Source: Agelas oroides (Eukaryota > Porifera > Demospongiae > Agelasida > Agelasidae). From it: a stretch of 64,000 nucleotides of DNA. Positions 1 through 64,000 of this stretch are shown one piece after another. The notes below the pieces were generated by a model. The model saw nothing but the letters and a program-made list of their open reading frames with translations. It did not search any database and was not told where the DNA came from. The translations under genes were made by a program, and so were the position numbers. The stretch covers positions 3,835,115 through 3,899,114 of the forward strand of contig OX422185.1 of assembly GCA_949130485.1 (NCBI GenBank), read 5' to 3'. How positions within the stretch are numbered: position 1 is the first letter of the stretch; the number at the start of each line of letters is the position of its first letter.

Positions 1-1021
1 CCATATGACTTCTTAAGCAAGTGGCACTCAGTAATATGTGACAATGAGATGTTCTTTTACTTCAGGGCCTGTGATAGCAGTACACATTGCAGCTATACTT
101 AATTTGTGCTGATCCTAGCTTGATAAACAGTTCTGGTAAGTTTTAATCTCCTAATGCCACTACTGACGTCAAAAGGTTTTCTTCTTTGTTGGTTTGTTTT
201 CACTCGGGGTGCAATTTTTATTTTGCTTGTTTGTTTGTTTGTTATTTTTTAAATTTTATTTTTCATTTCTTTTTTATTTATTTGGTGTGTGTGTGTGTGT
301 GTTGGGGGGGGGGGGGGATCATGATGTCTGTGACTGCAGTATGTATACAGTGCTTACTAATTATTAATAACCAACCCAGTGCTGATCCAAGAAATTATTT
401 GCAGCATCGTTCATGATACATTTACCGTCCAGGAGCACCTAGCAGCACTGTACTTACAGCTAAGTTGTGGAAGAGCACTATAACAAAATATCCAGTTAGG
501 TATGCAGAATTAACAGTCGCTGATGGTAATTTACTGCTGCTTATCAAACGTCATTTTCACCTACCAGCAATCACTCACTACATTTGTAAGTTCCAAAACC
601 GTGGGAGTTAAAGTTGATGGATACAAGTTATTAAATTTTGTTAGAGTAATGCACAACTACTCTGAGGTGTTAATGGTTCACAGTTTACAGGTTATCTGAT
701 TGCTTCAAGTTTCTATAGTGTAATTACTTCACTAAGATCCTTTGATGTTAATGGTAGACAGTTTATGAACATTATGCTATAATAATGTGTTTCTAAGGTC
801 TCCTGATGTTTAGGGTATGATGTATAAATACCTTTCAAAGGTCTTTGAGTGGTTCAATGATAGCATAGTACTTGTTGTTTTGTGAAAAGTACATTAGCTA
901 TCACATACAGTCGTGCATGAATTAGTGTAGGTGTGTGATAGTAATCATTAGGTATTTCAGAATGCATCATTTCATGCGAGTCCTTTTTTACTTTAAGCAG
1001 GAGCACGTTGGGCCAAGTACA
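1..1021. other. Upstream region of ANK-TM-1
   Basis: No coding exon could be supported here. The stretch holds a T-rich tract near 190-280, a (GT)n run and a run of about 15 G at 302-317. The last ~130 bases resemble the sequence just upstream of the second ankyrin gene (58230-58362): both share a 'catgaattagtg' block, an acceptor-like pyrimidine/AG site and then the ATG-GGT-AAC start. This suggests the two genes and their promoters came from one duplication. A 5' UTR intron ending near 1000 is possible. Confidence 0.5.
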
Positions 1022-4000
1022 ATGGGTAACGGCTTTGGAAGAATGATAAAGGTATACAGCATGGTGTCTATAGTAGTGTGTGATTAAATTTACAAAAAAT
1101 TATGATGATGAACAACAGCTCAATGCAGCCTTTGACATTATTGATAGCTAAATATTTGTGTTCATTGTATGCAATGCACACTGTAAAAACATATAGGTTA
1201 CTTCAACCATATTTTGGTCATCTCAGTTGCATGCCTGTTGTGTGCGTGACACATTACAAACTTCAAAGGGATGCTTCCTATTTGAATCAAAGCTTAAGTG
1301 TAATTCAGAAGCTTCTCCCTCAGTTAGGATCTTCTTACAGAAAGCCTATAGCTATTTGGTTACATTCCTGGCATTTCGACCACAGTCATGCAACCAGGCA
1401 CTCCTCCAGGGACAGATGTGTAGGATCAAAGAAACACCAACCTCACCAGAAATGCTATAAGCCTTCTGAAAGGAGATACTAATTTAACAAAGGGAGAAGC
1501 TTCTCAACTACACTCTGATTCAGAATGAGATTGGTAGCCTTCCTTGAAGTTTGTAATGTATCACATACACAACAGGCATGCAACTGAGACGACCAAAATA
1601 TGGTTGAAGTAACCTATATGTTTTTACAGTGCAAGAGTGTGATTAAATAGACTATGTATTAAGTGTCCTTGTTTTGGGCATTGTAGCGAAAGAGGGGTTA
1701 TTTGAATGCATGACACATGAACTGGACAATTAGTATTTGGCCACCTATGATGTCTCTCTCCCTGCCAATCCTCATCCCATGTTTTGTGCACATGTCCATA
1801 GCCTTTCGAGAAAAAAAGGAACAGGATACAGTCAGCATTCAATCCCTTGTTTTCTCCCAAAAACGGAGATGTAGCTAATTACACTTTCAATATAGTCTCT
1901 GAGTCAAGAGTTTGTATCAATGATAACTTCTTATCTGTTTTTCTCCCACTTGCTATGTACCGGGTATTGTGAAATGGTGCATTTGTACAACTCAGGAAGT
2001 AAGTTGTCATTATAGTTCGACATAATTATTTGAAAGTACATGGTCAGACTGCTTCTTTTATTGTGTTTTGAAGAAGACAAAAGTGTGTCAAACCTACATA
2101 TAATGAAGAGCACTGAAGTGCTTAACCCTCGGCAAGTAGTATTAAATGCTGGATTTTTTTTGCTTTTTGGCCCACTGTAAGTTCAAAGTTCAAGGTTCAA
2201 AGTTCATTCATCTGTAACACGCCCAGTACGAGCAGACAGAATACAATAGCAAACCAGTATACATGCAGACACATATAATTAGTCATTGTAACAGTCTGCA
2301 CTCTGAGGCTGTCACGTCGAGAGGAAAAACAGAGGATCTGATGAATGGCAATATGAACTGTGGCATGGCCACCACAGACAAGACAGCATTGCTTCCGCCA
2401 TCACCCTGGACCACATACGTAAAAGATGATCCATTGGCCATTCATTCTGTCCAACAAGGAAGGTGGACACAGTAGAACAGTTAAGCAGACTGAAGGGGTC
2501 TTTGTCAATGGCTCTGCCCACTTCCTGGAATTGATAACCTGGTCAGAGTCTTATTTCACACTCTTTCTTGGGACCAATTCAGTCTTGGTGTGCTAAAAAC
2601 TTGTTGCTGGAGCTGCCACCTCCATTGTCACAATTATCCAGAGCTGCCACCTCTTTCGTCTGGCCACTTGGTTGCCGTTGGAAGCGGTTCCCTTGATTTT
2701 TACCAGCTTCAACGCAGACGGACGACAAGAGTACCAGCACTCGTTACCATGCACCCTTGCCCGTTCACCCATAGTGCTTGGGATGGGTAACCACTGGCGC
2801 AAATCAACAAGAACTCCCCTCACAGGCAACTGCGTTCAGGTCGCCATTTTCTATTCACATGAGTTTGTTTACAACGAACAACGAGGTACGAAACTGTGAC
2901 ATTAAAGGAGCCACCGCATGTGACATTAAAGGACATTAAAGGAGCCACCGCATGTGCGCCGAGGGTTAATAAACATGATCAGAGTGGGGACTGTTAGCAT
3001 GGGCATGATCACACCGAATCATTAGGAGGAATAGTACAATGGAATATTATATGCAGCACACTGTATATAAGAAAGGAAATGTTACTTTTATGTACAACAG
3101 TTTTCGTACCTCTTGTCTGCATCATTCAACACATTGGAGTCCTAGTGGCTCCTTTAATGTCGTGGAATATGTACTCTGCCAACAGAATGGCTCAATAATG
3201 CAGACAACAGTACATAGAGCCTTAATACTGCATCCAACTATGTTTTTTGATGACCAATTGTCTCTCTGTTTTTCCACTATATACTGTGCTGTGAAATGGG
3301 GCATTCATTTCTACTCAGCTGTTCTACAGTGTTGATGAACAAGTGAGTGAGAGAGAAAATACAGAGAGCACAGAATGCTAGACATGCGATTCAAACAGAA
3401 CTGTGAGCATGATCATGATCACAATTCATTGTGACGTACAGCAATATAGAATTACTAGCATTTGTGAAAGTCATATACGATTGACGCATTCAATTGCTAC
3501 AAGAAAGATATGCTTCTCACTTGCATATCCTACCTACAACTGACTGACAGATGTAACAGCAATATGGAATTATAGCATTTGTGCAGTAGCTGCAGTATAC
3601 ATAAACCTTAAATTTATGACTGCATCCCTGGCACTTACGTATATTGTCAATCACTTGTCTCTCTGTTTACCCCCTATTACACTGTGAATTGATGTATTCA
3701 CTTCTACTCAGCTGGTAAGTTACTGACATACATGTACATATTTGTATTTGTAATTATACGCATGCATACTGCATTCTATGCATGAGATAGCAATCCCTAT
3801 CTCCAAGTCACCCCAGTGCAGCAGCTGTACTGAGGCCTGGTATTGGCCGAAATGCATCCTGCCCAGTGGGTGACTTTGCATGACACCTAGGCCTTTTTTT
3901 TTTAGGGAGATGTGGTTAATTAATTTTTCATGCAACCATAAAAAGCTAAGCAGAAAATGTCTTTGTGTCTCAAATGCATGTCTGTCATCCTTTCCGGGCA

Positions 4001-7000
4001 CATTGCATGGTACATGACACCAAAATTAATTCATAAATACATTGAGACACATTTCACTGTGAAGAAGCATCAACAAGAGGTTTTCCTCGTAAGAAATCCA
4101 TCACCCCCTACTCAATTACACTGTTCTGCTCTTCAGTGACACTAAGGCACACAATCGACAGTGTAGAGTGTGAAGTCACATACGGTCGATGCGTTCAACT
4201 GCTACAAGATAGATATGCTTCTCGCTTGCATGTCCTACCTACAACTGCATGACTGACAGATTCAAGCAATCTTAGAACAGTGTAGTTGATGTCTTGATTA
4301 TACATGGCAGCTGAAAGTAAAGCATGATTTGGTTAATGTTTCAAAATATTTTCTTCTCTCTACTAGAATATTTGCCTGCGGAATGCAATTAGAGATAGCA
4401 ATCTGGAGAAAGTGAAAAGCTATATTAAGCAAGGAGCTGATATTGACAGCAGAGATGAAAATGGGGTAATTTTACACCGTATGAAAATATCTACTGATAG
4501 TAAAGTAGTACTGTAGATCTTTAGTCTTCTTAGGCCACCACACAACAACTTGTGTGTGTGGGGAGGGGGGTGGAGGCAGGGGAGAACGTGCATGGCAACA
4601 GGACCAGGACTGGAATAGATCGTTGATTTGCCATTTTACTGAAGCATTCCAGAAAGCACCCTGTACTCACTGTTTATTTATACTTTAGGTGGAGTGATTG
4701 AACAATTTTGAAGCTTATTTACTATGAATGTGTCTTTATCCATGGAAATTTTAATGGGACAGTAAGTGTGAAATAGCTTTCACATGAAGTTTCATAGTTT
4801 AATTTTCATGATTTGCGATAGTATGGAGCATAATATGTACTGAATCATACCTACAACTCAACTGACAACCCTCCATGAGTGAGTCACTACAACTACACTT
4901 TGAAATATGATGCTTTGATAAAAGCTGACTCTCTCACAGGTGTTCATTAGTGGTTACTATATCTGCAAGATCATGGTTGCTTGGTAAGTGTGACTATGCT
5001 AGATTAGTACTGCTGATTTGAGCTTGCTATGTTGCTTAGTGAGCCAAAATTAAAAGATTTCTTAATCAGAGATTTCTGAGCTCCAAAACAGTGTAATATG
5101 TACACTGATATATTAAGTTTTAAGGTAAGTCGTTTTTCTCCATTATAATTAAGAACGAACTCCCATGTGCATAGCCACGTTTAGAGATTAGCACAAAATG
5201 ATGATACTAAATTTAATGATCTCTAGCAGTTGTGACCCCTTCACAGATGTTCAGTGGTTACTAACTGCAAGATCCTGGTTGTAAGATGGTCTGGGAAGCT
5301 TCCCCTCTGGTTGTTTTATGCAATTAGCAAAATATACAGTACATAACCACTGTCTCTTAAGCTTGTCTAGCTGCGACCAAGGTAACCACTCATTAAAACG
5401 ACCGATTTGTTATTGCAGCCATTTTTAACTGACTTGTTCAGCATGAAATGCATCTTAAACAATTTGCTGTGGAATATCATTATTTCATGTTTGATTTAGG
5501 CAAACTTTTTTCTCTCTACCAGATGACTCCCTTGCATTTGGTAGCTGAAAGAGGCTGCATTAGAATAGTGAGATACCTAGTCGAGCAAGGAGCCAAGATC
5601 AACATTCGAGATAAAAATGGGGTAAGTGTGACTATGCTAGATTAGTACTGCTGATTTGAGCTTGCTATGTTGCTTAGTGAGCCAAAATTAAAAGATTTCT
5701 TAATCAGAGATTTCTGAGCTCCAAAACAGTGTAATATGTACACTGATATATTAAGTTTTAAGTAAGTCGTTTTTCTCCATTATAATTAAGAACGAACTCC
5801 CATGTGCATAGCCACGTTTAGAGATTATGATGATACAAAATTTAATGATCTCTACCTTCAGATCAGAAAAGATCCAGGGGCATAGGGAGTTTTCAGAAAC
5901 CTCCTCAGAGTGGAACCAAAACTGTTTATAGCAAGAACCACAACTACTTAAGTTTGCAAAACTTAGTTGTTGTGTTTGAGCAGTATCAAACCAGTGCTAC
6001 TCTTCAAACTGATTTGATCAAAATCCACTAGGAGAGCAGGAACCTTCTGCTACCTAGTGGTCAGTGGTATGTGTAGTAAACAGTTGGCTGTTTTATCATA
6101 GGCCATCAAATTGTTGACTTTCTCAATGTTATGTACATACACTTTAGATGAAAACAAAATGCTAGGAGAGGCTATCATCATCTTTTTTCTTTATGTTTCG
6201 ATTTGTTTACAAGTGAAATTACTAAACCTACACTGCTATGTAAGGTGTGGAGTTTACTTTTCTCTTTGGCACAACGAAAAGTCAATAGTTGTGCAATTTG
6301 GCCCACGCATACATAATTATGATTACTCTACAATACTTGTCTGCCAAGAAGTCAATCAGTTTGAACAAAACAACTGGTTTTTCAGCATAAGTTTAGGTAC
6401 GTAGTTCCCACAATGTGATTGTAGGATGACTACGTACAGCTCCATCACAAATAGTAAAATGGAGTCTCTTAGGAAATCAGTTAATCACTTGCTTTCTTTC
6501 TGTCTGCTGTGTCATGTGTTTGTTTCTCTCCATCAGAGGTCTCCCAAAAATCTGGCAGATGAAAAAGATCATCAGCAAATAGCAGCATATCTAGGTATAG
6601 GGTAGCTGCATAATAATGAATTCTCAGGGGTGCAGGACAATCAATTGTTTAGAATTTGTGCAACAAATAAAAGGTGGTTTGCTAGTATCACATTCAGTGC
6701 TGGGAAAATGGTGGCTTTGTGTTTGAGGGATTGAGCAATGGAACTCTGCCACAAACAGTCACCAAAAAACTGTGTTGCTAATCTTAGTGTCCCCCTTAGT
6801 CCATGCATAGTTGTTCTTCCAAATTTCAAATCTTGAGAAGCTGACTAAGAAAGTAAAACACCTGAAACCTAGCCTTCTTCCCAGGCCTTCCCTTTTTGTT
6901 TAGGCACGACACTCAAATAGCTATCTGTTTAGTATTGCAGCTGTTCAGCTTCTGATATAAGAGAAAAATAATTTTTATGCTAATGCATACACATAGTGTA

Positions 7001-9157
7001 CTTGTTACCCAGCTGATGGTACTTCTCTCCAAACTTTTCCAGCATCCCGAAGTCCACCTGTGACTGATGGTGATGAGCCCAGCGCAAGTAAGAAAATTTC
7101 AGGTAACTGTACTTTTTTTTTTTAATTTTCAGTCTTGTAGTCATTTGTACTGTGATGGTAAACAGCTGTATTGTCTGTGCGTCAACTGAGCTTCTGATGT
7201 AAGGGAAAATTTATTTATGCTAGGCATACACAGTGTACTTGGTACCCAAACACACAAAACTGCTGACGATACTTCTCTCCAAACTTTTCAAGCATCCCGA
7301 AGGCCACCTGTGACAGATGGTGATGAGCCACAAGCAAGTAAGCAAATTTCAGGAAACTGTAGTTCTTGAAGTTTTAGTGTTTTAGTCATTTGTACTGCGA
7401 TGGTAAACAGCTGTATTGTCTGTGTGTCACCTACATGCCAAGTGACAACTGAGGTCCATGATAGTGTGATGCCGGTAAGATTACTGAACTTGCCTTGCTT
7501 GTACTCTATCGCAAATTGCAAGACTATTTTATGGTAAAATAATTATTGACAGTATGTGTCACCTACATGCCAAGTGACAACTGAGGTCCATGATAGTGTG
7601 ATGCCGGTAAGATTACTGAACTTGCCTTGCTTGTACTCTATCGCAAATTGCAAGACTATTTTATGGTAAAATAATTATTGAAGCACTGATGCGCTAATAA
7701 ATTGACAACATTGGAGTAGTGATGGTACACAAGTATGCCCTAATGACACTGAGATATGTCTCCATAAGCACTCCATGTAAAAACTTCACATGCAGTTGAA
7801 CTTATTGTTTATAAGCCACAATGAAGCATTATTTGTGTAGCTAAAATAGAAGTTGTCATGGAATTATTGGCACTTCCAGGCCCAAAGGATAATTATTGTA
7901 AATATACAAGGTTTGTGGTGGTGGGAGGGACAAAACTGTGTCGTTTTACTACAGTTGATGAATCTTCAGTGGCTGCTAGGTTTAGGTTTGCCATCATTAT
8001 TCAGGCCACTATAGTCTAGTTGTGTAGCTTTGTGTTGTCACCGGTCGTGAAGTAGGTATATATAGAAAGGATACCATTCAGACCAAGAGAGGTGTGTCTC
8101 TAGGAGCAGGAGACAGGAGTATTGCTCAAGTTACTTTGAGTGACGATGGACTATCATCTTTAACAGATAGTATTCTGGAACACACGTTGACCTTAGGACC
8201 ATAATCGGATGGCATTCTGTGTATGGGTGAGAGAGGCCATTAAAGTCACTGAAGGTGTCAGGGTGCCTGGGTGACTGCAGATGCCTAGTAGAATGAATGA
8301 AGCTTTCCTTACTGTCACATATTGTGGTTAATGTGACTATGAATATGATGTTGACTGAAAATTTGAGTACTATGACTGCAGTAAAGACTTCCAATGATTC
8401 TGACTTTTCTCACAACTACAGATCGTAACTGGAAGGCCATCCTCTTTATCATACTGGTACTGCTCATATTTGGGTGGTGGTTATTTTACGGTGAGAATAA
8501 ACTACAACATAGATTATAGTTTTGGGTAATGAATGCATGTCAGTATTTACTACACAAATGTGTGTAATAATGATTTGTGTGAACACTCCATATACATGTT
8601 GCATAATTATGTATACTAGTTCATGCCTATTGATCTTCTATAGTATCCATTTATAAGTATGTATCGTTTGCCCATAATTCACATTTGGCATACTACCTGC
8701 ATACGTGCAATGTGCATATTATACAATGTCATAACATAACTGCATGTGTGTTGTTACGAGAATAAATCTACATGGGCCAGAGTGAAATATATTATAGTGA
8801 TTCATTTCACTCATGTGCTGTGGTGTAAATTTCTCTCACTTTTAGCTCACGAAATAACTGGCCATATTTCCACTTTGACCAATGCAGTATGTTGTATCTG
8901 TGACTTTGACAGGAGAGGAAAAGGAAGGGGGGGTCAAGTCTATTCCCATACCCTGGCTATTTAATATGTACTTCATCTTCCACCAAAGTTTCAGATCAAG
9001 CTCCTTACAAGACCTGTAGTAAAAGTTTATTTTGTTTTATACACTACTTTTCAATATCACTTATGAACTTCACCATGCAGGTGCTCACACTCCATGGTCA
9101 CTGCCAGGACGCGATAACAGTATGGATTCAGACAGACCTCCTTCAGAAGAACTGTAG
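1022..9157 (+). CDS. Ankyrin-repeat single-pass membrane protein (ANK-TM-1)
   Basis: Eight exons are read by eye: 1022-1051, 4367-4465, 5523-5621, 6537-6594, 7043-7087, 7293-7337, 8422-8490 and 9081-9157, all with GT-AG borders and a continuous frame (about 173 aa). The start MGNGFGRMIK fits an N-myristoylation site (Gly2). Exons 2 and 3 are each exactly 99 bases and each encodes one 33-residue ankyrin repeat (ending DENG and DKNG, with TPLHL at the start of exon 3). Exon 4 is a partial repeat. Exons 5 and 6 are near-identical 45-base copies encoding a Pro/Asp-rich stalk (SRSPPVTDGDEP). Exon 7 encodes one hydrophobic helix (AILFIILVLLIFGWW) and exon 8 a short tail ending PSEEL. From the stalk on, all junctions are phase 1. 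The protein probably binds partners through the ankyrin repeats under the membrane. Intron 1 (3.3 kb) holds two transposons. Undetected extra exons are possible. Paralogue at 58363-63900. Confidence 0.72.
1179..1631. mobile_element. CACTG-ended MITE with ~95-bp terminal inverted repeats
   Basis: The left arm starts CACTGTAAAAAC at 1179 and runs about 95 bases. Its reverse complement ends at 1631 with only a few mismatches. The inner arms also pair (aagcttctccct with agggagaagctt). A 2-bp CA flanks both sides. The termini resemble those of the 1.5 kb element at 25686-27217. CACTG ends with 2-3 bp target duplications are typical of animal EnSpm/CACTA elements. No transposase is encoded, so it is non-autonomous. 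Confidence 0.8.
2126..2965. mobile_element. piggyBac-like non-autonomous element, TTAA target site
   Basis: The ends are CCCTCGGC at 2126 and GCCGAGGG ending at 2965, each directly flanked by TTAA (2122-2125 and 2966-2969). TTAA duplication plus CCC-starting inverted repeats is the piggyBac signature. The 840-bp interior has only short broken reading frames and I could not recognise transposase in any of them. A direct repeat, 'acattaaaggagccaccgcatgtg', occurs twice just inside the right end. It sits in intron 1 of ANK-TM-1. Confidence 0.75.
3160..4270. repeat. Intronic direct repeats
   Basis: Two blocks recur within intron 1. One, beginning 'agtcatatacgattgacgcattcaa', lies at about 3469-3555 and again at 4176-4266. 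The other, running from 'acata..cctta' to 'cttctactcagctgg', lies at about 3210-3333 and 3598-3716. A third copy of the second block is in intron 1 of ANK-TM-2 (about 59118-59232), so the block predates the gene duplication. No exon was recognised in it. Confidence 0.6.
4983..5228. repeat. Direct repeat copy 1 (copy 2 at 5621-5856)
   Basis: About 240 bases starting with the splice-donor sequence ggtaagtgtgactatgctag recur almost unchanged at 5621-5856, directly after the second ankyrin exon. The duplicate begins within one base of the exon/intron boundary, so a donor-like site now lies alone inside the intron without its exon. Confidence 0.8.
6930..7420. repeat. Tandem duplication carrying a 45-base exon
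   Basis: Two units of roughly 250 bases lie in tandem. Each contains 'cttctgat.taa', a 'cacagtgtacttg.tacc' block, the acceptor 'ctccaaactttt', the 45-base stalk exon (7043-7087 and 7293-7337), and the following 'tttgtactg.gatggtaaacagctg' intron sequence. The duplication lengthened the stalk of ANK-TM-1 by 15 residues without changing frame. Confidence 0.8.
7423..7681. repeat. Two-copy tandem repeat, period 132 bp
   Basis: The 127-base block starting tgtgtcacctacatgcc at 7423 recurs at 7555 with no difference seen by eye. Perfect identity indicates a recent duplication (or an assembly artefact). It lies in the intron before the transmembrane exon of ANK-TM-1. Confidence 0.9.
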
Positions 9158-10303
9158 ATTTTGTGTACACTCATCATCACTTTCACGTCATTTCACATAG
9201 GTCCCCATTTACATACACTAGTGGTTATACCAAGGTCCCGTATATTCTAAACGTGTTTTTTCATGCAGGAAACTGATTTAAGGTTGATTTCTCCTTGTGC
9301 TAGCTAGTGATGTTGCCATTCCTGTTTTGAAAATTCTTCTTCCTATAGAAGTTTGAGCACATGATACTATTGTATGACAGTAATACACATTTTGTCTAGA
9401 TAATCAGGATGCCTGTGACTGCAGTACATACTGTAGCAAGCAATTACTATATAAATGCGATAGCCACTTAGTACAAATAATTATTTCATATATGTCTATA
9501 GGAATTTTGTGATGGAGAAATTAAATCTTGCTTTTGAAGTACAGCATGTTTTAGTGCTGTACAGCATGTTTGAATGTACATCATGCTACGTCATACCTTC
9601 ACTTGGTTTACCCCACTTCTTCTGACAATTATGTCACTATGATGTTATTTAACCTGTAGATGTACCCTTATAGTTTCAAGACTTTTAGAAGATCAGATCA
9701 CTGATTCTAAGCCATTTCCAGGATGAGAAAATGAATTTTCCCTGCCATGGTCAAAAGTGTCAAGTTCAAATTCATGTACTATCATTAGTGCATGTAAGGG
9801 ATCATAGCTACACATCAAACACTAAGAACTATAGCTCTTTTTTTTTGGTATGTAGCTGATTTGCTATGATTCCTTACAGTATGATGTGTACAATAACTAG
9901 CAACAGTATCAGCAGTTGAAGAAAGGGTGTGTATGTGGGGTGTGTGGGGGGGGAGGGGAGAGGGGGAACGGGGAGGGGGTAGTAATGGCATTGTAAATTG
10001 AACTGAAGTAAAAAAAAATTATGTGTAAGCTGATACCTTACAACAACGTTATGTGTACCATGATTACAGACATTTTACTGCGAACTCAAACATCACTCAC
10101 TGGATATATCTTGCTAGCTATAGTTACTGATACCATAGTTGATCATGCAGCATCAGTGTGCATTCACAATAAAATGTGCATTTACTGTTTGATTACAGAG
10201 AAGGGGTTACTAACTTAGTCATAGACAGAAAACTAAAATACAGGAGCACGCGTGTGCAGAAACACAATATATAAACACTGCAAAAAGGGCATGGTTAAGG
10301 TAC
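9158..10303. other. Intergenic region with G-rich tract
   Basis: No gene was recognised. A very G-rich stretch at about 9926-9982, with several runs of four to eight G, could form a G-quadruplex on this strand. The rest is AT-rich sequence without clear repeats. Confidence 0.5.
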
Positions 10304-11463
10304 TTGAATGCGGTCAAAAAGTCAAAGAAAATTCTAAAAGGCCAGAATGCACAAGCTGATATTCCTTCACCAGGTTCACAGCCTCCCTCACCAGGTTCGC
10401 AGCCAGGTTCGCAGCCTCCCTCACCAGATCAGCAGCCTCATTTGCAGCCTCCCTCACCGAATCAGCAGCAGCCTCCCTCGACAGATCGACAGCTAATTCC
10501 CTCACCAGGCCCTTTGGTTTCCTACACTTCCTCAGATGAGTCAAATGGTTGTTCAGACCAGCTATTTGGTCCACGATGCTCAACACCATCCAAAGCAGTG
10601 GTATCTATTTCAGCACTCCATGTTTCCCCAATTTGGCACAAACCAGGCATACCTCACAAATCCAGTCTCAAGCCACGCCCCAAAGTCTCTTGTCGCACAC
10701 CAACCTCAACCCTTCCCCCAATCATCAGCAACACTGCCAAGTCACAACATCAACCCCACCTTCAACCTCAAGCCACACCTCCACAAATTGCCACACAAAT
10801 CATGCAGCCAAAAAGCTCCTGTTTCATCATAGGCAAATGAAAACAAAAAAAGGAGAAACGCCTCAAATCATCGTGGCTGACAAACATTGTGCCAAACAGG
10901 ACAATCCCACAACCAAGAAGTGGATCAAGAACTATGGACTCACATGGCGCCACAAGACAAATTCTAGACAGTAGCACCAAGTGGCTCGATGATGACTTGA
11001 TCAATGCAAGCCAGAAAATTCCGGCAAACAATTTGAGCACAAATTTGGTGGGGCAGGTTTCCACACAACTGCGAATGGTTTATGTGGGAACTACACAGTC
11101 GAAACAGAGGAATTTATCCGAATTATGCACAATGGATCAGACCACTGGCTTGTAATTACAACAATTGGAACGAAGCACCCAGAAGTACTTGTCTACGACA
11201 GTCTTTACGCAACAGTTGGAGATAATGTAAAATCTCAAATTGCAACCCTCCTATGCACACAAGACCGTGCAATTCAATTGAAGTTTGTAAACGTTGTGAA
11301 GCAGGCTGGGGGGTTTGACTTTGGCGTTTTTGCAATAGCATACGCCACAACACTTTGCCTGGGTGAAAGCCCTGGAAAATATAGCTTTCATCAAGCACAG
11401 ATGAGGAGCCATCTGAAGCAATGCCTAGAGAACGAACATTTCCCCAACCATCAAAGAACGTAG
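10304..11463 (+). pseudogene. Ulp1/C48-like cysteine protease, decayed copy
   Basis: The 5' half (10304-10840) is an open frame rich in Pro, Ser and Gln, with repeated PPSPGSQ-like units and no recognised fold. Downstream comes a Ulp1-type protease region. WLDDDLINASQ (about 10981-11013) matches the entry motif of the family, NGSDHWLVI (about 11128-11154) carries the catalytic His, VYDSL (about 11192) the Asp, and KQAGGFDFGVFA (about 11300-11333) is the Q..G.DCG.FA motif. The catalytic Cys is replaced by Phe. The first motif and the rest lie in different frames, with at least one more stop or shift between, so this is probably a dead copy. Such domains occur in many-copy families of marine invertebrates, often tied to DNA transposons. 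The source element was not identified. Confidence 0.62.
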
Positions 11464-11814
11464 ACAAACGGGCAACAACGTAAGATCTCAAGTCCACATA
11501 CCAGTATCTGATACTGCAGCTGCCGAATGCCAGCAACGAACCCAATGATCGAGTACCATTCCTGCCATGAGTGGTTTCATGTGGGCCTCTGCGTCACAGT
11601 GACTCCTAAACAAATGAAGGACAGAAAGTTTAAATGGAATTGTACTGCATGTTGCTGACTTTTTTGATTGTACCACGATACTTAACCGTTGCTATACTTA
11701 CACTCTAAATAAGGCACACTCAGAACAAAATAAGTTCCTTGAACTTGAAGGCTCAGTTTGATTTGTACTGCTAGTACTATGTAGCTACAAACTAACCTTT
11801 GCACAGTGGCAACA
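11464..11814. other. Intergenic, nothing recognised
   Basis: This spacer lies between the protease relic and the composite inverted-repeat element. I see no exon, repeat or RNA gene in it. Confidence 0.4.
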
Positions 11815-12162
11815 GTGGCTGTTCACCGTCGCGTCCCGGGAATTAGGAACCCGGGGTTTAGGCAGGTTAGAATTTCCGTGATCGTCCCGGTCGTCCCGGA
11901 AATTAGGTACGTGCATTTTCCCCCGAATCTCGTTATGTACAGACTTGCTCATGAGAAAAAAATTACGGGTTTACCCCAATTTAGATTTTAACCCTCTCCC
12001 TACGAGATTTAACTTAACCGAATTTCTGCCTACAAGCATGCATTCAGAGAGTATGCAGCACGTCAAGGGAGAAGAGAGCAAGTAAGCATGGTATCAGTAT
12101 AGTATTAAAACTAGTCAGTATTGAATATCAGAGAAGGGATGCATTTCTGGCAGCTGTGTAGC

Positions 12163-12203
12163 TAGTCTCGCAAGCCATACGAAGGGTGTGGCTTGCGAGA
12201 CTA
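12163..12203. mobile_element. 41-bp foldback element with 9-bp target duplication
   Basis: TAGTCTCGCAAGCC starts at 12163 and its reverse complement ends at 12203. CTGTGTAGC flanks both sides (12154-12162 and 12204-12212). The ends (TAG..CTA) and the duplication length match the longer TAGCCTCG foldbacks elsewhere in the window. The intact right arm of the host element lacks this insert. Confidence 0.75.
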
Positions 12204-12234
12204 CTGTGTAGCTAGGAGGAAACAGACTGACAGT

Positions 12235-14860
12235 CGTTTCACCAACGGAACGGAAGTAACTACGCACCGTGTAAATTTATTTGCAACGGAAGCGCTACTT
12301 CCGCTCAGTAACCGCTAAATGTGATCTATCTTATTATATATTCATACACCTATATTTTTTTCTCTGTAAGAGCAGTGCTAAAACTTTTTCAAGTTACAAG
12401 AAGAATGAACATCGTACTTTCAATTTACCAAGTTACAAGTAGTAATCTTACTGCAGCAGAGCTCCAGAGCCGCCAACACTAACTAATGTATACTCGCGGT
12501 GGTGCCGTATTAAAAACGAGTGAGGAAACTATTTTGCCATTGCCCGGTAAATTTGAAACTTTTTGAGCTATGAATAGACTCCTGGTCCTAGCTTAGCAAA
12601 AAAATTTTAAGCTGTTCCCGCGTATAGTTACCGAGATATGGACTCGCAAAAATCATGAATATTATTACGTAAAATTTATGAGGCGTACAGTAGCTCCCTA
12701 AGAAGCGCACTTTGACAACTGCCAGAATACAGCTTTCTGTGCTTTTCAAGCCAGCAGGAGTGAGTGTAGCAAGTAAGTGTGGATTATGGGTGTTGTAGAA
12801 ATGGTTTGATACAATATAAAAGAGTGCATAAACATGCCACCATCATGAATCGTACTACAGAACCGAATACTACATGGACAAAAGATCAAGTAGTAGAAGA
12901 GAGCTGTCATTTTCAGGTAGTGGTTCTACCAGTATCACAGTTATCTGTCACCACCAGCAGAATGGAAGAATGAGCACGCTCATACACATGCTGTCTTTAG
13001 GTGTTCCCTTGGCGTGTCTGGTATGTTGTCAGCGTAGGCATGATGTGACAAGGGCATTAGCCAACCCTAGTTATACACCTGGATGGAGAAAGAATACCAG
13101 CAAGGGTTCAACTAAGAGCAGCGATTGTTATGTAGTTAATTGCTAGCCTTGTTCCCAGGCTCTTCCCCACCTTTTCGATATATATATATATATTTCTATA
13201 CGAATTCAAATATGTGTCTGAATTATAAAACTCAAGATTCGATTCAGAGTGCAGGAGATGACTCGGCAGAGTACACCCACAGAGGTGAGGTACAGGCTAA
13301 TGCAACAGTATTTTAAATTCTAAATATATTGCGTGTCTACGCCATCCCTACATAGAGAGTCTACCGACTCTCTGATACAGATCGAGTGTGACAAAGGTAT
13401 GAAACTGACAACTGCTAGGCACGTAGCAGGTCAGATCAAGAACAAAGAACAGGCTGAGCCCTTGTCAACATGTCTAAAGAGGAATCATGGCACTTGAGGT
13501 ACCAGAGAGCCTGGCTGCTACAATGCCATAGGCTTTACTGTTAGGTAGTGGAATCGTACAGTAAGGGTCAATGTTGGGCAGGTAACACATTGTTTCTGAT
13601 CTAGCTAATGCAGCTGTCTACTACGAACTTGTGGAGGACAAGAACAACATGATAGCCTTGTGTCCAAACCATTCTCAATTCCCTTTCAGTGTGCTAAAGT
13701 GGAGGGGGGAGGCCTGAGAGATCTCATCACGTACGGTGACATTGGGTAGCATCAGCTAGACATAAGGTAGACACATGGGGACAATGTCCCGCAAAAGATC
13801 TCGACCCCCTTTCTTGTAGCTGGTCAAAAAGGAGGAGGCCAGAGCATTCATACAGCATCAACAGGGTTTTGGTATACTGGACACAGAATTATTGTGGTCG
13901 GGCACTGCCCCGTGTGTCTACTTTCTGTCTACCAGACACTGCCTGACGTCACCATTCACAATGAGATCTCATAGGCCTTCCTTAAGGCTTGTAAGCCATC
14001 AAAAACTGGATGATGGATTGGCCTGAGGACAAGGCTACAACATGGTTCTCAAGTTAATCACCGAGTACAGCTTGACAGTCGATAACGAGCTGACTGTTCT
14101 CTGGGAAATGCACATGCAAACAGAGGGTTCACTTACTGGACGCAAGTGTGTTGCAGGTTGTGCGACCAAAAGGAACACACAATGCTCTGTAGGGCATATC
14201 AGCTGCTTGAACATTCCCACAACTGAAGGGAGAGAACATATAGACCTAGCTTGTAGGGGAAGTGGTAACAACAGACACTACATAACTAGATATAGACACA
14301 GATGAGCTTATAGATTAGCTGATGAGGGCACTGCAATTGTGGAAGATGATGACAATGAACTTGGAAATGGCTTAGAGCCTAAATGAAGATACTTATTGGG
14401 ATTATAAGAAACGTATCCATGCAGTAGTCCATTTATTGCAGTGAGGAAACCATTTTGCAACAATGCTATAAGTACCAATTTTGCTGTGGAGTATGCTTAC
14501 AAGCTTACCAAACATATGCTCAAAAATCAGCTTGTTCTGACATTCCACCACAGAGTAACAGTTAGTTTTATAAATTTCACAACATGATTGCGTAATCACA
14601 TTGGTAAGTTCAACTCACCCTTGCTTCAGCAAACGCGCCAGATTTGCTCTTTTGACCCCTTCCGTTCATGTAACAGGGAATCCATAGCTCGCAGAAACCG
14701 TTTACTACCCGTTTTCTCCAACCACTATTTCCCAGTGATCCCGTTTGTATCTCTCACTCACATTCCCTCCGGTACCGCCATTTCGCCCAAAATATGACGT
14801 CACTCTGCAAATAAATTCACGTGACTTTTCCGTTGGCGACACGACTACGACATTTCAGAG
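12235..14860. mobile_element. Nested ~2.6 kb element inside the left arm
   Basis: The right arm of the host element has no equivalent of this stretch. Its ends are imperfect inverted repeats: a block reading 'ccaacggaa' followed by 'aatttatttgca' near 12253-12290 pairs with 'tgcaaataaatt' followed by 'ttccgttgg' near 14808-14837. The interior has many short broken frames and no protein I can name. Borders are approximate. Confidence 0.5.
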
Positions 14861-15599
14861 CAACCCTCACAGCGTATTAATTGATGATCAGGATGGAGGC
14901 CTAAGTTGTATGTTCTCATGGGCAGCAAAATTATTTCTATCCATGATCCTTGACTGGTCAACACTCTTGTGTTTGGTGCATAATTAGCAAACCTGCTGTG
15001 CAATGCTGTGGTGTGTTTGTCCGACTATAATATTGTTTATGAACATGATGGAGTGGACAAAATAAGAGTTGACTCTACATGGCAGCATGTGCACATGCAG
15101 ACATTTTGCACGTGTGCATCCTAGCTGGCATGCTTGATGATAGAACATACAAAGAATCCAAAGGAGCAAGTTGAACACTGCCATAAGTGCCAGGAAGATA
15201 GTTTGAGGGAGTGCTATTTATGGGATAGTTTATCTGTCATTGAGTAGTGTAGCCACACACTACAAGCTCTGGGCAGGTAAGGCAAAGTGGTTACTGAAAA
15301 AATACGATGATGCATTTATCGAACAAGTGAATATCAGTCAAATGCAAGCTTTATCCAGCTTGGAGATGATAGCACAGAATTATGGATGGGATGCCTAACA
15401 CTTGAAGTAAAGGTGTAAATGTATACCCAGCCTCTCTTTGATTATGCTGTCTTTTCCAGTGCTCAAAGAGAGGGATGCTAGGGGAAGGTTCATCTTTGCG
15501 CAGTGTGTCCTGAGTCCCTCTGGTCCTCTGAAAGGGGTGCTAGGGGAGAACTTATATGTAGTCTCTGAGAAGGATGTCTGTATTCACTGCTGTTCACGT

Positions 15600-15723
15600 T
15601 GACCTTGCAAAATATCAAAAAAGCTGTGACATGAATATAATTATGTGGTTATTTTCCCATTTAGCCTGTAAAGAAGTTTACCACATAATTATATTCATAT
15701 CCACAGCTTGTTTTGCAAGGTCA
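15600..15723. repeat. 124-bp hairpin MITE
   Basis: TGACCTTGCAAAA at 15600 pairs with TTTTGCAAGGTCA ending at 15723. The inner block 'atgaatataattatgtgg' pairs with 'ccacataattatattcat'. The whole unit folds into one long hairpin with a short loop. It lies in the core of the composite element. Confidence 0.75.
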
Positions 15724-17333
15724 CTTTTAGTCTTGACACTGTGTATCATGGTCTCCTACCCAGGCTCTCCTCACACCCTGAGCTTGCAGTATGAGACTGG
15801 TTTCGTATGCAAGTGTGACAGTATAGAAATGAGAATTTTACTTGATACGAATAAGGACACAGCATTAACGGTGCAATCGAACTAGGTAAGGGTTTTAAAG
15901 TATATTAAGACATTGCAGAAGGTATGCATAATTTGAATATGTGCATGCATAGTGAGGGTTCAATTTGAAGCTCTAAAGCATGCATAATTTCTGCTAATTC
16001 TGGCGCTAGAAATTTGTCACATGCATGAATTACACAAATATAAAGGACTTCGTCAAATTTACAGATAGAGGAACTAATTGATGCTCGGACACTTACGAAA
16101 CGTTGCGCTCTTGTTGCGCGCCCAGAGGTCCAGCAGACATAAGGATTGTAGGATGGGTGGGCTAATATATACTTGAAATTCAACTCCAAACAGTCTTCTA
16201 CCCGGGATTTAACAAAAGAAATACTACATCTGTTCAAGCGCCTATCCTCGGAAAAAGGATTCTACAAGCGGACAAGTCTGATAATCGTGTATTATATCAC
16301 ATTGCTAGCCAAATGTGGAAACTGGTGCAGCATTGAATGAGCTATATAGGCAAGGCAAATAGAAGGGCAAGTATTTTAGTCTTTCCTTTTCGGAGGAGGC
16401 GGCAAAGAAGTTACACGTTTTCCAATGTATTTTCGGACGTGATTTTCTATCCCCACGTACTACAGTAGTTTCGGGTATCGAAAACTATCCCAGCCCCAGC
16501 ATGTCTTGTTGCTCTGATGATCTGGCACAGTTGCTACCGTGCTTAGACCTTTGAAGTCTGAGGTCCGAAAATATATCAGTCCGAGAATTTTTGCCTCTAG
16601 CATAGGAACATGAACACATTCAACAGACATAAAATAGCTTCATTTTTAAGCCTGATTTCAACACACAGCGTCGACAATTTCAACAATGTTTGACCCTTGG
16701 TGCATAGTTAGATTGCAGTGTACAGCAACATAGCGCACAGATGCACACCACAGCATTGCACAGCAGGTTTGCTAATTATGCACCAAACACAAGAGTGCTG
16801 ATCAGTTAAGGATCATGGATAGAAATAGAAAATACAATTCAAGATTTGTTGCTGCTCATGAGACACAAAACGTAGGCCTCCATACTGATCACCTTGATTA
16901 ATATGCTGTGAAGGTGCACTGGTCTGTGATGTTAGTCTGTTTTTCCCTACACAGCTGCCAGAAATGCATCCCTTCTGATATTCAATACTGACTAGCTTTA
17001 TTACTATACTGATACCATGCTTACTTGTTCTCTTTTCCCTTGACGTGCATGCTTCATTGCTTGTATGCAGAAATTCGGTTTCAGTTAAATCTCGTAAAGA
17101 GAGGGTTAAAATCTAAATTTGGGGTAAACCCGTAATTTTTTTCTCATGAGCAAGTCTGTACATAACGAGATTCTTTTCCCCCTTTCCGGAATCGTCCCGT
17201 CCCGCCACGTCCCGTCCCGGAAACTAGGTATGTATTCGAGATACACAAACCTCGACTCGACACCTTGGCGGCTCTTCTTCCTTTTGTCACTCATATGACG
17301 TCATGTCTAAACTAGGGGGAATGTAGAACATTG

Positions 17334-17818
17334 TGGGGCGAGCGTGAGCAAGCGATGCACTACAGCATTGACTGTTATGTAGCAGCACGCCTAGCCCTGT
17401 CAGCTTCCCTGCGCCTCGACAAGCGAAGTTCTTTCTGTTCTGCTGTTTCTGCAGAGCGTCGAGCTCTCTCATATTCTCTTCTTCGCCTCAATCTCTCTTG
17501 TCTATCCATAGTTTTACAGTTTAGCTCATTAATGTGCCACGTGCAACAAGAAATATGCTCTTGACCTCTTACCTATGCCTCGCACCCAGGCCTCGTAGCA
17601 GTTGATCTCATAATTTTACAGTTTAGCTCATTAATGCGCCACGTGCAACAAGAAATACGCTCTTGACCTCTTACCCATGCCAGTTGATCTCATGCCCAGA
17701 CCCGGGGCAGGGCGCCGCTTAAATAGATCATAGAGATATACGGAATCACGTACGTACCATACATATCGAGAATCCACCAGCCAACTCGCTAGTGTGGGGC
17801 TCGCTCACGCTCGCCCCA
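17334..17818. mobile_element. MITE with TGGGGCGAGC ends
   Basis: TGGGGCGAGCGTGAGC at 17334 is the exact inverse of GCTCACGCTCGCCCCA ending at 17818. A 56-base block ('acagtttagctcattaatg' onward) is repeated inside at about 17514 and 17617. A relative with the same kind of ends lies at 43430-43949. It has no coding capacity. Confidence 0.7.
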
Positions 17819-18009
17819 ATAATGTCGTCACTGCGTAAATTGCGGTCCATAAATTTCAAGGTCTGCGTGTGGCATGCATCGTTGGTTGATCACCCGACAC
17901 CGACTGACCACTGAAATTTTTACGGCCAGGACAGCTGTTCTGCAGCCCCGAACAGGCAATACTCGCCGGAAAATAAACTCGAGAAGGTTCTGCGCTGATA
18001 TATCAGGTC

Positions 18010-18137
18010 GCTTTTTCGGGAAGAATGGGTGAGTGTGCGCAGATTCAAATTGTTGCTAGATGTGCAACCATACAATTTCTGATCAGGAGTGGGGATCGCT
18101 TTTGTGGCCACGGTACGGTCGGTACCCCAGAGCAATC
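18010..18137. repeat. Segmental duplication copy A, left part
   Basis: The sequence from 'gggtgagtgtgcgcag' (18024) to the MULE insertion matches 25532-25634 (copy B), and the match resumes right of the MULE at 23311. Copy B has the same sequence without the transposon. Just upstream (17819-18009) I see nothing recognisable. Confidence 0.8.
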
Positions 18138-18424
18138 GGGATTCGCTTTTTTCACAGCGGTTCATGTGGTCACGTGCGCACTTACCAAGTTTAACCCGGT
18201 ATGTAACACTGCACTGGCGGCAAGTTCCAACAGATCCGGTGTGCTCGCTGACTGTTAAGTTGACCACCAGGTATGTATTGATGGACAGACTAGAAATCAT
18301 TCTCTTACATGTGGAACGTAAATAGCATCAATTACACTATAACATGTAATGCAAACATTCGTCTGGGCATACAATTGATTAAAATTCTTTGGTATGCAGT
18401 GGCATGTGTGCACAAGTATCAGAG

Positions 18425-21400
18425 ATGGCTCCAAGGTGGGCTGCAGGTTTGCATCAAGTTGGACTGTACTTTGAAGGCTTTGTCAATGATGCAGCAGCAG
18501 TCTTGGAGGAATACTACAAGGAGACAGTCACATCTTTTGGTGTGCGTAATTCCAGCAGGAGATGTCACTCACAGCTAGAGCACAAGGAGAATGATGAAAC
18601 TCAAGATGGCAGAAAGGTACAGTTGTACATGTAGATTGAATACTAGCCAGTACATATGGTGTTAATTTTTTACAGAAACCTCAGCCCAGAATATACTGGA
18701 GTTACAAACAAGGGAATACTACAGTGGAGTTTGGAAATACACCCTTTATTGTAGGAGACAGCCAGCATCTCCAATGCCAGTATGGTCCTCAGTACTATAA
18801 ATCCAAACCAAAGAAAGGAAAACAATTACGTTTGCAAAGCACACGTAAAATTGGATGCCCTGCACATGTTGTCGTCAAACACTACACTCTATTCCCAGAG
18901 TATGCTATACACCCTGATGATATTGAGGGGAAGAGCAAATACAACCTGCGACTCCTAAAGGAACAAACACTGAAGAAATTGCAGAATGAAATCGAATCTG
19001 GATGCATCAAGCAGACGACAAGATACTGGTTATCTTTGCCAACAGTAGAGGCACATGAGAAAGCACACCCAGTGAAACAGGCTGCAGTTTTCTCACAGAA
19101 GGTTAACCCAGCTGTAGCTCAAATGATAGCTGAGTTAGTTGCAGATGGTATTACTGAAATTGATGATGTGAAAAAGTCACTTCGACATCGCATCAACCAC
19201 TACCTCTGCAAAGATTCCCCACCAGATTGAGCATACTTCCCAACACATGATGACTTGAGGAATCATATATACAGAGCAAAACAAGCTCTACAACATTCAA
19301 AATACGACCAAGAAAACCTCAGACTAAAGGTCCTCAACTGGAAGAAAACTCATCCTGATGCAAACTTCTTCTTCCGTCCACGCTGCATTGACAGTGACTG
19401 CAACAGCACTGCTGCTGAAAGTAAAAAAGAAGGTGAAGTTGATGGCCCTACAGCTAAACAGTCACAGGAAAACTCTTTTCTCTGGATTCACCAGCAAAAA
19501 TGGCAAAAAGACCTAATTTTGAAGTATGGGAACACCATTTCCCTAATTGATGCTACACATAAAACCACAAGATATGAGCTTCCACTGTTCTTTGTGTGCG
19601 TTCGTACCAATGTTGGCTACTCTGTTGTTGCAGAATTTATTCTGGAATCAGAAAGTACAGAAAGCATCTCTGAGGCACTGCATATTCTACATTGCTGGAA
19701 TCCAGAATGGAATCCAAAGTTTTGGATGTGTGATTACTCAGATGCTGAGATATCTGCTCTTGAATGCTGTTTTCCAGACACAATCGTTTACCTCTGTGAC
19801 TTCCATCGTGAACAGGCATGGGAAAGGTGGGTCAAAGATGGGAAACATGGCCTGACATCAGAGGAAGCGGACCAACTCCTGGCTGAGCTGCGGGCTTGTG
19901 CATGGGCACCACCTGGAAAAGAGGGTGAAAATATTGGCATCTGCTACGAAGAATCAGTACGGCACCTCAAACATTCAAAGGTGTGGAAAGATCACCCATG
20001 TGTCCAGCAGTGGTTATCAACAACATGGCTTTCCATATCACAGGTACCTACATGATGTGCATATGAATGTAATTATGTGGCTGGCTTCTTGACCACATAC
20101 CAATTAGCAACCCAGTAGCAATGTAAACATGTTACCATGGAGACAAAAGCTCCATATCTAGTGTTATGTGTTAGAGCACAAGGTTCTATGGGCTCTCCTT
20201 GGGTTTTCTTATAGGTGGACAAAACCCAGGGACATGCATGGTCATTAGTGTAAACCAAATTCTACCTTGATTGTATCCATTCATGTTGCAGAGATGGGCA
20301 CATGCCTATCGTGATTCTGTGTACCATGCTGCCGTCAATACAAACAACGGCATAGAAGCTCAGAATAAGCTCTTCAAGTACAACTTCCTTCCTCGCAACA
20401 AACAGAGGGCAACTGTCTCTGCCATCACAACTCTACTTGTTGAAGACTACTTGCCAACAGCCTATCAAAAGTACTTGCTGCAAAACTATAAACAAACATC
20501 TATGTACCGAACCTACAATGACTTTGTGCCTGATTACCTCCGGGACAGACCCAGAAACATCATTCTGCATTGTCTTGACAGGATGGCAAGAAGCCACAAG
20601 CTCACAGCCAGTAACATTATTGACAATGATCAGGAGAAGGGAATATTTGAAATTATGAAATCATCTGGTGCTAAATACAGAGTCAGCTTTGGCAATGACA
20701 ACCCAGATTCTATGCCCTCATGCACATGTCAAGACTGGACAAATTGGCACATACCGTGTAAACACTTTTTCGCCATCTTCAAGCACAGGTCAGCATGGCA
20801 GTGGAGTAACCTACCACCGAGCTATCTTCACAGCCCATACTTATCAACTGATGTTGAGGCTCTGAAGAAGCATTTTGATGGATCTCCTGTTCTCAATCTG
20901 AATGATGACAACGATGTCCATAATGCTGAACTGATACAACAGTCTACACAAAATCTGCAAGTTAAAGTATGTGTTATAATGTACATGTACATCATTATGA
21001 TTTTGTGTATGTTAAAATTGGGCTGGCTGGAGGTAGTAATTTGTGTGGGCAAACAGTACAAACATTTAATTGTTGGTATTGCCGGTCATGTTCAGGTATG
21101 TCCTTTTACATGTTTGATTGAAAATGCCATCTTTATGATAGTTTGATGATTATTATGACATAAAAATGTTGCTGATAACATGTCTGTATGGTGCTCACCT
21201 TTCACCCCAGGCAAGGTCTGTTAGTGTGGAGAAAGCCGGTCAGAAGGTTCACATTGCGCTCAAAAGACTCGAAACATTGTCATATGTGTGTACAGATGCA
21301 GAAATGTTGATGAACTTGCAGTCATCGATACATGACATCACTGAGATGTTCCAAGAGAAACTTCCTTCTCAGGATGGACTCCTTTTGACAGCTACCCAAA

Positions 21401-22992
21401 CACAAAAACAAGCACTTCGCACAAAGAAGAAATACAAGTCAATCTCTTCAAAGCTGAAACTTGGATATGGTTCCCTACCAAATCCCAAGAGACATGGACG
21501 AAAAAGAATGAACTCCAAGTTCAGGAATCGTGTTGGGATTCGAGCCAGCAAGCTGCGGAAGGTATGCGTATATCTACACTGGGTGCATGCTTGTGGCTAA
21601 AGTCTTCCTTACATCTACAGTGAAATCTTTTTTTTGCTAGGCCTGGTATTTCATGCCAGTATCTTGCTAGTTCAGTATCACATCTACTCACTTGTTTTAG
21701 TTGCTAAGCAACAAACAACAAGGATTCACTCACATCCAACATGAAGATATCTGTTCATACCTTTGTATAGGCACTTGCAGTCTCCAGCAAATCAACCACT
21801 CTGTCTGACACTGGTTGTCTGCCAAGCCCCTGTGACAATGTACAAGGGAAGAGTGAGCCCACTAAACCACACACAGGTATGATTTATGCAAGCAGAGACA
21901 GCAGACAACAAATTATCATACGTACTTCTGTAACTATGATCATAGGGATGAAGAGGAAGCGCTGTGGCACCTGTGAAGGATGCCTTTGTACAGACTGTGG
22001 CAAATGCAAATATTGCCTCGACAAGCCAAAGTTTGGGGGACATGGTACACTGAAGCAGTGCTGTGCTAAACGTAGATGTCTTGGGTTAACATCTGCGGAA
22101 GAATCACAAGGTAAGGATATAACATACCTGGTTGAATCACTTTTATTTGTGTTGAATACATCGTCTTCTTAGGATCTCATCAGATGAACCTCAGGGCCTG
22201 CTCCAGCTACACAGCAGATAGGAGATAAGGTGTGTAAAACATACAGTAAACATGGGATCTAATATTATACAGAGTGATCTCAATTCATCCACAGGATCCT
22301 CTTCAGCAAGCAATAGCTTCTCTATCTGCAAGGGATTGCAAAGTCAAACCTATCTCTGGAGATGGAAATTGCTTGTTCCGTGCCCTTGCTTTTGTGTTGT
22401 ATGGCAATGAAATGTGCCATGAGAAAGTACGTGAGCTATTGGTCCAGTTTGTCTCGCAGAACCGAGATAGCTTCAGACCGTACATTGATGGTGACTTTGA
22501 AAGATACTTGTCTAATATGAGATGTACAAGGGTGTGGGGCACATGCAGCAGTTGAGATACTAGCAACAGCGTCGCTCCTTCAAATTCCTGGTATTATATA
22601 GTTTGTCTGTACATCTTTTATATTGTTTGTGTTATAGACTTTTATATTGTTTGTGTTATAGACTTTTATATTGTTTGTGTTATAGACTTTTATATTGTTT
22701 GTGTTATAGACTTTTATATTGTTTGTGTTATAAAAAGACTTATTTGTACCTTACTATTGGCATTCAAGGTATTCCTACCACCTACAAATGGTTCCGTTAT
22801 AATCCTCTCCGTGGGGATAGGCTTACTTTTCCATCCCAAGATCCACCACCCAAACAGCTGTCTCGTCTAAACCACATTGAGCTTCTTACTGTCAGAGGAT
22901 GCCACTATGACTGTATTTTATCACAACATGGAGATTATCCATTAGATGAGCCTCCTCTCAACCAAAGTGTTCATCACTACTGTATTATATAG
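18425..22992 (+). pseudogene. MULE transposase with SWIM, CXXC and OTU domains
   Basis: Exons read by eye: 18425-18616, 18676-20043, 20292-20966, 21211-21561, 21771-21876, 21946-22110, about 22172-22234, 22295-22590 and 22769-22992. Order of parts: N-terminal DNA-binding-like region; MULE DDE core (SLIDATHKT with Asp at 19549; CDYSDAEISAL at about 19729; YLCDFHREQAW; NNGIEAQN in exon 3 supplying the Glu); SWIM zinc finger (CTCQDWTNWHIPCKH, about 20720-20765); CXXC-type zinc finger (RCGTCEGCLCTDCGKCKYC, about 21959-22018); OTU cysteine-protease domain (SGDGNCLFRALAF with its Cys near 22371, and GCHYDCIL with the His near 22905). Breaks: TGA at 19228 where Arg is expected, a one-base shift near 22190, and a two-base loss near 22540. 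The CXXC finger may target CpG-rich DNA and the OTU domain may remove ubiquitin. Both roles are inferred from family membership. Confidence 0.85.
22591..22782. repeat. 192-bp duplicated block with 24-bp minisatellite (second copy 22982-23173)
   Basis: The block starts gtattatatagtttgtctg and ends ttcctaccacc. Each copy is 192 bases and holds five tandem copies of a 24-base unit (acttttatattgtttgtgttatag). In the first copy, bases 22591-22768 fit an intron: removing them joins the OTU coding parts in frame as QIPG/IPTTYKW. The second copy, placed after the OTU end, repeats the intron plus 14 exon bases. It is therefore a later tandem duplication of an intron. Confidence 0.85.
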
Positions 22993-23310
22993 TTTGTCTG
23001 TACATCTTTTATATTGTTTGTGTTATAGACTTTTATATTGTTTGTGTTATAGACTTTTATATTGTTTGTGTTATAGACTTTTATATTGTTTGTGTTATAG
23101 ACTTTTATATTGTTTGTGTTATAAAAAGACTTATTTGTACCTTACTATTGGCATTCAAGGTATTCCTACCACCGTCGTCCTGCGTGACCACTCTTTCAGT
23201 CATTGTAAATTCGCACTCACAGATCCTGTTTATTTCTAGCGCTAGCGTAGTGCTGTAGGGGTTATTCTTCGCACGTGACCACATGAACCGCTGTGAAAAA
23301 AGCGAATCCC

Positions 23311-23925
23311 CAGAGCAATCTTCATTGTCATTGACCAGGTCAGCTCAAACTCTTCATCACTGAAAATTTATAAGAAAGACGGTTCTAATGATCTAAATGA
23401 CAGTGAGGACTGCTCTGCATGGGGAACCCGCAAAAGCGATCTCCAATCCTGTAACAGAATTGTTAAAAGTCTTTAGCCCGAGAAAATGGCTGTTTAAAAG
23501 TTGGACTAACATAAACTGTTCCATACATTTTCAGGGGTATAATTTTTGAGTTGAATATGCATAAAACATCTCATACTGCAGTTTGTTACTGTCACATGGT
23601 ATCCTTTCTCTCCACATCTTTCCAGCACATGAACAGCAAGCTGTTGGTGGGCTGACAGAAGAGCACACAAAAACCACGGGTAAGAAAATTCCCAAAACCC
23701 CACTATATTATTTTGCTAATAACATAGGATTTGCCCTTGTATTTATGATAACAATTGGCTGCATTGTTTAGAAGTCACCTATATCTAGTAGGGATGGTGG
23801 GAGTTAAGGCTGGCTAACTTTTTGTTGAGTCTGTACAGAGCACGCCTGTGCAGCGCCTCTGCTTTATCAAATTACTAACATTTTACATTAGCAATTAGCC
23901 TGTGCAGCGCCTCTGCTTTATCTAA
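23311..23925. repeat. Segmental duplication copy A, right part
   Basis: Matches copy B in two pieces (25625-25685 and 27218-27770), including 'gtgaggactgctctgcatgg' and 'gatggtgggagttaaggctgg'. It contains the candidate exon 23626-23679. At its end a ~54-base unit (ctgtgcagcgcctctgctttatc...gcaattagc) is present twice, and the Harbinger-like element sits inside the second unit. Confidence 0.85.
23626..23679 (+). CDS. Candidate 54-base linker exon (copy A), phase 1-1
   Basis: The acceptor tttccag precedes 23626 and the donor gtaagaaaa follows 23679. In phase 1 it reads HEQQAVGGLTEEHTKTT. A related exon with similar residues lies in copy B at 27471-27515. Length divisible by three and the matching phase make it compatible with splicing to the caspase exon at 34650, which also starts in phase 1. 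Which gene uses it is not shown. Confidence 0.42.
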
Positions 23926-24825
23926 GGCCACTCCAAGTTGTACCTCTGTTTCTGGTCCTCCGCCCGCACCCTTCCAGACCGTTCCAATTTATGAGCATCC
24001 AAGCGTAATGCACATGCGCAGAAGCTGGGCCACGTTGGAATCCAATGCTTCGTGGTGATTTTTTTGCAGGTGAGAGTTGAATCTTGTATTTCCAGCCTTG
24101 ATCTAACGCGCTTATACGTAGAAGAAAGCAGTAAATAGCATCATTTTGTGGTTTCATTGCTTGGTTTTCCGATGCAGCGACGGCCTGGTCTCCCTTGTGA
24201 TGGCTCAAACTCTGATATAAATGGTGAGTGTGTTTTGCCGTTCAAGGCACAGTCTTTTGATGCCGTGGAAGATATTGCTGAATGGGGAGCCAGGTAGAAC
24301 CATGGAGTAGTTCTTCCATGATGTTGCCTGGGCGAAAATACAAAGCACGAGTAGCACGACGATCAAGCTAATCAGCGCGTATCTCGGTCGGAGCCTTGAT
24401 GAAATTGAGTTGTCAATACGATTGGACTTGACTGTTGCTACCTATGGCGGATACCTTCAATATGTGATCTCTCAACCCAAACGAAATGAACCAAAACAAG
24501 CAGTGAATGCATTTGCTATGTTGATGGGATCGCAACGACAGCTGTCCAACAAATACTTCCTGAGAAACGGACAGAAACAACTCTCGAGATCGACTCTACA
24601 ATGCAATACTGGATTTGCTGTCAGAAAAGAAATGAGTTTCCCTTCGGATTAATTTTGTATTTGCTTCTAAGTGCTTTGTATTTGCTCCTGAGGGTGTTTT
24701 TGAGTGTTGTTTATACTGACAACCACTTCTGTTTTCATTGCTAATTGTGTTGCTGATGTACCGCCCCGCCGCGCATATCAGGGCAATTCCCCGGACCAGA
24801 AACAGCAGTACAACTTGGAGTGGCC
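23926..24825. mobile_element. Harbinger-like MITE, TAA target duplication
   Basis: The ends are GGCCACTCCAAGTTGTAC at 23926 and its inverse ending at 24825 (arms about 33 bases, ending 'tttctggtcc'). The flanks are TAA at 23923-25 and 24826-28. GGCC-starting inverted repeats with a TWA duplication fit PIF/Harbinger. The interior (900 bp in all) holds an 80-codon open frame at 24410-24652 that I do not recognise, and no DDE core. Confidence 0.75.
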
Positions 24826-24860
24826 TAATTACTAACATTTTACATTAGCAATTAGCTTAA

Positions 24861-24960
24861 GACCCTAACCGCTTAACCCTAGCCCTAGCCCTAACCCTGG
24901 CTTGCCTAAACCCTAAAATGGCTAACCCCATCTCATTAACCCGAATCTCCCTAACCCTAA
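24861..24960. repeat. Degenerate interstitial telomere-like repeat
   Basis: About 100 bases of imperfect CCCTAA-type units (ccctaacc, ccctagccctagccctaaccctgg, ctccctaaccctaa). The animal telomere motif is TTAGGG, so this reads as its complement. It starts just after the duplicated flank of the Harbinger-like element. The run is too degenerate and short to be a telomere. Confidence 0.7.
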
Positions 24961-25531
24961 TTGAGCCTATGAATCTTAATGAGTTGGCTTTAACTAGACC
25001 TCAGCATTACCCATGAACAACCCTGGGTTCAGTCAGATGTTCAATGGGAGGGTTAGAGTATGTTGAGTCTCCTGAACCTCATTGACCTTCTGTTGAAACA
25101 CTGGCAGCTTGGCTTGGGGTTGAAAGGAATGGGTGAATGATGTTGAATATTTATGAGCATGCCCCAAGCTTTTCATGGACTCAAGCTAGGCCTGTGAACC
25201 TGCTCGGTCAGCTATAACCAGTTACTGTCTCTTACTGACATTTTAATAACTGGCAGTTAACTGAATAACTGTTAACATTTTGACACCTCAAATGAAGAAC
25301 AAATAAAAAAAAGGAGCTACTATACTGTACATGTCATGAATCATGATAGTTAAGATTCTTGTGAGGTTTTCTGTAAATCCTTGCAACTTTCACATTGACA
25401 TTTTGATAGCAACCGCTGATACTGGAGGTGAATTGGAGGCAAGTTTTCATGTAAAAACACAAGTTTGTTCACGTTTTCAGGTAAAAGAGCTGCCCTTTTG
25501 GCATCCACAACATTTCCTGCTGTGCTGAATA
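24961..25531. other. Intergenic or intronic, nothing recognised
   Basis: No exon, repeat family or RNA gene was recognised between the telomere-like repeat and segmental duplication copy B. Confidence 0.4.
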
Positions 25532-25685
25532 GGGGTGAGTATGCGCAGATTCGAATCGTTGCTAGATGTGCAACCATAGATTCTCAGTGGGGATCGCTTT
25601 GTGGCCACGGTACGGTCAGTACCCCAGAGCAGTCTTCATTGTCATTGACCACGTCGGCTCAAACTCTTCATCACTGAAAATGTAT
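25532..25685. repeat. Segmental duplication copy B, left part, with MULE empty site
   Basis: Matches 18024-18137 joined directly to 23311-23370. The single CAGAGCAGTC at 25625-25634 is the unoccupied MULE target site. Confidence 0.9.
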
Positions 25686-25710
25686 CACTGCAAAAACAAG
25701 TTGCTTGTTT

Positions 25711-26054
25711 TAACCACAGAGCGGTTACCCTGGTGCAGACAAACTGGAGAGACATTTAGTGGTTATGAGAGGTTTACTTTGGTATTAGAGACTAATTGCA
25801 TAAGGCAACCCAAGGGGCAGCTGCCAAGTTCATCTTACAACCACAATACACTGAAAACCCTCATATCATCTGTGATTCCCTCACCTGAGAGCATGAAAGT
25901 TCCTTACTGCAACTTTGTAGTGCATTTGTAATGACTCCTTCACAGATGTTCTAATGGTTTGCGGTATGCAATTAGTCTTCAATACCAAAAGGGAACCTCT
26001 CATAACCACTGTCTCTGCAGCTTGTCTGCAACCATGGTAACCACTCTGTGGTTA
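25711..26054. repeat. Palindromic insert inside the left terminal repeat
   Basis: Arms of about 90 bases: 25711-25808 (taaccacagag...ggttatgagagg...actaattgcata) pairs with 25968-26054. It separates the two halves of the left end of the surrounding CACTG element, so it is a younger nested foldback element. Confidence 0.75.
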
Positions 26055-26474
26055 GCTTCTTTTTGGGCATAAGGAAAAGCAGGAAATGGAAACTGGAAAT
26101 GGAAACTGGTAACTGAAACCAGAAACTGGAAACAGAAATGGAAATGCAAGCTCTTAGCTATTGCAGTCCTAGCAAGATTCATTCAATTGTTGTTGGTTTT
26201 CATTCCTAGACATCCCAATGCTGTCCTTGCCTCCAGTTTTTGCTTTGCTATATAGGCTAGTTAATCTAGACTCGTTCCCAGGCCTTCGGCGCCCCCAGTT
26301 GTATAGTGTAATGTGTGATCGTTTAGTATTTCTCACTTGGGTGGTACAAGTCATTGTTTATGTTCTCAGCAGTATTCTATCTTTGGTGTTCCATACTTAG
26401 TAACTAGCTGATTCTGCATAAATATGCCCTGTACATGTCCTGAGATTAATGTTTGAATCAGAACACTACACCAG

Positions 26475-26641
26475 TAGCCCCGTTCCCAGGCCTCCCCCGT
26501 TTTACCTTCCGTTTGCGTTCACAATAATACATGGGAGCGGAAGGCCGGAACCCTTCCCCGTTTTTCGCCAGCCTTCCGCTCCCGTGTATTATTGTGAACG
26601 CAAACGGAAGGTAAAACGGGGGAGGCCTGGGAATGAGGCTA
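26475..26641. mobile_element. TAGCC foldback MITE, 167 bp, 9-bp target duplication
   Basis: Near-perfect palindrome from TAGCCCCGTTCCCAGGCC to its inverse ending GGGAATGAGGCTA. The flanks CTACACCAG (26466-26474) and CTACACCAT (26642-26650) are a 9-bp duplication with one change. Same family as 32588-32738 and 39087-39179. Confidence 0.85.
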
Positions 26642-26679
26642 CTACACCATGCAGTATTTCTGCATTGGCAAGTATTGGG

Positions 26680-26699
26680 GGGGGGGGGGGGGGGGGGAA
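26680..26699. repeat. Poly-G run
   Basis: About 19 consecutive G. It is probably length-variable and a likely spot for sequencing error. Confidence 0.8.
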
Positions 26700-27217
26700 G
26701 GCAATGGTTGGGATGGGGCTATTGTACCCAGGGCCTGGGTATGAAGCCATAATTTGCTTCACACACTGCAAGCAATCAAAACTGGAAGTAGGTCTAGGAA
26801 CGAGGCTGCAAGAGTAGGAATGCTGGCCTTGTTCCAAAACGAAGTAGGTTACTCTCATGGTCAGATTGCAACTAGTCTTGTGCTGAGACCCTCTCACATG
26901 TGAACCAGACTAGATTGCAACATTGCTTGCCTCATGAGTGATAGTCAATCACACTAAAAGCAGTAATCACAAAGCACAGTACAAGAGTAAAGGCGAAGCA
27001 CATGACTCATAAAGCCAGTCTATAACCATTGCTAACTAGAATACAAGAGTAATGACTAAGCACACTATGAAGAAAACATTGCACCAGTGATTGGTGCGTT
27101 TCGTGTTCCCATTTCCGTTTCCAGTTTCCATTTCCAGTTTCCATTTCCAGTTTCCATTTCCAGTTTCCGTTTCATTTCCATTTCCTGCTTTTCCATATGC
27201 CCCTTCTTTTTGCAGTG

Positions 27218-27770
27218 ATACAACAAAGACGGTTCCAATAATCTAAATGACAGTGAGGACTGCTCTGCATGGGGAACCCGCAAAAGCGATGTCCACTCCT
27301 GTAACAGAATTGTTAAAAGTCTTTAGCCCGAAAAAATGGCTGTTTAAAACTAACATAAACTGTTCCATACATTCTCAGCAATTTTTGAGTTAAAACATAA
27401 AACATCTCATACTGCAGTTTGTTACTGTCATATGGCATCCTTTCTCTCCAAATCGTTCCAACACACATAGAGCAAGCTGGTGGTGAGCTGACAGAACAGC
27501 ACACAAAAACCATGGGTAAGAAAATTCCCAAGACCCCACTATATTAATAACATATAATTTGCCTTTCTATTGATGATGACATTATTGGCTGCATTGTTTA
27601 GATGCCACCTATATCTAGTAGGGATGGTGGGAGTTAAGGCTGGCTAATTGTTTTAGGTTGAATCTGTACAAGTGAAGCTGTGCAAGTACAGAGCACGCCT
27701 CTGCCACACCTCTGCTTTATCAAATTACTAAAGCACCTAACCATTTTAATTAGCAATTAGCTTAGAAGCT
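27218..27770. repeat. Segmental duplication copy B, right part
   Basis: Continues the match to copy A (23371-23900), from 'aagacggttc' to 'gcaattagctta'. It contains the candidate exon 27471-27515 and lacks the 54-base repeat and the Harbinger-like insert of copy A. Confidence 0.85.
27471..27515 (+). CDS. Candidate 45-base linker exon (copy B), phase 1-1
   Basis: Homologue of exon 23626-23679. The acceptor AG used in copy A has become AA here, but a new acceptor acatag lies nine bases further in. The shortened exon (reading QAGGELTEQHTKTM) keeps phase 1-1 and the donor gtaagaaaa. It may be a working alternative exon or a decaying one. Confidence 0.35.
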
Positions 27771-28770
27771 TGGGTGCTGTTCTGTGTTTACAACCAAAAT
27801 AGGCTGTGTAATTTAATGCAAGAGAACATTCTTGGAAAAGCTGGCACAAGTTTTGGAAGCAAGAACATTGGGACATAGAGTTCTAGCAGGGGAACTGAAA
27901 AGGAGAATGTCCCAAGGTTAGATGATGTCTCTAGACTATGTGGATGTACTGCTAGTAGTTGTACATTATTCCTAGCTATAGTGTTAACTGCTTTTGCTAC
28001 GTCATATTTACTCCATTTAACATTGTCTTGTAAATGTAAAGTGGAGGGTTTTCCCAATTTTGCACATGCTTACGAGGCTGAGCATCGTTTTGATGGTTTT
28101 CAGTGATCATAAGTTGATATCAAAGAACCTTCCATTCTGCTGGTGCTTATATTAACATTATACTGGTAAAAGCTGTATGTTTTCTGCAATTATCACCAAG
28201 CGTAAAATTCCAAAGTGTTATCTGTTTGCAGTTGTGAGAGTGGCAGCCTGTGCTAGCTCAAATGCTAAAGAGCTTATCAAGCTGAGTATTTTATTCTACC
28301 TTTTTTTATATTTTCATACTAGCTAAAGTGCTTATCAAACTGAGTATAGCTATATTGCATACTAGAGTAACTAAGGCCAACTTTGGATCCATGGAAAAGT
28401 GGCTGTGATACTTTCCAAGATGGCTGCCCAACCATGTTCTTAATATTTCCTCTTAATGGCTTCCATTAATAATTCCTCCTAATTAATGTGTTCACATTCA
28501 TAGGCCAAGCTTCATTCATAACTGCATACAGTCCGCTAGTTGCTGTAGAATAACCTTCACTACATTGACACTAACCTCCCTCACCTTTTCTCAAACACAT
28601 TAAAATGTCTAGGTTCAGAAACCTTGTTCAAGCAGAAAACCTATAATTTCTTAAGTGTAGATCCATTCCAGCAGAGACAGTCATAATGGCACCCCGCCAA
28701 GATTTCGTATCCCATGTGTAGACCACTTTAAACCACTGTTGGATTTCGTATCCTTGTATAGAGCACTTAA
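27771..28770. other. Non-coding stretch, nothing recognised
   Basis: No exon or repeat family was supported. At 28767 the string TTAAGGTGGCGG occurs. It is also the left end of the TTAA-flanked element at 31473, so 28771 may be the edge of a related element whose other end was not found. Confidence 0.4.
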
Positions 28771-29223
28771 GGTGGCGGGATACTGTTATGTGCGTACGTG
28801 CCCGCGTAGTAAAAAATTAAGATACCGCAATTCCTAATTGAATGTAAATATGCGCCTGTGCTATTCATTTGAACTTTGAACTCGGCCAATATGGTACTAG
28901 TTATCGAACTATTTTGTAACCAAAAATGAAGTTGTGAAGACTGATTTACAACTAGCGAAGACGGTGAAACTACGCAAAAATACCATGCGAAGGGCGACTC
29001 GAAGCAGTTTTTGCGACATTGCCTCCCGTTGCAACGTTATATCCCGTTGTTTCAAGGGAATTTGGTAAGACAGCAAGTTTTTATCATTCAAATCTTTCTT
29101 TTTTGAGTACCATTTACCGTAGCGCAAAAATGTTTCGAGCCGCCCTAGATTTTATTATTGCGCATCTCCAACAGCGAGATCAAGTCGCTAGCGTACTTCG
29201 TACTGTAGATTTTTGGTTAATAG

Positions 29224-30240
29224 TCTGCGGTCGATAACTATGCACAGTGGCGGAAGTGGCGTAATGAGAACTGCCCCCAAGAACCAGCCCCTTCCTGTAT
29301 TGAGCTTCTGTCATCGGGAGACACCCGCTTACTCAACAAGTGGCTTTCGCGCTATGCAATGGAGACTCGAGGTGGAAAGGGACTAGTCTATCCACCAGCT
29401 ACAATACACAGTTTGTTGGGTGGTTTGCAGCACCATATGCTGTCACTCAACCCTGCTGCTACCAGGTTTCTTGATAAGAAGAACTCGTTGTTCAAAGAAC
29501 TGCACGGAACTTTGGACAATCTTTTCCGTCGCTTACACGAGGACGGGGTTGGACGGCAAGTGAAGCATGTCATCACAAAGCAAGACGAGGTTCAGTTGTG
29601 GGAGAGTGGGGAACTTGGAACAAAGGATCCCAAGGCCCTCCAGAATGCTGTGTTCTACTACAACGGGAAAAACTTTTGCCTGCGGGGAGGTGTTGAACAC
29701 CGAGAATTGAAGGTAACACAGCTAGAGCGTACATTTGAGCCCAATGGGTACATCTACCACGAGTATGTCTCCAAGAACCGTCCTGGGACTTACCAAAAGT
29801 TGCACCTCCAGAACAAACAGGTGCCTATCTATGCTTGTCCAGATGCTGGAGAACGCTGCCATGTCTTCCTTTTGGATCTATACCTTAAGAAGCTGCCTCG
29901 GGAGGCAATACAGAAAGACGTCTTCTATGTCCGTCCCTGCAAGAAGCTCCTGCTGATCCAAGCGCACCGTGGTACTCAGCTGTACCAATTGGAAAACACA
30001 CCTTAAATAACAAGGTAAAAGTGATGTGTGAGAGAGCAGGGATACAAGGGCACAAAACGAACCACAGTCTGTGGGCTACAGCTGCAACAGAACTTTATCA
30101 AGCTGATGTGCCAGAGAAGCTTATTCAGGAGTGAACTGGTCATCAATCACTGAAGGCTTTGCTGGTGTATGAGCGCACCACTACTCACCAACAGCAGGCT
30201 GTTTCCTCCCTTCTATCCTCCACAAAAAGAGGTCAACCAG
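29224..30240 (+). pseudogene. Crypton-type tyrosine recombinase relic (DUF3504-like)
   Basis: Open from 29224 to the stop before 30007, with an ATG at 29359. The protein has the hallmarks of the Crypton/QRICH1-like recombinase domain: NYAQWRKWRNEN, GGKGLVYPPATIHSLLGGL, KDPKALQNAVFYYNGKNFCLRGG, EHRELKV, and CHVFLLDLYLKKLP near 29858-29895. The C-terminal catalytic part continues in another frame from about 29965 (PWYSAVPIGKHTLNNKVKV, then TNHSLWATAATELY and TGHQSLKALLVYER). The conserved HxxR arginine reads Trp (TGG, probably from CGG), and a TGA precedes TGHQSLK. It would have cut and rejoined DNA through the Tyr in VYERT. This copy is dead. Cryptons lack inverted repeats, so the ends cannot be placed. 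An upstream exon was not found. Confidence 0.78.
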
Positions 30241-30621
30241 TCTCATGTTGATGTCCGGTGTCCTCCGACTATGTGTACTACCATGAACCACAACTTCCAA
30301 GATCTGAAAGGCTGCACCATAAATGTCATACAACCCCAACCAAAGCAGTCATGCAGAGCAGCCACTCAATGGAGAAGATATGACTGCATTTGTAGTGATG
30401 CTCTGGATACTCTTCCCTAGCTGAACTGCACTTGAACTCATCGTGTGATCATATGCATCTAGCTATATATGTATGTTTACACTGTAAACAAAATTATTTA
30501 CACGAAACATCATTTTACAACTTCCTGTGGTATATGGAACAGAATCTACAACTTCCTGTCAGTATATGGAAAATAATACCCACCTGTTGCCACAGAAACA
30601 AGGATGAAGTGGAGTATATGT

Positions 30622-30724
30622 AATAGTTATAGCACGGTAGCCAGGGATTTATCGTTGAAAACAATCCCGAGGGTGAGCGGTTGTTCTCAACAATAAATCC
30701 CATGGCTACTGCGCTATAACTATT
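30622..30724. repeat. 103-bp hairpin element
   Basis: AATAGTTATAGCACGGTAGCC pairs with the inverse at 30704-30724, and the interior (gggattta / taaatccc, gttgaaaacaa / ttgttctcaac) also pairs. A partial copy of the left arm recurs at 30969 (cagttatagcacggtagcca). Around it (30241-30621, 30725-31208) no gene was recognised. Confidence 0.75.
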
Positions 30725-31208
30725 TTATATCCTAATGGACCGGTTGCCCGGGTCCTGATGGTAGTAGTAGGCGGGTCGGTAGGCTAGTAGGCGTGGCGGT
30801 AGTCCATTCGAATAAGCCAAGGCCGGCACTCAAAAACGGACACACCATTTCTCTTTCACCGTGAAATGTTTACGTTGCTACGCTTTCCAAGTTGCTAGGT
30901 TGGGCTGGCCGGCCAGCGCCATGCTCCTTGCATGTATCCGACCAATCAGGTAGGATATAAAACAGTTATAGCACGGTAGCCATGGAATATGACAAGGGGA
31001 AAATAAGTGCCAGGGGAGGGAAATATCATGGTTAAACCACCCCTGTTACCTGGGATACAAGGGTGAGGTGGGATATAAAGAGCACTTAAACCACTGTATG
31101 ACTTGGAGTTCTAACTACACTGTACATGTACGTTTGTCATGTGTTGCATGAAACCTGGACTGAATTCCTTAAACAAATATAGTATCAGGTGTCTTCCTCC
31201 TACTGTAG

Positions 31209-31268
31209 GTGATGGTGCTAAGCCACAGGAGGTGAGAGTTACTGCTGATGATCCACAAACTTGGCCAG
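31209..31268 (+). CDS. Candidate 60-base linker exon, phase 1-1
   Basis: The acceptor ctcctactgtag ends at 31208 and the donor gtaagatc starts at 31269. In phase 1 it reads DGAKPQEVRVTADDPQTWP. Length divisible by three and phase fit the chain of small exons before the caspase exon. Support is splice grammar only. Confidence 0.38.
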
Positions 31269-31472
31269 GTAAGATCTTTATTCATGTTGCAAGTGTCATA
31301 TATGCATGTGTCATATATGCATGTGAATTCAGAAAATTGTGGGGTGAGTCCATTTACTTACCTACTAAACCTACCAGCTTTGAACAATAGTACCTAAAAT
31401 GGGGAGCTAGTAACAGTCACAGGGTTTGTATTCTATAGTACAAAGCATATGAATTCCTTCAAGCATGTTTAA

Positions 31473-32448
31473 GGTGGCGGCGGAAGTCACTCAGCAGAGA
31501 TTAACGAAAACATAAACCTGGGTTACAGTCAGGACCAGTGTTACTCCTAGTTAGGGTTTGGTTTAGGGCAATCTTGCTTTGCCAAATTTTAAAAAAGGGT
31601 TTTAGTAGCTTATTAAAATATTCATGACCCAAAATTGCCACTCAATGGACGCATCTACATGCTCACTGTAGGTAGCGTCCTAACCACCAATGTATCTCAA
31701 ATCAGTCTGTGCCAGCTTTTGTTCAGAGCTACTCTCAAAGTCAGGCTAGACTCATCTTTGTCACTACTCTTGGAATGGACAACTTTGACTGCACCAAAAA
31801 TGAATGCATATTTCAAAAAACTCACAGCTTGTCTACGGGAGGGGCTCATTCACAAGTGGAAGCAAGCATTACTAGCCCCACCTCTCTCCCTTATGTTGCT
31901 AAACAACTCACGGCTCTGTTCCACACACAACCACTCTTCAGCTTTATTGTCTACTTCAGCATAGTACCAACGATATATTGCGCATTCTAGTTAAAGCCCA
32001 GCCCGGCACTCGAAGCTCCGGGCCACACTCACCTACTAGGCTTGGCATACGATCGCAAGACCTGGGCCTACCCAATGAGTACAGTCTTGGCCACGTACTG
32101 TGGCCTTTCTGCTGCTTCTAGACACAAGCTTGCAGGCATTACGCACTACTCACAACTACTGACACTACAGCACTCTACTAAACTCCTTCTTCTTTTTTTT
32201 AAGTCGATCTAAGCTTATCTTCAAAGTTCCGACCAGGTTCCGCCAGGCCACATCTTAACTAACGTAATTATAAACTGATTATTGGATGCCAATGCCGACA
32301 GGAAATGGGGAAAATCCCCAATTTTACGGACAGTGAACGGTTGAAGACTCCCAAACTGACTGTGCGCTAAAAGTTTAACAAGACAAAGAAGTCTATCAGC
32401 TTGGATTCCAGGTTTGTCGACCTTGAAAGTACAGGGTTCTTTGCCACC
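31473..32448. mobile_element. TTAA-flanked inverted-repeat element, 976 bp
   Basis: GGTGGC at 31473 and GCCACC ending at 32448 are each bordered by TTAA (31469-31472 and 32449-32452). TTAA duplications occur in piggyBac and Kolobok elements. The ends differ from the CCC-starting element at 2126. A 109-codon open frame (31635-31964) is not recognised. Confidence 0.6.
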
Positions 32449-32587
32449 TTAAACATCAAAAGTCAGTTTGGAACATAGAGACATATAGCCTTGATAGAAC
32501 TTACTGCTTAGCCCAAATGCAATGGCTACATGTATATATGGCTACATGTACATACCGGGGGATATATAGGCACTCCCTCATGCAAAC

Positions 32588-32738
32588 TAGCCTCGTTCCC
32601 AGGCCTACCCCGTTTTTTTGTTCTTCGGTTTGCGTTCAATATAATACACGGAGGCGGAAGAGCGCGATTCCGCCTCCGTGTATTATATTGAACGCAAACC
32701 GAAGAACAAAAAACGGGGTAGGCCTGGGAACGAGGCTA
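32588..32738. mobile_element. TAGCC foldback MITE, 151 bp, perfect 9-bp target duplication
   Basis: TAGCCTCGTTCCCAGGCCTA at 32588 is mirrored to 32738. The arms are about 70 bases, almost perfect, with a loop of a few bases. CATGCAAAC flanks both sides (32579-32587 and 32739-32747). It looks young. Confidence 0.93.
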
Positions 32739-33112
32739 CATGCAAACTAGGTGTAAGTTTACACTCACCTTGCGATCGATCGACGATGTTGACTGATTGA
32801 CGTCTTGCACCCGGACGCTTGGGGACCGATTCGATATTTTGGTCAAAAATTTGGTGGAATTTAAGTGGTGGCTCGCTTGTCTGACCGCCAATCCACCAAA
32901 TTTAATTCTCCGCCAAATTTTCCAGCCATACGGTGTATTGTTTTAATAAGTTAATTGATTCATATCACCCAGCTGCCTGGGTAGAGAAACACATTCTCAA
33001 ACAACTCACTGTCACTGTCAGGGTGTACAGTACAATTGTCAAATAAATAATACAGCTGATCACGTTGTATATAGTTTGTTAGCATCACATTCTCTGCATC
33101 TGTTCTCCACAG

Positions 33113-33160
33113 AGCATGGACAGTTACCTGAGACTGACCGTGTTAATGAAACAAATACAT
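33113..33160 (+). CDS. Candidate 48-base linker exon, phase 1-1
   Basis: The acceptor gttctccacag ends at 33112 and the donor gtaagaaaaa starts at 33161. In phase 1 it reads HGQLPETDRVNETNT. The donor context is the same as in 23626-23679, and the Glu/Thr-rich content is similar. It is the nearest small exon to the caspase exon, 1.5 kb upstream, and joins it in frame. Confidence 0.42.
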
Positions 33161-33955
33161 GTAAGAAAAATTCTTAGATAGCCAATTTAATCTGTTGACA
33201 AATTTCTAAATGCTCCAGTTATTTTTAAGATTTTTAAGCAGCCTGGGCAAATAGCTGCATGAGTTACATTCAGTAAGAACTATGCCTACTTCTCAGTACC
33301 ACAGGATGGTGCTTACATAGTTGCACAAACCATGGAGTAAATTATGGGGGGAGAGGTTTTGCACTCTCTGAATGGTTAAACAAAGGTTATACGATGAAAC
33401 CGATGGGTCTATGGGATTTAGATACCCGCAATAAATACCCGCATGCAAATACACAGATGCATTGCAATAACCACAGAGTTACATTACATATTACAGAGAT
33501 TGAATGGGTGCCAAGTGTAGGCTTCTTAGGCTCATTCAATTTTTGCTGTTTGCTGGCCATTAGTCATGTAGATATGTCCAAACTCCAAGTATGTTTCTGT
33601 GATAAAATACAGTATGCTGTAGCTTGAGTGAGAAATGACTGTGCAGTCATCTTTGGCAGTTAGTTGGAAAGCTCATTGGCTTTAGAACAAAGATCTCATG
33701 CAATTTCTGTGTATAAGAGAGGTTGAATCAAGGTGGCATATCTGCTCTTTATGCTCTACCCTGATGATACGAAAAGTGTAAAGGTTGATGTATGCCTCAC
33801 TCTCCTATAATATAGCAGCCCTATTATTTCATGCTAGCTACTTTCTGTTATATAGACTAATGACCAATAGTAACTTAGATCTTGGGCCACAGCTTCAGTG
33901 CCACATTTTACTCTATTTATTGCTAATTAGAGCTAAGCCTTCTTTACAGGAAGGT
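33161..33955. other. Intron-like stretch, nothing recognised
   Basis: No exon or repeat was recognised between the candidate linker exon and the palindrome-bearing MITE. Confidence 0.4.
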
Positions 33956-34474
33956 GTGTGCAACACATTCTTTTTGATATTGTCTCATTCTCTTTTGCTA
34001 AATTTTTAGGAATTTTCCTCCAGAAATGGCTTGATTTGTTCAAATATTTAGCGTAGTTGCCTAAATTTAGGCACTTTGATTACATTAACGATGCCTAAAT
34101 ATAGGCAGCCATAATTTATAAGGTCTTCAGGTTGAGCTAATCTTTAGCAATGCCTGCCTAAATTTAGGCAGCCATGCTATGGAGGTAGTCTAAACAGTGC
34201 ACAAAAATATGCTCGGCCTAAATTTAGGCACCTGCTGTGTAGTCTGTGTCTTGAATGTGCCTAAATTTAGGCATCTGCATCAATTTTGAAGCAAAATGAT
34301 GCAAATTTAAAGGCATTTATGGATAAAAGTTTTGAGAATATGCTGCCTACTTTTAGGCAGCGTGCTGAATATTTATAAGATTTTACTTGAGTTTTTGTAC
34401 TTTGCTAAAGATTTTGCACAAAAATTCAAAATCGTGCAAAAGAGAATGAGATAGTACAAAAAAATGTGTTGTGC
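33956..34474. mobile_element. MITE carrying six TGCCTAAATTTAGGCA palindromes
   Basis: Terminal arms of about 45 bases (caacacatt.tttttg.tattgtctc, then attctcttttgc) are inverted at 34425-34474. Inside lie six copies of a 16-base palindrome TGCCTAAATTTAGGCA or one-to-two-base variants, at 34058, 34092, 34155, 34215, 34258 and 34344. It lies directly upstream of the caspase exon (175 bases). No coding frame. Confidence 0.75.
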
Positions 34475-34649
34475 TGCTAATTGGAGAAATTAGCCTCCCA
34501 AAGTTGCCAAAACTTGCAACATTTGGAACATCTAAGTTGCCAAAAATGACTTCTGAGCACGGCACTCTAGAGCCCTGTTATTGATACAACTGACAGTAAT
34601 TTGATATTACAGTGTCATGAGACAACATTGATCTGTTCTGTATATACAG

Positions 34650-35512
34650 ATAGCCTCCCTAGTGGGAATACTCCTCAGGTTAGGAATGCAGATGATCGTG
34701 GGGACTCCAAAACAAAAGCAACCATAAATCTACTCCTCAATAATGAGTCGAAAGAAGTGAAAGTAGCCACCAAACCACCAACGCCAACTGTTTATGAAAT
34801 GGCTTATGATCGCATGCATGGGCTTGCTGTGATTGTCAGTAACACAAACTTCTCCAAACCTGAGAAAACACGTGACGGTAACCAGAATGACGAAGACAAC
34901 CTGTCTAAAACATTCCAATACTTGGGTTACACTGTTGTGATCTATCAAGATTGTAAGAAAGAAGAGATGGTGGAAATATTTAAAACAATCGCAAAACGTA
35001 CTGAACTTGAAGATCATGACAGCTTTGTCTGCTGCATTCTATCGCATGGCAGAGAAGGGAACATACAAGCTGTTGACGATGAATATGTGGATCTGAAAGA
35101 GATTACTTCACAGATAAAGGATTGCAAAGCTCTCAATGGAAAACCAAAAATGTTCTTCATTCAGGCTTGCCGAGGTGATGAGCATGACCTCGGTACAGTG
35201 AAACATGATGGCATCTGTGAAGAGTCAATGCCAAAGATTCCTAAAGAAGCTGACTTCTTTTTCGGCTATGCTACTCCAAGAGGCTATGCGGCAAGGCTCC
35301 GTCGTAAGAATGGATCATATTATATGAAGGCACTTTGCGAAACCTTCTGCCAATATGCAAAACATGCAAATCTGGTGCACATGCACACCATGATTAACAG
35401 CAAACTTGCAGATGATAAGCACAAATCTGAAAACAAACAGATATCGGTGTATGAAAGTCAACTACGGAAATCTGTTTACTTTTTCGAAGTGCCAGCTAGC
35501 GATCTAGATTGA
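34650..35512 (+). CDS. Caspase (cysteine-aspartate protease), main exon
   Basis: A caspase domain of about 250 residues is encoded on one exon. In order: the start of the large subunit (YDRMHGLAVIVSNTNF, supplying the Arg of the substrate pocket), the catalytic His in CILSHGREGN (codon 35045-35047), the catalytic Cys in FIQACRGDE (codon 35168-35170), then the small-subunit start FFFGYATPRGY, GSYYMKALCETF and a final beta-strand SVYFFEVP. The usual pocket SWR motif reads AARLRR, so substrate choice may differ. The exon is taken to start at 34650 after the acceptor tatatacag (phase 1), because the four upstream candidate exons are all phase 1. An open frame from ATG 34601 is the alternative. 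About 65 residues precede the domain and no CARD, DED or Death fold is visible in them. The 5' exons of the gene are uncertain. Expected role: proteolysis in cell death or inflammation-like signalling. Confidence 0.88.
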
Positions 35513-36025
35513 ACTTTAATCACTACTGTGCATTTTGTTAGCATTGTTAGCTAGCTACACAAACGTTTCTCAGCTGTAGATATAGGTTATATCAACTGTA
35601 AATGTACAGTTTCTTTGGAAGTTTGTGTTCCAATTTTTATAGTTCCAAGGCTAATCTCGATATACTATAAAGCAGTAACCGCACCCCAATTTGAAAGAAA
35701 TACTGAGTAGGATATAGGTTGACAGCCCAGCTTGTCCTGCCCATAACAAATTTTGCAGAAGTTTTACTTGAGGAGGATCTGGTTGCACAATCGAGTTCAC
35801 TTTACATAGCAATAGAATTTTGTCCAAATTAGAGTATATAAGCAGATCTCTCCATTGCTACTATCCATTGTACATCAACATTACGGGGTTCATTTCATTC
35901 CTTGCTGTGTTCTCAAAGGTGCATGGTGTTGTCACATGATAAACCTCTCTTGTGGCTATATTAAATCAGTTTTAAGTTCTAGTAGCAGATGGTTGTGAGC
36001 AGACACAAGTGCACACCAAATTACT

Positions 36026-36031
36026 AATAAA
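36026..36031 (+). terminator. Possible polyadenylation signal of the caspase gene
   Basis: AATAAA about 515 bases after the caspase stop codon. Another lies at 36268. No other gene was seen in 35513-36329, so one of these probably ends the transcript. Confidence 0.35.
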
Positions 36032-36329
36032 GCACTTGCTGACATTTTGGTGTCCAGGCTTCAACCTCTAAGCTGTGCATCGTGTGCTTGTCTCCCACAT
36101 TTGGGAATGTCTTATCTCTACCACTCAGTACACAAACTGTGAAATTGTTAGCAGCATGGTGCGTGCTCTTGCAGAGCAATTATTACTAGCTGTCCGGTGG
36201 GCTATATATGTATCCCACTGCATTGGACAGCCATACTAAAGAACACTAAAGAATTGTTGAGTTGAGGAATAAATATGCAAAGTTTGCATACTACAGTTTG
36301 TATCATTCACATTCTTTGTATCAGCATAA

Positions 36330-37410
36330 CCAAGATAATGAAAGCTAGCAACTAGTAATGTGCTTTGTAAGTGTGTTAAGTTATGTTGTTGCACTGTTAC
36401 AGTATATTATTACAATGTATACATGTACATATAGCTATGCTTCCAAACGACCATATCACCACTATAGTATAGTTTTCATTGACCTGTATGGTACGAGCAA
36501 GATATGAATTTGTATTTAGGGCATGCCTTTGAAAAGTCCGATTTCGATCTTGCTCAGTGACCTTGCAAGTACTTTTAACTCCTGTGGTGTGTAGAAAGGC
36601 ACAACCATACTGACCTGCTACCCAGGAAACACTGCATACTTAGTAAGTTATATCCATGCACTTCTTATACTATACCTATGTGATCTGCAATAAAAATATA
36701 TACAGCAAGCTAGTTTAGTGCATGTAGCTACAAGATCTTGTAAAATTACTGGAGAGTAAACATTTCAAACTAATATGTTCAAGCTGATTTATGCATTGAC
36801 CAGGCTCACCTTCATAGCAAACCTTCGTACTCCCACGGCTTCACCCACCGGATGCACAATTCGGCCTGTACCCAGAGTTAAGCCTAGATTCTATTTATAG
36901 TATACGTTCAATGCGGAGTTACACTGTACTTTACGGATCGAGTATTGGTATTCCGCGTTCCACTGGTCAAGTAGCTTCGCTCCCCAGCCTCATTTCCTCT
37001 TTCCGTGAGAAAGAACCTGGGTACGAGGCTACTGGTCAACTGGGTGAAACGAATATACAAGTGAGGCCAGTAACAGTCACTGCATGTTTTGTTCTTTTGC
37101 AGTAGATGTCTAGGTAGTCTTCAGCCTGAAAACAATCTCAGCTGTGTAACATCTGAATGCACGTCACTTTATCCTGATTGACTATGACTATATCTGGCGA
37201 TAAATTCAGTGATTTGAGAGCAGATTTATAGTGTAATGTACATAGCTAAAATGACTGTTTTTCAGTAGGATTACACTGATTTGCCGAAGTATACGAGTAC
37301 CTGCATCTTTGTTATAGTAGATTTGAAATGGCTGACATAACCCACAGATAAGCATATGATTTTATCTACAGTATTGTGTTTTTTTTATTTTTTATTTTTT
37401 TTTGGAGAGG
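36330..37410. repeat. Duplicated block (partner 53541-55468)
   Basis: From 'ccaagataatgaaagctagca' onward this matches 53541-53960 closely, and the match resumes with the 'ccgcgttcc.ctggtcaa' repeats and the 'agtacctgcatctttgtt' block up to about 37410 and 55468. The partner is longer because it holds extra tandem copies and a foldback element. Confidence 0.85.
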
Positions 37411-37677
37411 GCACTTACTATACCTTACTGGTTAGCCCAAATGCCGTAGCTATAAAAACTAGGCAAGAAGCAAGTCTTCATGGATGATTGGTGTACCGGA
37501 TTAGTTTACTCCTGACTTCTAGACAATCAGATGTGATGAATATTTTGTCATAATATTATCACCTACACTTTAGCGATTCACTGCTGGCTAACATATATGT
37601 GTGTTCACAAACTTTTTTCCAGAAAAGGGGCCCCTTGAGGCTTTTAAATTGTTACCTTTTTTGTTACCTTTTACCTT

Positions 37678-38092
37678 GATGTTTACTTGTGGAGGTAATA
37701 TTGATAATCTTGGAGGTGACTTCCTAGTTTGTTGTTTTTAACAGTACTAATCAGTTTGCTAGGAACTGCTCCATCTCTGTCCAACTGCAATCACAGAAAT
37801 TTCACCAGGGTGAGCCCTAGTATTCTGATCATACTCAGACTTGCTACAGACTGGAAGATTGTTTTCACATGTGCATAATTATGTGAAATAGGTCGGAGGA
37901 GATGTTGTGTTGTCATCATTATCATTGGTGCTGGATTAACATGTCAAACACTTCGCCAGAAGGCCAGTGAGTTTGCAGTTGTTCCTTTGCACTGCATTAT
38001 AACACACTTCCTGCAAGTATAGCAGAGTTGTTTTTAAAACAAGTTGAACGTCAATACCACTGGATAGATTCTGGCCAGTGAGTAATATATAC
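37678..38092 (-). pseudogene. Fragment of the POMP-repeat receptor gene
   Basis: Matches 50655-51105 of the intact minus-strand receptor gene. A recognisable piece reads TGQNLSSGIDVQLVLK, and further pieces correspond to the region between the POMP repeats and the membrane part. It has small internal deletions and no long frame, and both ends of the gene are missing. It follows the 36330-37410 duplicated block, whose partner lies beyond the 5' end of the intact gene, so the two pieces arrived with a rearrangement or from another paralogue. Confidence 0.85.
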
Positions 38093-39086
38093 AGTGGCTT
38101 TGAGCCTGTTGATTGTATCAGGCATGGCAGGTCTTCTGATGGCCTAGATTGTTCTAAAATGAACTGGTATCCATTATTCCTTGAGGCATGGGAGATATGT
38201 TTTCTTCCACACCCTTCTCCAGGAGTGAGGAACATATGTTGTTGGCTCTGGAGTATAATGTTTGTGCTGCTTTCAAAGCACCTCAAGTATAGTGATTGTC
38301 CTACTTTCAAAGCATCTCAAGAAACAGTTTTACCTGCTATCCCAGTGCCAGTATTGCAGCAGATAGAGGACACCACCAAGAAACTCATTCCGTGACTGAT
38401 GCAGGGGGATAGCGACATACATTTCACATTGTACTTACTGTATCAAAGCTACAGTGTCTTCACTCAACATTTTACTTACAAAATGTGTATCATCTTGTTG
38501 GTCCGTTTTAGCACTCTATTGATTTGTCAGTTATATATCTTTATTGAAACTTGTAATCATTGTGTATAGCCGCAGAAATTTGATGTTCATCACAGGTTTT
38601 CTAGGCAGTAACAATGATGCATTGCACTTGTACAGTCTAGTGTATTTCAGCATCCTGGTATTAAAATCGCAAGGAAAAGGCTTGTGAAGCAATGAATCAG
38701 AATTTCACAAGGAACTACCTTATGCTGTTGACTGTCTGACAGTAGAAATGACCTGAAGACTACGAGTCAGGACAGATGCCAACAAGACCACAGCTTCAAG
38801 CAAGAACTGCGATCGATGCCATATCACTTCAACCTATGACATCATGGACAATTATAAAAGACTAATGTATAGTAGCTATTATCATGACACCACATAGTGG
38901 AATGGATTCACTTGAGGTGGTAGTGGACGTAATTAAGTATAAGATAATGATACCTGAGTTAAAGACCTTATGTCATTATTACTTTGATATCAATACAACA
39001 AAAATGTTTTGATATACTATTACTAGATGCACATGATTGTGAATGATGTACAAGTACAGTACAACTGTATGCTACTCTAGTTGATG
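38093..39086. other. Non-coding stretch, nothing recognised
   Basis: No exon, RNA gene or repeat family was supported here. Confidence 0.4.
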
Positions 39087-39179
39087 TAGCCTCGGATCTT
39101 CCCATTTTTGATAACTTCTTGTGTCATAATGTAAATGCTGGAATGGGGGAAGGTCTGGGAATGAGTAGGAACAAGGCTA
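39087..39179. mobile_element. TAGCC foldback MITE, 93 bp, old copy
   Basis: Starts TAGCCTCGG and ends AACAAGGCTA. The flanks TAGTTGATG (39078-39086) and TAGTTGACG (39180-39188) form a 9-bp duplication with one change. The internal arms have diverged. Confidence 0.7.
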
Positions 39180-39750
39180 TAGTTGACGGTCGTTTAAATT
39201 GTCAGGTCACGCATACAATTTAGCTGCGCCCATCCTTGTAAACAATGAGCAATCCCTTATTGAGTCACCTCTCTTCTGTGAAATCAATTATCAGACTCAA
39301 TGTATCAGTGATTTCTTACAAGGCCCGGTAACTGGCAATATTTTCAGTTGGCCAAGAACTTGCTCTTTCTGACAGTGACTTCTAGTGGAAACACTGAACA
39401 GAGTTCACTTCAGTGGCAGTGACTTCATGCCTAGCCAGATAGGTTGAAGTTCTTTGTTATTAACAATCACCTGACGGATGGAGTCTCTTTCAATCTGGTG
39501 TCTTGCTGGCGTCGTTCTGTTTTATCAAAACTCTGCTGTCATCACCATTCGACACAGAGGGTGTGGCACACATTCACAATTATGACGTACCGTTTCAAAC
39601 GGTGTACGTATGCATGTGAACGTGTGCCATCCCCGCGTGGACGGCTGGACACGAGACCAGAGTTTTTGTACTTCCGTACTCGAACTCGGAGACGGCGTTG
39701 TGGCATCCGTATCCACGTATTGTCGTAACCGGTTGAACTTGGGGGCAAAC

Positions 39751-39892
39751 ATGAAGTGGAAGAGCTCTCTGGGTCACTGTAGCCGATTTATTATCATAGA
39801 CAACGGTTGTCATTTCTCGTTCATAATTTTTGCGTGTGCTGTAGCCTTTCTGGCTACACCAACTGTAGGCGGGGACACAAAGACGGAACAGG
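39751..39892 (+). CDS. Candidate first exon with signal peptide or anchor
   Basis: ATG at 39751 opens 47 codons (MKWKSSLGHCSRF... then a hydrophobic run FSFIIFACAVAFLATPTVG) and runs into a strong donor gtacgt in phase 1. The hydrophobic stretch at residues 22-40 fits a signal peptide or anchor. Possible partners are the phase-1 acceptor at 40622, giving a short Cys-containing secreted peptide, or the Death-domain exon at 44015. The second would put the Death domain on the wrong side of the membrane, so I prefer the first. Confidence 0.35.
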
Positions 39893-40621
39893 GTACGTAC
39901 CTTTTACTATAAGTTACGTTTATATAAGCTGCTTTACTTTGGTTAGCAGAGCTAATGAGTGTACTAAAAGTGATGAATTTTGACCACCAAAATGGCGGGT
40001 AGCAACGGTTGCCATGCTGGTTAATGGTATTCATGAGATAAACGTTCGCTAGGCCTCAGCACATTTTTCCTTTTTTCTTCCCATTATTCTATTCTCTAAT
40101 TCACCAAATAATCCCCTATTATTCTTGTAATTATTCTTTTCTTTCTGAAACTTTCTCATACAAGAACACAATTAATACTACACGTAGTATGCAAATATTG
40201 AAGTCCACATTTGTTATATTGAACCATCAGTGTGGTAGCAATTAATACGTACACGTAGTATTCAACTATTGAAGTCCATGTTTGTTATATTGAACCATCA
40301 GGCGTCCATGCTATATGGTGCGATTCGTGCCCTTCCATTGCTCACTATGCTCAGCTCAGCCAGGTTTGTCTGCACGTGGCCGTTAGTTCGAACTTTGAAC
40401 CTTGATTGGGCAATTTAACCCCATTATTCCCAAATTATTCTTTTATAAGCACACCTATTATTCCCAAATAAATTCCTGAATAATGTGCGGATGCCTAGTT
40501 CGCGCCGTAACTGGTCTATATCTACTGCTCCATAATAATTCCTGTCTCGTGATGTATGCCACTGTCTACGTCACACATGCTAATTATTCAATTATTTTGT
40601 AACCTCATAACCGTGCGAACA

Positions 40622-40777
40622 GTATCTTCGGGTGATATTTTTTACCAGGCCTTCTCAGCGTTATTCATACTGCAAGCGACGATAGCTGCGGAGGAGGACT
40701 GCGTACGAGGCTATAAGAAGGCTCTACCAGACCTTTCTTGTATTAGTGCTGCTGCAACTGACAAATGCTGGAGTTAG
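40622..40777 (+). CDS. Candidate terminal exon of a short secreted peptide
   Basis: The acceptor cgtgcgaacag precedes it. In phase 1 it reads through SALFILQATIAAEEDC and ends ISAAATDKCWS before TAG at 40775. It would join 39751-39892 in frame to give a peptide of about 99 residues. No family recognised, and coding status is doubtful. Confidence 0.25.
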   Translation, partial: VSSGDIFYQAFSALFILQATIAAEEDCVRGYKKALPDLSCISAAATDKCWS

Positions 40778-42355
40778 AATGCCTTGTTACATATCACTCC
40801 AAGAAGAGAAATGTTGTGACCAGAGGTTTGTTGTTTTAGTCACATGAATCAGGTTCATAGCAGGGATTTTCAAAAGGGGGGTTTCATTGATGTGTATGTA
40901 TGCATGCATAAGCATGCAAAATTAGGGGGTCTGGAAGCATGCTCCCCCAGAAATTTTTGAAACATTAGATGCTCTGAGATTGCTTCTGAGACCATTTTGG
41001 GACAGAATCAGAGCCGTAGTAGCTACATGGTCTGCAGAGTATTGTGTCCTGTTTTCTCCTGACAGTGTATCTTATACATGTGTGAACGTTACTAAGCCAG
41101 CTGACGAAGGAAAGTCATTAGAAGAGATAGTCCAGGCTGTTCAGTTTCCGCTTCAATGTTGGCAGAGAATCACTATAGGGCAAATCCTTGAGCACCTGAA
41201 ACAACGATTCATTTACATGCATTCATTAGGTATGCATATGCATTTGTGTCGCTGTAATGACAGTCATGTTCTGGATTCAGTCCTCAGTAACAAACGCGTT
41301 GCACAGCCGAACTTGTTTGGATGGCATAGATTCTCAATGCAGGCTCATGTACAACTTACAAATGATATTTTTGAAGGCCAAAAGGGGGTTTGAGCGAACC
41401 CCCCCCCCCCCCCTCCCTTCCCTGCCTACAGACCTGTCGGAATGAACAATTGAAATGTATGGAGATGCTCTTAAGAAATTTCTTATATTCCCTACTGGAT
41501 GGCTCCCAATGGGTGTAGTATGTCTTAGAAGTTGTCATTTTTAACTAGCTCACAGTAGCATGAGTGAGTGAGTGAGTGAGTGAGTGAGTGAGTGAGTGAG
41601 TGAGTGAGTGAGTGAGTGTATAGCATGTATCCAACATTCAACTGAAACAGCATACTTTTGGTCACAACATTTCTGTTTTCACTGTGATATATGAGGCTAC
41701 ATCCTGTATATCCAAACATCCATTAACACTTAGAACGTGAAGCGCCAATATTTGAGGTAAGTCGCTGCCTGTTGAGTAGTAATAAGTGTAGACCACATCT
41801 TTCCACTACAGGGAAGGCAGGAAGGGGCGATGCTAGTTTGTGATCGATTGTGTATTATGAGAAGGCGGTCCAACGCGAAGCTTTTTCTTGAACACAGGGA
41901 ACAAGCGGCTTCCAGGTTTTACATAAGGCTGGAATACTAGCTTCAAATAACTTGGAGATGGGTTGGTCTGTCAGAGCTGTACATAACAAATGAGAAAATT
42001 GGCACCATTTCAGATTGCTGGTAAGCTACGAGGTACACCTATATACAGATAATGGCTTCAAACAGCTGCAAATCGCTTACCTCAGCAAGTTAGATAAACT
42101 TGTCCAGCTTAGTTACATGCTGCTATCTAAGCAAATCAGACCGCTTGCCAGCCCTAGGGCTTACTAAGCAAGGCTTGTCACTTTGACTGATTTCCTGTTA
42201 CTAAACAGTGACGTGTAAGTAATTTCCACATTCAAAGTGTTAATTAACAACAACATTTCACAATGCAAATAACATACTGTGACATTTCTACAGGCACAAT
42301 TAGGCTTTGTAAAAGGGCAGCAGAAAATATAATTCATATGGTGTGTTCAGTGTCA
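40778..42355. other. Intergenic stretch with simple repeats
   Basis: It has a run of about 17 C at 41399-41414 and a (GAGT)n microsatellite of about 15 units at 41559-41618. A 137-codon frame at 40980-41393 has no recognised domain and is not called. Confidence 0.45.
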
Positions 42356-43053
42356 TCCCATTTCGTCTAATCCCATTTTGTCTAATCCCATTTCGTCTAA
42401 TAAAAAGTGCAAATGTCCCATTTCGTCTCAAATTTTTTACATTTTTTTGGTCAGTGAGAATACATCAGAGTGGTTAATGTATAATCTTACTAAAATGGCT
42501 CTCACTCTGGGCTACTTCCTGCAAAGCTTCATGGTAGATTTTTGGGATTGGGGTCGTCTCCTCCTTGGCTCTTTTCTTCATCTTCTCCTTAACCTTCTCA
42601 AGGGCTGTTTCAGCAGTTGCTAGAGGGTGTGTGTGTTGTTGGTTGCAGCTGACAAGCTGGTCACTGCTGTCAGTCACAGCTCTTCCACAGCACAGCTCTT
42701 CCACAGCAACTTCGATCGTGGCATCGCCAATAGATCTGCCCATCTGCAGTCCTGTTTAGGGTATACCTGTACCCCTGATACAGGAGTATGCGAGCTCCTC
42801 TAGTAGATGTGCCAAATTCCATTCTGCCAGTACAATAGAGTCTCTGTAGAGATCTCCCATTATATATCCAAGCCTAGCCAAAAGATCTGAGGGCATGTCA
42901 ACACTAACCTTTAGACCCTAGGTACATTCTGGGACAGTCAAAAGGCAAGACAAAAGATCTAAAGTTGTCCCAAAAAAATTTTAGACGAAATGGGACATGT
43001 GCACTTTTTGTTAGACAAAATGGGATTAGATGAAATGGGATTAGACAAAATGG
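42356..43053. mobile_element. MITE with tandem CCCATTTCGTCTAAT ends
   Basis: The left end has three tandem 15-base units (cccatttcgtctaat type), then a gap and another partial unit. The right end carries the inverse arrangement (attagacaaaatggg, attagatgaaatggg). Both arms also share 'aaaaagtgcacatgtccca'-like sequence. The interior has no recognised gene. Exact target duplication was not resolved. Confidence 0.72.
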
Positions 43054-43429
43054 CCTTAAATCGGTGTGTTCTATAGTGATTGCAGTGTCCTAGTTATGAA
43101 TACTACTGCATGCATGCTCCTGTATCACGAGTTGGAGTGTATAATTTGGATGCCTCATGCACGTTTAGTGAGTAGCTATATTTACAGTAATCACTATATA
43201 TGTATGCTTACATGAGACATTCAATAGCAGATGTCTCAACTAACGCTGCAGTAACGCTATAATTATACTTCATTAATAATATGGTAAAGCTACTTTACAA
43301 TTACCCTACTTTACAATATGAATCTACATATTCCACTGTTCACATGACTAAACCAACTTGCATGCTAGCGTATATAGTCAGTTTCAAGGTACTCAACTGC
43401 CTGTTTCATTCGAGTTAGTTTCTTAATTG

Positions 43430-43949
43430 GGGCGAGCCTGAGTGAGCCCCACATTATCGTGTTGAATGCAAGCGGTGTCTGTATGTTTGTATGTATGTAT
43501 TCGTACGTCGTACCGTAATTACATTTGTATTTATTGAATAACGAAATCTGCGTTGTGAAAAATCTGGAAATGGACGTTTGTTTCTCGGCAGTCTCATAGG
43601 TACGTTTCTCAACATAAGGGGTTGTCGATATAGCACTATCGTGTTGTCAAAGTGGCCCGTGAAGGACCCCGAAAACAACGGAGAAAGGGAAATGTAGAAT
43701 TGAACACCAACAGAGCGCGCCGCACTACTGAAACAGCAGCCTGAGCAAAAAAACACAAACTGAGTAAGCCTAGAACAAAAGATAAAGCAAGGCGTGCTGC
43801 TTGTGTAGCTGCACGTGTAGCCACGTCCAGATAACAGTCATAGCAAGTAGCTCAACCTAGATTGAACAGCGCTAGCTACGTGAGTTAGATGTCACTGCCA
43901 GTCCAGCAATTAGAGACACCCGCCACTGCTTGCTCAGGCTTGCCCCACA
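43430..43949. mobile_element. MITE with GGGGCGAGC ends, relative of 17334-17818
   Basis: TTGGGGCGAGCCTGAG at 43430 pairs with CTCAGGCTTGCCCC ending near 43949, flanked by short att/aat. It ends about 40 bases before the first codon considered for the Death-domain gene. Confidence 0.65.
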
Positions 43950-43989
43950 ATGCATCGTATTCTGCTAGTTCAGTTATGCCATTCATTAC

Positions 43990-46900
43990 ATGTTTTACTT
44001 ACATCCACCTACAGTTGAAAGAAATGGGTGTCATAAAATCGCTGAGCTGAGGGACCTAACACTTACACTTGCTGACATATCAGAATGGAAAAATCTGGGC
44101 TATGTGCTGAGTGTGCCACACACAACTATACAAACCATAGAAACTGATGAAAAGGGAACTGAAAACAAACGACGAGCTGTGCTACGTGCATGGTACAATC
44201 TACAAGACAGTGACCCTTGCTGGCAGTCTGTCACTGATGCACTAAGGCAACTTGACCAAAACCGCTTAGCTACAAGAATAGACCAGTGTATTCACCGCAT
44301 ACAAAGTGGAAGTAACTGCAATCTTGCTATCTGCATGAAGAAAGGAGTGGATAAGTGTACACACAGCTATAATTCTATTATCACTACAGATGTTTTTGTG
44401 ACAACTGTCTCTGTTTTGCTTGCATTGTGCTACTGCTACTTCAGCCACAGAAGTGCACAACAAGGTTAGAATTTGTGTAGCTACAGTTGAGTGAGATCAT
44501 ACATTGGTGAGCTTCTGGTATGCCTGTTCTAATTATTTTCAGTGGATTCAAGTGGTTGCAGTAAAAGATTGCATGGAGGTTGCTCTTTGGCCTTTGCCAA
44601 CCTCCCAATTCTTGCCAGGGTTACATCCTACTCAAGGTTCCGTAAACATGAATGTAGTATCAGATGAATTTGGGTATTACTTGACTGCTTATATGATTTA
44701 AAATCTTATCAGTATTCAGATAAAATTGTGCCAATACCTCAAGATGCAATAATGCGCAGTGAGTGATCTGAGTGTTTATGCTTGGGTAGAAAGGTAGCAT
44801 GGGCAACACTGTTTGATAGTTCTGTAAGGTTTTAGCCCTCTAGCACTATATTCTCATGCTTGTGAAACTTACGTTCATGAGATAGGTGCAGGGTTACCAC
44901 ACTTACTACTATACATTTAGATTAGATTTCCTTTTTTTTTCTGTTGAACTGGCCTCTTTAATACCATTTGGGGAGTATAACAGTACTATTGGAATATTGA
45001 GCACTATGACAAGGGATGTAACCATGACAAAGTGTGCGAGATAACAAAATGCAGCTATAAGATGACTTACCGTAGATCTGGAAATTTTTGTGTTGCAGAA
45101 TTTCATGTGGTAAAATTTTCGTGTTTAAATTTTTCATGTAAAATTATTTTCATAGTCTTATAAGCTACGAAGATTTTTTGACGGTATTAAATTGATTCTA
45201 CGTTCCCATGTTTAGTGATGTGGGATGAGACTACGCACACCAAAATGAACTGGAGTACGAACAGCTTGCTGCCTTCATGGCTACCTTGGTGAACATTATC
45301 CTTGCATGAGAAAGAACCAAAGAATGCTGTAGGCACGTACTGTGGCAGTATAGACCAGACGATTTATCGGACACTGAGCGTAAAGTTGTCATGCGTTTGC
45401 TGTGAGCCACCTGCCTATATCAAAAATAGGCCCACTTGTGCGAAATAACTAGCTAGCTGTGTTGTGAAACCATGTGTACCAAAATATCCTGACTGTCTGT
45501 TGTAAAGTTTTCATGGTTTACATAAACCACAAAAAATTTTGAAGACAAAAATTTCCAGATCTAAGATATCAGGTATGTACTGCATAAATACTTTCAAAGG
45601 TACTTAGTGTGGTATGCTAAGGTGCCGTATGTCACTTAGCGGAGAGAATTTCCCAAGGCTGTGACCAGCTCCATGGTTTTTGTGACAGATTTTTCTGTCA
45701 CTCGTACTGGCTCCTCTCTTCAGGTTGAAGCCTATTGTTTTGATAAAGCCTTATGACGCCTTTTTTTTTTTATAGCTAGCTACATAAGTAGATGCAGGTA
45801 TATAAGATTTGCCAAGTTGAATTTTCACCACTAAACACTATGTTCTATAAGCATCTTGGGGTGCAGTTTAAATATTGAGTTTCATGTTGTGTTTTAACTT
45901 ACCTAATGTACATCAATATGATGCCTGGAGGCAGCAAACAACATTTAACAAAATATTTGTAACACATCCTTGATGTATCTAGTGCATAATCACTCCTTAG
46001 GCATGCATCCAATCAGGCTTCAATCAGATACTTCACTTGCAGTGTGTTATAACCAATAACACTTGAGACATAACATAACTTGCTGCGGATTAATATTTTA
46101 TTTCCTCCATAGCAAACCAAGTCAGAAGTGCAGCCCAACTTCCCAGTGTCAGACACAGAGGCATCTACAGTGAACTTAAAGCAAATCCTTCTCTGGCTAC
46201 ACAGTTCAAAGTCCTTAGTGTCCATGAAGAAAAGCTGTTTAAAGACACACGTAACATTCAAGCAGAATTCAATGTTTTGTTTACGGTAGTGCACAACCTT
46301 ATTGTGAGACAGGAAGTGACTGTGGATGCCTTTGTATTATTCCTGCAACGTGAGCCAGGATATGGTGACAAATCACTCTTTGAAGCAGAAATGTCTGATC
46401 TTCATAAGGCCAAAGACTTAAACAGTGTTTTTAGAATTGTTAAAAGCCGCTGTTCATGGTTCAATCATTCCTTCCTTGGCAACATTATTAAAGCATACTG
46501 CAACAATGACAAAGAAATCAAAAAATGTCACCAAGATTATCTCAACAATCTTCATGAGTATTGCAACAACCGTGTTTGTTCTCTCATGACTGGATTCAAA
46601 TTTGGATCTGGAGAAAAAGATGACCAAAAAATGATCGTAAAAGTAGACGAGAAGTGGGAAGAGATTCGAATAGAGCAACTGGAAGAAGTGATAGTTAACC
46701 TTGCTGATGAATTACAAGTCCCAAGACACACCCTTCACTTGTGCACTGTTGAAAATGGATGTCTTCAGCTGACACTTTTGGTCCCTAGATACATCCCAGA
46801 TGAGGTGTTTCCCCTCACCACTGAGCAGGAGGCAGCTTTGAGGAAACTTGGAGTGACTGACCTCCAGTGTGGGACCTATCACTTCCCTTGTCAGGTAGTT

Positions 46901-48122
46901 CATTCATGGTATTGTCTAGCCTCGTACCCTGGGGATGAGGTTAGGTATACTATTATTATAATATATCTAGCCTCAAGCAGGGTGTAACAATAGTACATCA
47001 ATGAACATTAGCGCACCAAATGTCAATGCATCTAGTCATATTCACTTGCTATGCCAATTAATATTAATTACAAAAGTATGTTGCCACATGTTTCTACAAG
47101 AGTGATCAAATTTATTTTGCATTCCAGCCATCAGCAGTCACAGCTGAGTCCATGACATCAGAACAAATGACTTTGTCATCTTTTGGTGGACAAGGTAATT
47201 AAGTTTAAACTTTACTACAACACTGATTATTACTCACTTGATATGCTCTATGTAGTATTTTCCATTTGATTTTGCTGTATCTTCAGTAATAGTTGTTACC
47301 CAGAACAAATGTTAGTATACAATGTCTTCTATAAGTCGACTAAAGGGGGAATACCATTCCATGTAATTGGAAGGAAATATACAGAGGGTAGAAACTCTCG
47401 GCCACATGCGTACAACACTCTAAGTGTATATGTACATAGAGGGTGAGGCATGGCAAGAACCCTTACAAGAAATGAACTGTTAAAAATGTACACTATACTT
47501 ATATATAACAATGTGACTGTAAATAGTAATATACACAGACTGTCCTCCAAGAAAGAAACGAGAGATATGGCTATAAGACTACCAATGTAATGACAAATGT
47601 ATAATGCACTTATAATTATGTTGAAGCAACAAAGCAGGTAAGAAATACAATGAAATATGGCTGGTATGGCACACATTCTAGCTCAAGAAAAACGTATCAG
47701 CCATTATCGGTACTTCTCACAGTTAAAGATTCTCTCTTATTAGAGTTGGAACAGCTGCACACCTTCCCAATGGATGACCAACCATTTAACCATCTTGGGA
47801 AAGTGATGGTAACATTATTTCATTGTAAGGCAGATCTGATGGAGATGATGTAGATGATTTGGTTTTGAACAAACACTATGTCAGTACAGCTTGAAATGGT
47901 GGTTTGCTTTTATCTAATATCCCAACAGCTTGGAATTAGTTGCATATTTTGAAAGGGCATAGATGGCATTTGCTATAAGTATATTTTGGATCTATCCAGC
48001 TACAATTCCTGCCACCATACACTTCATGTTAACTCTAATTCATGCAGAGGGATGTGGCTACACAAAACATTGAATGTGAGACTGAACAGGAACTGAAACA
48101 GGAAATGCTCCTTGTAGGTTAG
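43990..48122 (+). CDS. Death-domain transmembrane signalling protein
   Basis: Exons: 43990 or 44015 to 44464, then 46113-46894, 47128-47194, 47723-47808 and 48048-48122 (TAG), with all junctions in frame. Exon 1 holds a Death domain (about residues 18-98: LADISEWKNLGYVLSVPHTTIQ, AVLRAWYNLQDSDPCWQSVTDAL, RLATRI) and then a membrane helix (VFVTTVSVLLALCYCYF). Exon 2 encodes about 260 residues, with paired helices (SWFNHSFLGNIIKAYC, DYLNNLHEYCNNRVC) and a motif HLCTVENGCLQLTLLVP followed by FPLTTEQEAALRKLGV. I have the impression of a module that recurs in sponge and cnidarian signalling proteins, but cannot name it. Exons 3-5 are a short acidic tail. Either ATG 43990 starts the protein, or 44015 is a phase-1 internal exon with unseen 5' exons. 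The likely role is assembling death or immune signalling complexes at a membrane. Confidence 0.72.
45072..45564. mobile_element. Intronic MITE, CCGTAGATCTGGAAATTTTTGT ends
   Basis: A left end 'cgtagatctggaaatttttgt' and a right end 'acaaaaatttccagatctaaga' are inverted. It lies wholly inside intron 1 of the Death-domain gene. No coding frame. Confidence 0.6.
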
Positions 48123-48891
48123 ATCTTCATTGTGATGCAAATACAGAAGCACCTAACACCATCCAAGCGGTCCCTCAAGTAGCTCTCCACTGTTAACTCT
48201 TATGTGATGGCTCTCTATGGATGTGGCTTATTACCACCGCTCGTTTCACAAGGCACACAGCAAAATGTCTGAAAAGCTTACCTAGGTTTAAAATGACTTC
48301 ATGGAGCCTTTGTCCGTTCCTTCTTTCACTCTGTAGCGCTTCATTTGGCTTTTCTGACACTTTAGATCTTGGAAAAAAGCATTGAATTGTTGCCATCACG
48401 CAAAGTTGATTTATTTCCGGGTTTGAGGTTGATCGCATTTCTTTCAATTTCGCATATATAGGACCATTGAGCACATGCACCTTTTAACAACTCCTTATAG
48501 TAGGCTGGGTGCTAAATAAGCTTTTAGCGTGTTTGTGGTGAAGTTATACGGCTTTTGCTTAAGTATTGCATATATTGCGCGTCGGCGCCATCCCTACATA
48601 GAGAGTCTACTGACTCTCTGATATGCTGTCTATAGGTACAAGCAGTCGCTTACACTTTTACCAATGATGCTAGTGTAAGTGGTTGACGACGCATGTAGCT
48701 ATTTTACAGTAAATATTTTGTCTTTTCGTAACCTTTCATAGTTGATGAGGTTTGACTTTTGAGTCTCAAGCAAATAAACGTGCTCAGTTAATATTCAGCA
48801 AAATCAAACAATAATTATACTATACACACTGAACACAGAATATTAATTTTAGGAAAATGCATGTCCATACGTACAAAAATCCTTTTTCAGA
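48123..48891. other. Intergenic region with a shared 55-bp hairpin block
   Basis: No gene seen. At 48571-48625 a block with the stem AGAGAGTC-tact-GACTCTCT also occurs at 13325-13378 with few changes. Confidence 0.45.
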
Positions 48892-51800
48892 CTAGTTAAC
48901 AGAGCCATAAGTATACACAGGGATAAGCCTCCTCTGTGTTTCATTAATTGATTCTTCTTCTGTTTGCTCAGCAGTGGAGTGTCCTTGTAGAGTGTGGAAT
49001 GGTGGTTCATAGCCTGCTGGGTTTATCAGCCGGTCTGGCAGGTAGCTGGTAGAAGAATTTACTTCACCTTCAACTTGATTTCTCATTGGTGCACACTTTC
49101 TTTTCACGTATTGAGCAATCCCAGTCACATTTGCAAGCTGATAGACAAGGATTCCAATGAACAGTACAAATACTATGAACACAGAGGTGTACCCGACTGC
49201 AATCTGATTTTCTTTGGAGTTATTGACATGGTGGGTATACATGGTGGCAGCAGCTAAGGTAATCAAGTTCAGAGCAAATGAACCTTCCAGGGCATCTAAA
49301 CACCAGTTCCTGTATATTCCACCACTGATCCAGGCCCACAATTGAAACCCCCCAGTTCCCAGTAGAATTACTAGCAAATTAATACTGATTCTATCTTGCT
49401 GAGGACTGAATTGGAATGCAAACACTAAATAAAGAAAAGATCGAAGCACAAGCAGCAGTCCAGGCCAGTAGCGATGCTTTGTTTTATAGGGAGCATGGTA
49501 AGAATCCATAAAAGGTTTCAGCCTGGCACTGTTAATCCACGAGAAGATCCTCAGATGTGATAATGCATGCAGCCACTGACTAAAGAGAAGCAGGAAAGTG
49601 TAAGGAAGAAAGAGAAAGAGGAAGACAAGAACTGCCACTACAACAAGTGGAATGTGTTTGCCCCTGAGATATTCGATATTTGCATCATACAGCCACACCA
49701 TACGGTTGTATGTTGGATATTCAAGGTAGGTGACATAAAGCACAGCGATAAGTGTGCGGAGGATCTTTGTATATGAGAGGAGGATGAGCGTTGCCAAGAC
49801 AGAAACTGGGTTGCTCCCAAGTAGCCTTGCAAATCTGCTCGAGAAATGGCTAACTAGAATCATGAGTCCCACTATTGCCCAAATATATATAGGGAACACA
49901 AACTGGAGCCATGTTTTGCTGTAAGTATTCATTCCACTGTAGAAACATGTTTCAATACCAAAGTCAAGATTTAGCCATGCAATGAAGACTGATAAAGGAT
50001 CAGTAGATTCTAGTGGTAGAAAGATGGTGCGATTGACTCCAACAATATTGGCATAGAACACTAGGCCACTGAGTGTTCCTGTTGCCACTGTTAGTTTGCA
50101 GATAAGGAGCAAAAAGACCAGTGCTATTCCCATCACTGCAAAAGGGATGAGCAAGGCAAGATGATTGTTATTTGTGCACTGCTTGCATTGAGATGTCCCC
50201 AGTACCAAACTGTGACCTTGCTCGCAAGCTCCACACAAGAGGCCTGCCCTGTTATAAGCACACTGAATGTCTGTCTTGTTGAGAGGAAAGACCACTGTCT
50301 TGTTAACACAATAGTCAAATGGGCAGTGTGGGTTGATTATCAGTCCACGGAATTGATGATCATACCCAACCCAAAAGTGTTGGCCAGAATTGCGAGTTAT
50401 TTGTCCTAAACCATTTGCTATATGGCATTGATGTGTACCAGCATATTGTGCAAGTCTTGGCTCACAGACACATGCTCTCTCTGACTCTGAAATGTTAAAT
50501 CCAGGTGGGCACCTCTGGTTCAAGGCCACATGAAGCATTAGTCCATATGTTATCATGTATGTGTAATCAAATTTTGAACATGGGTTACCTTCTGCTTGCA
50601 ACTCTATTTCCACACTCTGAGACAGTGAGAACACAGTGTAGTTGAGCTTTGTACACATGTTGTTTACTTGTTGGAGGTATTGATAATCTTGGAGGTTACT
50701 TCCTAGTTTGTTGTTTTTAACAGTACTAATCACTGTGCTAGGAACAGCTCCATCTCTTTGTCCAACTGCAATCACAGAAATTTGAAATGTTTCACCAGGA
50801 TGAGCTCCAGTATTCACAGTATATTGACCATACTCAGGCTTGCTACAGACTGGAAGATCGTTTTCACATGTGCATATGTGAAGTGGGTCAGAGGAAATGT
50901 TTGATGTTGTGTTGTCATCACTATCGTTTGTGTGGATTAACATGTCAAACACTTCACCAGAACTATACGAGTCCATGGCCAGGCCAGTGAGTTTGCAGTT
51001 ATCAATTGTGCCGCCATATAACACACTTCCTGCAAGTACAGCAGAATTGTTTTTAAAAACAAGTTGAATGTCAATACCGCTGGATAGATTCTGGCCAGGG
51101 AGTTGAAAGAAGCATTCTTCTTGTGTGACAATTAGAGTGCAGTAACTGAAAGGACTAGCATCAACCACGTAGATCGCGCCTCCTAAAGTTGCATTGTTGT
51201 TCTCCCAATACATGGTTGTTTTAGGTAAAATTGTAAAAGTGGATTTCAGCCCAATGTAGACTCCACCTCCTACAGTATCTCCACTCAGTAAACCTGTTCC
51301 AACTTTATTGCAATTAATGTTAATAGTTCCATTGAACACCAGTGTGCTGTTTGCAACTAAACAGATAGCTCCACCACGGTTCGTTGCTGAGTTGTTGATG
51401 AAGTTGATGGTTCCACTGAAGCTAAGTACAGTATTGTGTGCACCAATTGCTCCACCATTACCATAGTAGTAGTCTGCCGAGTTGTTGATGAAGTTGCTAA
51501 CTCCAGTGAAGCTAAACATGGTGTTGTTTGCTGTAAAGATAGCTCCACCGGTACCATAGTAGTCTGCTGAATTGCTGATAAAGTTGGTTGTTCCTATGAA
51601 GCTAAACACTGCAGTATGTTGTGCAGAGATAGCTCCACCAAGGATTGCTGAGTTGAGGATAAAGTTGCTGGTTCCAATAAAGCTGAACACAGTATTGAAT
51701 ACTGCACAGATTGCACCACCGCAGGCATTACCATATGCATAGGGAACTGAGTTGTTGATGAAGTTGGTTGTTCCATGGAAGCTTAGCATAGCATTGCCTG

Positions 51801-52479
51801 ACGCATAGATTGCACCACCACCTTGTTCAATTTTTGCATTTTCAAGGAAGGTTGTGTTTCCAGTAAATTTTAGACTACTACTGAGTGCTGTGATACCACC
51901 TCCTCCAGCACAGGATGTAAACTTACAGTGATACTGGTTATGTATAAACTCACTGTTCCCTGCCAGAGTAACATTGGTGTTTCTCACTACAAGTGCAGTG
52001 CCAAGGTTGTCATGGAAGGAACAGTTAATTAGTGCAGCACTTTGTGTGGATTCTAAAAGCAGGGCATAGTTACTGGGTGGAGGAGTCCCATGTTTCCTGT
52101 TGCAAGATGTAAAAGCTATAGAACATATTTTGAACTCCACCATACATATAAAGCTGAGGCCAACTGACCCATTGCAAACAACTGTTGCTCTATTGTTTGA
52201 CAAAGACTCTCCATGCATGGTCAGTCTAGTTACATTGGCAACTGTAATATCTGTATTAAGGGTATGAGCAGCTGACAAGAACACCATAGTAGTGTCAGAA
52301 GTAAAATACAGTTCAGCGTTTTGTGCATACTCAGAAAGTGTGGCACAGTGGGTTGAATTCTGAGGGCAGGATGAGCATGAGGTGGCAGTGGGTGTGACAC
52401 AGTACACATTCTCAGCAGAGCAGTAGGAAAGGCTGTTAACTATCACAGCAATAATGAATGGCATGGACTGAGCCATCAT
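48892..52479 (-). CDS. POMP-repeat multipass membrane receptor-like protein (1195 aa)
   Basis: One uninterrupted frame. A signal peptide covers about residues 1-22 (MPFIIAVIVNSLSYCSA). A parallel beta-helix-type ectodomain follows, with polymorphic-outer-membrane-protein-like repeats between about 190 and 440, each pairing GGAI with F.N(N)SA roughly every 25-35 residues. Next come a Cys-rich stretch (about 535-770, including CPPGFN, CVCEP and GLLCGACEQGHSL) and, from about 772 to 1090, roughly eight to nine hydrophobic helices. The cytoplasmic tail is about 90 residues. There are many N-glycosylation sites (NNS, NNT). Proteins with POMP repeats followed by a multipass domain are numerous in sponges. 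Ligand and function are unknown, but surface sensing or adhesion is plausible. A dead fragment of the same gene lies at 37678-38092. Neighbouring caspase and Death-domain genes make an immune role possible, not shown. Confidence 0.93.
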   Translation of the reverse strand: MMAQSMPFIIAVIVNSLSYCSAENVYCVTPTATSCSSCPQNSTHCATLSEYAQNAELYFTSDTTMVFLSAAHTLNTDITVANVTRLTMHGESLSNNRATVVCNGSVGLSFICMVEFKICSIAFTSCNRKHGTPPPSNYALLLESTQSAALINCSFHDNLGTALVVRNTNVTLAGNSEFIHNQYHCKFTSCAGGGGITALSSSLKFTGNTTFLENAKIEQGGGAIYASGNAMLSFHGTTNFINNSVPYAYGNACGGAICAVFNTVFSFIGTSNFILNSAILGGAISAQHTAVFSFIGTTNFISNSADYYGTGGAIFTANNTMFSFTGVSNFINNSADYYYGNGGAIGAHNTVLSFSGTINFINNSATNRGGAICLVANSTLVFNGTININCNKVGTGLLSGDTVGGGVYIGLKSTFTILPKTTMYWENNNATLGGAIYVVDASPFSYCTLIVTQEECFFQLPGQNLSSGIDIQLVFKNNSAVLAGSVLYGGTIDNCKLTGLAMDSYSSGEVFDMLIHTNDSDDNTTSNISSDPLHICTCENDLPVCSKPEYGQYTVNTGAHPGETFQISVIAVGQRDGAVPSTVISTVKNNKLGSNLQDYQYLQQVNNMCTKLNYTVFSLSQSVEIELQAEGNPCSKFDYTYMITYGLMLHVALNQRCPPGFNISESERACVCEPRLAQYAGTHQCHIANGLGQITRNSGQHFWVGYDHQFRGLIINPHCPFDYCVNKTVVFPLNKTDIQCAYNRAGLLCGACEQGHSLVLGTSQCKQCTNNNHLALLIPFAVMGIALVFLLLICKLTVATGTLSGLVFYANIVGVNRTIFLPLESTDPLSVFIAWLNLDFGIETCFYSGMNTYSKTWLQFVFPIYIWAIVGLMILVSHFSSRFARLLGSNPVSVLATLILLSYTKILRTLIAVLYVTYLEYPTYNRMVWLYDANIEYLRGKHIPLVVVAVLVFLFLFLPYTFLLLFSQWLHALSHLRIFSWINSARLKPFMDSYHAPYKTKHRYWPGLLLVLRSFLYLVFAFQFSPQQDRISINLLVILLGTGGFQLWAWISGGIYRNWCLDALEGSFALNLITLAAATMYTHHVNNSKENQIAVGYTSVFIVFVLFIGILVYQLANVTGIAQYVKRKCAPMRNQVEGEVNSSTSYLPDRLINPAGYEPPFHTLQGHSTAEQTEEESINETQRRLIPVYTYGSVN

Positions 52480-53540
52480 GTGTTGGGATGACTGCAGAAA
52501 AGCAGAGCATTGTTTATATCACAGTTTGGTTCTTGTACCTGTCCCTCTAAACCTGGGCGCAAGGCTAGGTGTATTTAATTTATGACTACTAATGTACAAG
52601 CTTCACCTCTGAGGAAACTTTTGTAACATGCTGCTATTCATGTTTACAGTCATTCTGCACTCTTTAGGGCATTTTTAGCTCAGCCGAAATAACCACATGT
52701 TCTGTGGATAGGACAAACGTGATAACTGGCAGTTGCTGGACACCACTCAGCATGCATGTAATCAACTTTCTTACTAAATCACAAAGTTTAATGCCTTACT
52801 ATAAATATGCATAACTTTTACTATGTGACATGCAGTTTAGACATAGTAATGATAACTGACCCACCTTTCCCAGGTAGCTAGATGTGAACGCAGTAGAAAA
52901 TGTAGGATCAAGTCAGTCAGATCGAACTTCCAAGTAGAGTATTAAACTTTCAAGTACAACATGCAGCAGTGTATCAAATTTAAACCTGGCATGTAGTAGT
53001 ACACAATCTGAAATTATCCAAATAAAGCGTGTGATCATAATAACATGAAAATCAGTTTTGAACAACATTTTATTCAGGTGCTTTTTGAAAGAAAAAGCAC
53101 AATAGACTATACTTTAAGCTTCAAGTTGTCCAGACAAGGTCTGCTTTGCTATTCACAAGGCCTTGGGAAAGAATTACTGGTCATTTGGAGTTGGGCAAAC
53201 AATACATTGTCTTCAAATTGAAACCAACACCTCGTTAACATAAACATAAACACAGCGACTAACGATTCTGCCCACTTAACAAGTGCAACCACAACCAAGA
53301 TGCTCACAGGTCCCGCAATAACCTAGCTAAACCTTACCATGAAAGCTTAACATATTAATGTGTCATTAATATACTCCTGACCAAATAAGTGAACTAAGTG
53401 AACTAATTAGCTACATCTTTTTAATGTTGGCTTAGGTTTTGTACAAAATGCAGTGCACATGTCAGTCAATACCCATAGGTCTCATCAGCTGTGCTGAGAT
53501 GACAGAGATGGAGACTACGTAAACATTTTGTAAATACTAA
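52480..53540. other. Region upstream of the POMP receptor gene
   Basis: Presumed promoter side of the minus-strand gene. No exon or repeat family recognised. Confidence 0.4.
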
Positions 53541-55468
53541 CCAAGATAATGAAAGCTAGCAATTAATGATGTGCTTTGTTGGTGTGTTGTTGCACTGTTA
53601 CAGTATATTATTATATGTACATACAGCTATGCTTCTAAACAATGTATATCACCACTACAGTATTGTTATCATTGACCTGTATGGTACGAGCAAGGTATGA
53701 ATTTATATTTAGGGCATGCCTCAGAAAAGTCTGATTTCGATCTTGCTCATTGACCTTACAAGTACTTTTGTGGGGTGTAGAAAGGCACAACCATACTGAC
53801 CTGCTACATAGGAAGCACTGTATACTTAGTAAGTTATATCCATGCACTCGTTATGCTATACCTATGTGATCTACAATGGGATACAAACAAAGTAAAATTA
53901 TACACCAAGCCAATGTAATGCGTATAGCTACAAGATCTTGTAAATTACAGGCCGAGAGTATATATTTCAAACTAATGTATGGCTACTGCACAATTCATAA
54001 AATTTTAGATGGTCTTAATAATTGTAGCTAATGGTTATTAGTTTAAGTACAAAAGTTTAATATTGTCATAATATGCTGGAATCAGCCTTCTCTGAATGTA
54101 CTTTGTTAACCAACTCCTCTCCTTTTGTGGACTTCTGTTGCAAGTATCCTACCGTTACTGTATACTATAATTAGCTGGTCAGGGGACATTGTAAAATGGC
54201 ATGTATGTTGTAATTGCATGTTCTGCAATCTGATTGGACTGCAATATTTCATTCCCAGGCCTTCAGTTTTTAATCACTTACACTGTGTAAAAATGGAGGG
54301 GAGAGGTCTAGAAGCAAGTACAGTGCATGTATCCTGTAAGGAATCATAAACTGGACAGTGGGAAGGCCTGGGAACAAGGCTACAAACAGACTAGCAGGAT
54401 GAATGGCTCCATGGAAAGATTCAGTCTCCAAACCATGACCGGTTCAGCAACAAGTTCTGTACCTGAGAGGCAGGCTTAGAAACTCATTTGCAATTGGCCA
54501 CAAAGCTACACTAGGTGAGGCCCTTTGAAGATGTCAGTGTGTGTTGGGCTTTACTCTTTACTGAACTATAATGGTAGTCGAATGAGAAGCCACAAAACAG
54601 TACTACCAGTGGGTTGCGCGAAGAACCAAATGAATGCGGTACCATTCGTATTCCGCGTTCCGCTGGTCAACAACTAGCCTTGCTCCCCAGGATCATTTCC
54701 TCTTTCCGCGAAGAACCAAATTGAATGCACTTAGATTCCAAGAGTTGCATGGCCACTGCGAACTTCATACACCCACGGCTTCACTCACCGGATGCGGAAT
54801 TCACCTGTACCTAACATGAACCTTTTACCCGGTATTTATATGTATACTAGGACGAATTGGGCCTATGAATATCAGATTAGCATTCGTTCCGCGTTCCGCT
54901 GGTCAACTAGCCTCGCTCCCCAGGCTCATTTCCTCTTTCCGCGAAGAACTTGGCCACAAGGCTACTGGTCAACCAGGTGAAACGAATTAAAGAACTTGCT
55001 ACTGGTCATCCAGGTGAAACGAATTGAAGAACTTGGCCACAAGGCTACTGGTCATCCAGGTGAAACGAATTGGGTAAGAGGCTACTGGTCAACCGAGTGA
55101 AACTAACATACAAGTGAGGCCAGTAACAGTCACTGTTGTGTCCGCCTTTGCAGTAAAATGTCTAGGTAGTCTTCAGCCTGAAAACACTCTCAGCTGTGTA
55201 ACACCTGAACGCACATCACTTTATTTGAGGGCAGATTAGTCTTGAAGTTGAAATAATTGTATCCAGACAAGGAAAGGTAACATATATAGCTAAATTTACT
55301 GTTTTTCAGTAAGATTAATACTGATTTGCCGAAGTATACGAGTACCTGCATCTTTGTTAAAGTAGATTTGAAATGGCTGACATACCCACAGATAAGAATA
55401 ATAAGCGTACATTGATATTATCTACAGTATTGTGTCCTTTTTATGTTATTTATTTTTTTTTGGAGGGG
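53541..55468. repeat. Duplicated block (partner 36330-37410), expanded
   Basis: Contains all of the partner sequence. Additions are a diverged foldback (54250-54384, ending ggcctgggaacaaggct), repeated 'ccgcgttccgctggtcaac.tagcc' units at about 54651 and 54888, and four tandem copies of 'ggctactggtca.cc.ggtgaaacgaa' at 54955-55102. Confidence 0.8.
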
Positions 55469-55518
55469 GTACAACAGATTGGATATTTACTTGAGGCACA
55501 GCCAAAGAAAAATGGCAT

Positions 55519-55637
55519 CTCGTTCCCAGGTCTGCCTCATTTTCTTGTTCTTTGGTTTGTGTTCAGTTCCACTTCTGTGTATTATACTGAACACAAACTG
55601 AAGAACAAAAATGGGGAAGGCCTGGGAATGAGGCTAA
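55519..55637. mobile_element. TAGCC-family foldback MITE, 119 bp
   Basis: CTCGTTCCCAGGTCTGCC pairs with AGGCCTGGGAATGAGGCTA, and the inner block ttggtttgtgttcag pairs with ctgaacacaaactg. The left end has decayed and no target duplication was found. Confidence 0.75.
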
Positions 55638-56611
55638 CTGGAAGGGATCATGCTTATACTGGTGTGTAACCATTAATACCAGCCAGCTTAGCTCATACTT
55701 GTAACTTGTGTCACGTTCTCAGCTTATTCAAAACATTCATTGTGTGAACAAGGGGTGCAGCTCTCAAGATCAACAGTTGGCAGTAGTTTCCTAATTGCTG
55801 GGTGACCAGGCATGTCCCAAATAATTATTGTGTAAACAAAGGGCAATCAGAGTTCTCTTGTTGAGGCTGATGGCAATGTGATTTAATCAGAGCACTGATA
55901 ATGAAACACTCAGCAAACCTATCACACGTCTACTATTCTTTAACTGTACATGATCATTGTGTGCATACACTGGTTCTCAGATCAGCTCCTGCTTACACCA
56001 AAACTTTGTGTTCTCAAAAGCACATCCCGGCAGCTATACTAGTGACTTAATTTAAAAGTGTATACGATAAAAACATCAATAGATAGTGCATGGTAGCCTG
56101 GAACTTGTGGGTAAAATTTTCCGGGAGACCAAGAACAAGAGTGGTTACATACTGTAAACCATACCGAAACTACCATGCATACGTATCTCCAACCATTTGG
56201 TCTTTGTTGTAGTTAGTATACATACAAGTTAGTTGCATTGTAAACCAGGAAGTTTATAGGTCATAGGTCAAGGTAGTTATTAGTCATTGTAACAGAATGA
56301 AGACAGTGCTTTTTAGCTGCTATCTCATCTATGCCTTTACAGTGGCTTCTTGAGCATATGTGACTTTAACCCCATCCCCAGTATATATTGCATTGACCAC
56401 CCTGCTACTGATATCATGCTTGATTGTGCATGACCATGGCTGTGACTATAGCACTTTTATTATACACACAAAGTTCCAATCACCCAGATAAGAGGTTATC
56501 TACAGTCATCTAGCTGTGATAGCTAGTAGTCCTACTAACATGGTATAATTCAGTTAAGTATGCAATAATGATAATATTGATACAGCTGATATCATAGCTT
56601 GATAATATATA
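55638..56611. other. Intergenic, nothing recognised
   Basis: No exon, RNA gene or repeat family could be supported in this stretch. Confidence 0.4.
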
Positions 56612-56758
56612 ATTATCACCATAGTACCAAGCTATACCGGAAAATATCACGAGTTTGTTGCCGTCTGTATTGTTACGAGTGCGCAGCACGAGTAACAATG
56701 CCAACGGCAACAAATGAGTGATATTTTTTCCGGTATAGCTTGGTACTATGGTGATAAT
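56612..56758. repeat. 147-bp hairpin element, ATTATCACCATAGTACC ends
   Basis: ATTATCACCATAGTACCAAG is mirrored at 56739-56758. The interior (ccggaaaatatcac, gttgccgt, attgttac) also pairs, leaving a GC-rich loop. It is nearly perfect. Confidence 0.85.
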
Positions 56759-56817
56759 GATTTTATCATACGAACCTTCGTCTTCGATTTCATTGCATGT
56801 TCAGACGCAGCGCACGT

Positions 56818-56920
56818 GACTTGTAGTACCTGATACGGATTCTCGCGTGACTTGTAGTACCTGATACGGATTCTCGCGTGACTTGCAGTACTGATACGGA
56901 TTCTCGCATGACTTGCAGTA
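56818..56920. repeat. Tandem repeat, ~33-bp unit
   Basis: Three full units and a partial fourth of acttgtagtacctgatacgg + attctcgcgtg. The last partial unit supplies the left target site of the next element. Confidence 0.88.
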
Positions 56921-56923
56921 AAA

Positions 56924-57307
56924 GGGTCTCAATACTTTCACGTCGTTTCATGCCCCCTCACGTGATATGTGTGGGTGGAGCCTGCATTGCGCATGCGTAG
57001 TGTAGTATGGCACTTGTATGGCACTTGTATGACAGTTGGGTGGTACACATTAGACGGAAAAGTGTGCATGGTCATTCGAAGTTGCTTGTGGTCTAATGGT
57101 TAGGGCTCAGTATACAGGTTAGGGTTAGGGTTAGGGCTAGGGACAGGGAATGGGTTTTATTCCTTTTTTTTTTCTGCTTTAAAAAGTGACGAACACCATG
57201 CGATGCCACTTGTGGCGATGTGGCGTAAGTGCGACGTAATGCGGCTTTCACCCTGCACCTGGGTCATGTGACAGGGGACATGAAACAACGTGAAAGTAAT
57301 GAGACCC
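56924..57307. mobile_element. MULE-type MITE, 384 bp, 10-bp target duplication
   Basis: GGGTCTCAATACTTTCACGT at 56924 pairs with ACGTGAAAGTAATGAGACCC ending at 57307, and the arms extend for about 45 bases. TGCAGTAAAA flanks both sides (56914-56923 and 57308-57317). The GGG start and 10-bp duplication match the class of the full MULE at 18138. The interior holds a telomere-like run (57117-57142) next to a tRNA-Glu-like 5' half. Confidence 0.88.
57117..57142 (+). repeat. Interstitial TTAGGG repeat
   Basis: Four near-perfect TTAGGG units inside the MITE. Too short to be a telomere. Confidence 0.85.
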
Positions 57308-57560
57308 TGCAGTAAAAAATACGGCTTTTTATAAACTGTGTGCAGCTGCAAGGCTTCCCCATTGACTCCCATACATTAGCGTGAGTTAGACATATGATTT
57401 TGTTATGGTATTCATTCATATTACTGCTTCCAGATGATCGCAACCAGGAACACATAGTAGTATTTACGTGCTGAATTGTGGAAGTTCATCATAGTTGTGA
57501 AATTTCAGTCAGGTATGCAGAAGTTGTGATGTTGATTACAATTGGCAAGCATATACAGTA

Positions 57561-58029
57561 CAGTGGAACCCCGCTTAACGGATACCCCTCAACAGCAGAC
57601 ACCCATGGACAATTCGAAAGTCCCAACTGTCCTTCCATTCACTCCAATACTTAAGCAACCTCTGAACAGCGGACACCCCGCTACTCCGTTTAATGGACAG
57701 TTTTCGTAGTCCCAATTATATGCAAACAATACTTAATGAGCCCGATTTTGTGGACACTCGTCAACCGTTTCAGCAAGATTGTCCACCATCACTGTCGGAG
57801 TTAACAACTTGACATTTGATTAGCACTGTTACTCGTAGTACCAGCCTCTGCTTAACCTTCCCTGCCAGCTACAGCAAGAGAAAACTCTGAAAACATAGCC
57901 AAGTTGTGCTCAACAGCCCGATTACGCATACCACACCCACCAGAAATAAAGCCCCTGAGTTAAGGACACCTTGCTATAAGGGACAAAATGTTGGTTCCCA
58001 ATGGTGTCCGCTATAGAGGGGTTCCACTG
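57561..58029. mobile_element. pogo/Tigger-type MITE (Tc1-mariner), TA target
   Basis: CAGTGGAACCCC at 57561 pairs with GGGGTTCCACTG ending at 58029, flanked by TA on each side. Subterminal sequence (ttaacggatacc / ggtgtccgctata) is typical of pogo-type elements. 469 bp, no transposase. Confidence 0.88.
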
Positions 58030-58362
58030 TATACATGAATCCATTGATGGCATTTGCCCTGAAAGTAATTAATGCATGGAAGGAAAATTACTAGAACAAC
58101 TAACAATCATTGATTCAGTATTGCTTATCACTTCTGTCATCCTTACGTACCAGTCCTAGCAATCACTGCATTTGAAAGATAATACACTCAGGAGGGAGGT
58201 TCATAGTAGTTGTTCGGAGGTAGTTACTGCATGTTGTAGTTACAGCATGCAGCTGTATGTTGTACATGAATTAGTGCAAGTGTGTGGAAGTATAAAACTA
58301 TTCTGCGTCATGTTATGTGTGTAATATTTGTTCTACAGCAGAAGCACATTGGGGTAAACACA

Positions 58363-61300
58363 ATGGGTAACAGCAATACAAAGGTATACATGTTTCTAGT
58401 TGCATGTAAATAATTATCATAGTAATGAACAACAGCTCAATCCAGCCTCTGGCAATATTATATACTTGCATGTGAGATTAACACTATAGAGTGGCATTAT
58501 TCTCAATGCATGAGCAATTTTTTGTAATATATAATTGTACATTTCGCTGTTTTCTTCTAAAATTGAGTGCAATAGAAATATGTCATGATGGGTAATTCTG
58601 AATGATAACAGCTAATTTGCATGTTATGAGCTGTAACACCGATACAAGACTTTGGTGCATGTGCTCCTCAATATAGAGTTACAGGTATCTTTTTTTTATC
58701 TGTTTTCATTTGCTACTCATTGTGAAATAGTGCCTTCATCCTACTCAGGAAGTAAGTTGGCAATGAAAGCTAGCATCCACATAGCTATATCAGATGTTTC
58801 AAGGAGGCAATAATGTGTAGAACATCGGACTTGCAATGTAAATATGACACATGAGGGAACTCTAAGCATGAGAATGATCACACATGCAGAACCATTGTGA
58901 CAAAAAGCACAAATAGATGAGCATATAGCTGTTCAGTTTCCTACCTCTTGTCTGCATCATTAACATACTAGAGTCTGCCTGCATGCTTTTGACTACTTTC
59001 ATGTGACAGATAATGAAATTGCCCAATGATGTAGAAAATGGTATGAAACTAATGTGGTCAAAACCTCCCATTTCATTTACAGTGAAGAAATTACCAGCAT
59101 TTGTGCAGTACACTGCGGTACATAAACCTTTGATACAGTGACCGCTTGTGTTGCTTAATAACAATCACTTGTTTCTCTTTTTTTGCCACTACTACTCTTT
59201 GAAATGATGCATTCACTTCTACTCAGCTGGTAATAGTAGTTCTTGTGTATTCACTGAGGATGGTTCAAGAATGAAGGAATGGGATCATGTAATCATAACC
59301 CTGAGTTCACGTGACTAAGAATAGTTGGCAAAATGTTCTTTTAAGGATGCCAGACATGCAACATATACATTCTTCAATTGATTTCTGGCTTACACGTTTA
59401 TAGTTCTTTTATTGACTTCACTCAGAGGATAGAGATCAAGCTTTTTGCTAAATATTTTTTCTCTCCAATAGAGAATTCTCATGCACATTGCCGCTAGACA
59501 AGGAGATCTGAAGTTAATGAAAACTTATGTTGAGCAGGGAGCTGAACTCGAGACCAAAGATGACGATGGGGTAATTACAATGAGGGTAAAATAGTTGATT
59601 TTTTGGCCTTGTTCTCTAGCCACCACACAGCTTTTGGGGTGAGACAAGGAGAACCTGGAACCAAAAGAAAGATCATTAATTTGACTTTGAGTTAACTTTT
59701 TACCTGCACTCTGCAATCACTGTTAAAAACTTGTCTCATTTATATAAAACAACCAGTCTGTTGTACCAATATAATTGGAAGCTGGTTAGTTTCTGCAGTT
59801 TGTCAATTTCTGAATCACATTGGCTAGTACTGTTTTCTCTCTTCAGCAAACTCCTCTCCATGTTGCGGCTAGTCATGGCCATTGCAACATAGTGGAATAC
59901 CTTGTTCAGCAAGGAGCTGATGTCAGCATCAAAGATAATAATGGGGTAAGTGTGACCATGCTCCCAATGAATTATGATTTGAGTTTGAGTTTCATAGCTA
60001 CATACATTCCCAGGCTTCATAATAAAGATCCTATGTTTGCTGTTTGTGTGTCTGTACATGTAAGAGGTTTGTAAACCTTTGCATTATAAGCTCCTTAAAA
60101 GGTTAGTGAATTTCTGCTGTTTTAAGAAGAGATTGCCAGCTTTCAAACTGCAAGCTTCTGGGTTCAATCTGAGGCAGTGCTCCATATAAAATCATGCATT
60201 TTATTCTAACTTCCTCAGAAGTCAGTCAGTATTTTAAAGCTTACCTTTGTATTTCCTTTCTCTCCGCCAGATGACTCCCCTGCATGTGTTAACTGAAAAA
60301 CTGAGGGCCCGTTTTAGTATAGTGAAATACCTTGTTGACAAAGGAGCAGATATCAACACCAAAGATGACCGTGGAGTAAGTACATGAGATTACACTATAC
60401 TGACAATAAATTAGTACTGCTTATGCAAGTTTAAGTTAGCCACTTTATCAGGTAGAAGAAAGGGTACTGCATAAATTATTAGACTGTTTAAATGAGGAGT
60501 TGTTGAACTTCATTTCTGGAGCTTCTGGTGTATAGCTATGAACAGTGGAAGCTATCCGTATTAGTCATCATGGGACCAGCACTTTTTGGCCTACTGTGTG
60601 TTAGGACTGCTTGTCCAAGTTGCAGCAATATGACCTGTAAAACACCTGTCTAAATAAAGAGGTGGTTGCCTCAGTGATCAGTGAATTAATTAGCCGGTAA
60701 AGTTAGTTCTTGAATCACATTCCACTACTGTCTTATTGTTTTCTCTATTGTTTTCTCTATCAGCGGACTCCCCTGCACACTGCAGCTGCAAAAGGCCATG
60801 ACTACACAGTGATATGCCTCATTAAAAATGGAGCTGATATCAGCATCAAAGATAAGCAAGGGGTAAGTGTGATTATAGATATATATATACTTCTGATTAC
60901 TGGTGATTTGAGTTTGAGTTACCTAAACTCCCTATGCACTGAAGTACCTTGACTTCAGTGTTTGTGCTCGTATGTTGGATAGTTGATTGAAAATACATCT
61001 GCTCAACTAATGCTTAAAAGTCAGTCAATTTCTCTATTTGTTAAAAAAAAGAAGAGATTGATGGAAATCTTCTGGTACGTACAAAGCAGATTGCAGCTAG
61101 ATTTGAGGGGCTGACATTGATGGAAATCTTCTGGTACGTACAAAGCAGATTGCAGCTAGATTTGATGGGCTGCTTCATATTCACCATCAATAATTCCTGC
61201 ATTTCAATCTGTACACTTACCTGCCAGAAAGCCAGTCATATTTTTTTGCTTACTTTTGTCTTTCCTTTTTCCATTTGGTTAAACCAAGCAGTTTTTCACC

Positions 61301-63900
61301 ACTCAAGCTCTGAAGTTTAGGTATACCCACAAAGGAATTAGTGCAGCTTAGTCTGTGGAGGATGAGTACAACTTCAAACCCACCATCAAAAAAAGAAATA
61401 TACGAGTCTGTCTGGAAGTCCAACATTATCAATGTCTGCTTGCTATGTTAGAGTGAATCTTTTTTTCTCTATCAGAGGACTCCCTTGGATGTGGCTCTTA
61501 AAAAAGGTCATGGGAAACTAGCGGAAATTCTCCGAGGAGGATGGGATGTAAGTACATGAGACTATATGAAATACTGCTGGCAGTAGATTAGTGCCGATCG
61601 AATGTGATGTAGCCACATTTCCAGGGACCTGCATGAGACAAGGTGCTGTACGTATTGACTTGACTGTTCATGCAATTATAATCACATTCAGCCTGGTACA
61701 CTAAATTGTCCAGACATCAGTCAGCTTCTGTCTACTAAAGAGTATATTACCTTCACAAACTATGAAGCTACAAAAAAATAATGTACAACCTAAACCTTTG
61801 CTTGTAATGTGTTCTGCACATGAAGCACCCACCAGCTCACTTTGACACTTGTTTTGTTCTAGATGGGAGGTCTGCTTAGTTGTCCTGTGTTTTCTAAGTA
61901 CATTCAGACACCATCAGCTCTGAAAAATTTAGTGTTGACAGTTAGTGTGGCTAGCTGCTAACTTGTATGTTTGTGAAACACTTTGAATATGGAATAGTCA
62001 TGTGATATCCTGTTTGAGTGTGATTCAGATATTACAGTTGAATATTTAAAGTCCTATGAACATAGTGCACCCCATTTTCAAATGTAGAAGTGTACCACAG
62101 AATAGAGATTCAGTTACTCTTCTTTTGCACTCTTCTCTGCCCAACTTCTCTACTGCTTGTTCTTCTGACGTTAGATTGTGCACAATTGCATGGTCAGCAG
62201 TAGGCTACGTGATTGCCAGACCAGTAAAAGAAATGGAGATTCAATCTGAGCATTTATTTGCCAAGCTTCACTTTCCATGTGAAGTAACACAGTGTTACAA
62301 ACAGTGCTACGCTTTACTTGCCATGTGAATTAATACCACATTCTGTTACAAACATTTGTCTGTAAACTTGTGAATAGTATTATACATTTCAACATTGGTG
62401 TAAAACAGGGTCCCTTGAACTGGTCACCTCACAGCAATCTTTATCCCCCACTTCTAGGAAGTGGACTACATTCCTGACCTAGGAAAGGAAGAAAAAGCAG
62501 GTACTGTCACAGTTTTTAGACTGAACATGTGTAACATGAATCTAGCAGGTTTCATAGTATGAAAATCAGTACACTACTTTGAAGTTGTTGATATGGCAGA
62601 TCCAGTGCTATACAGGTGGACATAACAGTTATAACATACGTGACACAATCTGACATACCTGTGCATAGTTCCTGGCATCCTTACATGTGCTGGAGAGGCA
62701 GGATAGCAGAGAGTGGGAGAGAGAACTACAAGTGCCTCATGAGGAGTCAGGTTGAGAAAACTTCACATGCAGCTGAACTCACTGTTCATGGGCATGAGCC
62801 ATTATTTGAGTAGAATTTTTTTATGTCAGTTCATTGATTAATGGGAGAACAAAACAACCCGTGAAGCAGCCATTTAATGATAGTCATGACGGCTCTAGTG
62901 AGAGATGAAGTCAGGCTGTAGGCTTTTCACACCGACTTGGCTGTTGCCAGTCTTTGCACAGCAGCCAATGAGATTAATGATGCACAATATGCCCAAACCT
63001 AGCCCTAAAGGTTGTTAATGAGATGCACAGCCTTATGATGCTATTCTTGACACAATTGACATGGGTTACAGTCAGTGAAGGGTTAGACGGAGGCTTAAGA
63101 ATAAATTCATACTTGGCTTGCCGGCTACTTCTGAACTTCTGACTCCAGATTTTGGCTCTTTTACCTACACTTGAACGGTTGATATGATTGTGAATGAGAT
63201 TAACTGCAATAAAAACTTGTAATGATACTGAGCTCTTTGCAGGTCACAACTGGAAGCAACTAGGTGCTATCCTCATTAGTCTGCTGTTGTTGCTTGTAAT
63301 TGGGATTGGATTGTGGTGGATGCTAGACAGTGAGAGTAAGTCACAGCTTACACTAGTTTTGAGTAGTGAGTATATGTCAGTATATACAACACATGCATTT
63401 CTTATTAATTTGTGTGTATATATATTAATATTTATGTTACCAGGTCAGATATTGACCTTGTAGAGTATCCACATTTTATAAATACATGTTACAGCTGACA
63501 GCAGTGTGTTCCCTGTCTTGATATGAGTGAGTATTTAATCTCTCATTACATGGGTCAGAGTGCATGGAATATGATAACTCATTTCTGAATCATTTTGCTC
63601 GTATGCTATAACCGTAGCTCGTGAAATAAGTAACCATAACCATTGTGACCCATATGGAATCTGATGTATATCTGATCTTAACATGATAGTCTATTCCCAT
63701 CCTCTGACTATTTACTTTATCTTCTACCTGAAGCTTCCAACTGATCTTCACAAGACCTGTAGTAAAGTTGGATTTGCGTGCATACACCTCACTGCGTTTC
63801 CACATCACTTACACACTTCACATATGCAGGTATTTACACTCTGTGGTCAACGTCAGAGCATGATGGGAATATAAACAGAGTACCTTCAGAAGAACTGTAA
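58363..63900 (+). CDS. Ankyrin-repeat single-pass membrane protein (ANK-TM-2)
   Basis: Nine exons by eye: 58363-58383, 59472-59570, 59847-59945, 60271-60375, 60764-60862, 61476-61547, 62458-62500, 63243-63335 and 63830-63900 (TAA). The frame is continuous, about 233 aa. It starts MGNSNTK (myristoylation-type Gly2). Exons 2, 3 and 5 are 99 bases and encode one ankyrin repeat each (for example QTPLHVAASHGHCNIVEYL). Exon 4 is 105 bases because of two extra residues, and exon 6 is a partial repeat. A short acidic linker (EVDYIPDLGKEEKA), a membrane helix (LGAILISLLLLLVIGIGLWWML) and a tail ending PSEEL follow. From the linker on, junctions are phase 1. Same plan as ANK-TM-1 with two more repeats, so these are diverged paralogues 49 kb apart in the same orientation. 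Ligand unknown. Confidence 0.78.
61057..61172. repeat. Two-copy tandem repeat, 59-bp period
   Basis: The unit attgatggaaatcttctgg onward occurs at 61057 and 61116 with very few differences, in an intron of ANK-TM-2. Confidence 0.85.
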
Positions 63901-64000
63901 AATTTTGTCTACACTTCACCATTATTTGTGCATTTTACCCATATTCTTGCACTAGTGGCTATATACCGTTGTACCCTAGATCTCAGTTGGACTACATCTT
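63901..64000. other. 3' flank of ANK-TM-2
   Basis: The window ends 100 bases after the stop codon. No polyadenylation signal is visible. Confidence 0.4.

Follow-up and report, generated by a model that had tools for sequence, protein, structure and literature searches.

Two ankyrin genes of the sponge Agelas oroides with an MGN start, one membrane helix and a 3′ half probably derived from a Roc-COR/Ig/Death receptor gene

Two related ankyrin genes in the window

The window analysed in this study is a stretch of 64,000 nucleotides from the sponge Agelas oroides, corresponding to C3:3835115-3899114 within a genome of 259,295,671 bases. It contains two related genes which lie on the same strand, about 49 kb apart. 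Gene 1 (1022-9157) comprises eight exons, its seven introns all have GT-AG borders and the joined frame is open over 173 codons. Gene 2, the paralogue (58363-63900), consists of nine exons with eight GT-AG introns and encodes 233 amino acids. The order of parts is common to both genes: the MGN start is followed by phase-0 ankyrin exons and a linker, then by a helix exon of phase 1-1, and the last exon has PSEEL directly before the stop codon (Table 1). The predicted product of gene 1 starts with MGNGFGRMIK, continues with two full and one short ankyrin unit, the linker and the helix, and ends in PSEEL, and the product of gene 2 runs from MGNSNTK to the same PSEEL end. The MGN start, the single membrane helix and the PSEEL tail, which a preliminary description had reported for gene 1, are present in the DNA, and the paralogue at 58363 has both ends of gene 1, as had also been proposed.

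The assignment of both proteins as ankyrin proteins is secure, with 54.1 bits for gene 1 and 131.8 bits for gene 2 in the Pfam Ank_2 model (cut-off 27.3). The exon borders of both genes were picked to keep the frame open, so the open frames by themselves are weak proof. Support against a chance arrangement comes from the kind and order of the parts and the exon phases, which are common to both copies, and from the frames being rarely open under neutral simulation (see below). A further coding or untranslated exon of gene 1 upstream of 910 was considered and rejected, as the comparison of the two genes gave no match there at E up to 0.01. The window also contains a caspase frame and a Death frame.

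Table 1. Features of gene 1 and gene 2 (positions counted from the first letter of the window)
Feature	Position	Strand	Basis
Gene 1, upstream in-frame ATG, frame open to MGN; acceptor-like TTTAAGCAG ending at 1000	974..1021	+	sequence read
Gene 1, exon 1, MGNGFGRMIK, N-myristoylation-type start	1022..1051	+	joined frame, 29-base start pattern
Gene 1, ankyrin exon, 33 codons, phase 0	4367..4465	+	joined frame, Pfam
Gene 1, ankyrin exon, 33 codons, phase 0	5523..5621	+	joined frame, Pfam
Gene 1, short last ankyrin exon	6537..6594	+	best partner is gene 2 exon 61476-61547 (E 0.004)
Gene 1, linker exon a	7043..7087	+	joined frame
Gene 1, linker exon b	7293..7337	+	near copy of linker exon a, 94.6% over 37 nt
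Gene 1, Ig exon-end trace in intron, collinear with gene 2 trace	7780..7840	+	78.7% over 61 nt to window 62757-62813; donor no longer GT (by eye)
Gene 1, membrane-helix exon, NRNWKAILFIILVLLIFGWWLFY, phase 1-1	8422..8490	+	region vs gene 2 helix region 65.7% over 303 columns, E 1.1e-10
Gene 1, last exon, PSEEL-stop end	9081..9157	+	3′ part related to Death-exon end
Gene 2, upstream in-frame ATG, frame open to MGN start	58315..58362	+	sequence read
Gene 2, exon 1, MGNSNTK	58363..58383	+	joined frame, 29-base start pattern
Gene 2, ankyrin exon	59472..59570	+	joined frame
Gene 2, ankyrin exon without clear separate gene 1 counterpart	59847..59945	+	gene-gene comparison
Gene 2, ankyrin exon	60271..60375	+	by DNA nearest to gene 1 exon 5523-5621
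Gene 2, ankyrin exon without clear separate gene 1 counterpart	60764..60862	+	gene-gene comparison
Gene 2, last ankyrin exon	61476..61547	+	joined frame
Gene 2, linker exon	62458..62500	+	joined frame
Gene 2, Ig (I-set) exon-end remnant in intron before helix	62703..62786	+	tblastn with C7 Ig domain, 50% over 28 aa, E 1.4e-5 in window
Gene 2, membrane-helix exon, GHNWKQLGAILISLLLLLVIGIGLWWMLDSE, phase 1-1	63243..63335	+	matched by two receptor genes at the DNA level (local E 1.3e-12 and 1.8e-10)
Gene 2, last exon, PSEEL-stop end	63830..63900	+	end related to same Death-exon end as that of gene 1

Start codon, membrane helix and predicted topology

The N-myristoylation pattern of PROSITE (PS00008) reads G-{EDRKHPFYW}-x-x-[STAGCN]-{P}. 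Both N-termini match it, and gene 2 has a lysine at position 7, so that N-myristoylation of both proteins is plausible from the motif. A 29-base pattern across the start and its 5′ flank, searched with up to three mismatches in the 259-Mb assembly, occurs twice, once per gene, and the reversed control gave no occurrence. The two starts are not independent trials because their 5′ flanks are related; nevertheless, the first exons differ in length and sequence after MGN, which makes the retention of MGN suggestive. For human proteins, PMC8478909 gives about 3,700 of about 46,000 as starting with Met-Gly, about 670 of which, or roughly 1.5% of the whole set, are predicted to be myristoylated.

Each gene has a further in-frame ATG exactly 48 nt 5′ of the MGN start, without an intervening stop codon, and gene 1 has one more at 962. 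Translation from these codons (974 or 962; 58315) would yield an ordinary single-pass ankyrin protein, held by the C-terminal helix only and without N-myristoylation. The equal spacing and the stop-free frame in both paralogues speak for such a start, as do the purines at -3 of 962 (A) and 58315 (G), which provide a moderate context. However, the combination of A at -3 and G at +4 is confined to the two MGN codons: the base at -3 of 974 is T, and none of the three upstream codons is followed by G at +4. Moreover, inspection by eye revealed in both genes a pyrimidine-rich, acceptor-like stretch with CAG that separates the MGN start from the ATG 48 nt before it, which means that this ATG may belong to an intron. 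Of the 16 codons that an upstream start would add, most show replacements between the two genes (by eye), which is not decisive, since dN is also near dS in the ankyrin codons. Taken together, we consider the upstream start unlikely, though it deserves more weight than any other rival reading.

The helix is the sole strongly hydrophobic stretch in each protein. Its 19-residue hydropathy mean is 2.5 in gene 1 and 2.71 in gene 2, the next-best stretches elsewhere reaching 0.69 and 0.56, and no proline occurs in ILFIILVLLIFGWWLFYGA or LGAILISLLLLLVIGIGLW. After the best 19-residue core, 23 residues follow in gene 1 and 29 in gene 2. Within the first 15 of these there is one Lys or Arg in gene 1 and none in gene 2, and the whole tails contain two and one Arg, respectively. 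Owing to its 1-1 phase in both genes, skipping of the helix exon would keep the frame. A protein that is myristoylated in the usual way by N-myristoyltransferase has its N-terminus in the cytosol. With a cytosolic N-terminus and a single proline-free helix, the tail of 23-29 residues would lie on the opposite side of the membrane. The preliminary description had regarded gene 1 as anchored at both ends. This is possible, as the PS00008-type start and the helix are found in both genes; the lipid anchor is read from the motif, however, and with translation from the upstream in-frame ATGs the glycine would no longer be N-terminal. With the contexts of these ATGs taken into account, we regard the double-anchor topology as a prediction for which the chances are even.

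Tail-anchored membrane proteins possess a single helix near the C-terminus and an N-terminus that is not hydrophobic. In both window genes the helix lies within about 30 residues of the C-terminus (23 and 29), and the N-terminal lipid-anchor motif is an additional feature. By analogy, the product resembles a tail-anchored ankyrin adaptor that would be unable to signal via Death.

The nearest named plan is human ANKRD22, an ankyrin-domain membrane protein for which N-myristoylation was shown experimentally (PMC8478909). Its membrane segment forms a hairpin kinked at Pro98, with both ends cytosolic, and is sorted to lipid droplets, and mutation or deletion of Pro98 results in a single-pass protein (PMC8478909). 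The comparison was made by described features. Like ANKRD22, genes 1 and 2 combine an ankyrin domain with one hydrophobic membrane segment and a fitting myristoylation motif. In contrast, the central proline is absent from their helices, which lie near the C-terminus, and instead of the positively charged residues near the C-terminus of ANKRD22 their tails end in SEEL. ANKRD22 is hence a precedent for an N-myristoylated ankyrin membrane protein, which qualifies the earlier statement that no named family has this exact plan; its proline hairpin and basic C-terminus set it apart from the window genes. Among the papers listed by searches of an open-access library, none was seen to describe the combination of MGN, ankyrin repeats, helix and PSEEL.

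Receptor genes with a related 3′ end

A genome search with a tail pattern, allowing up to two mismatches, gave 124 matches, 100 forward and 24 reverse, against 16 and 12 with the reversed controls, and among the 100 matches listed of these 124, 53 lie in a repeat array on C20. Thirty loci were cut out, two being the window genes, and from the other 28, C3:4.06 Mb and C7:8.37 Mb emerged as relatives. Reading of their surroundings identified two much larger genes, on C3 near 4.05-4.06 Mb and on C7 near 8.37 Mb, with a matching helix exon and tail. By open frame, both contain a long Roc-COR-like frame, Ig exons, a helix exon, a Sushi exon and a Death exon. The 779-aa frame of the C3 gene matches COR-A with E 8.8e-8 and 32.6 bits, below the cut-off of 35.3, and Roc with E 6.9e-5, also below the cut-off; the corresponding C7 frame has a P-loop (by eye). 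The one Ig copy of the C7 gene that was scanned gave 74.2 bits for I-set, and the Sushi exon of the C3 gene 57.7 bits. For the Death exons, Pfam Death gave 22.7 bits on C7 at a cut-off of 22.6, and Fas was the best PDB sequence match on C3 (E 0.001). These two exons end in PSGEL or PSKEL. At a third locus, C3:2.256 Mb, Ig exons, a helix exon and a Death exon ending in SEEL are present, and no Sushi exon was seen by eye in 2.7 kb. The whole-gene order of these relatives would follow from the order of their exons, and the resulting topology of the receptors themselves is puzzling, with Roc-COR and Death on opposite sides of a single helix.

Several other candidates were rejected. The tail-like matches at C3:4.26 Mb and C1:18.94 Mb lie inside or beside ankyrin exons, with no helix exon found, and eight stretches around tail-like matches on C15, C14, C6 and C5 gave no helix or ankyrin match at E up to 0.05. 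A helix-like match at C3:3.904 Mb (E 0.038) was discarded on reading by eye.

The tail of gene 1 (9098-9170) matches C3:4060423-4060495, the end of the Death exon, with 82% over 73 nt (genome E 1.3e-12, local E 9e-16), and the match extends beyond the stop codon. It was the only non-self match of this genome search at E up to 0.1. The gene 2 tail (63867-63932) matches the same Death-exon end with 77% over 71 columns (local E 2.6e-8). For the helix, a genome search with the gene 2 protein at E up to 10 gave four non-self matches (0.0078, 0.0166, 0.0726 and 2.79), all on the same strand as, and 780-950 bp upstream of, Death exons that had been found separately in a list scoring the best 150 of 262 candidates. 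The fourth of these matches is insignificant alone and counts by its position only. A small local comparison of DNA also matched the helix region of gene 2 to the C7 and C3 genes (E 1.3e-12 and 1.8e-10). Furthermore, in both window genes and in the three parents read, the helix exon has its acceptor at an equal position ahead of an NW motif and in phase 1 (parent borders by eye).

Intact Ig domains were not found in the two proteins, and the traces in the introns before the helix are all that was detected of them (Table 1). Across the Death exon, gene 1 lacks about 300 nt in comparison to the C3:4.06-Mb gene, a figure obtained from collinear matches at 8929-8951 and 9098-9170, the first of which is a weak match of 23 nt (E 0.034). 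No other Death match was found by tblastn at E up to 1 in 1-9157 or 57300-64000. In the open-frame list, the longest open frame in 1-9157 is not over 132 aa, as against the 779-aa frame of the Roc-COR parent.

Some searches remained without such matches. In the genome, gene 1 helix and tail protein matched gene 1 alone, the gene 2 helix did not report the gene 1 helix, the gene 1 tail did not report the gene 2 tail, and gene 2 helix DNA and C7 helix protein gave self matches only; this genome search scores just the best candidates of a coarse first look. When two parents were compared locally with gene 1 at the DNA level, the tail matched and the helix did not. As the gene 1 helix has no direct receptor match, it is tied to the receptors only via gene 2 (E 1.1e-10).

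On the basis of these similarities, the 3′ halves of both genes very probably descend from a Roc-COR/Ig/helix/Death receptor gene. The tail match past the stop codon, the helix matches before Death exons and the Ig traces suggest that PSEEL is most likely what remains of a deleted Death exon. Helix, stub and Ig trace are common to both paralogues, from which we infer that these changes are older than the duplication. What the window genes have in common with the Roc-COR/Ig/helix/(Sushi)/Death genes is a helix exon, its relatedness being shown for gene 2, with identical acceptor position and phase, and a related end of the last exon. In place of Roc-COR and Ig they appear to have MGN and ankyrin exons, and they keep only the last Death codons. 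Judged by content they fall outside the receptor family, since Ig and Death are no longer intact, but most likely they share its 3′ end by descent.

The tail could also be a working signal. SEEL fits the PROSITE pattern PS00014 for ER retrieval, so a lumenal tail might act in KDEL-type retrieval, and in a cytosolic tail EEL might serve as a PDZ ligand. The SEEL end is found in both paralogues despite much divergence elsewhere in the tail, and the receptor relative at C3:2.256 Mb shares it. Against a signal, the last codons descend from the Death exon, and two relatives end in PSGEL and PSKEL. ER retrieval is weakened by PMC8248988, where KDEL and its H and R variants were retrieved in mammalian cells but ADEL and DDEL were not, and in the main text of which SEEL does not appear. 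A signal function of the tail is accordingly improbable in our view.

Constraint, origin and possible role

The ankyrin codons of the two genes differ with dN 0.41 and dS 0.40 (NG86, 85 aligned codons). The values are 0.48 and 0.31 for the first ankyrin exon pair, 0.29 and 0.53 when exon 3 of gene 1 is paired with exon 4 of gene 2, and 0.52 and 0.34 for the last ankyrin exon pair; the sum leaves out the alternative pairing of exon 3 in both genes (0.46 and 0.90) and the helix, linker and tail codons. Structural ankyrin positions, assigned from the ankyrin consensus, are slightly slower (pN 0.26 in 42 codons against 0.36 in 43; pS 0.32 against 0.29). With dN close to dS there is no net amino-acid constraint on the ankyrin codons, either through relaxation or through diversifying change.

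Both genes might then be decaying leftovers without a selected protein function. Besides the equality of dN and dS, the broken Ig and Death parts and the apparent lack in gene 1 of two ankyrin exons of gene 2 are in line with decay. On the other hand, neither gene has a broken frame, and GT-AG borders are kept at all 15 introns. When neutral change was simulated at 0.2 down to 0.1 changes per site, start and frame survived in a fraction of 0.024-0.113 of the runs with gene 1 and of 0.010-0.069 with gene 2. This is a rough guide, as substitutions only were simulated, splice sites and indels were ignored and the borders and frames had been chosen as open. We think that mere decay has a small chance of being correct. 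Least probable is a dedicated family in which, as the preliminary description had it, the repeats would be kept flat against the membrane by lipid and helix. Both anchors are predicted and 7-10 residues separate the start from the first ankyrin exon, but the 3′ half resembles a receptor remnant and the linker before the helix (gene 1 exons 5-6, gene 2 exon 7) gives the domain freedom.

Our preferred explanation is a chimeric origin. In one common ancestor, an MGN first exon and ankyrin exons would have been joined, presumably by recombination, to the 3′ end of a Roc-COR/Ig/membrane-helix/Death gene. Before the paralogues split, the Ig exon would have decayed and most of the Death exon would have been lost, its last 20-odd codons remaining as the PSEEL tail. 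If transcribed, the genes would encode a short single-pass protein with cytosolic ankyrin repeats, one C-terminal helix and a tail of 23-29 residues without a Death domain, and N-myristoylation would probably aid its placement at the membrane. Such a protein may act on membranes that carry the related receptors, perhaps by pairing through the shared helix, with Death signalling being impossible. As a whole, this account of a chimeric, membrane-tethered and Death-less ankyrin adaptor or decoy is held tentatively, with doubts that slightly outweigh our confidence. The helix held in common with the full receptors suggests pairing and a decoy role; for the decoy role itself we would not go beyond a cautious conjecture. 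In the reverse direction, the ankyrin gene could have been the donor to the receptors, but this is disfavoured because the Ig and Death remnants are broken.

An immune setting for the ankyrin proteins would fit, by analogy, with a sponge challenge study in which ankyrin-, Ig-, Sushi- and Death-containing genes were among those altered by microbial molecules (PMC6208332). PMC12909245 describes sponge NLR and Ig-TIR receptors and immune genes that mix Death, Ig and membrane parts, and reports membrane-bound NLRs. From these receptors the two proteins differ in that no match to NACHT, LRR or TIR was found in either. No ankyrin-helix-Death-stub gene was found in the passages of PMC12909245 consulted, and the word ankyrin is absent from its main text.

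It is conceivable, if rather speculative, that the receptors are silenced by products of their own family. Myristoylated ankyrin proteins that lack Death but have the receptor helix would then pair with, block or retune the receptors, and the fast-evolving ankyrin faces would read a variable partner. If the proposed origin is true, the 3′ end of a Death receptor gene has been reused to make a membrane-anchored ankyrin protein, remains of the broken receptor exons are still visible, and an odd tail motif would turn into an event dated before the two copies split. It would also highlight a little-described receptor architecture of Roc-COR, Ig, one helix, Sushi and Death, and provide, in a sponge, a case in which the rise of a decoy from a receptor could be tested.

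Receptor-like relatives

In the receptor-like genes (genomic stretches L033, 7161-9497, with L034; L035/L036; and L056), the parts are ordered as Roc-COR, Ig, one helix, Sushi and Death, with Sushi present in two of the three. The single helix places Roc-COR and Death on opposite sides. On visual inspection, the first disulfide cysteine is missing from the Ig exons but Sushi retains its cysteines, which makes the topology puzzling.

Other features of the window and the tail pattern

Further open frames and transposon-like pieces of the window are listed in the table. By eye, NFxxNSA-like units are repeated in the long minus-strand frame, which also has several hydrophobic stretches.

Open frames and transposon-like pieces in the window
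Feature	Window position	Strand	Evidence or remark
Caspase open frame	34571-35512		Pfam Peptidase_C14, 174 bits; between the two ankyrin genes
Death-domain open frame	43969-44469		29.7 bits (cut-off 22.6)
Transposon-like piece, DUF3504	29224-30006		98.7 bits
Transposon-like pieces	18640-21146 and 10996-11463		Resemble, by eye, a transposase with a SWIM-type end and a Ulp1-type protease
Stop-free open frame, 1208 residues	48892-52518	-	By eye

Elsewhere in the assembly, a repeat array at C20:695727-698641 holds at least 53 matches to the pattern for PSEEL-like tails, among the matches listed, and these are mostly spaced by 52 bases.

Possible origin and loss of ankyrin exons

Near-identical stretches were seen by eye in the introns of gene 1, the ankyrin gene at 1022-9157 (window 4981-5190 and 5622-5830). 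The duplicated sequence contains a stray splice-donor end, also by eye, and the duplication may mark the place where ankyrin exons were lost. Just past the window's downstream end, the same strand carries a cluster of ankyrin exons (C3:3,910-3,918 kb), and a Death exon follows about 27 kb beyond it (C3:3945147-3945410). This region is a possible origin of the 5′ half of the proposed ancestral chimeric gene, comprising the MGN first exon and the ankyrin exons.
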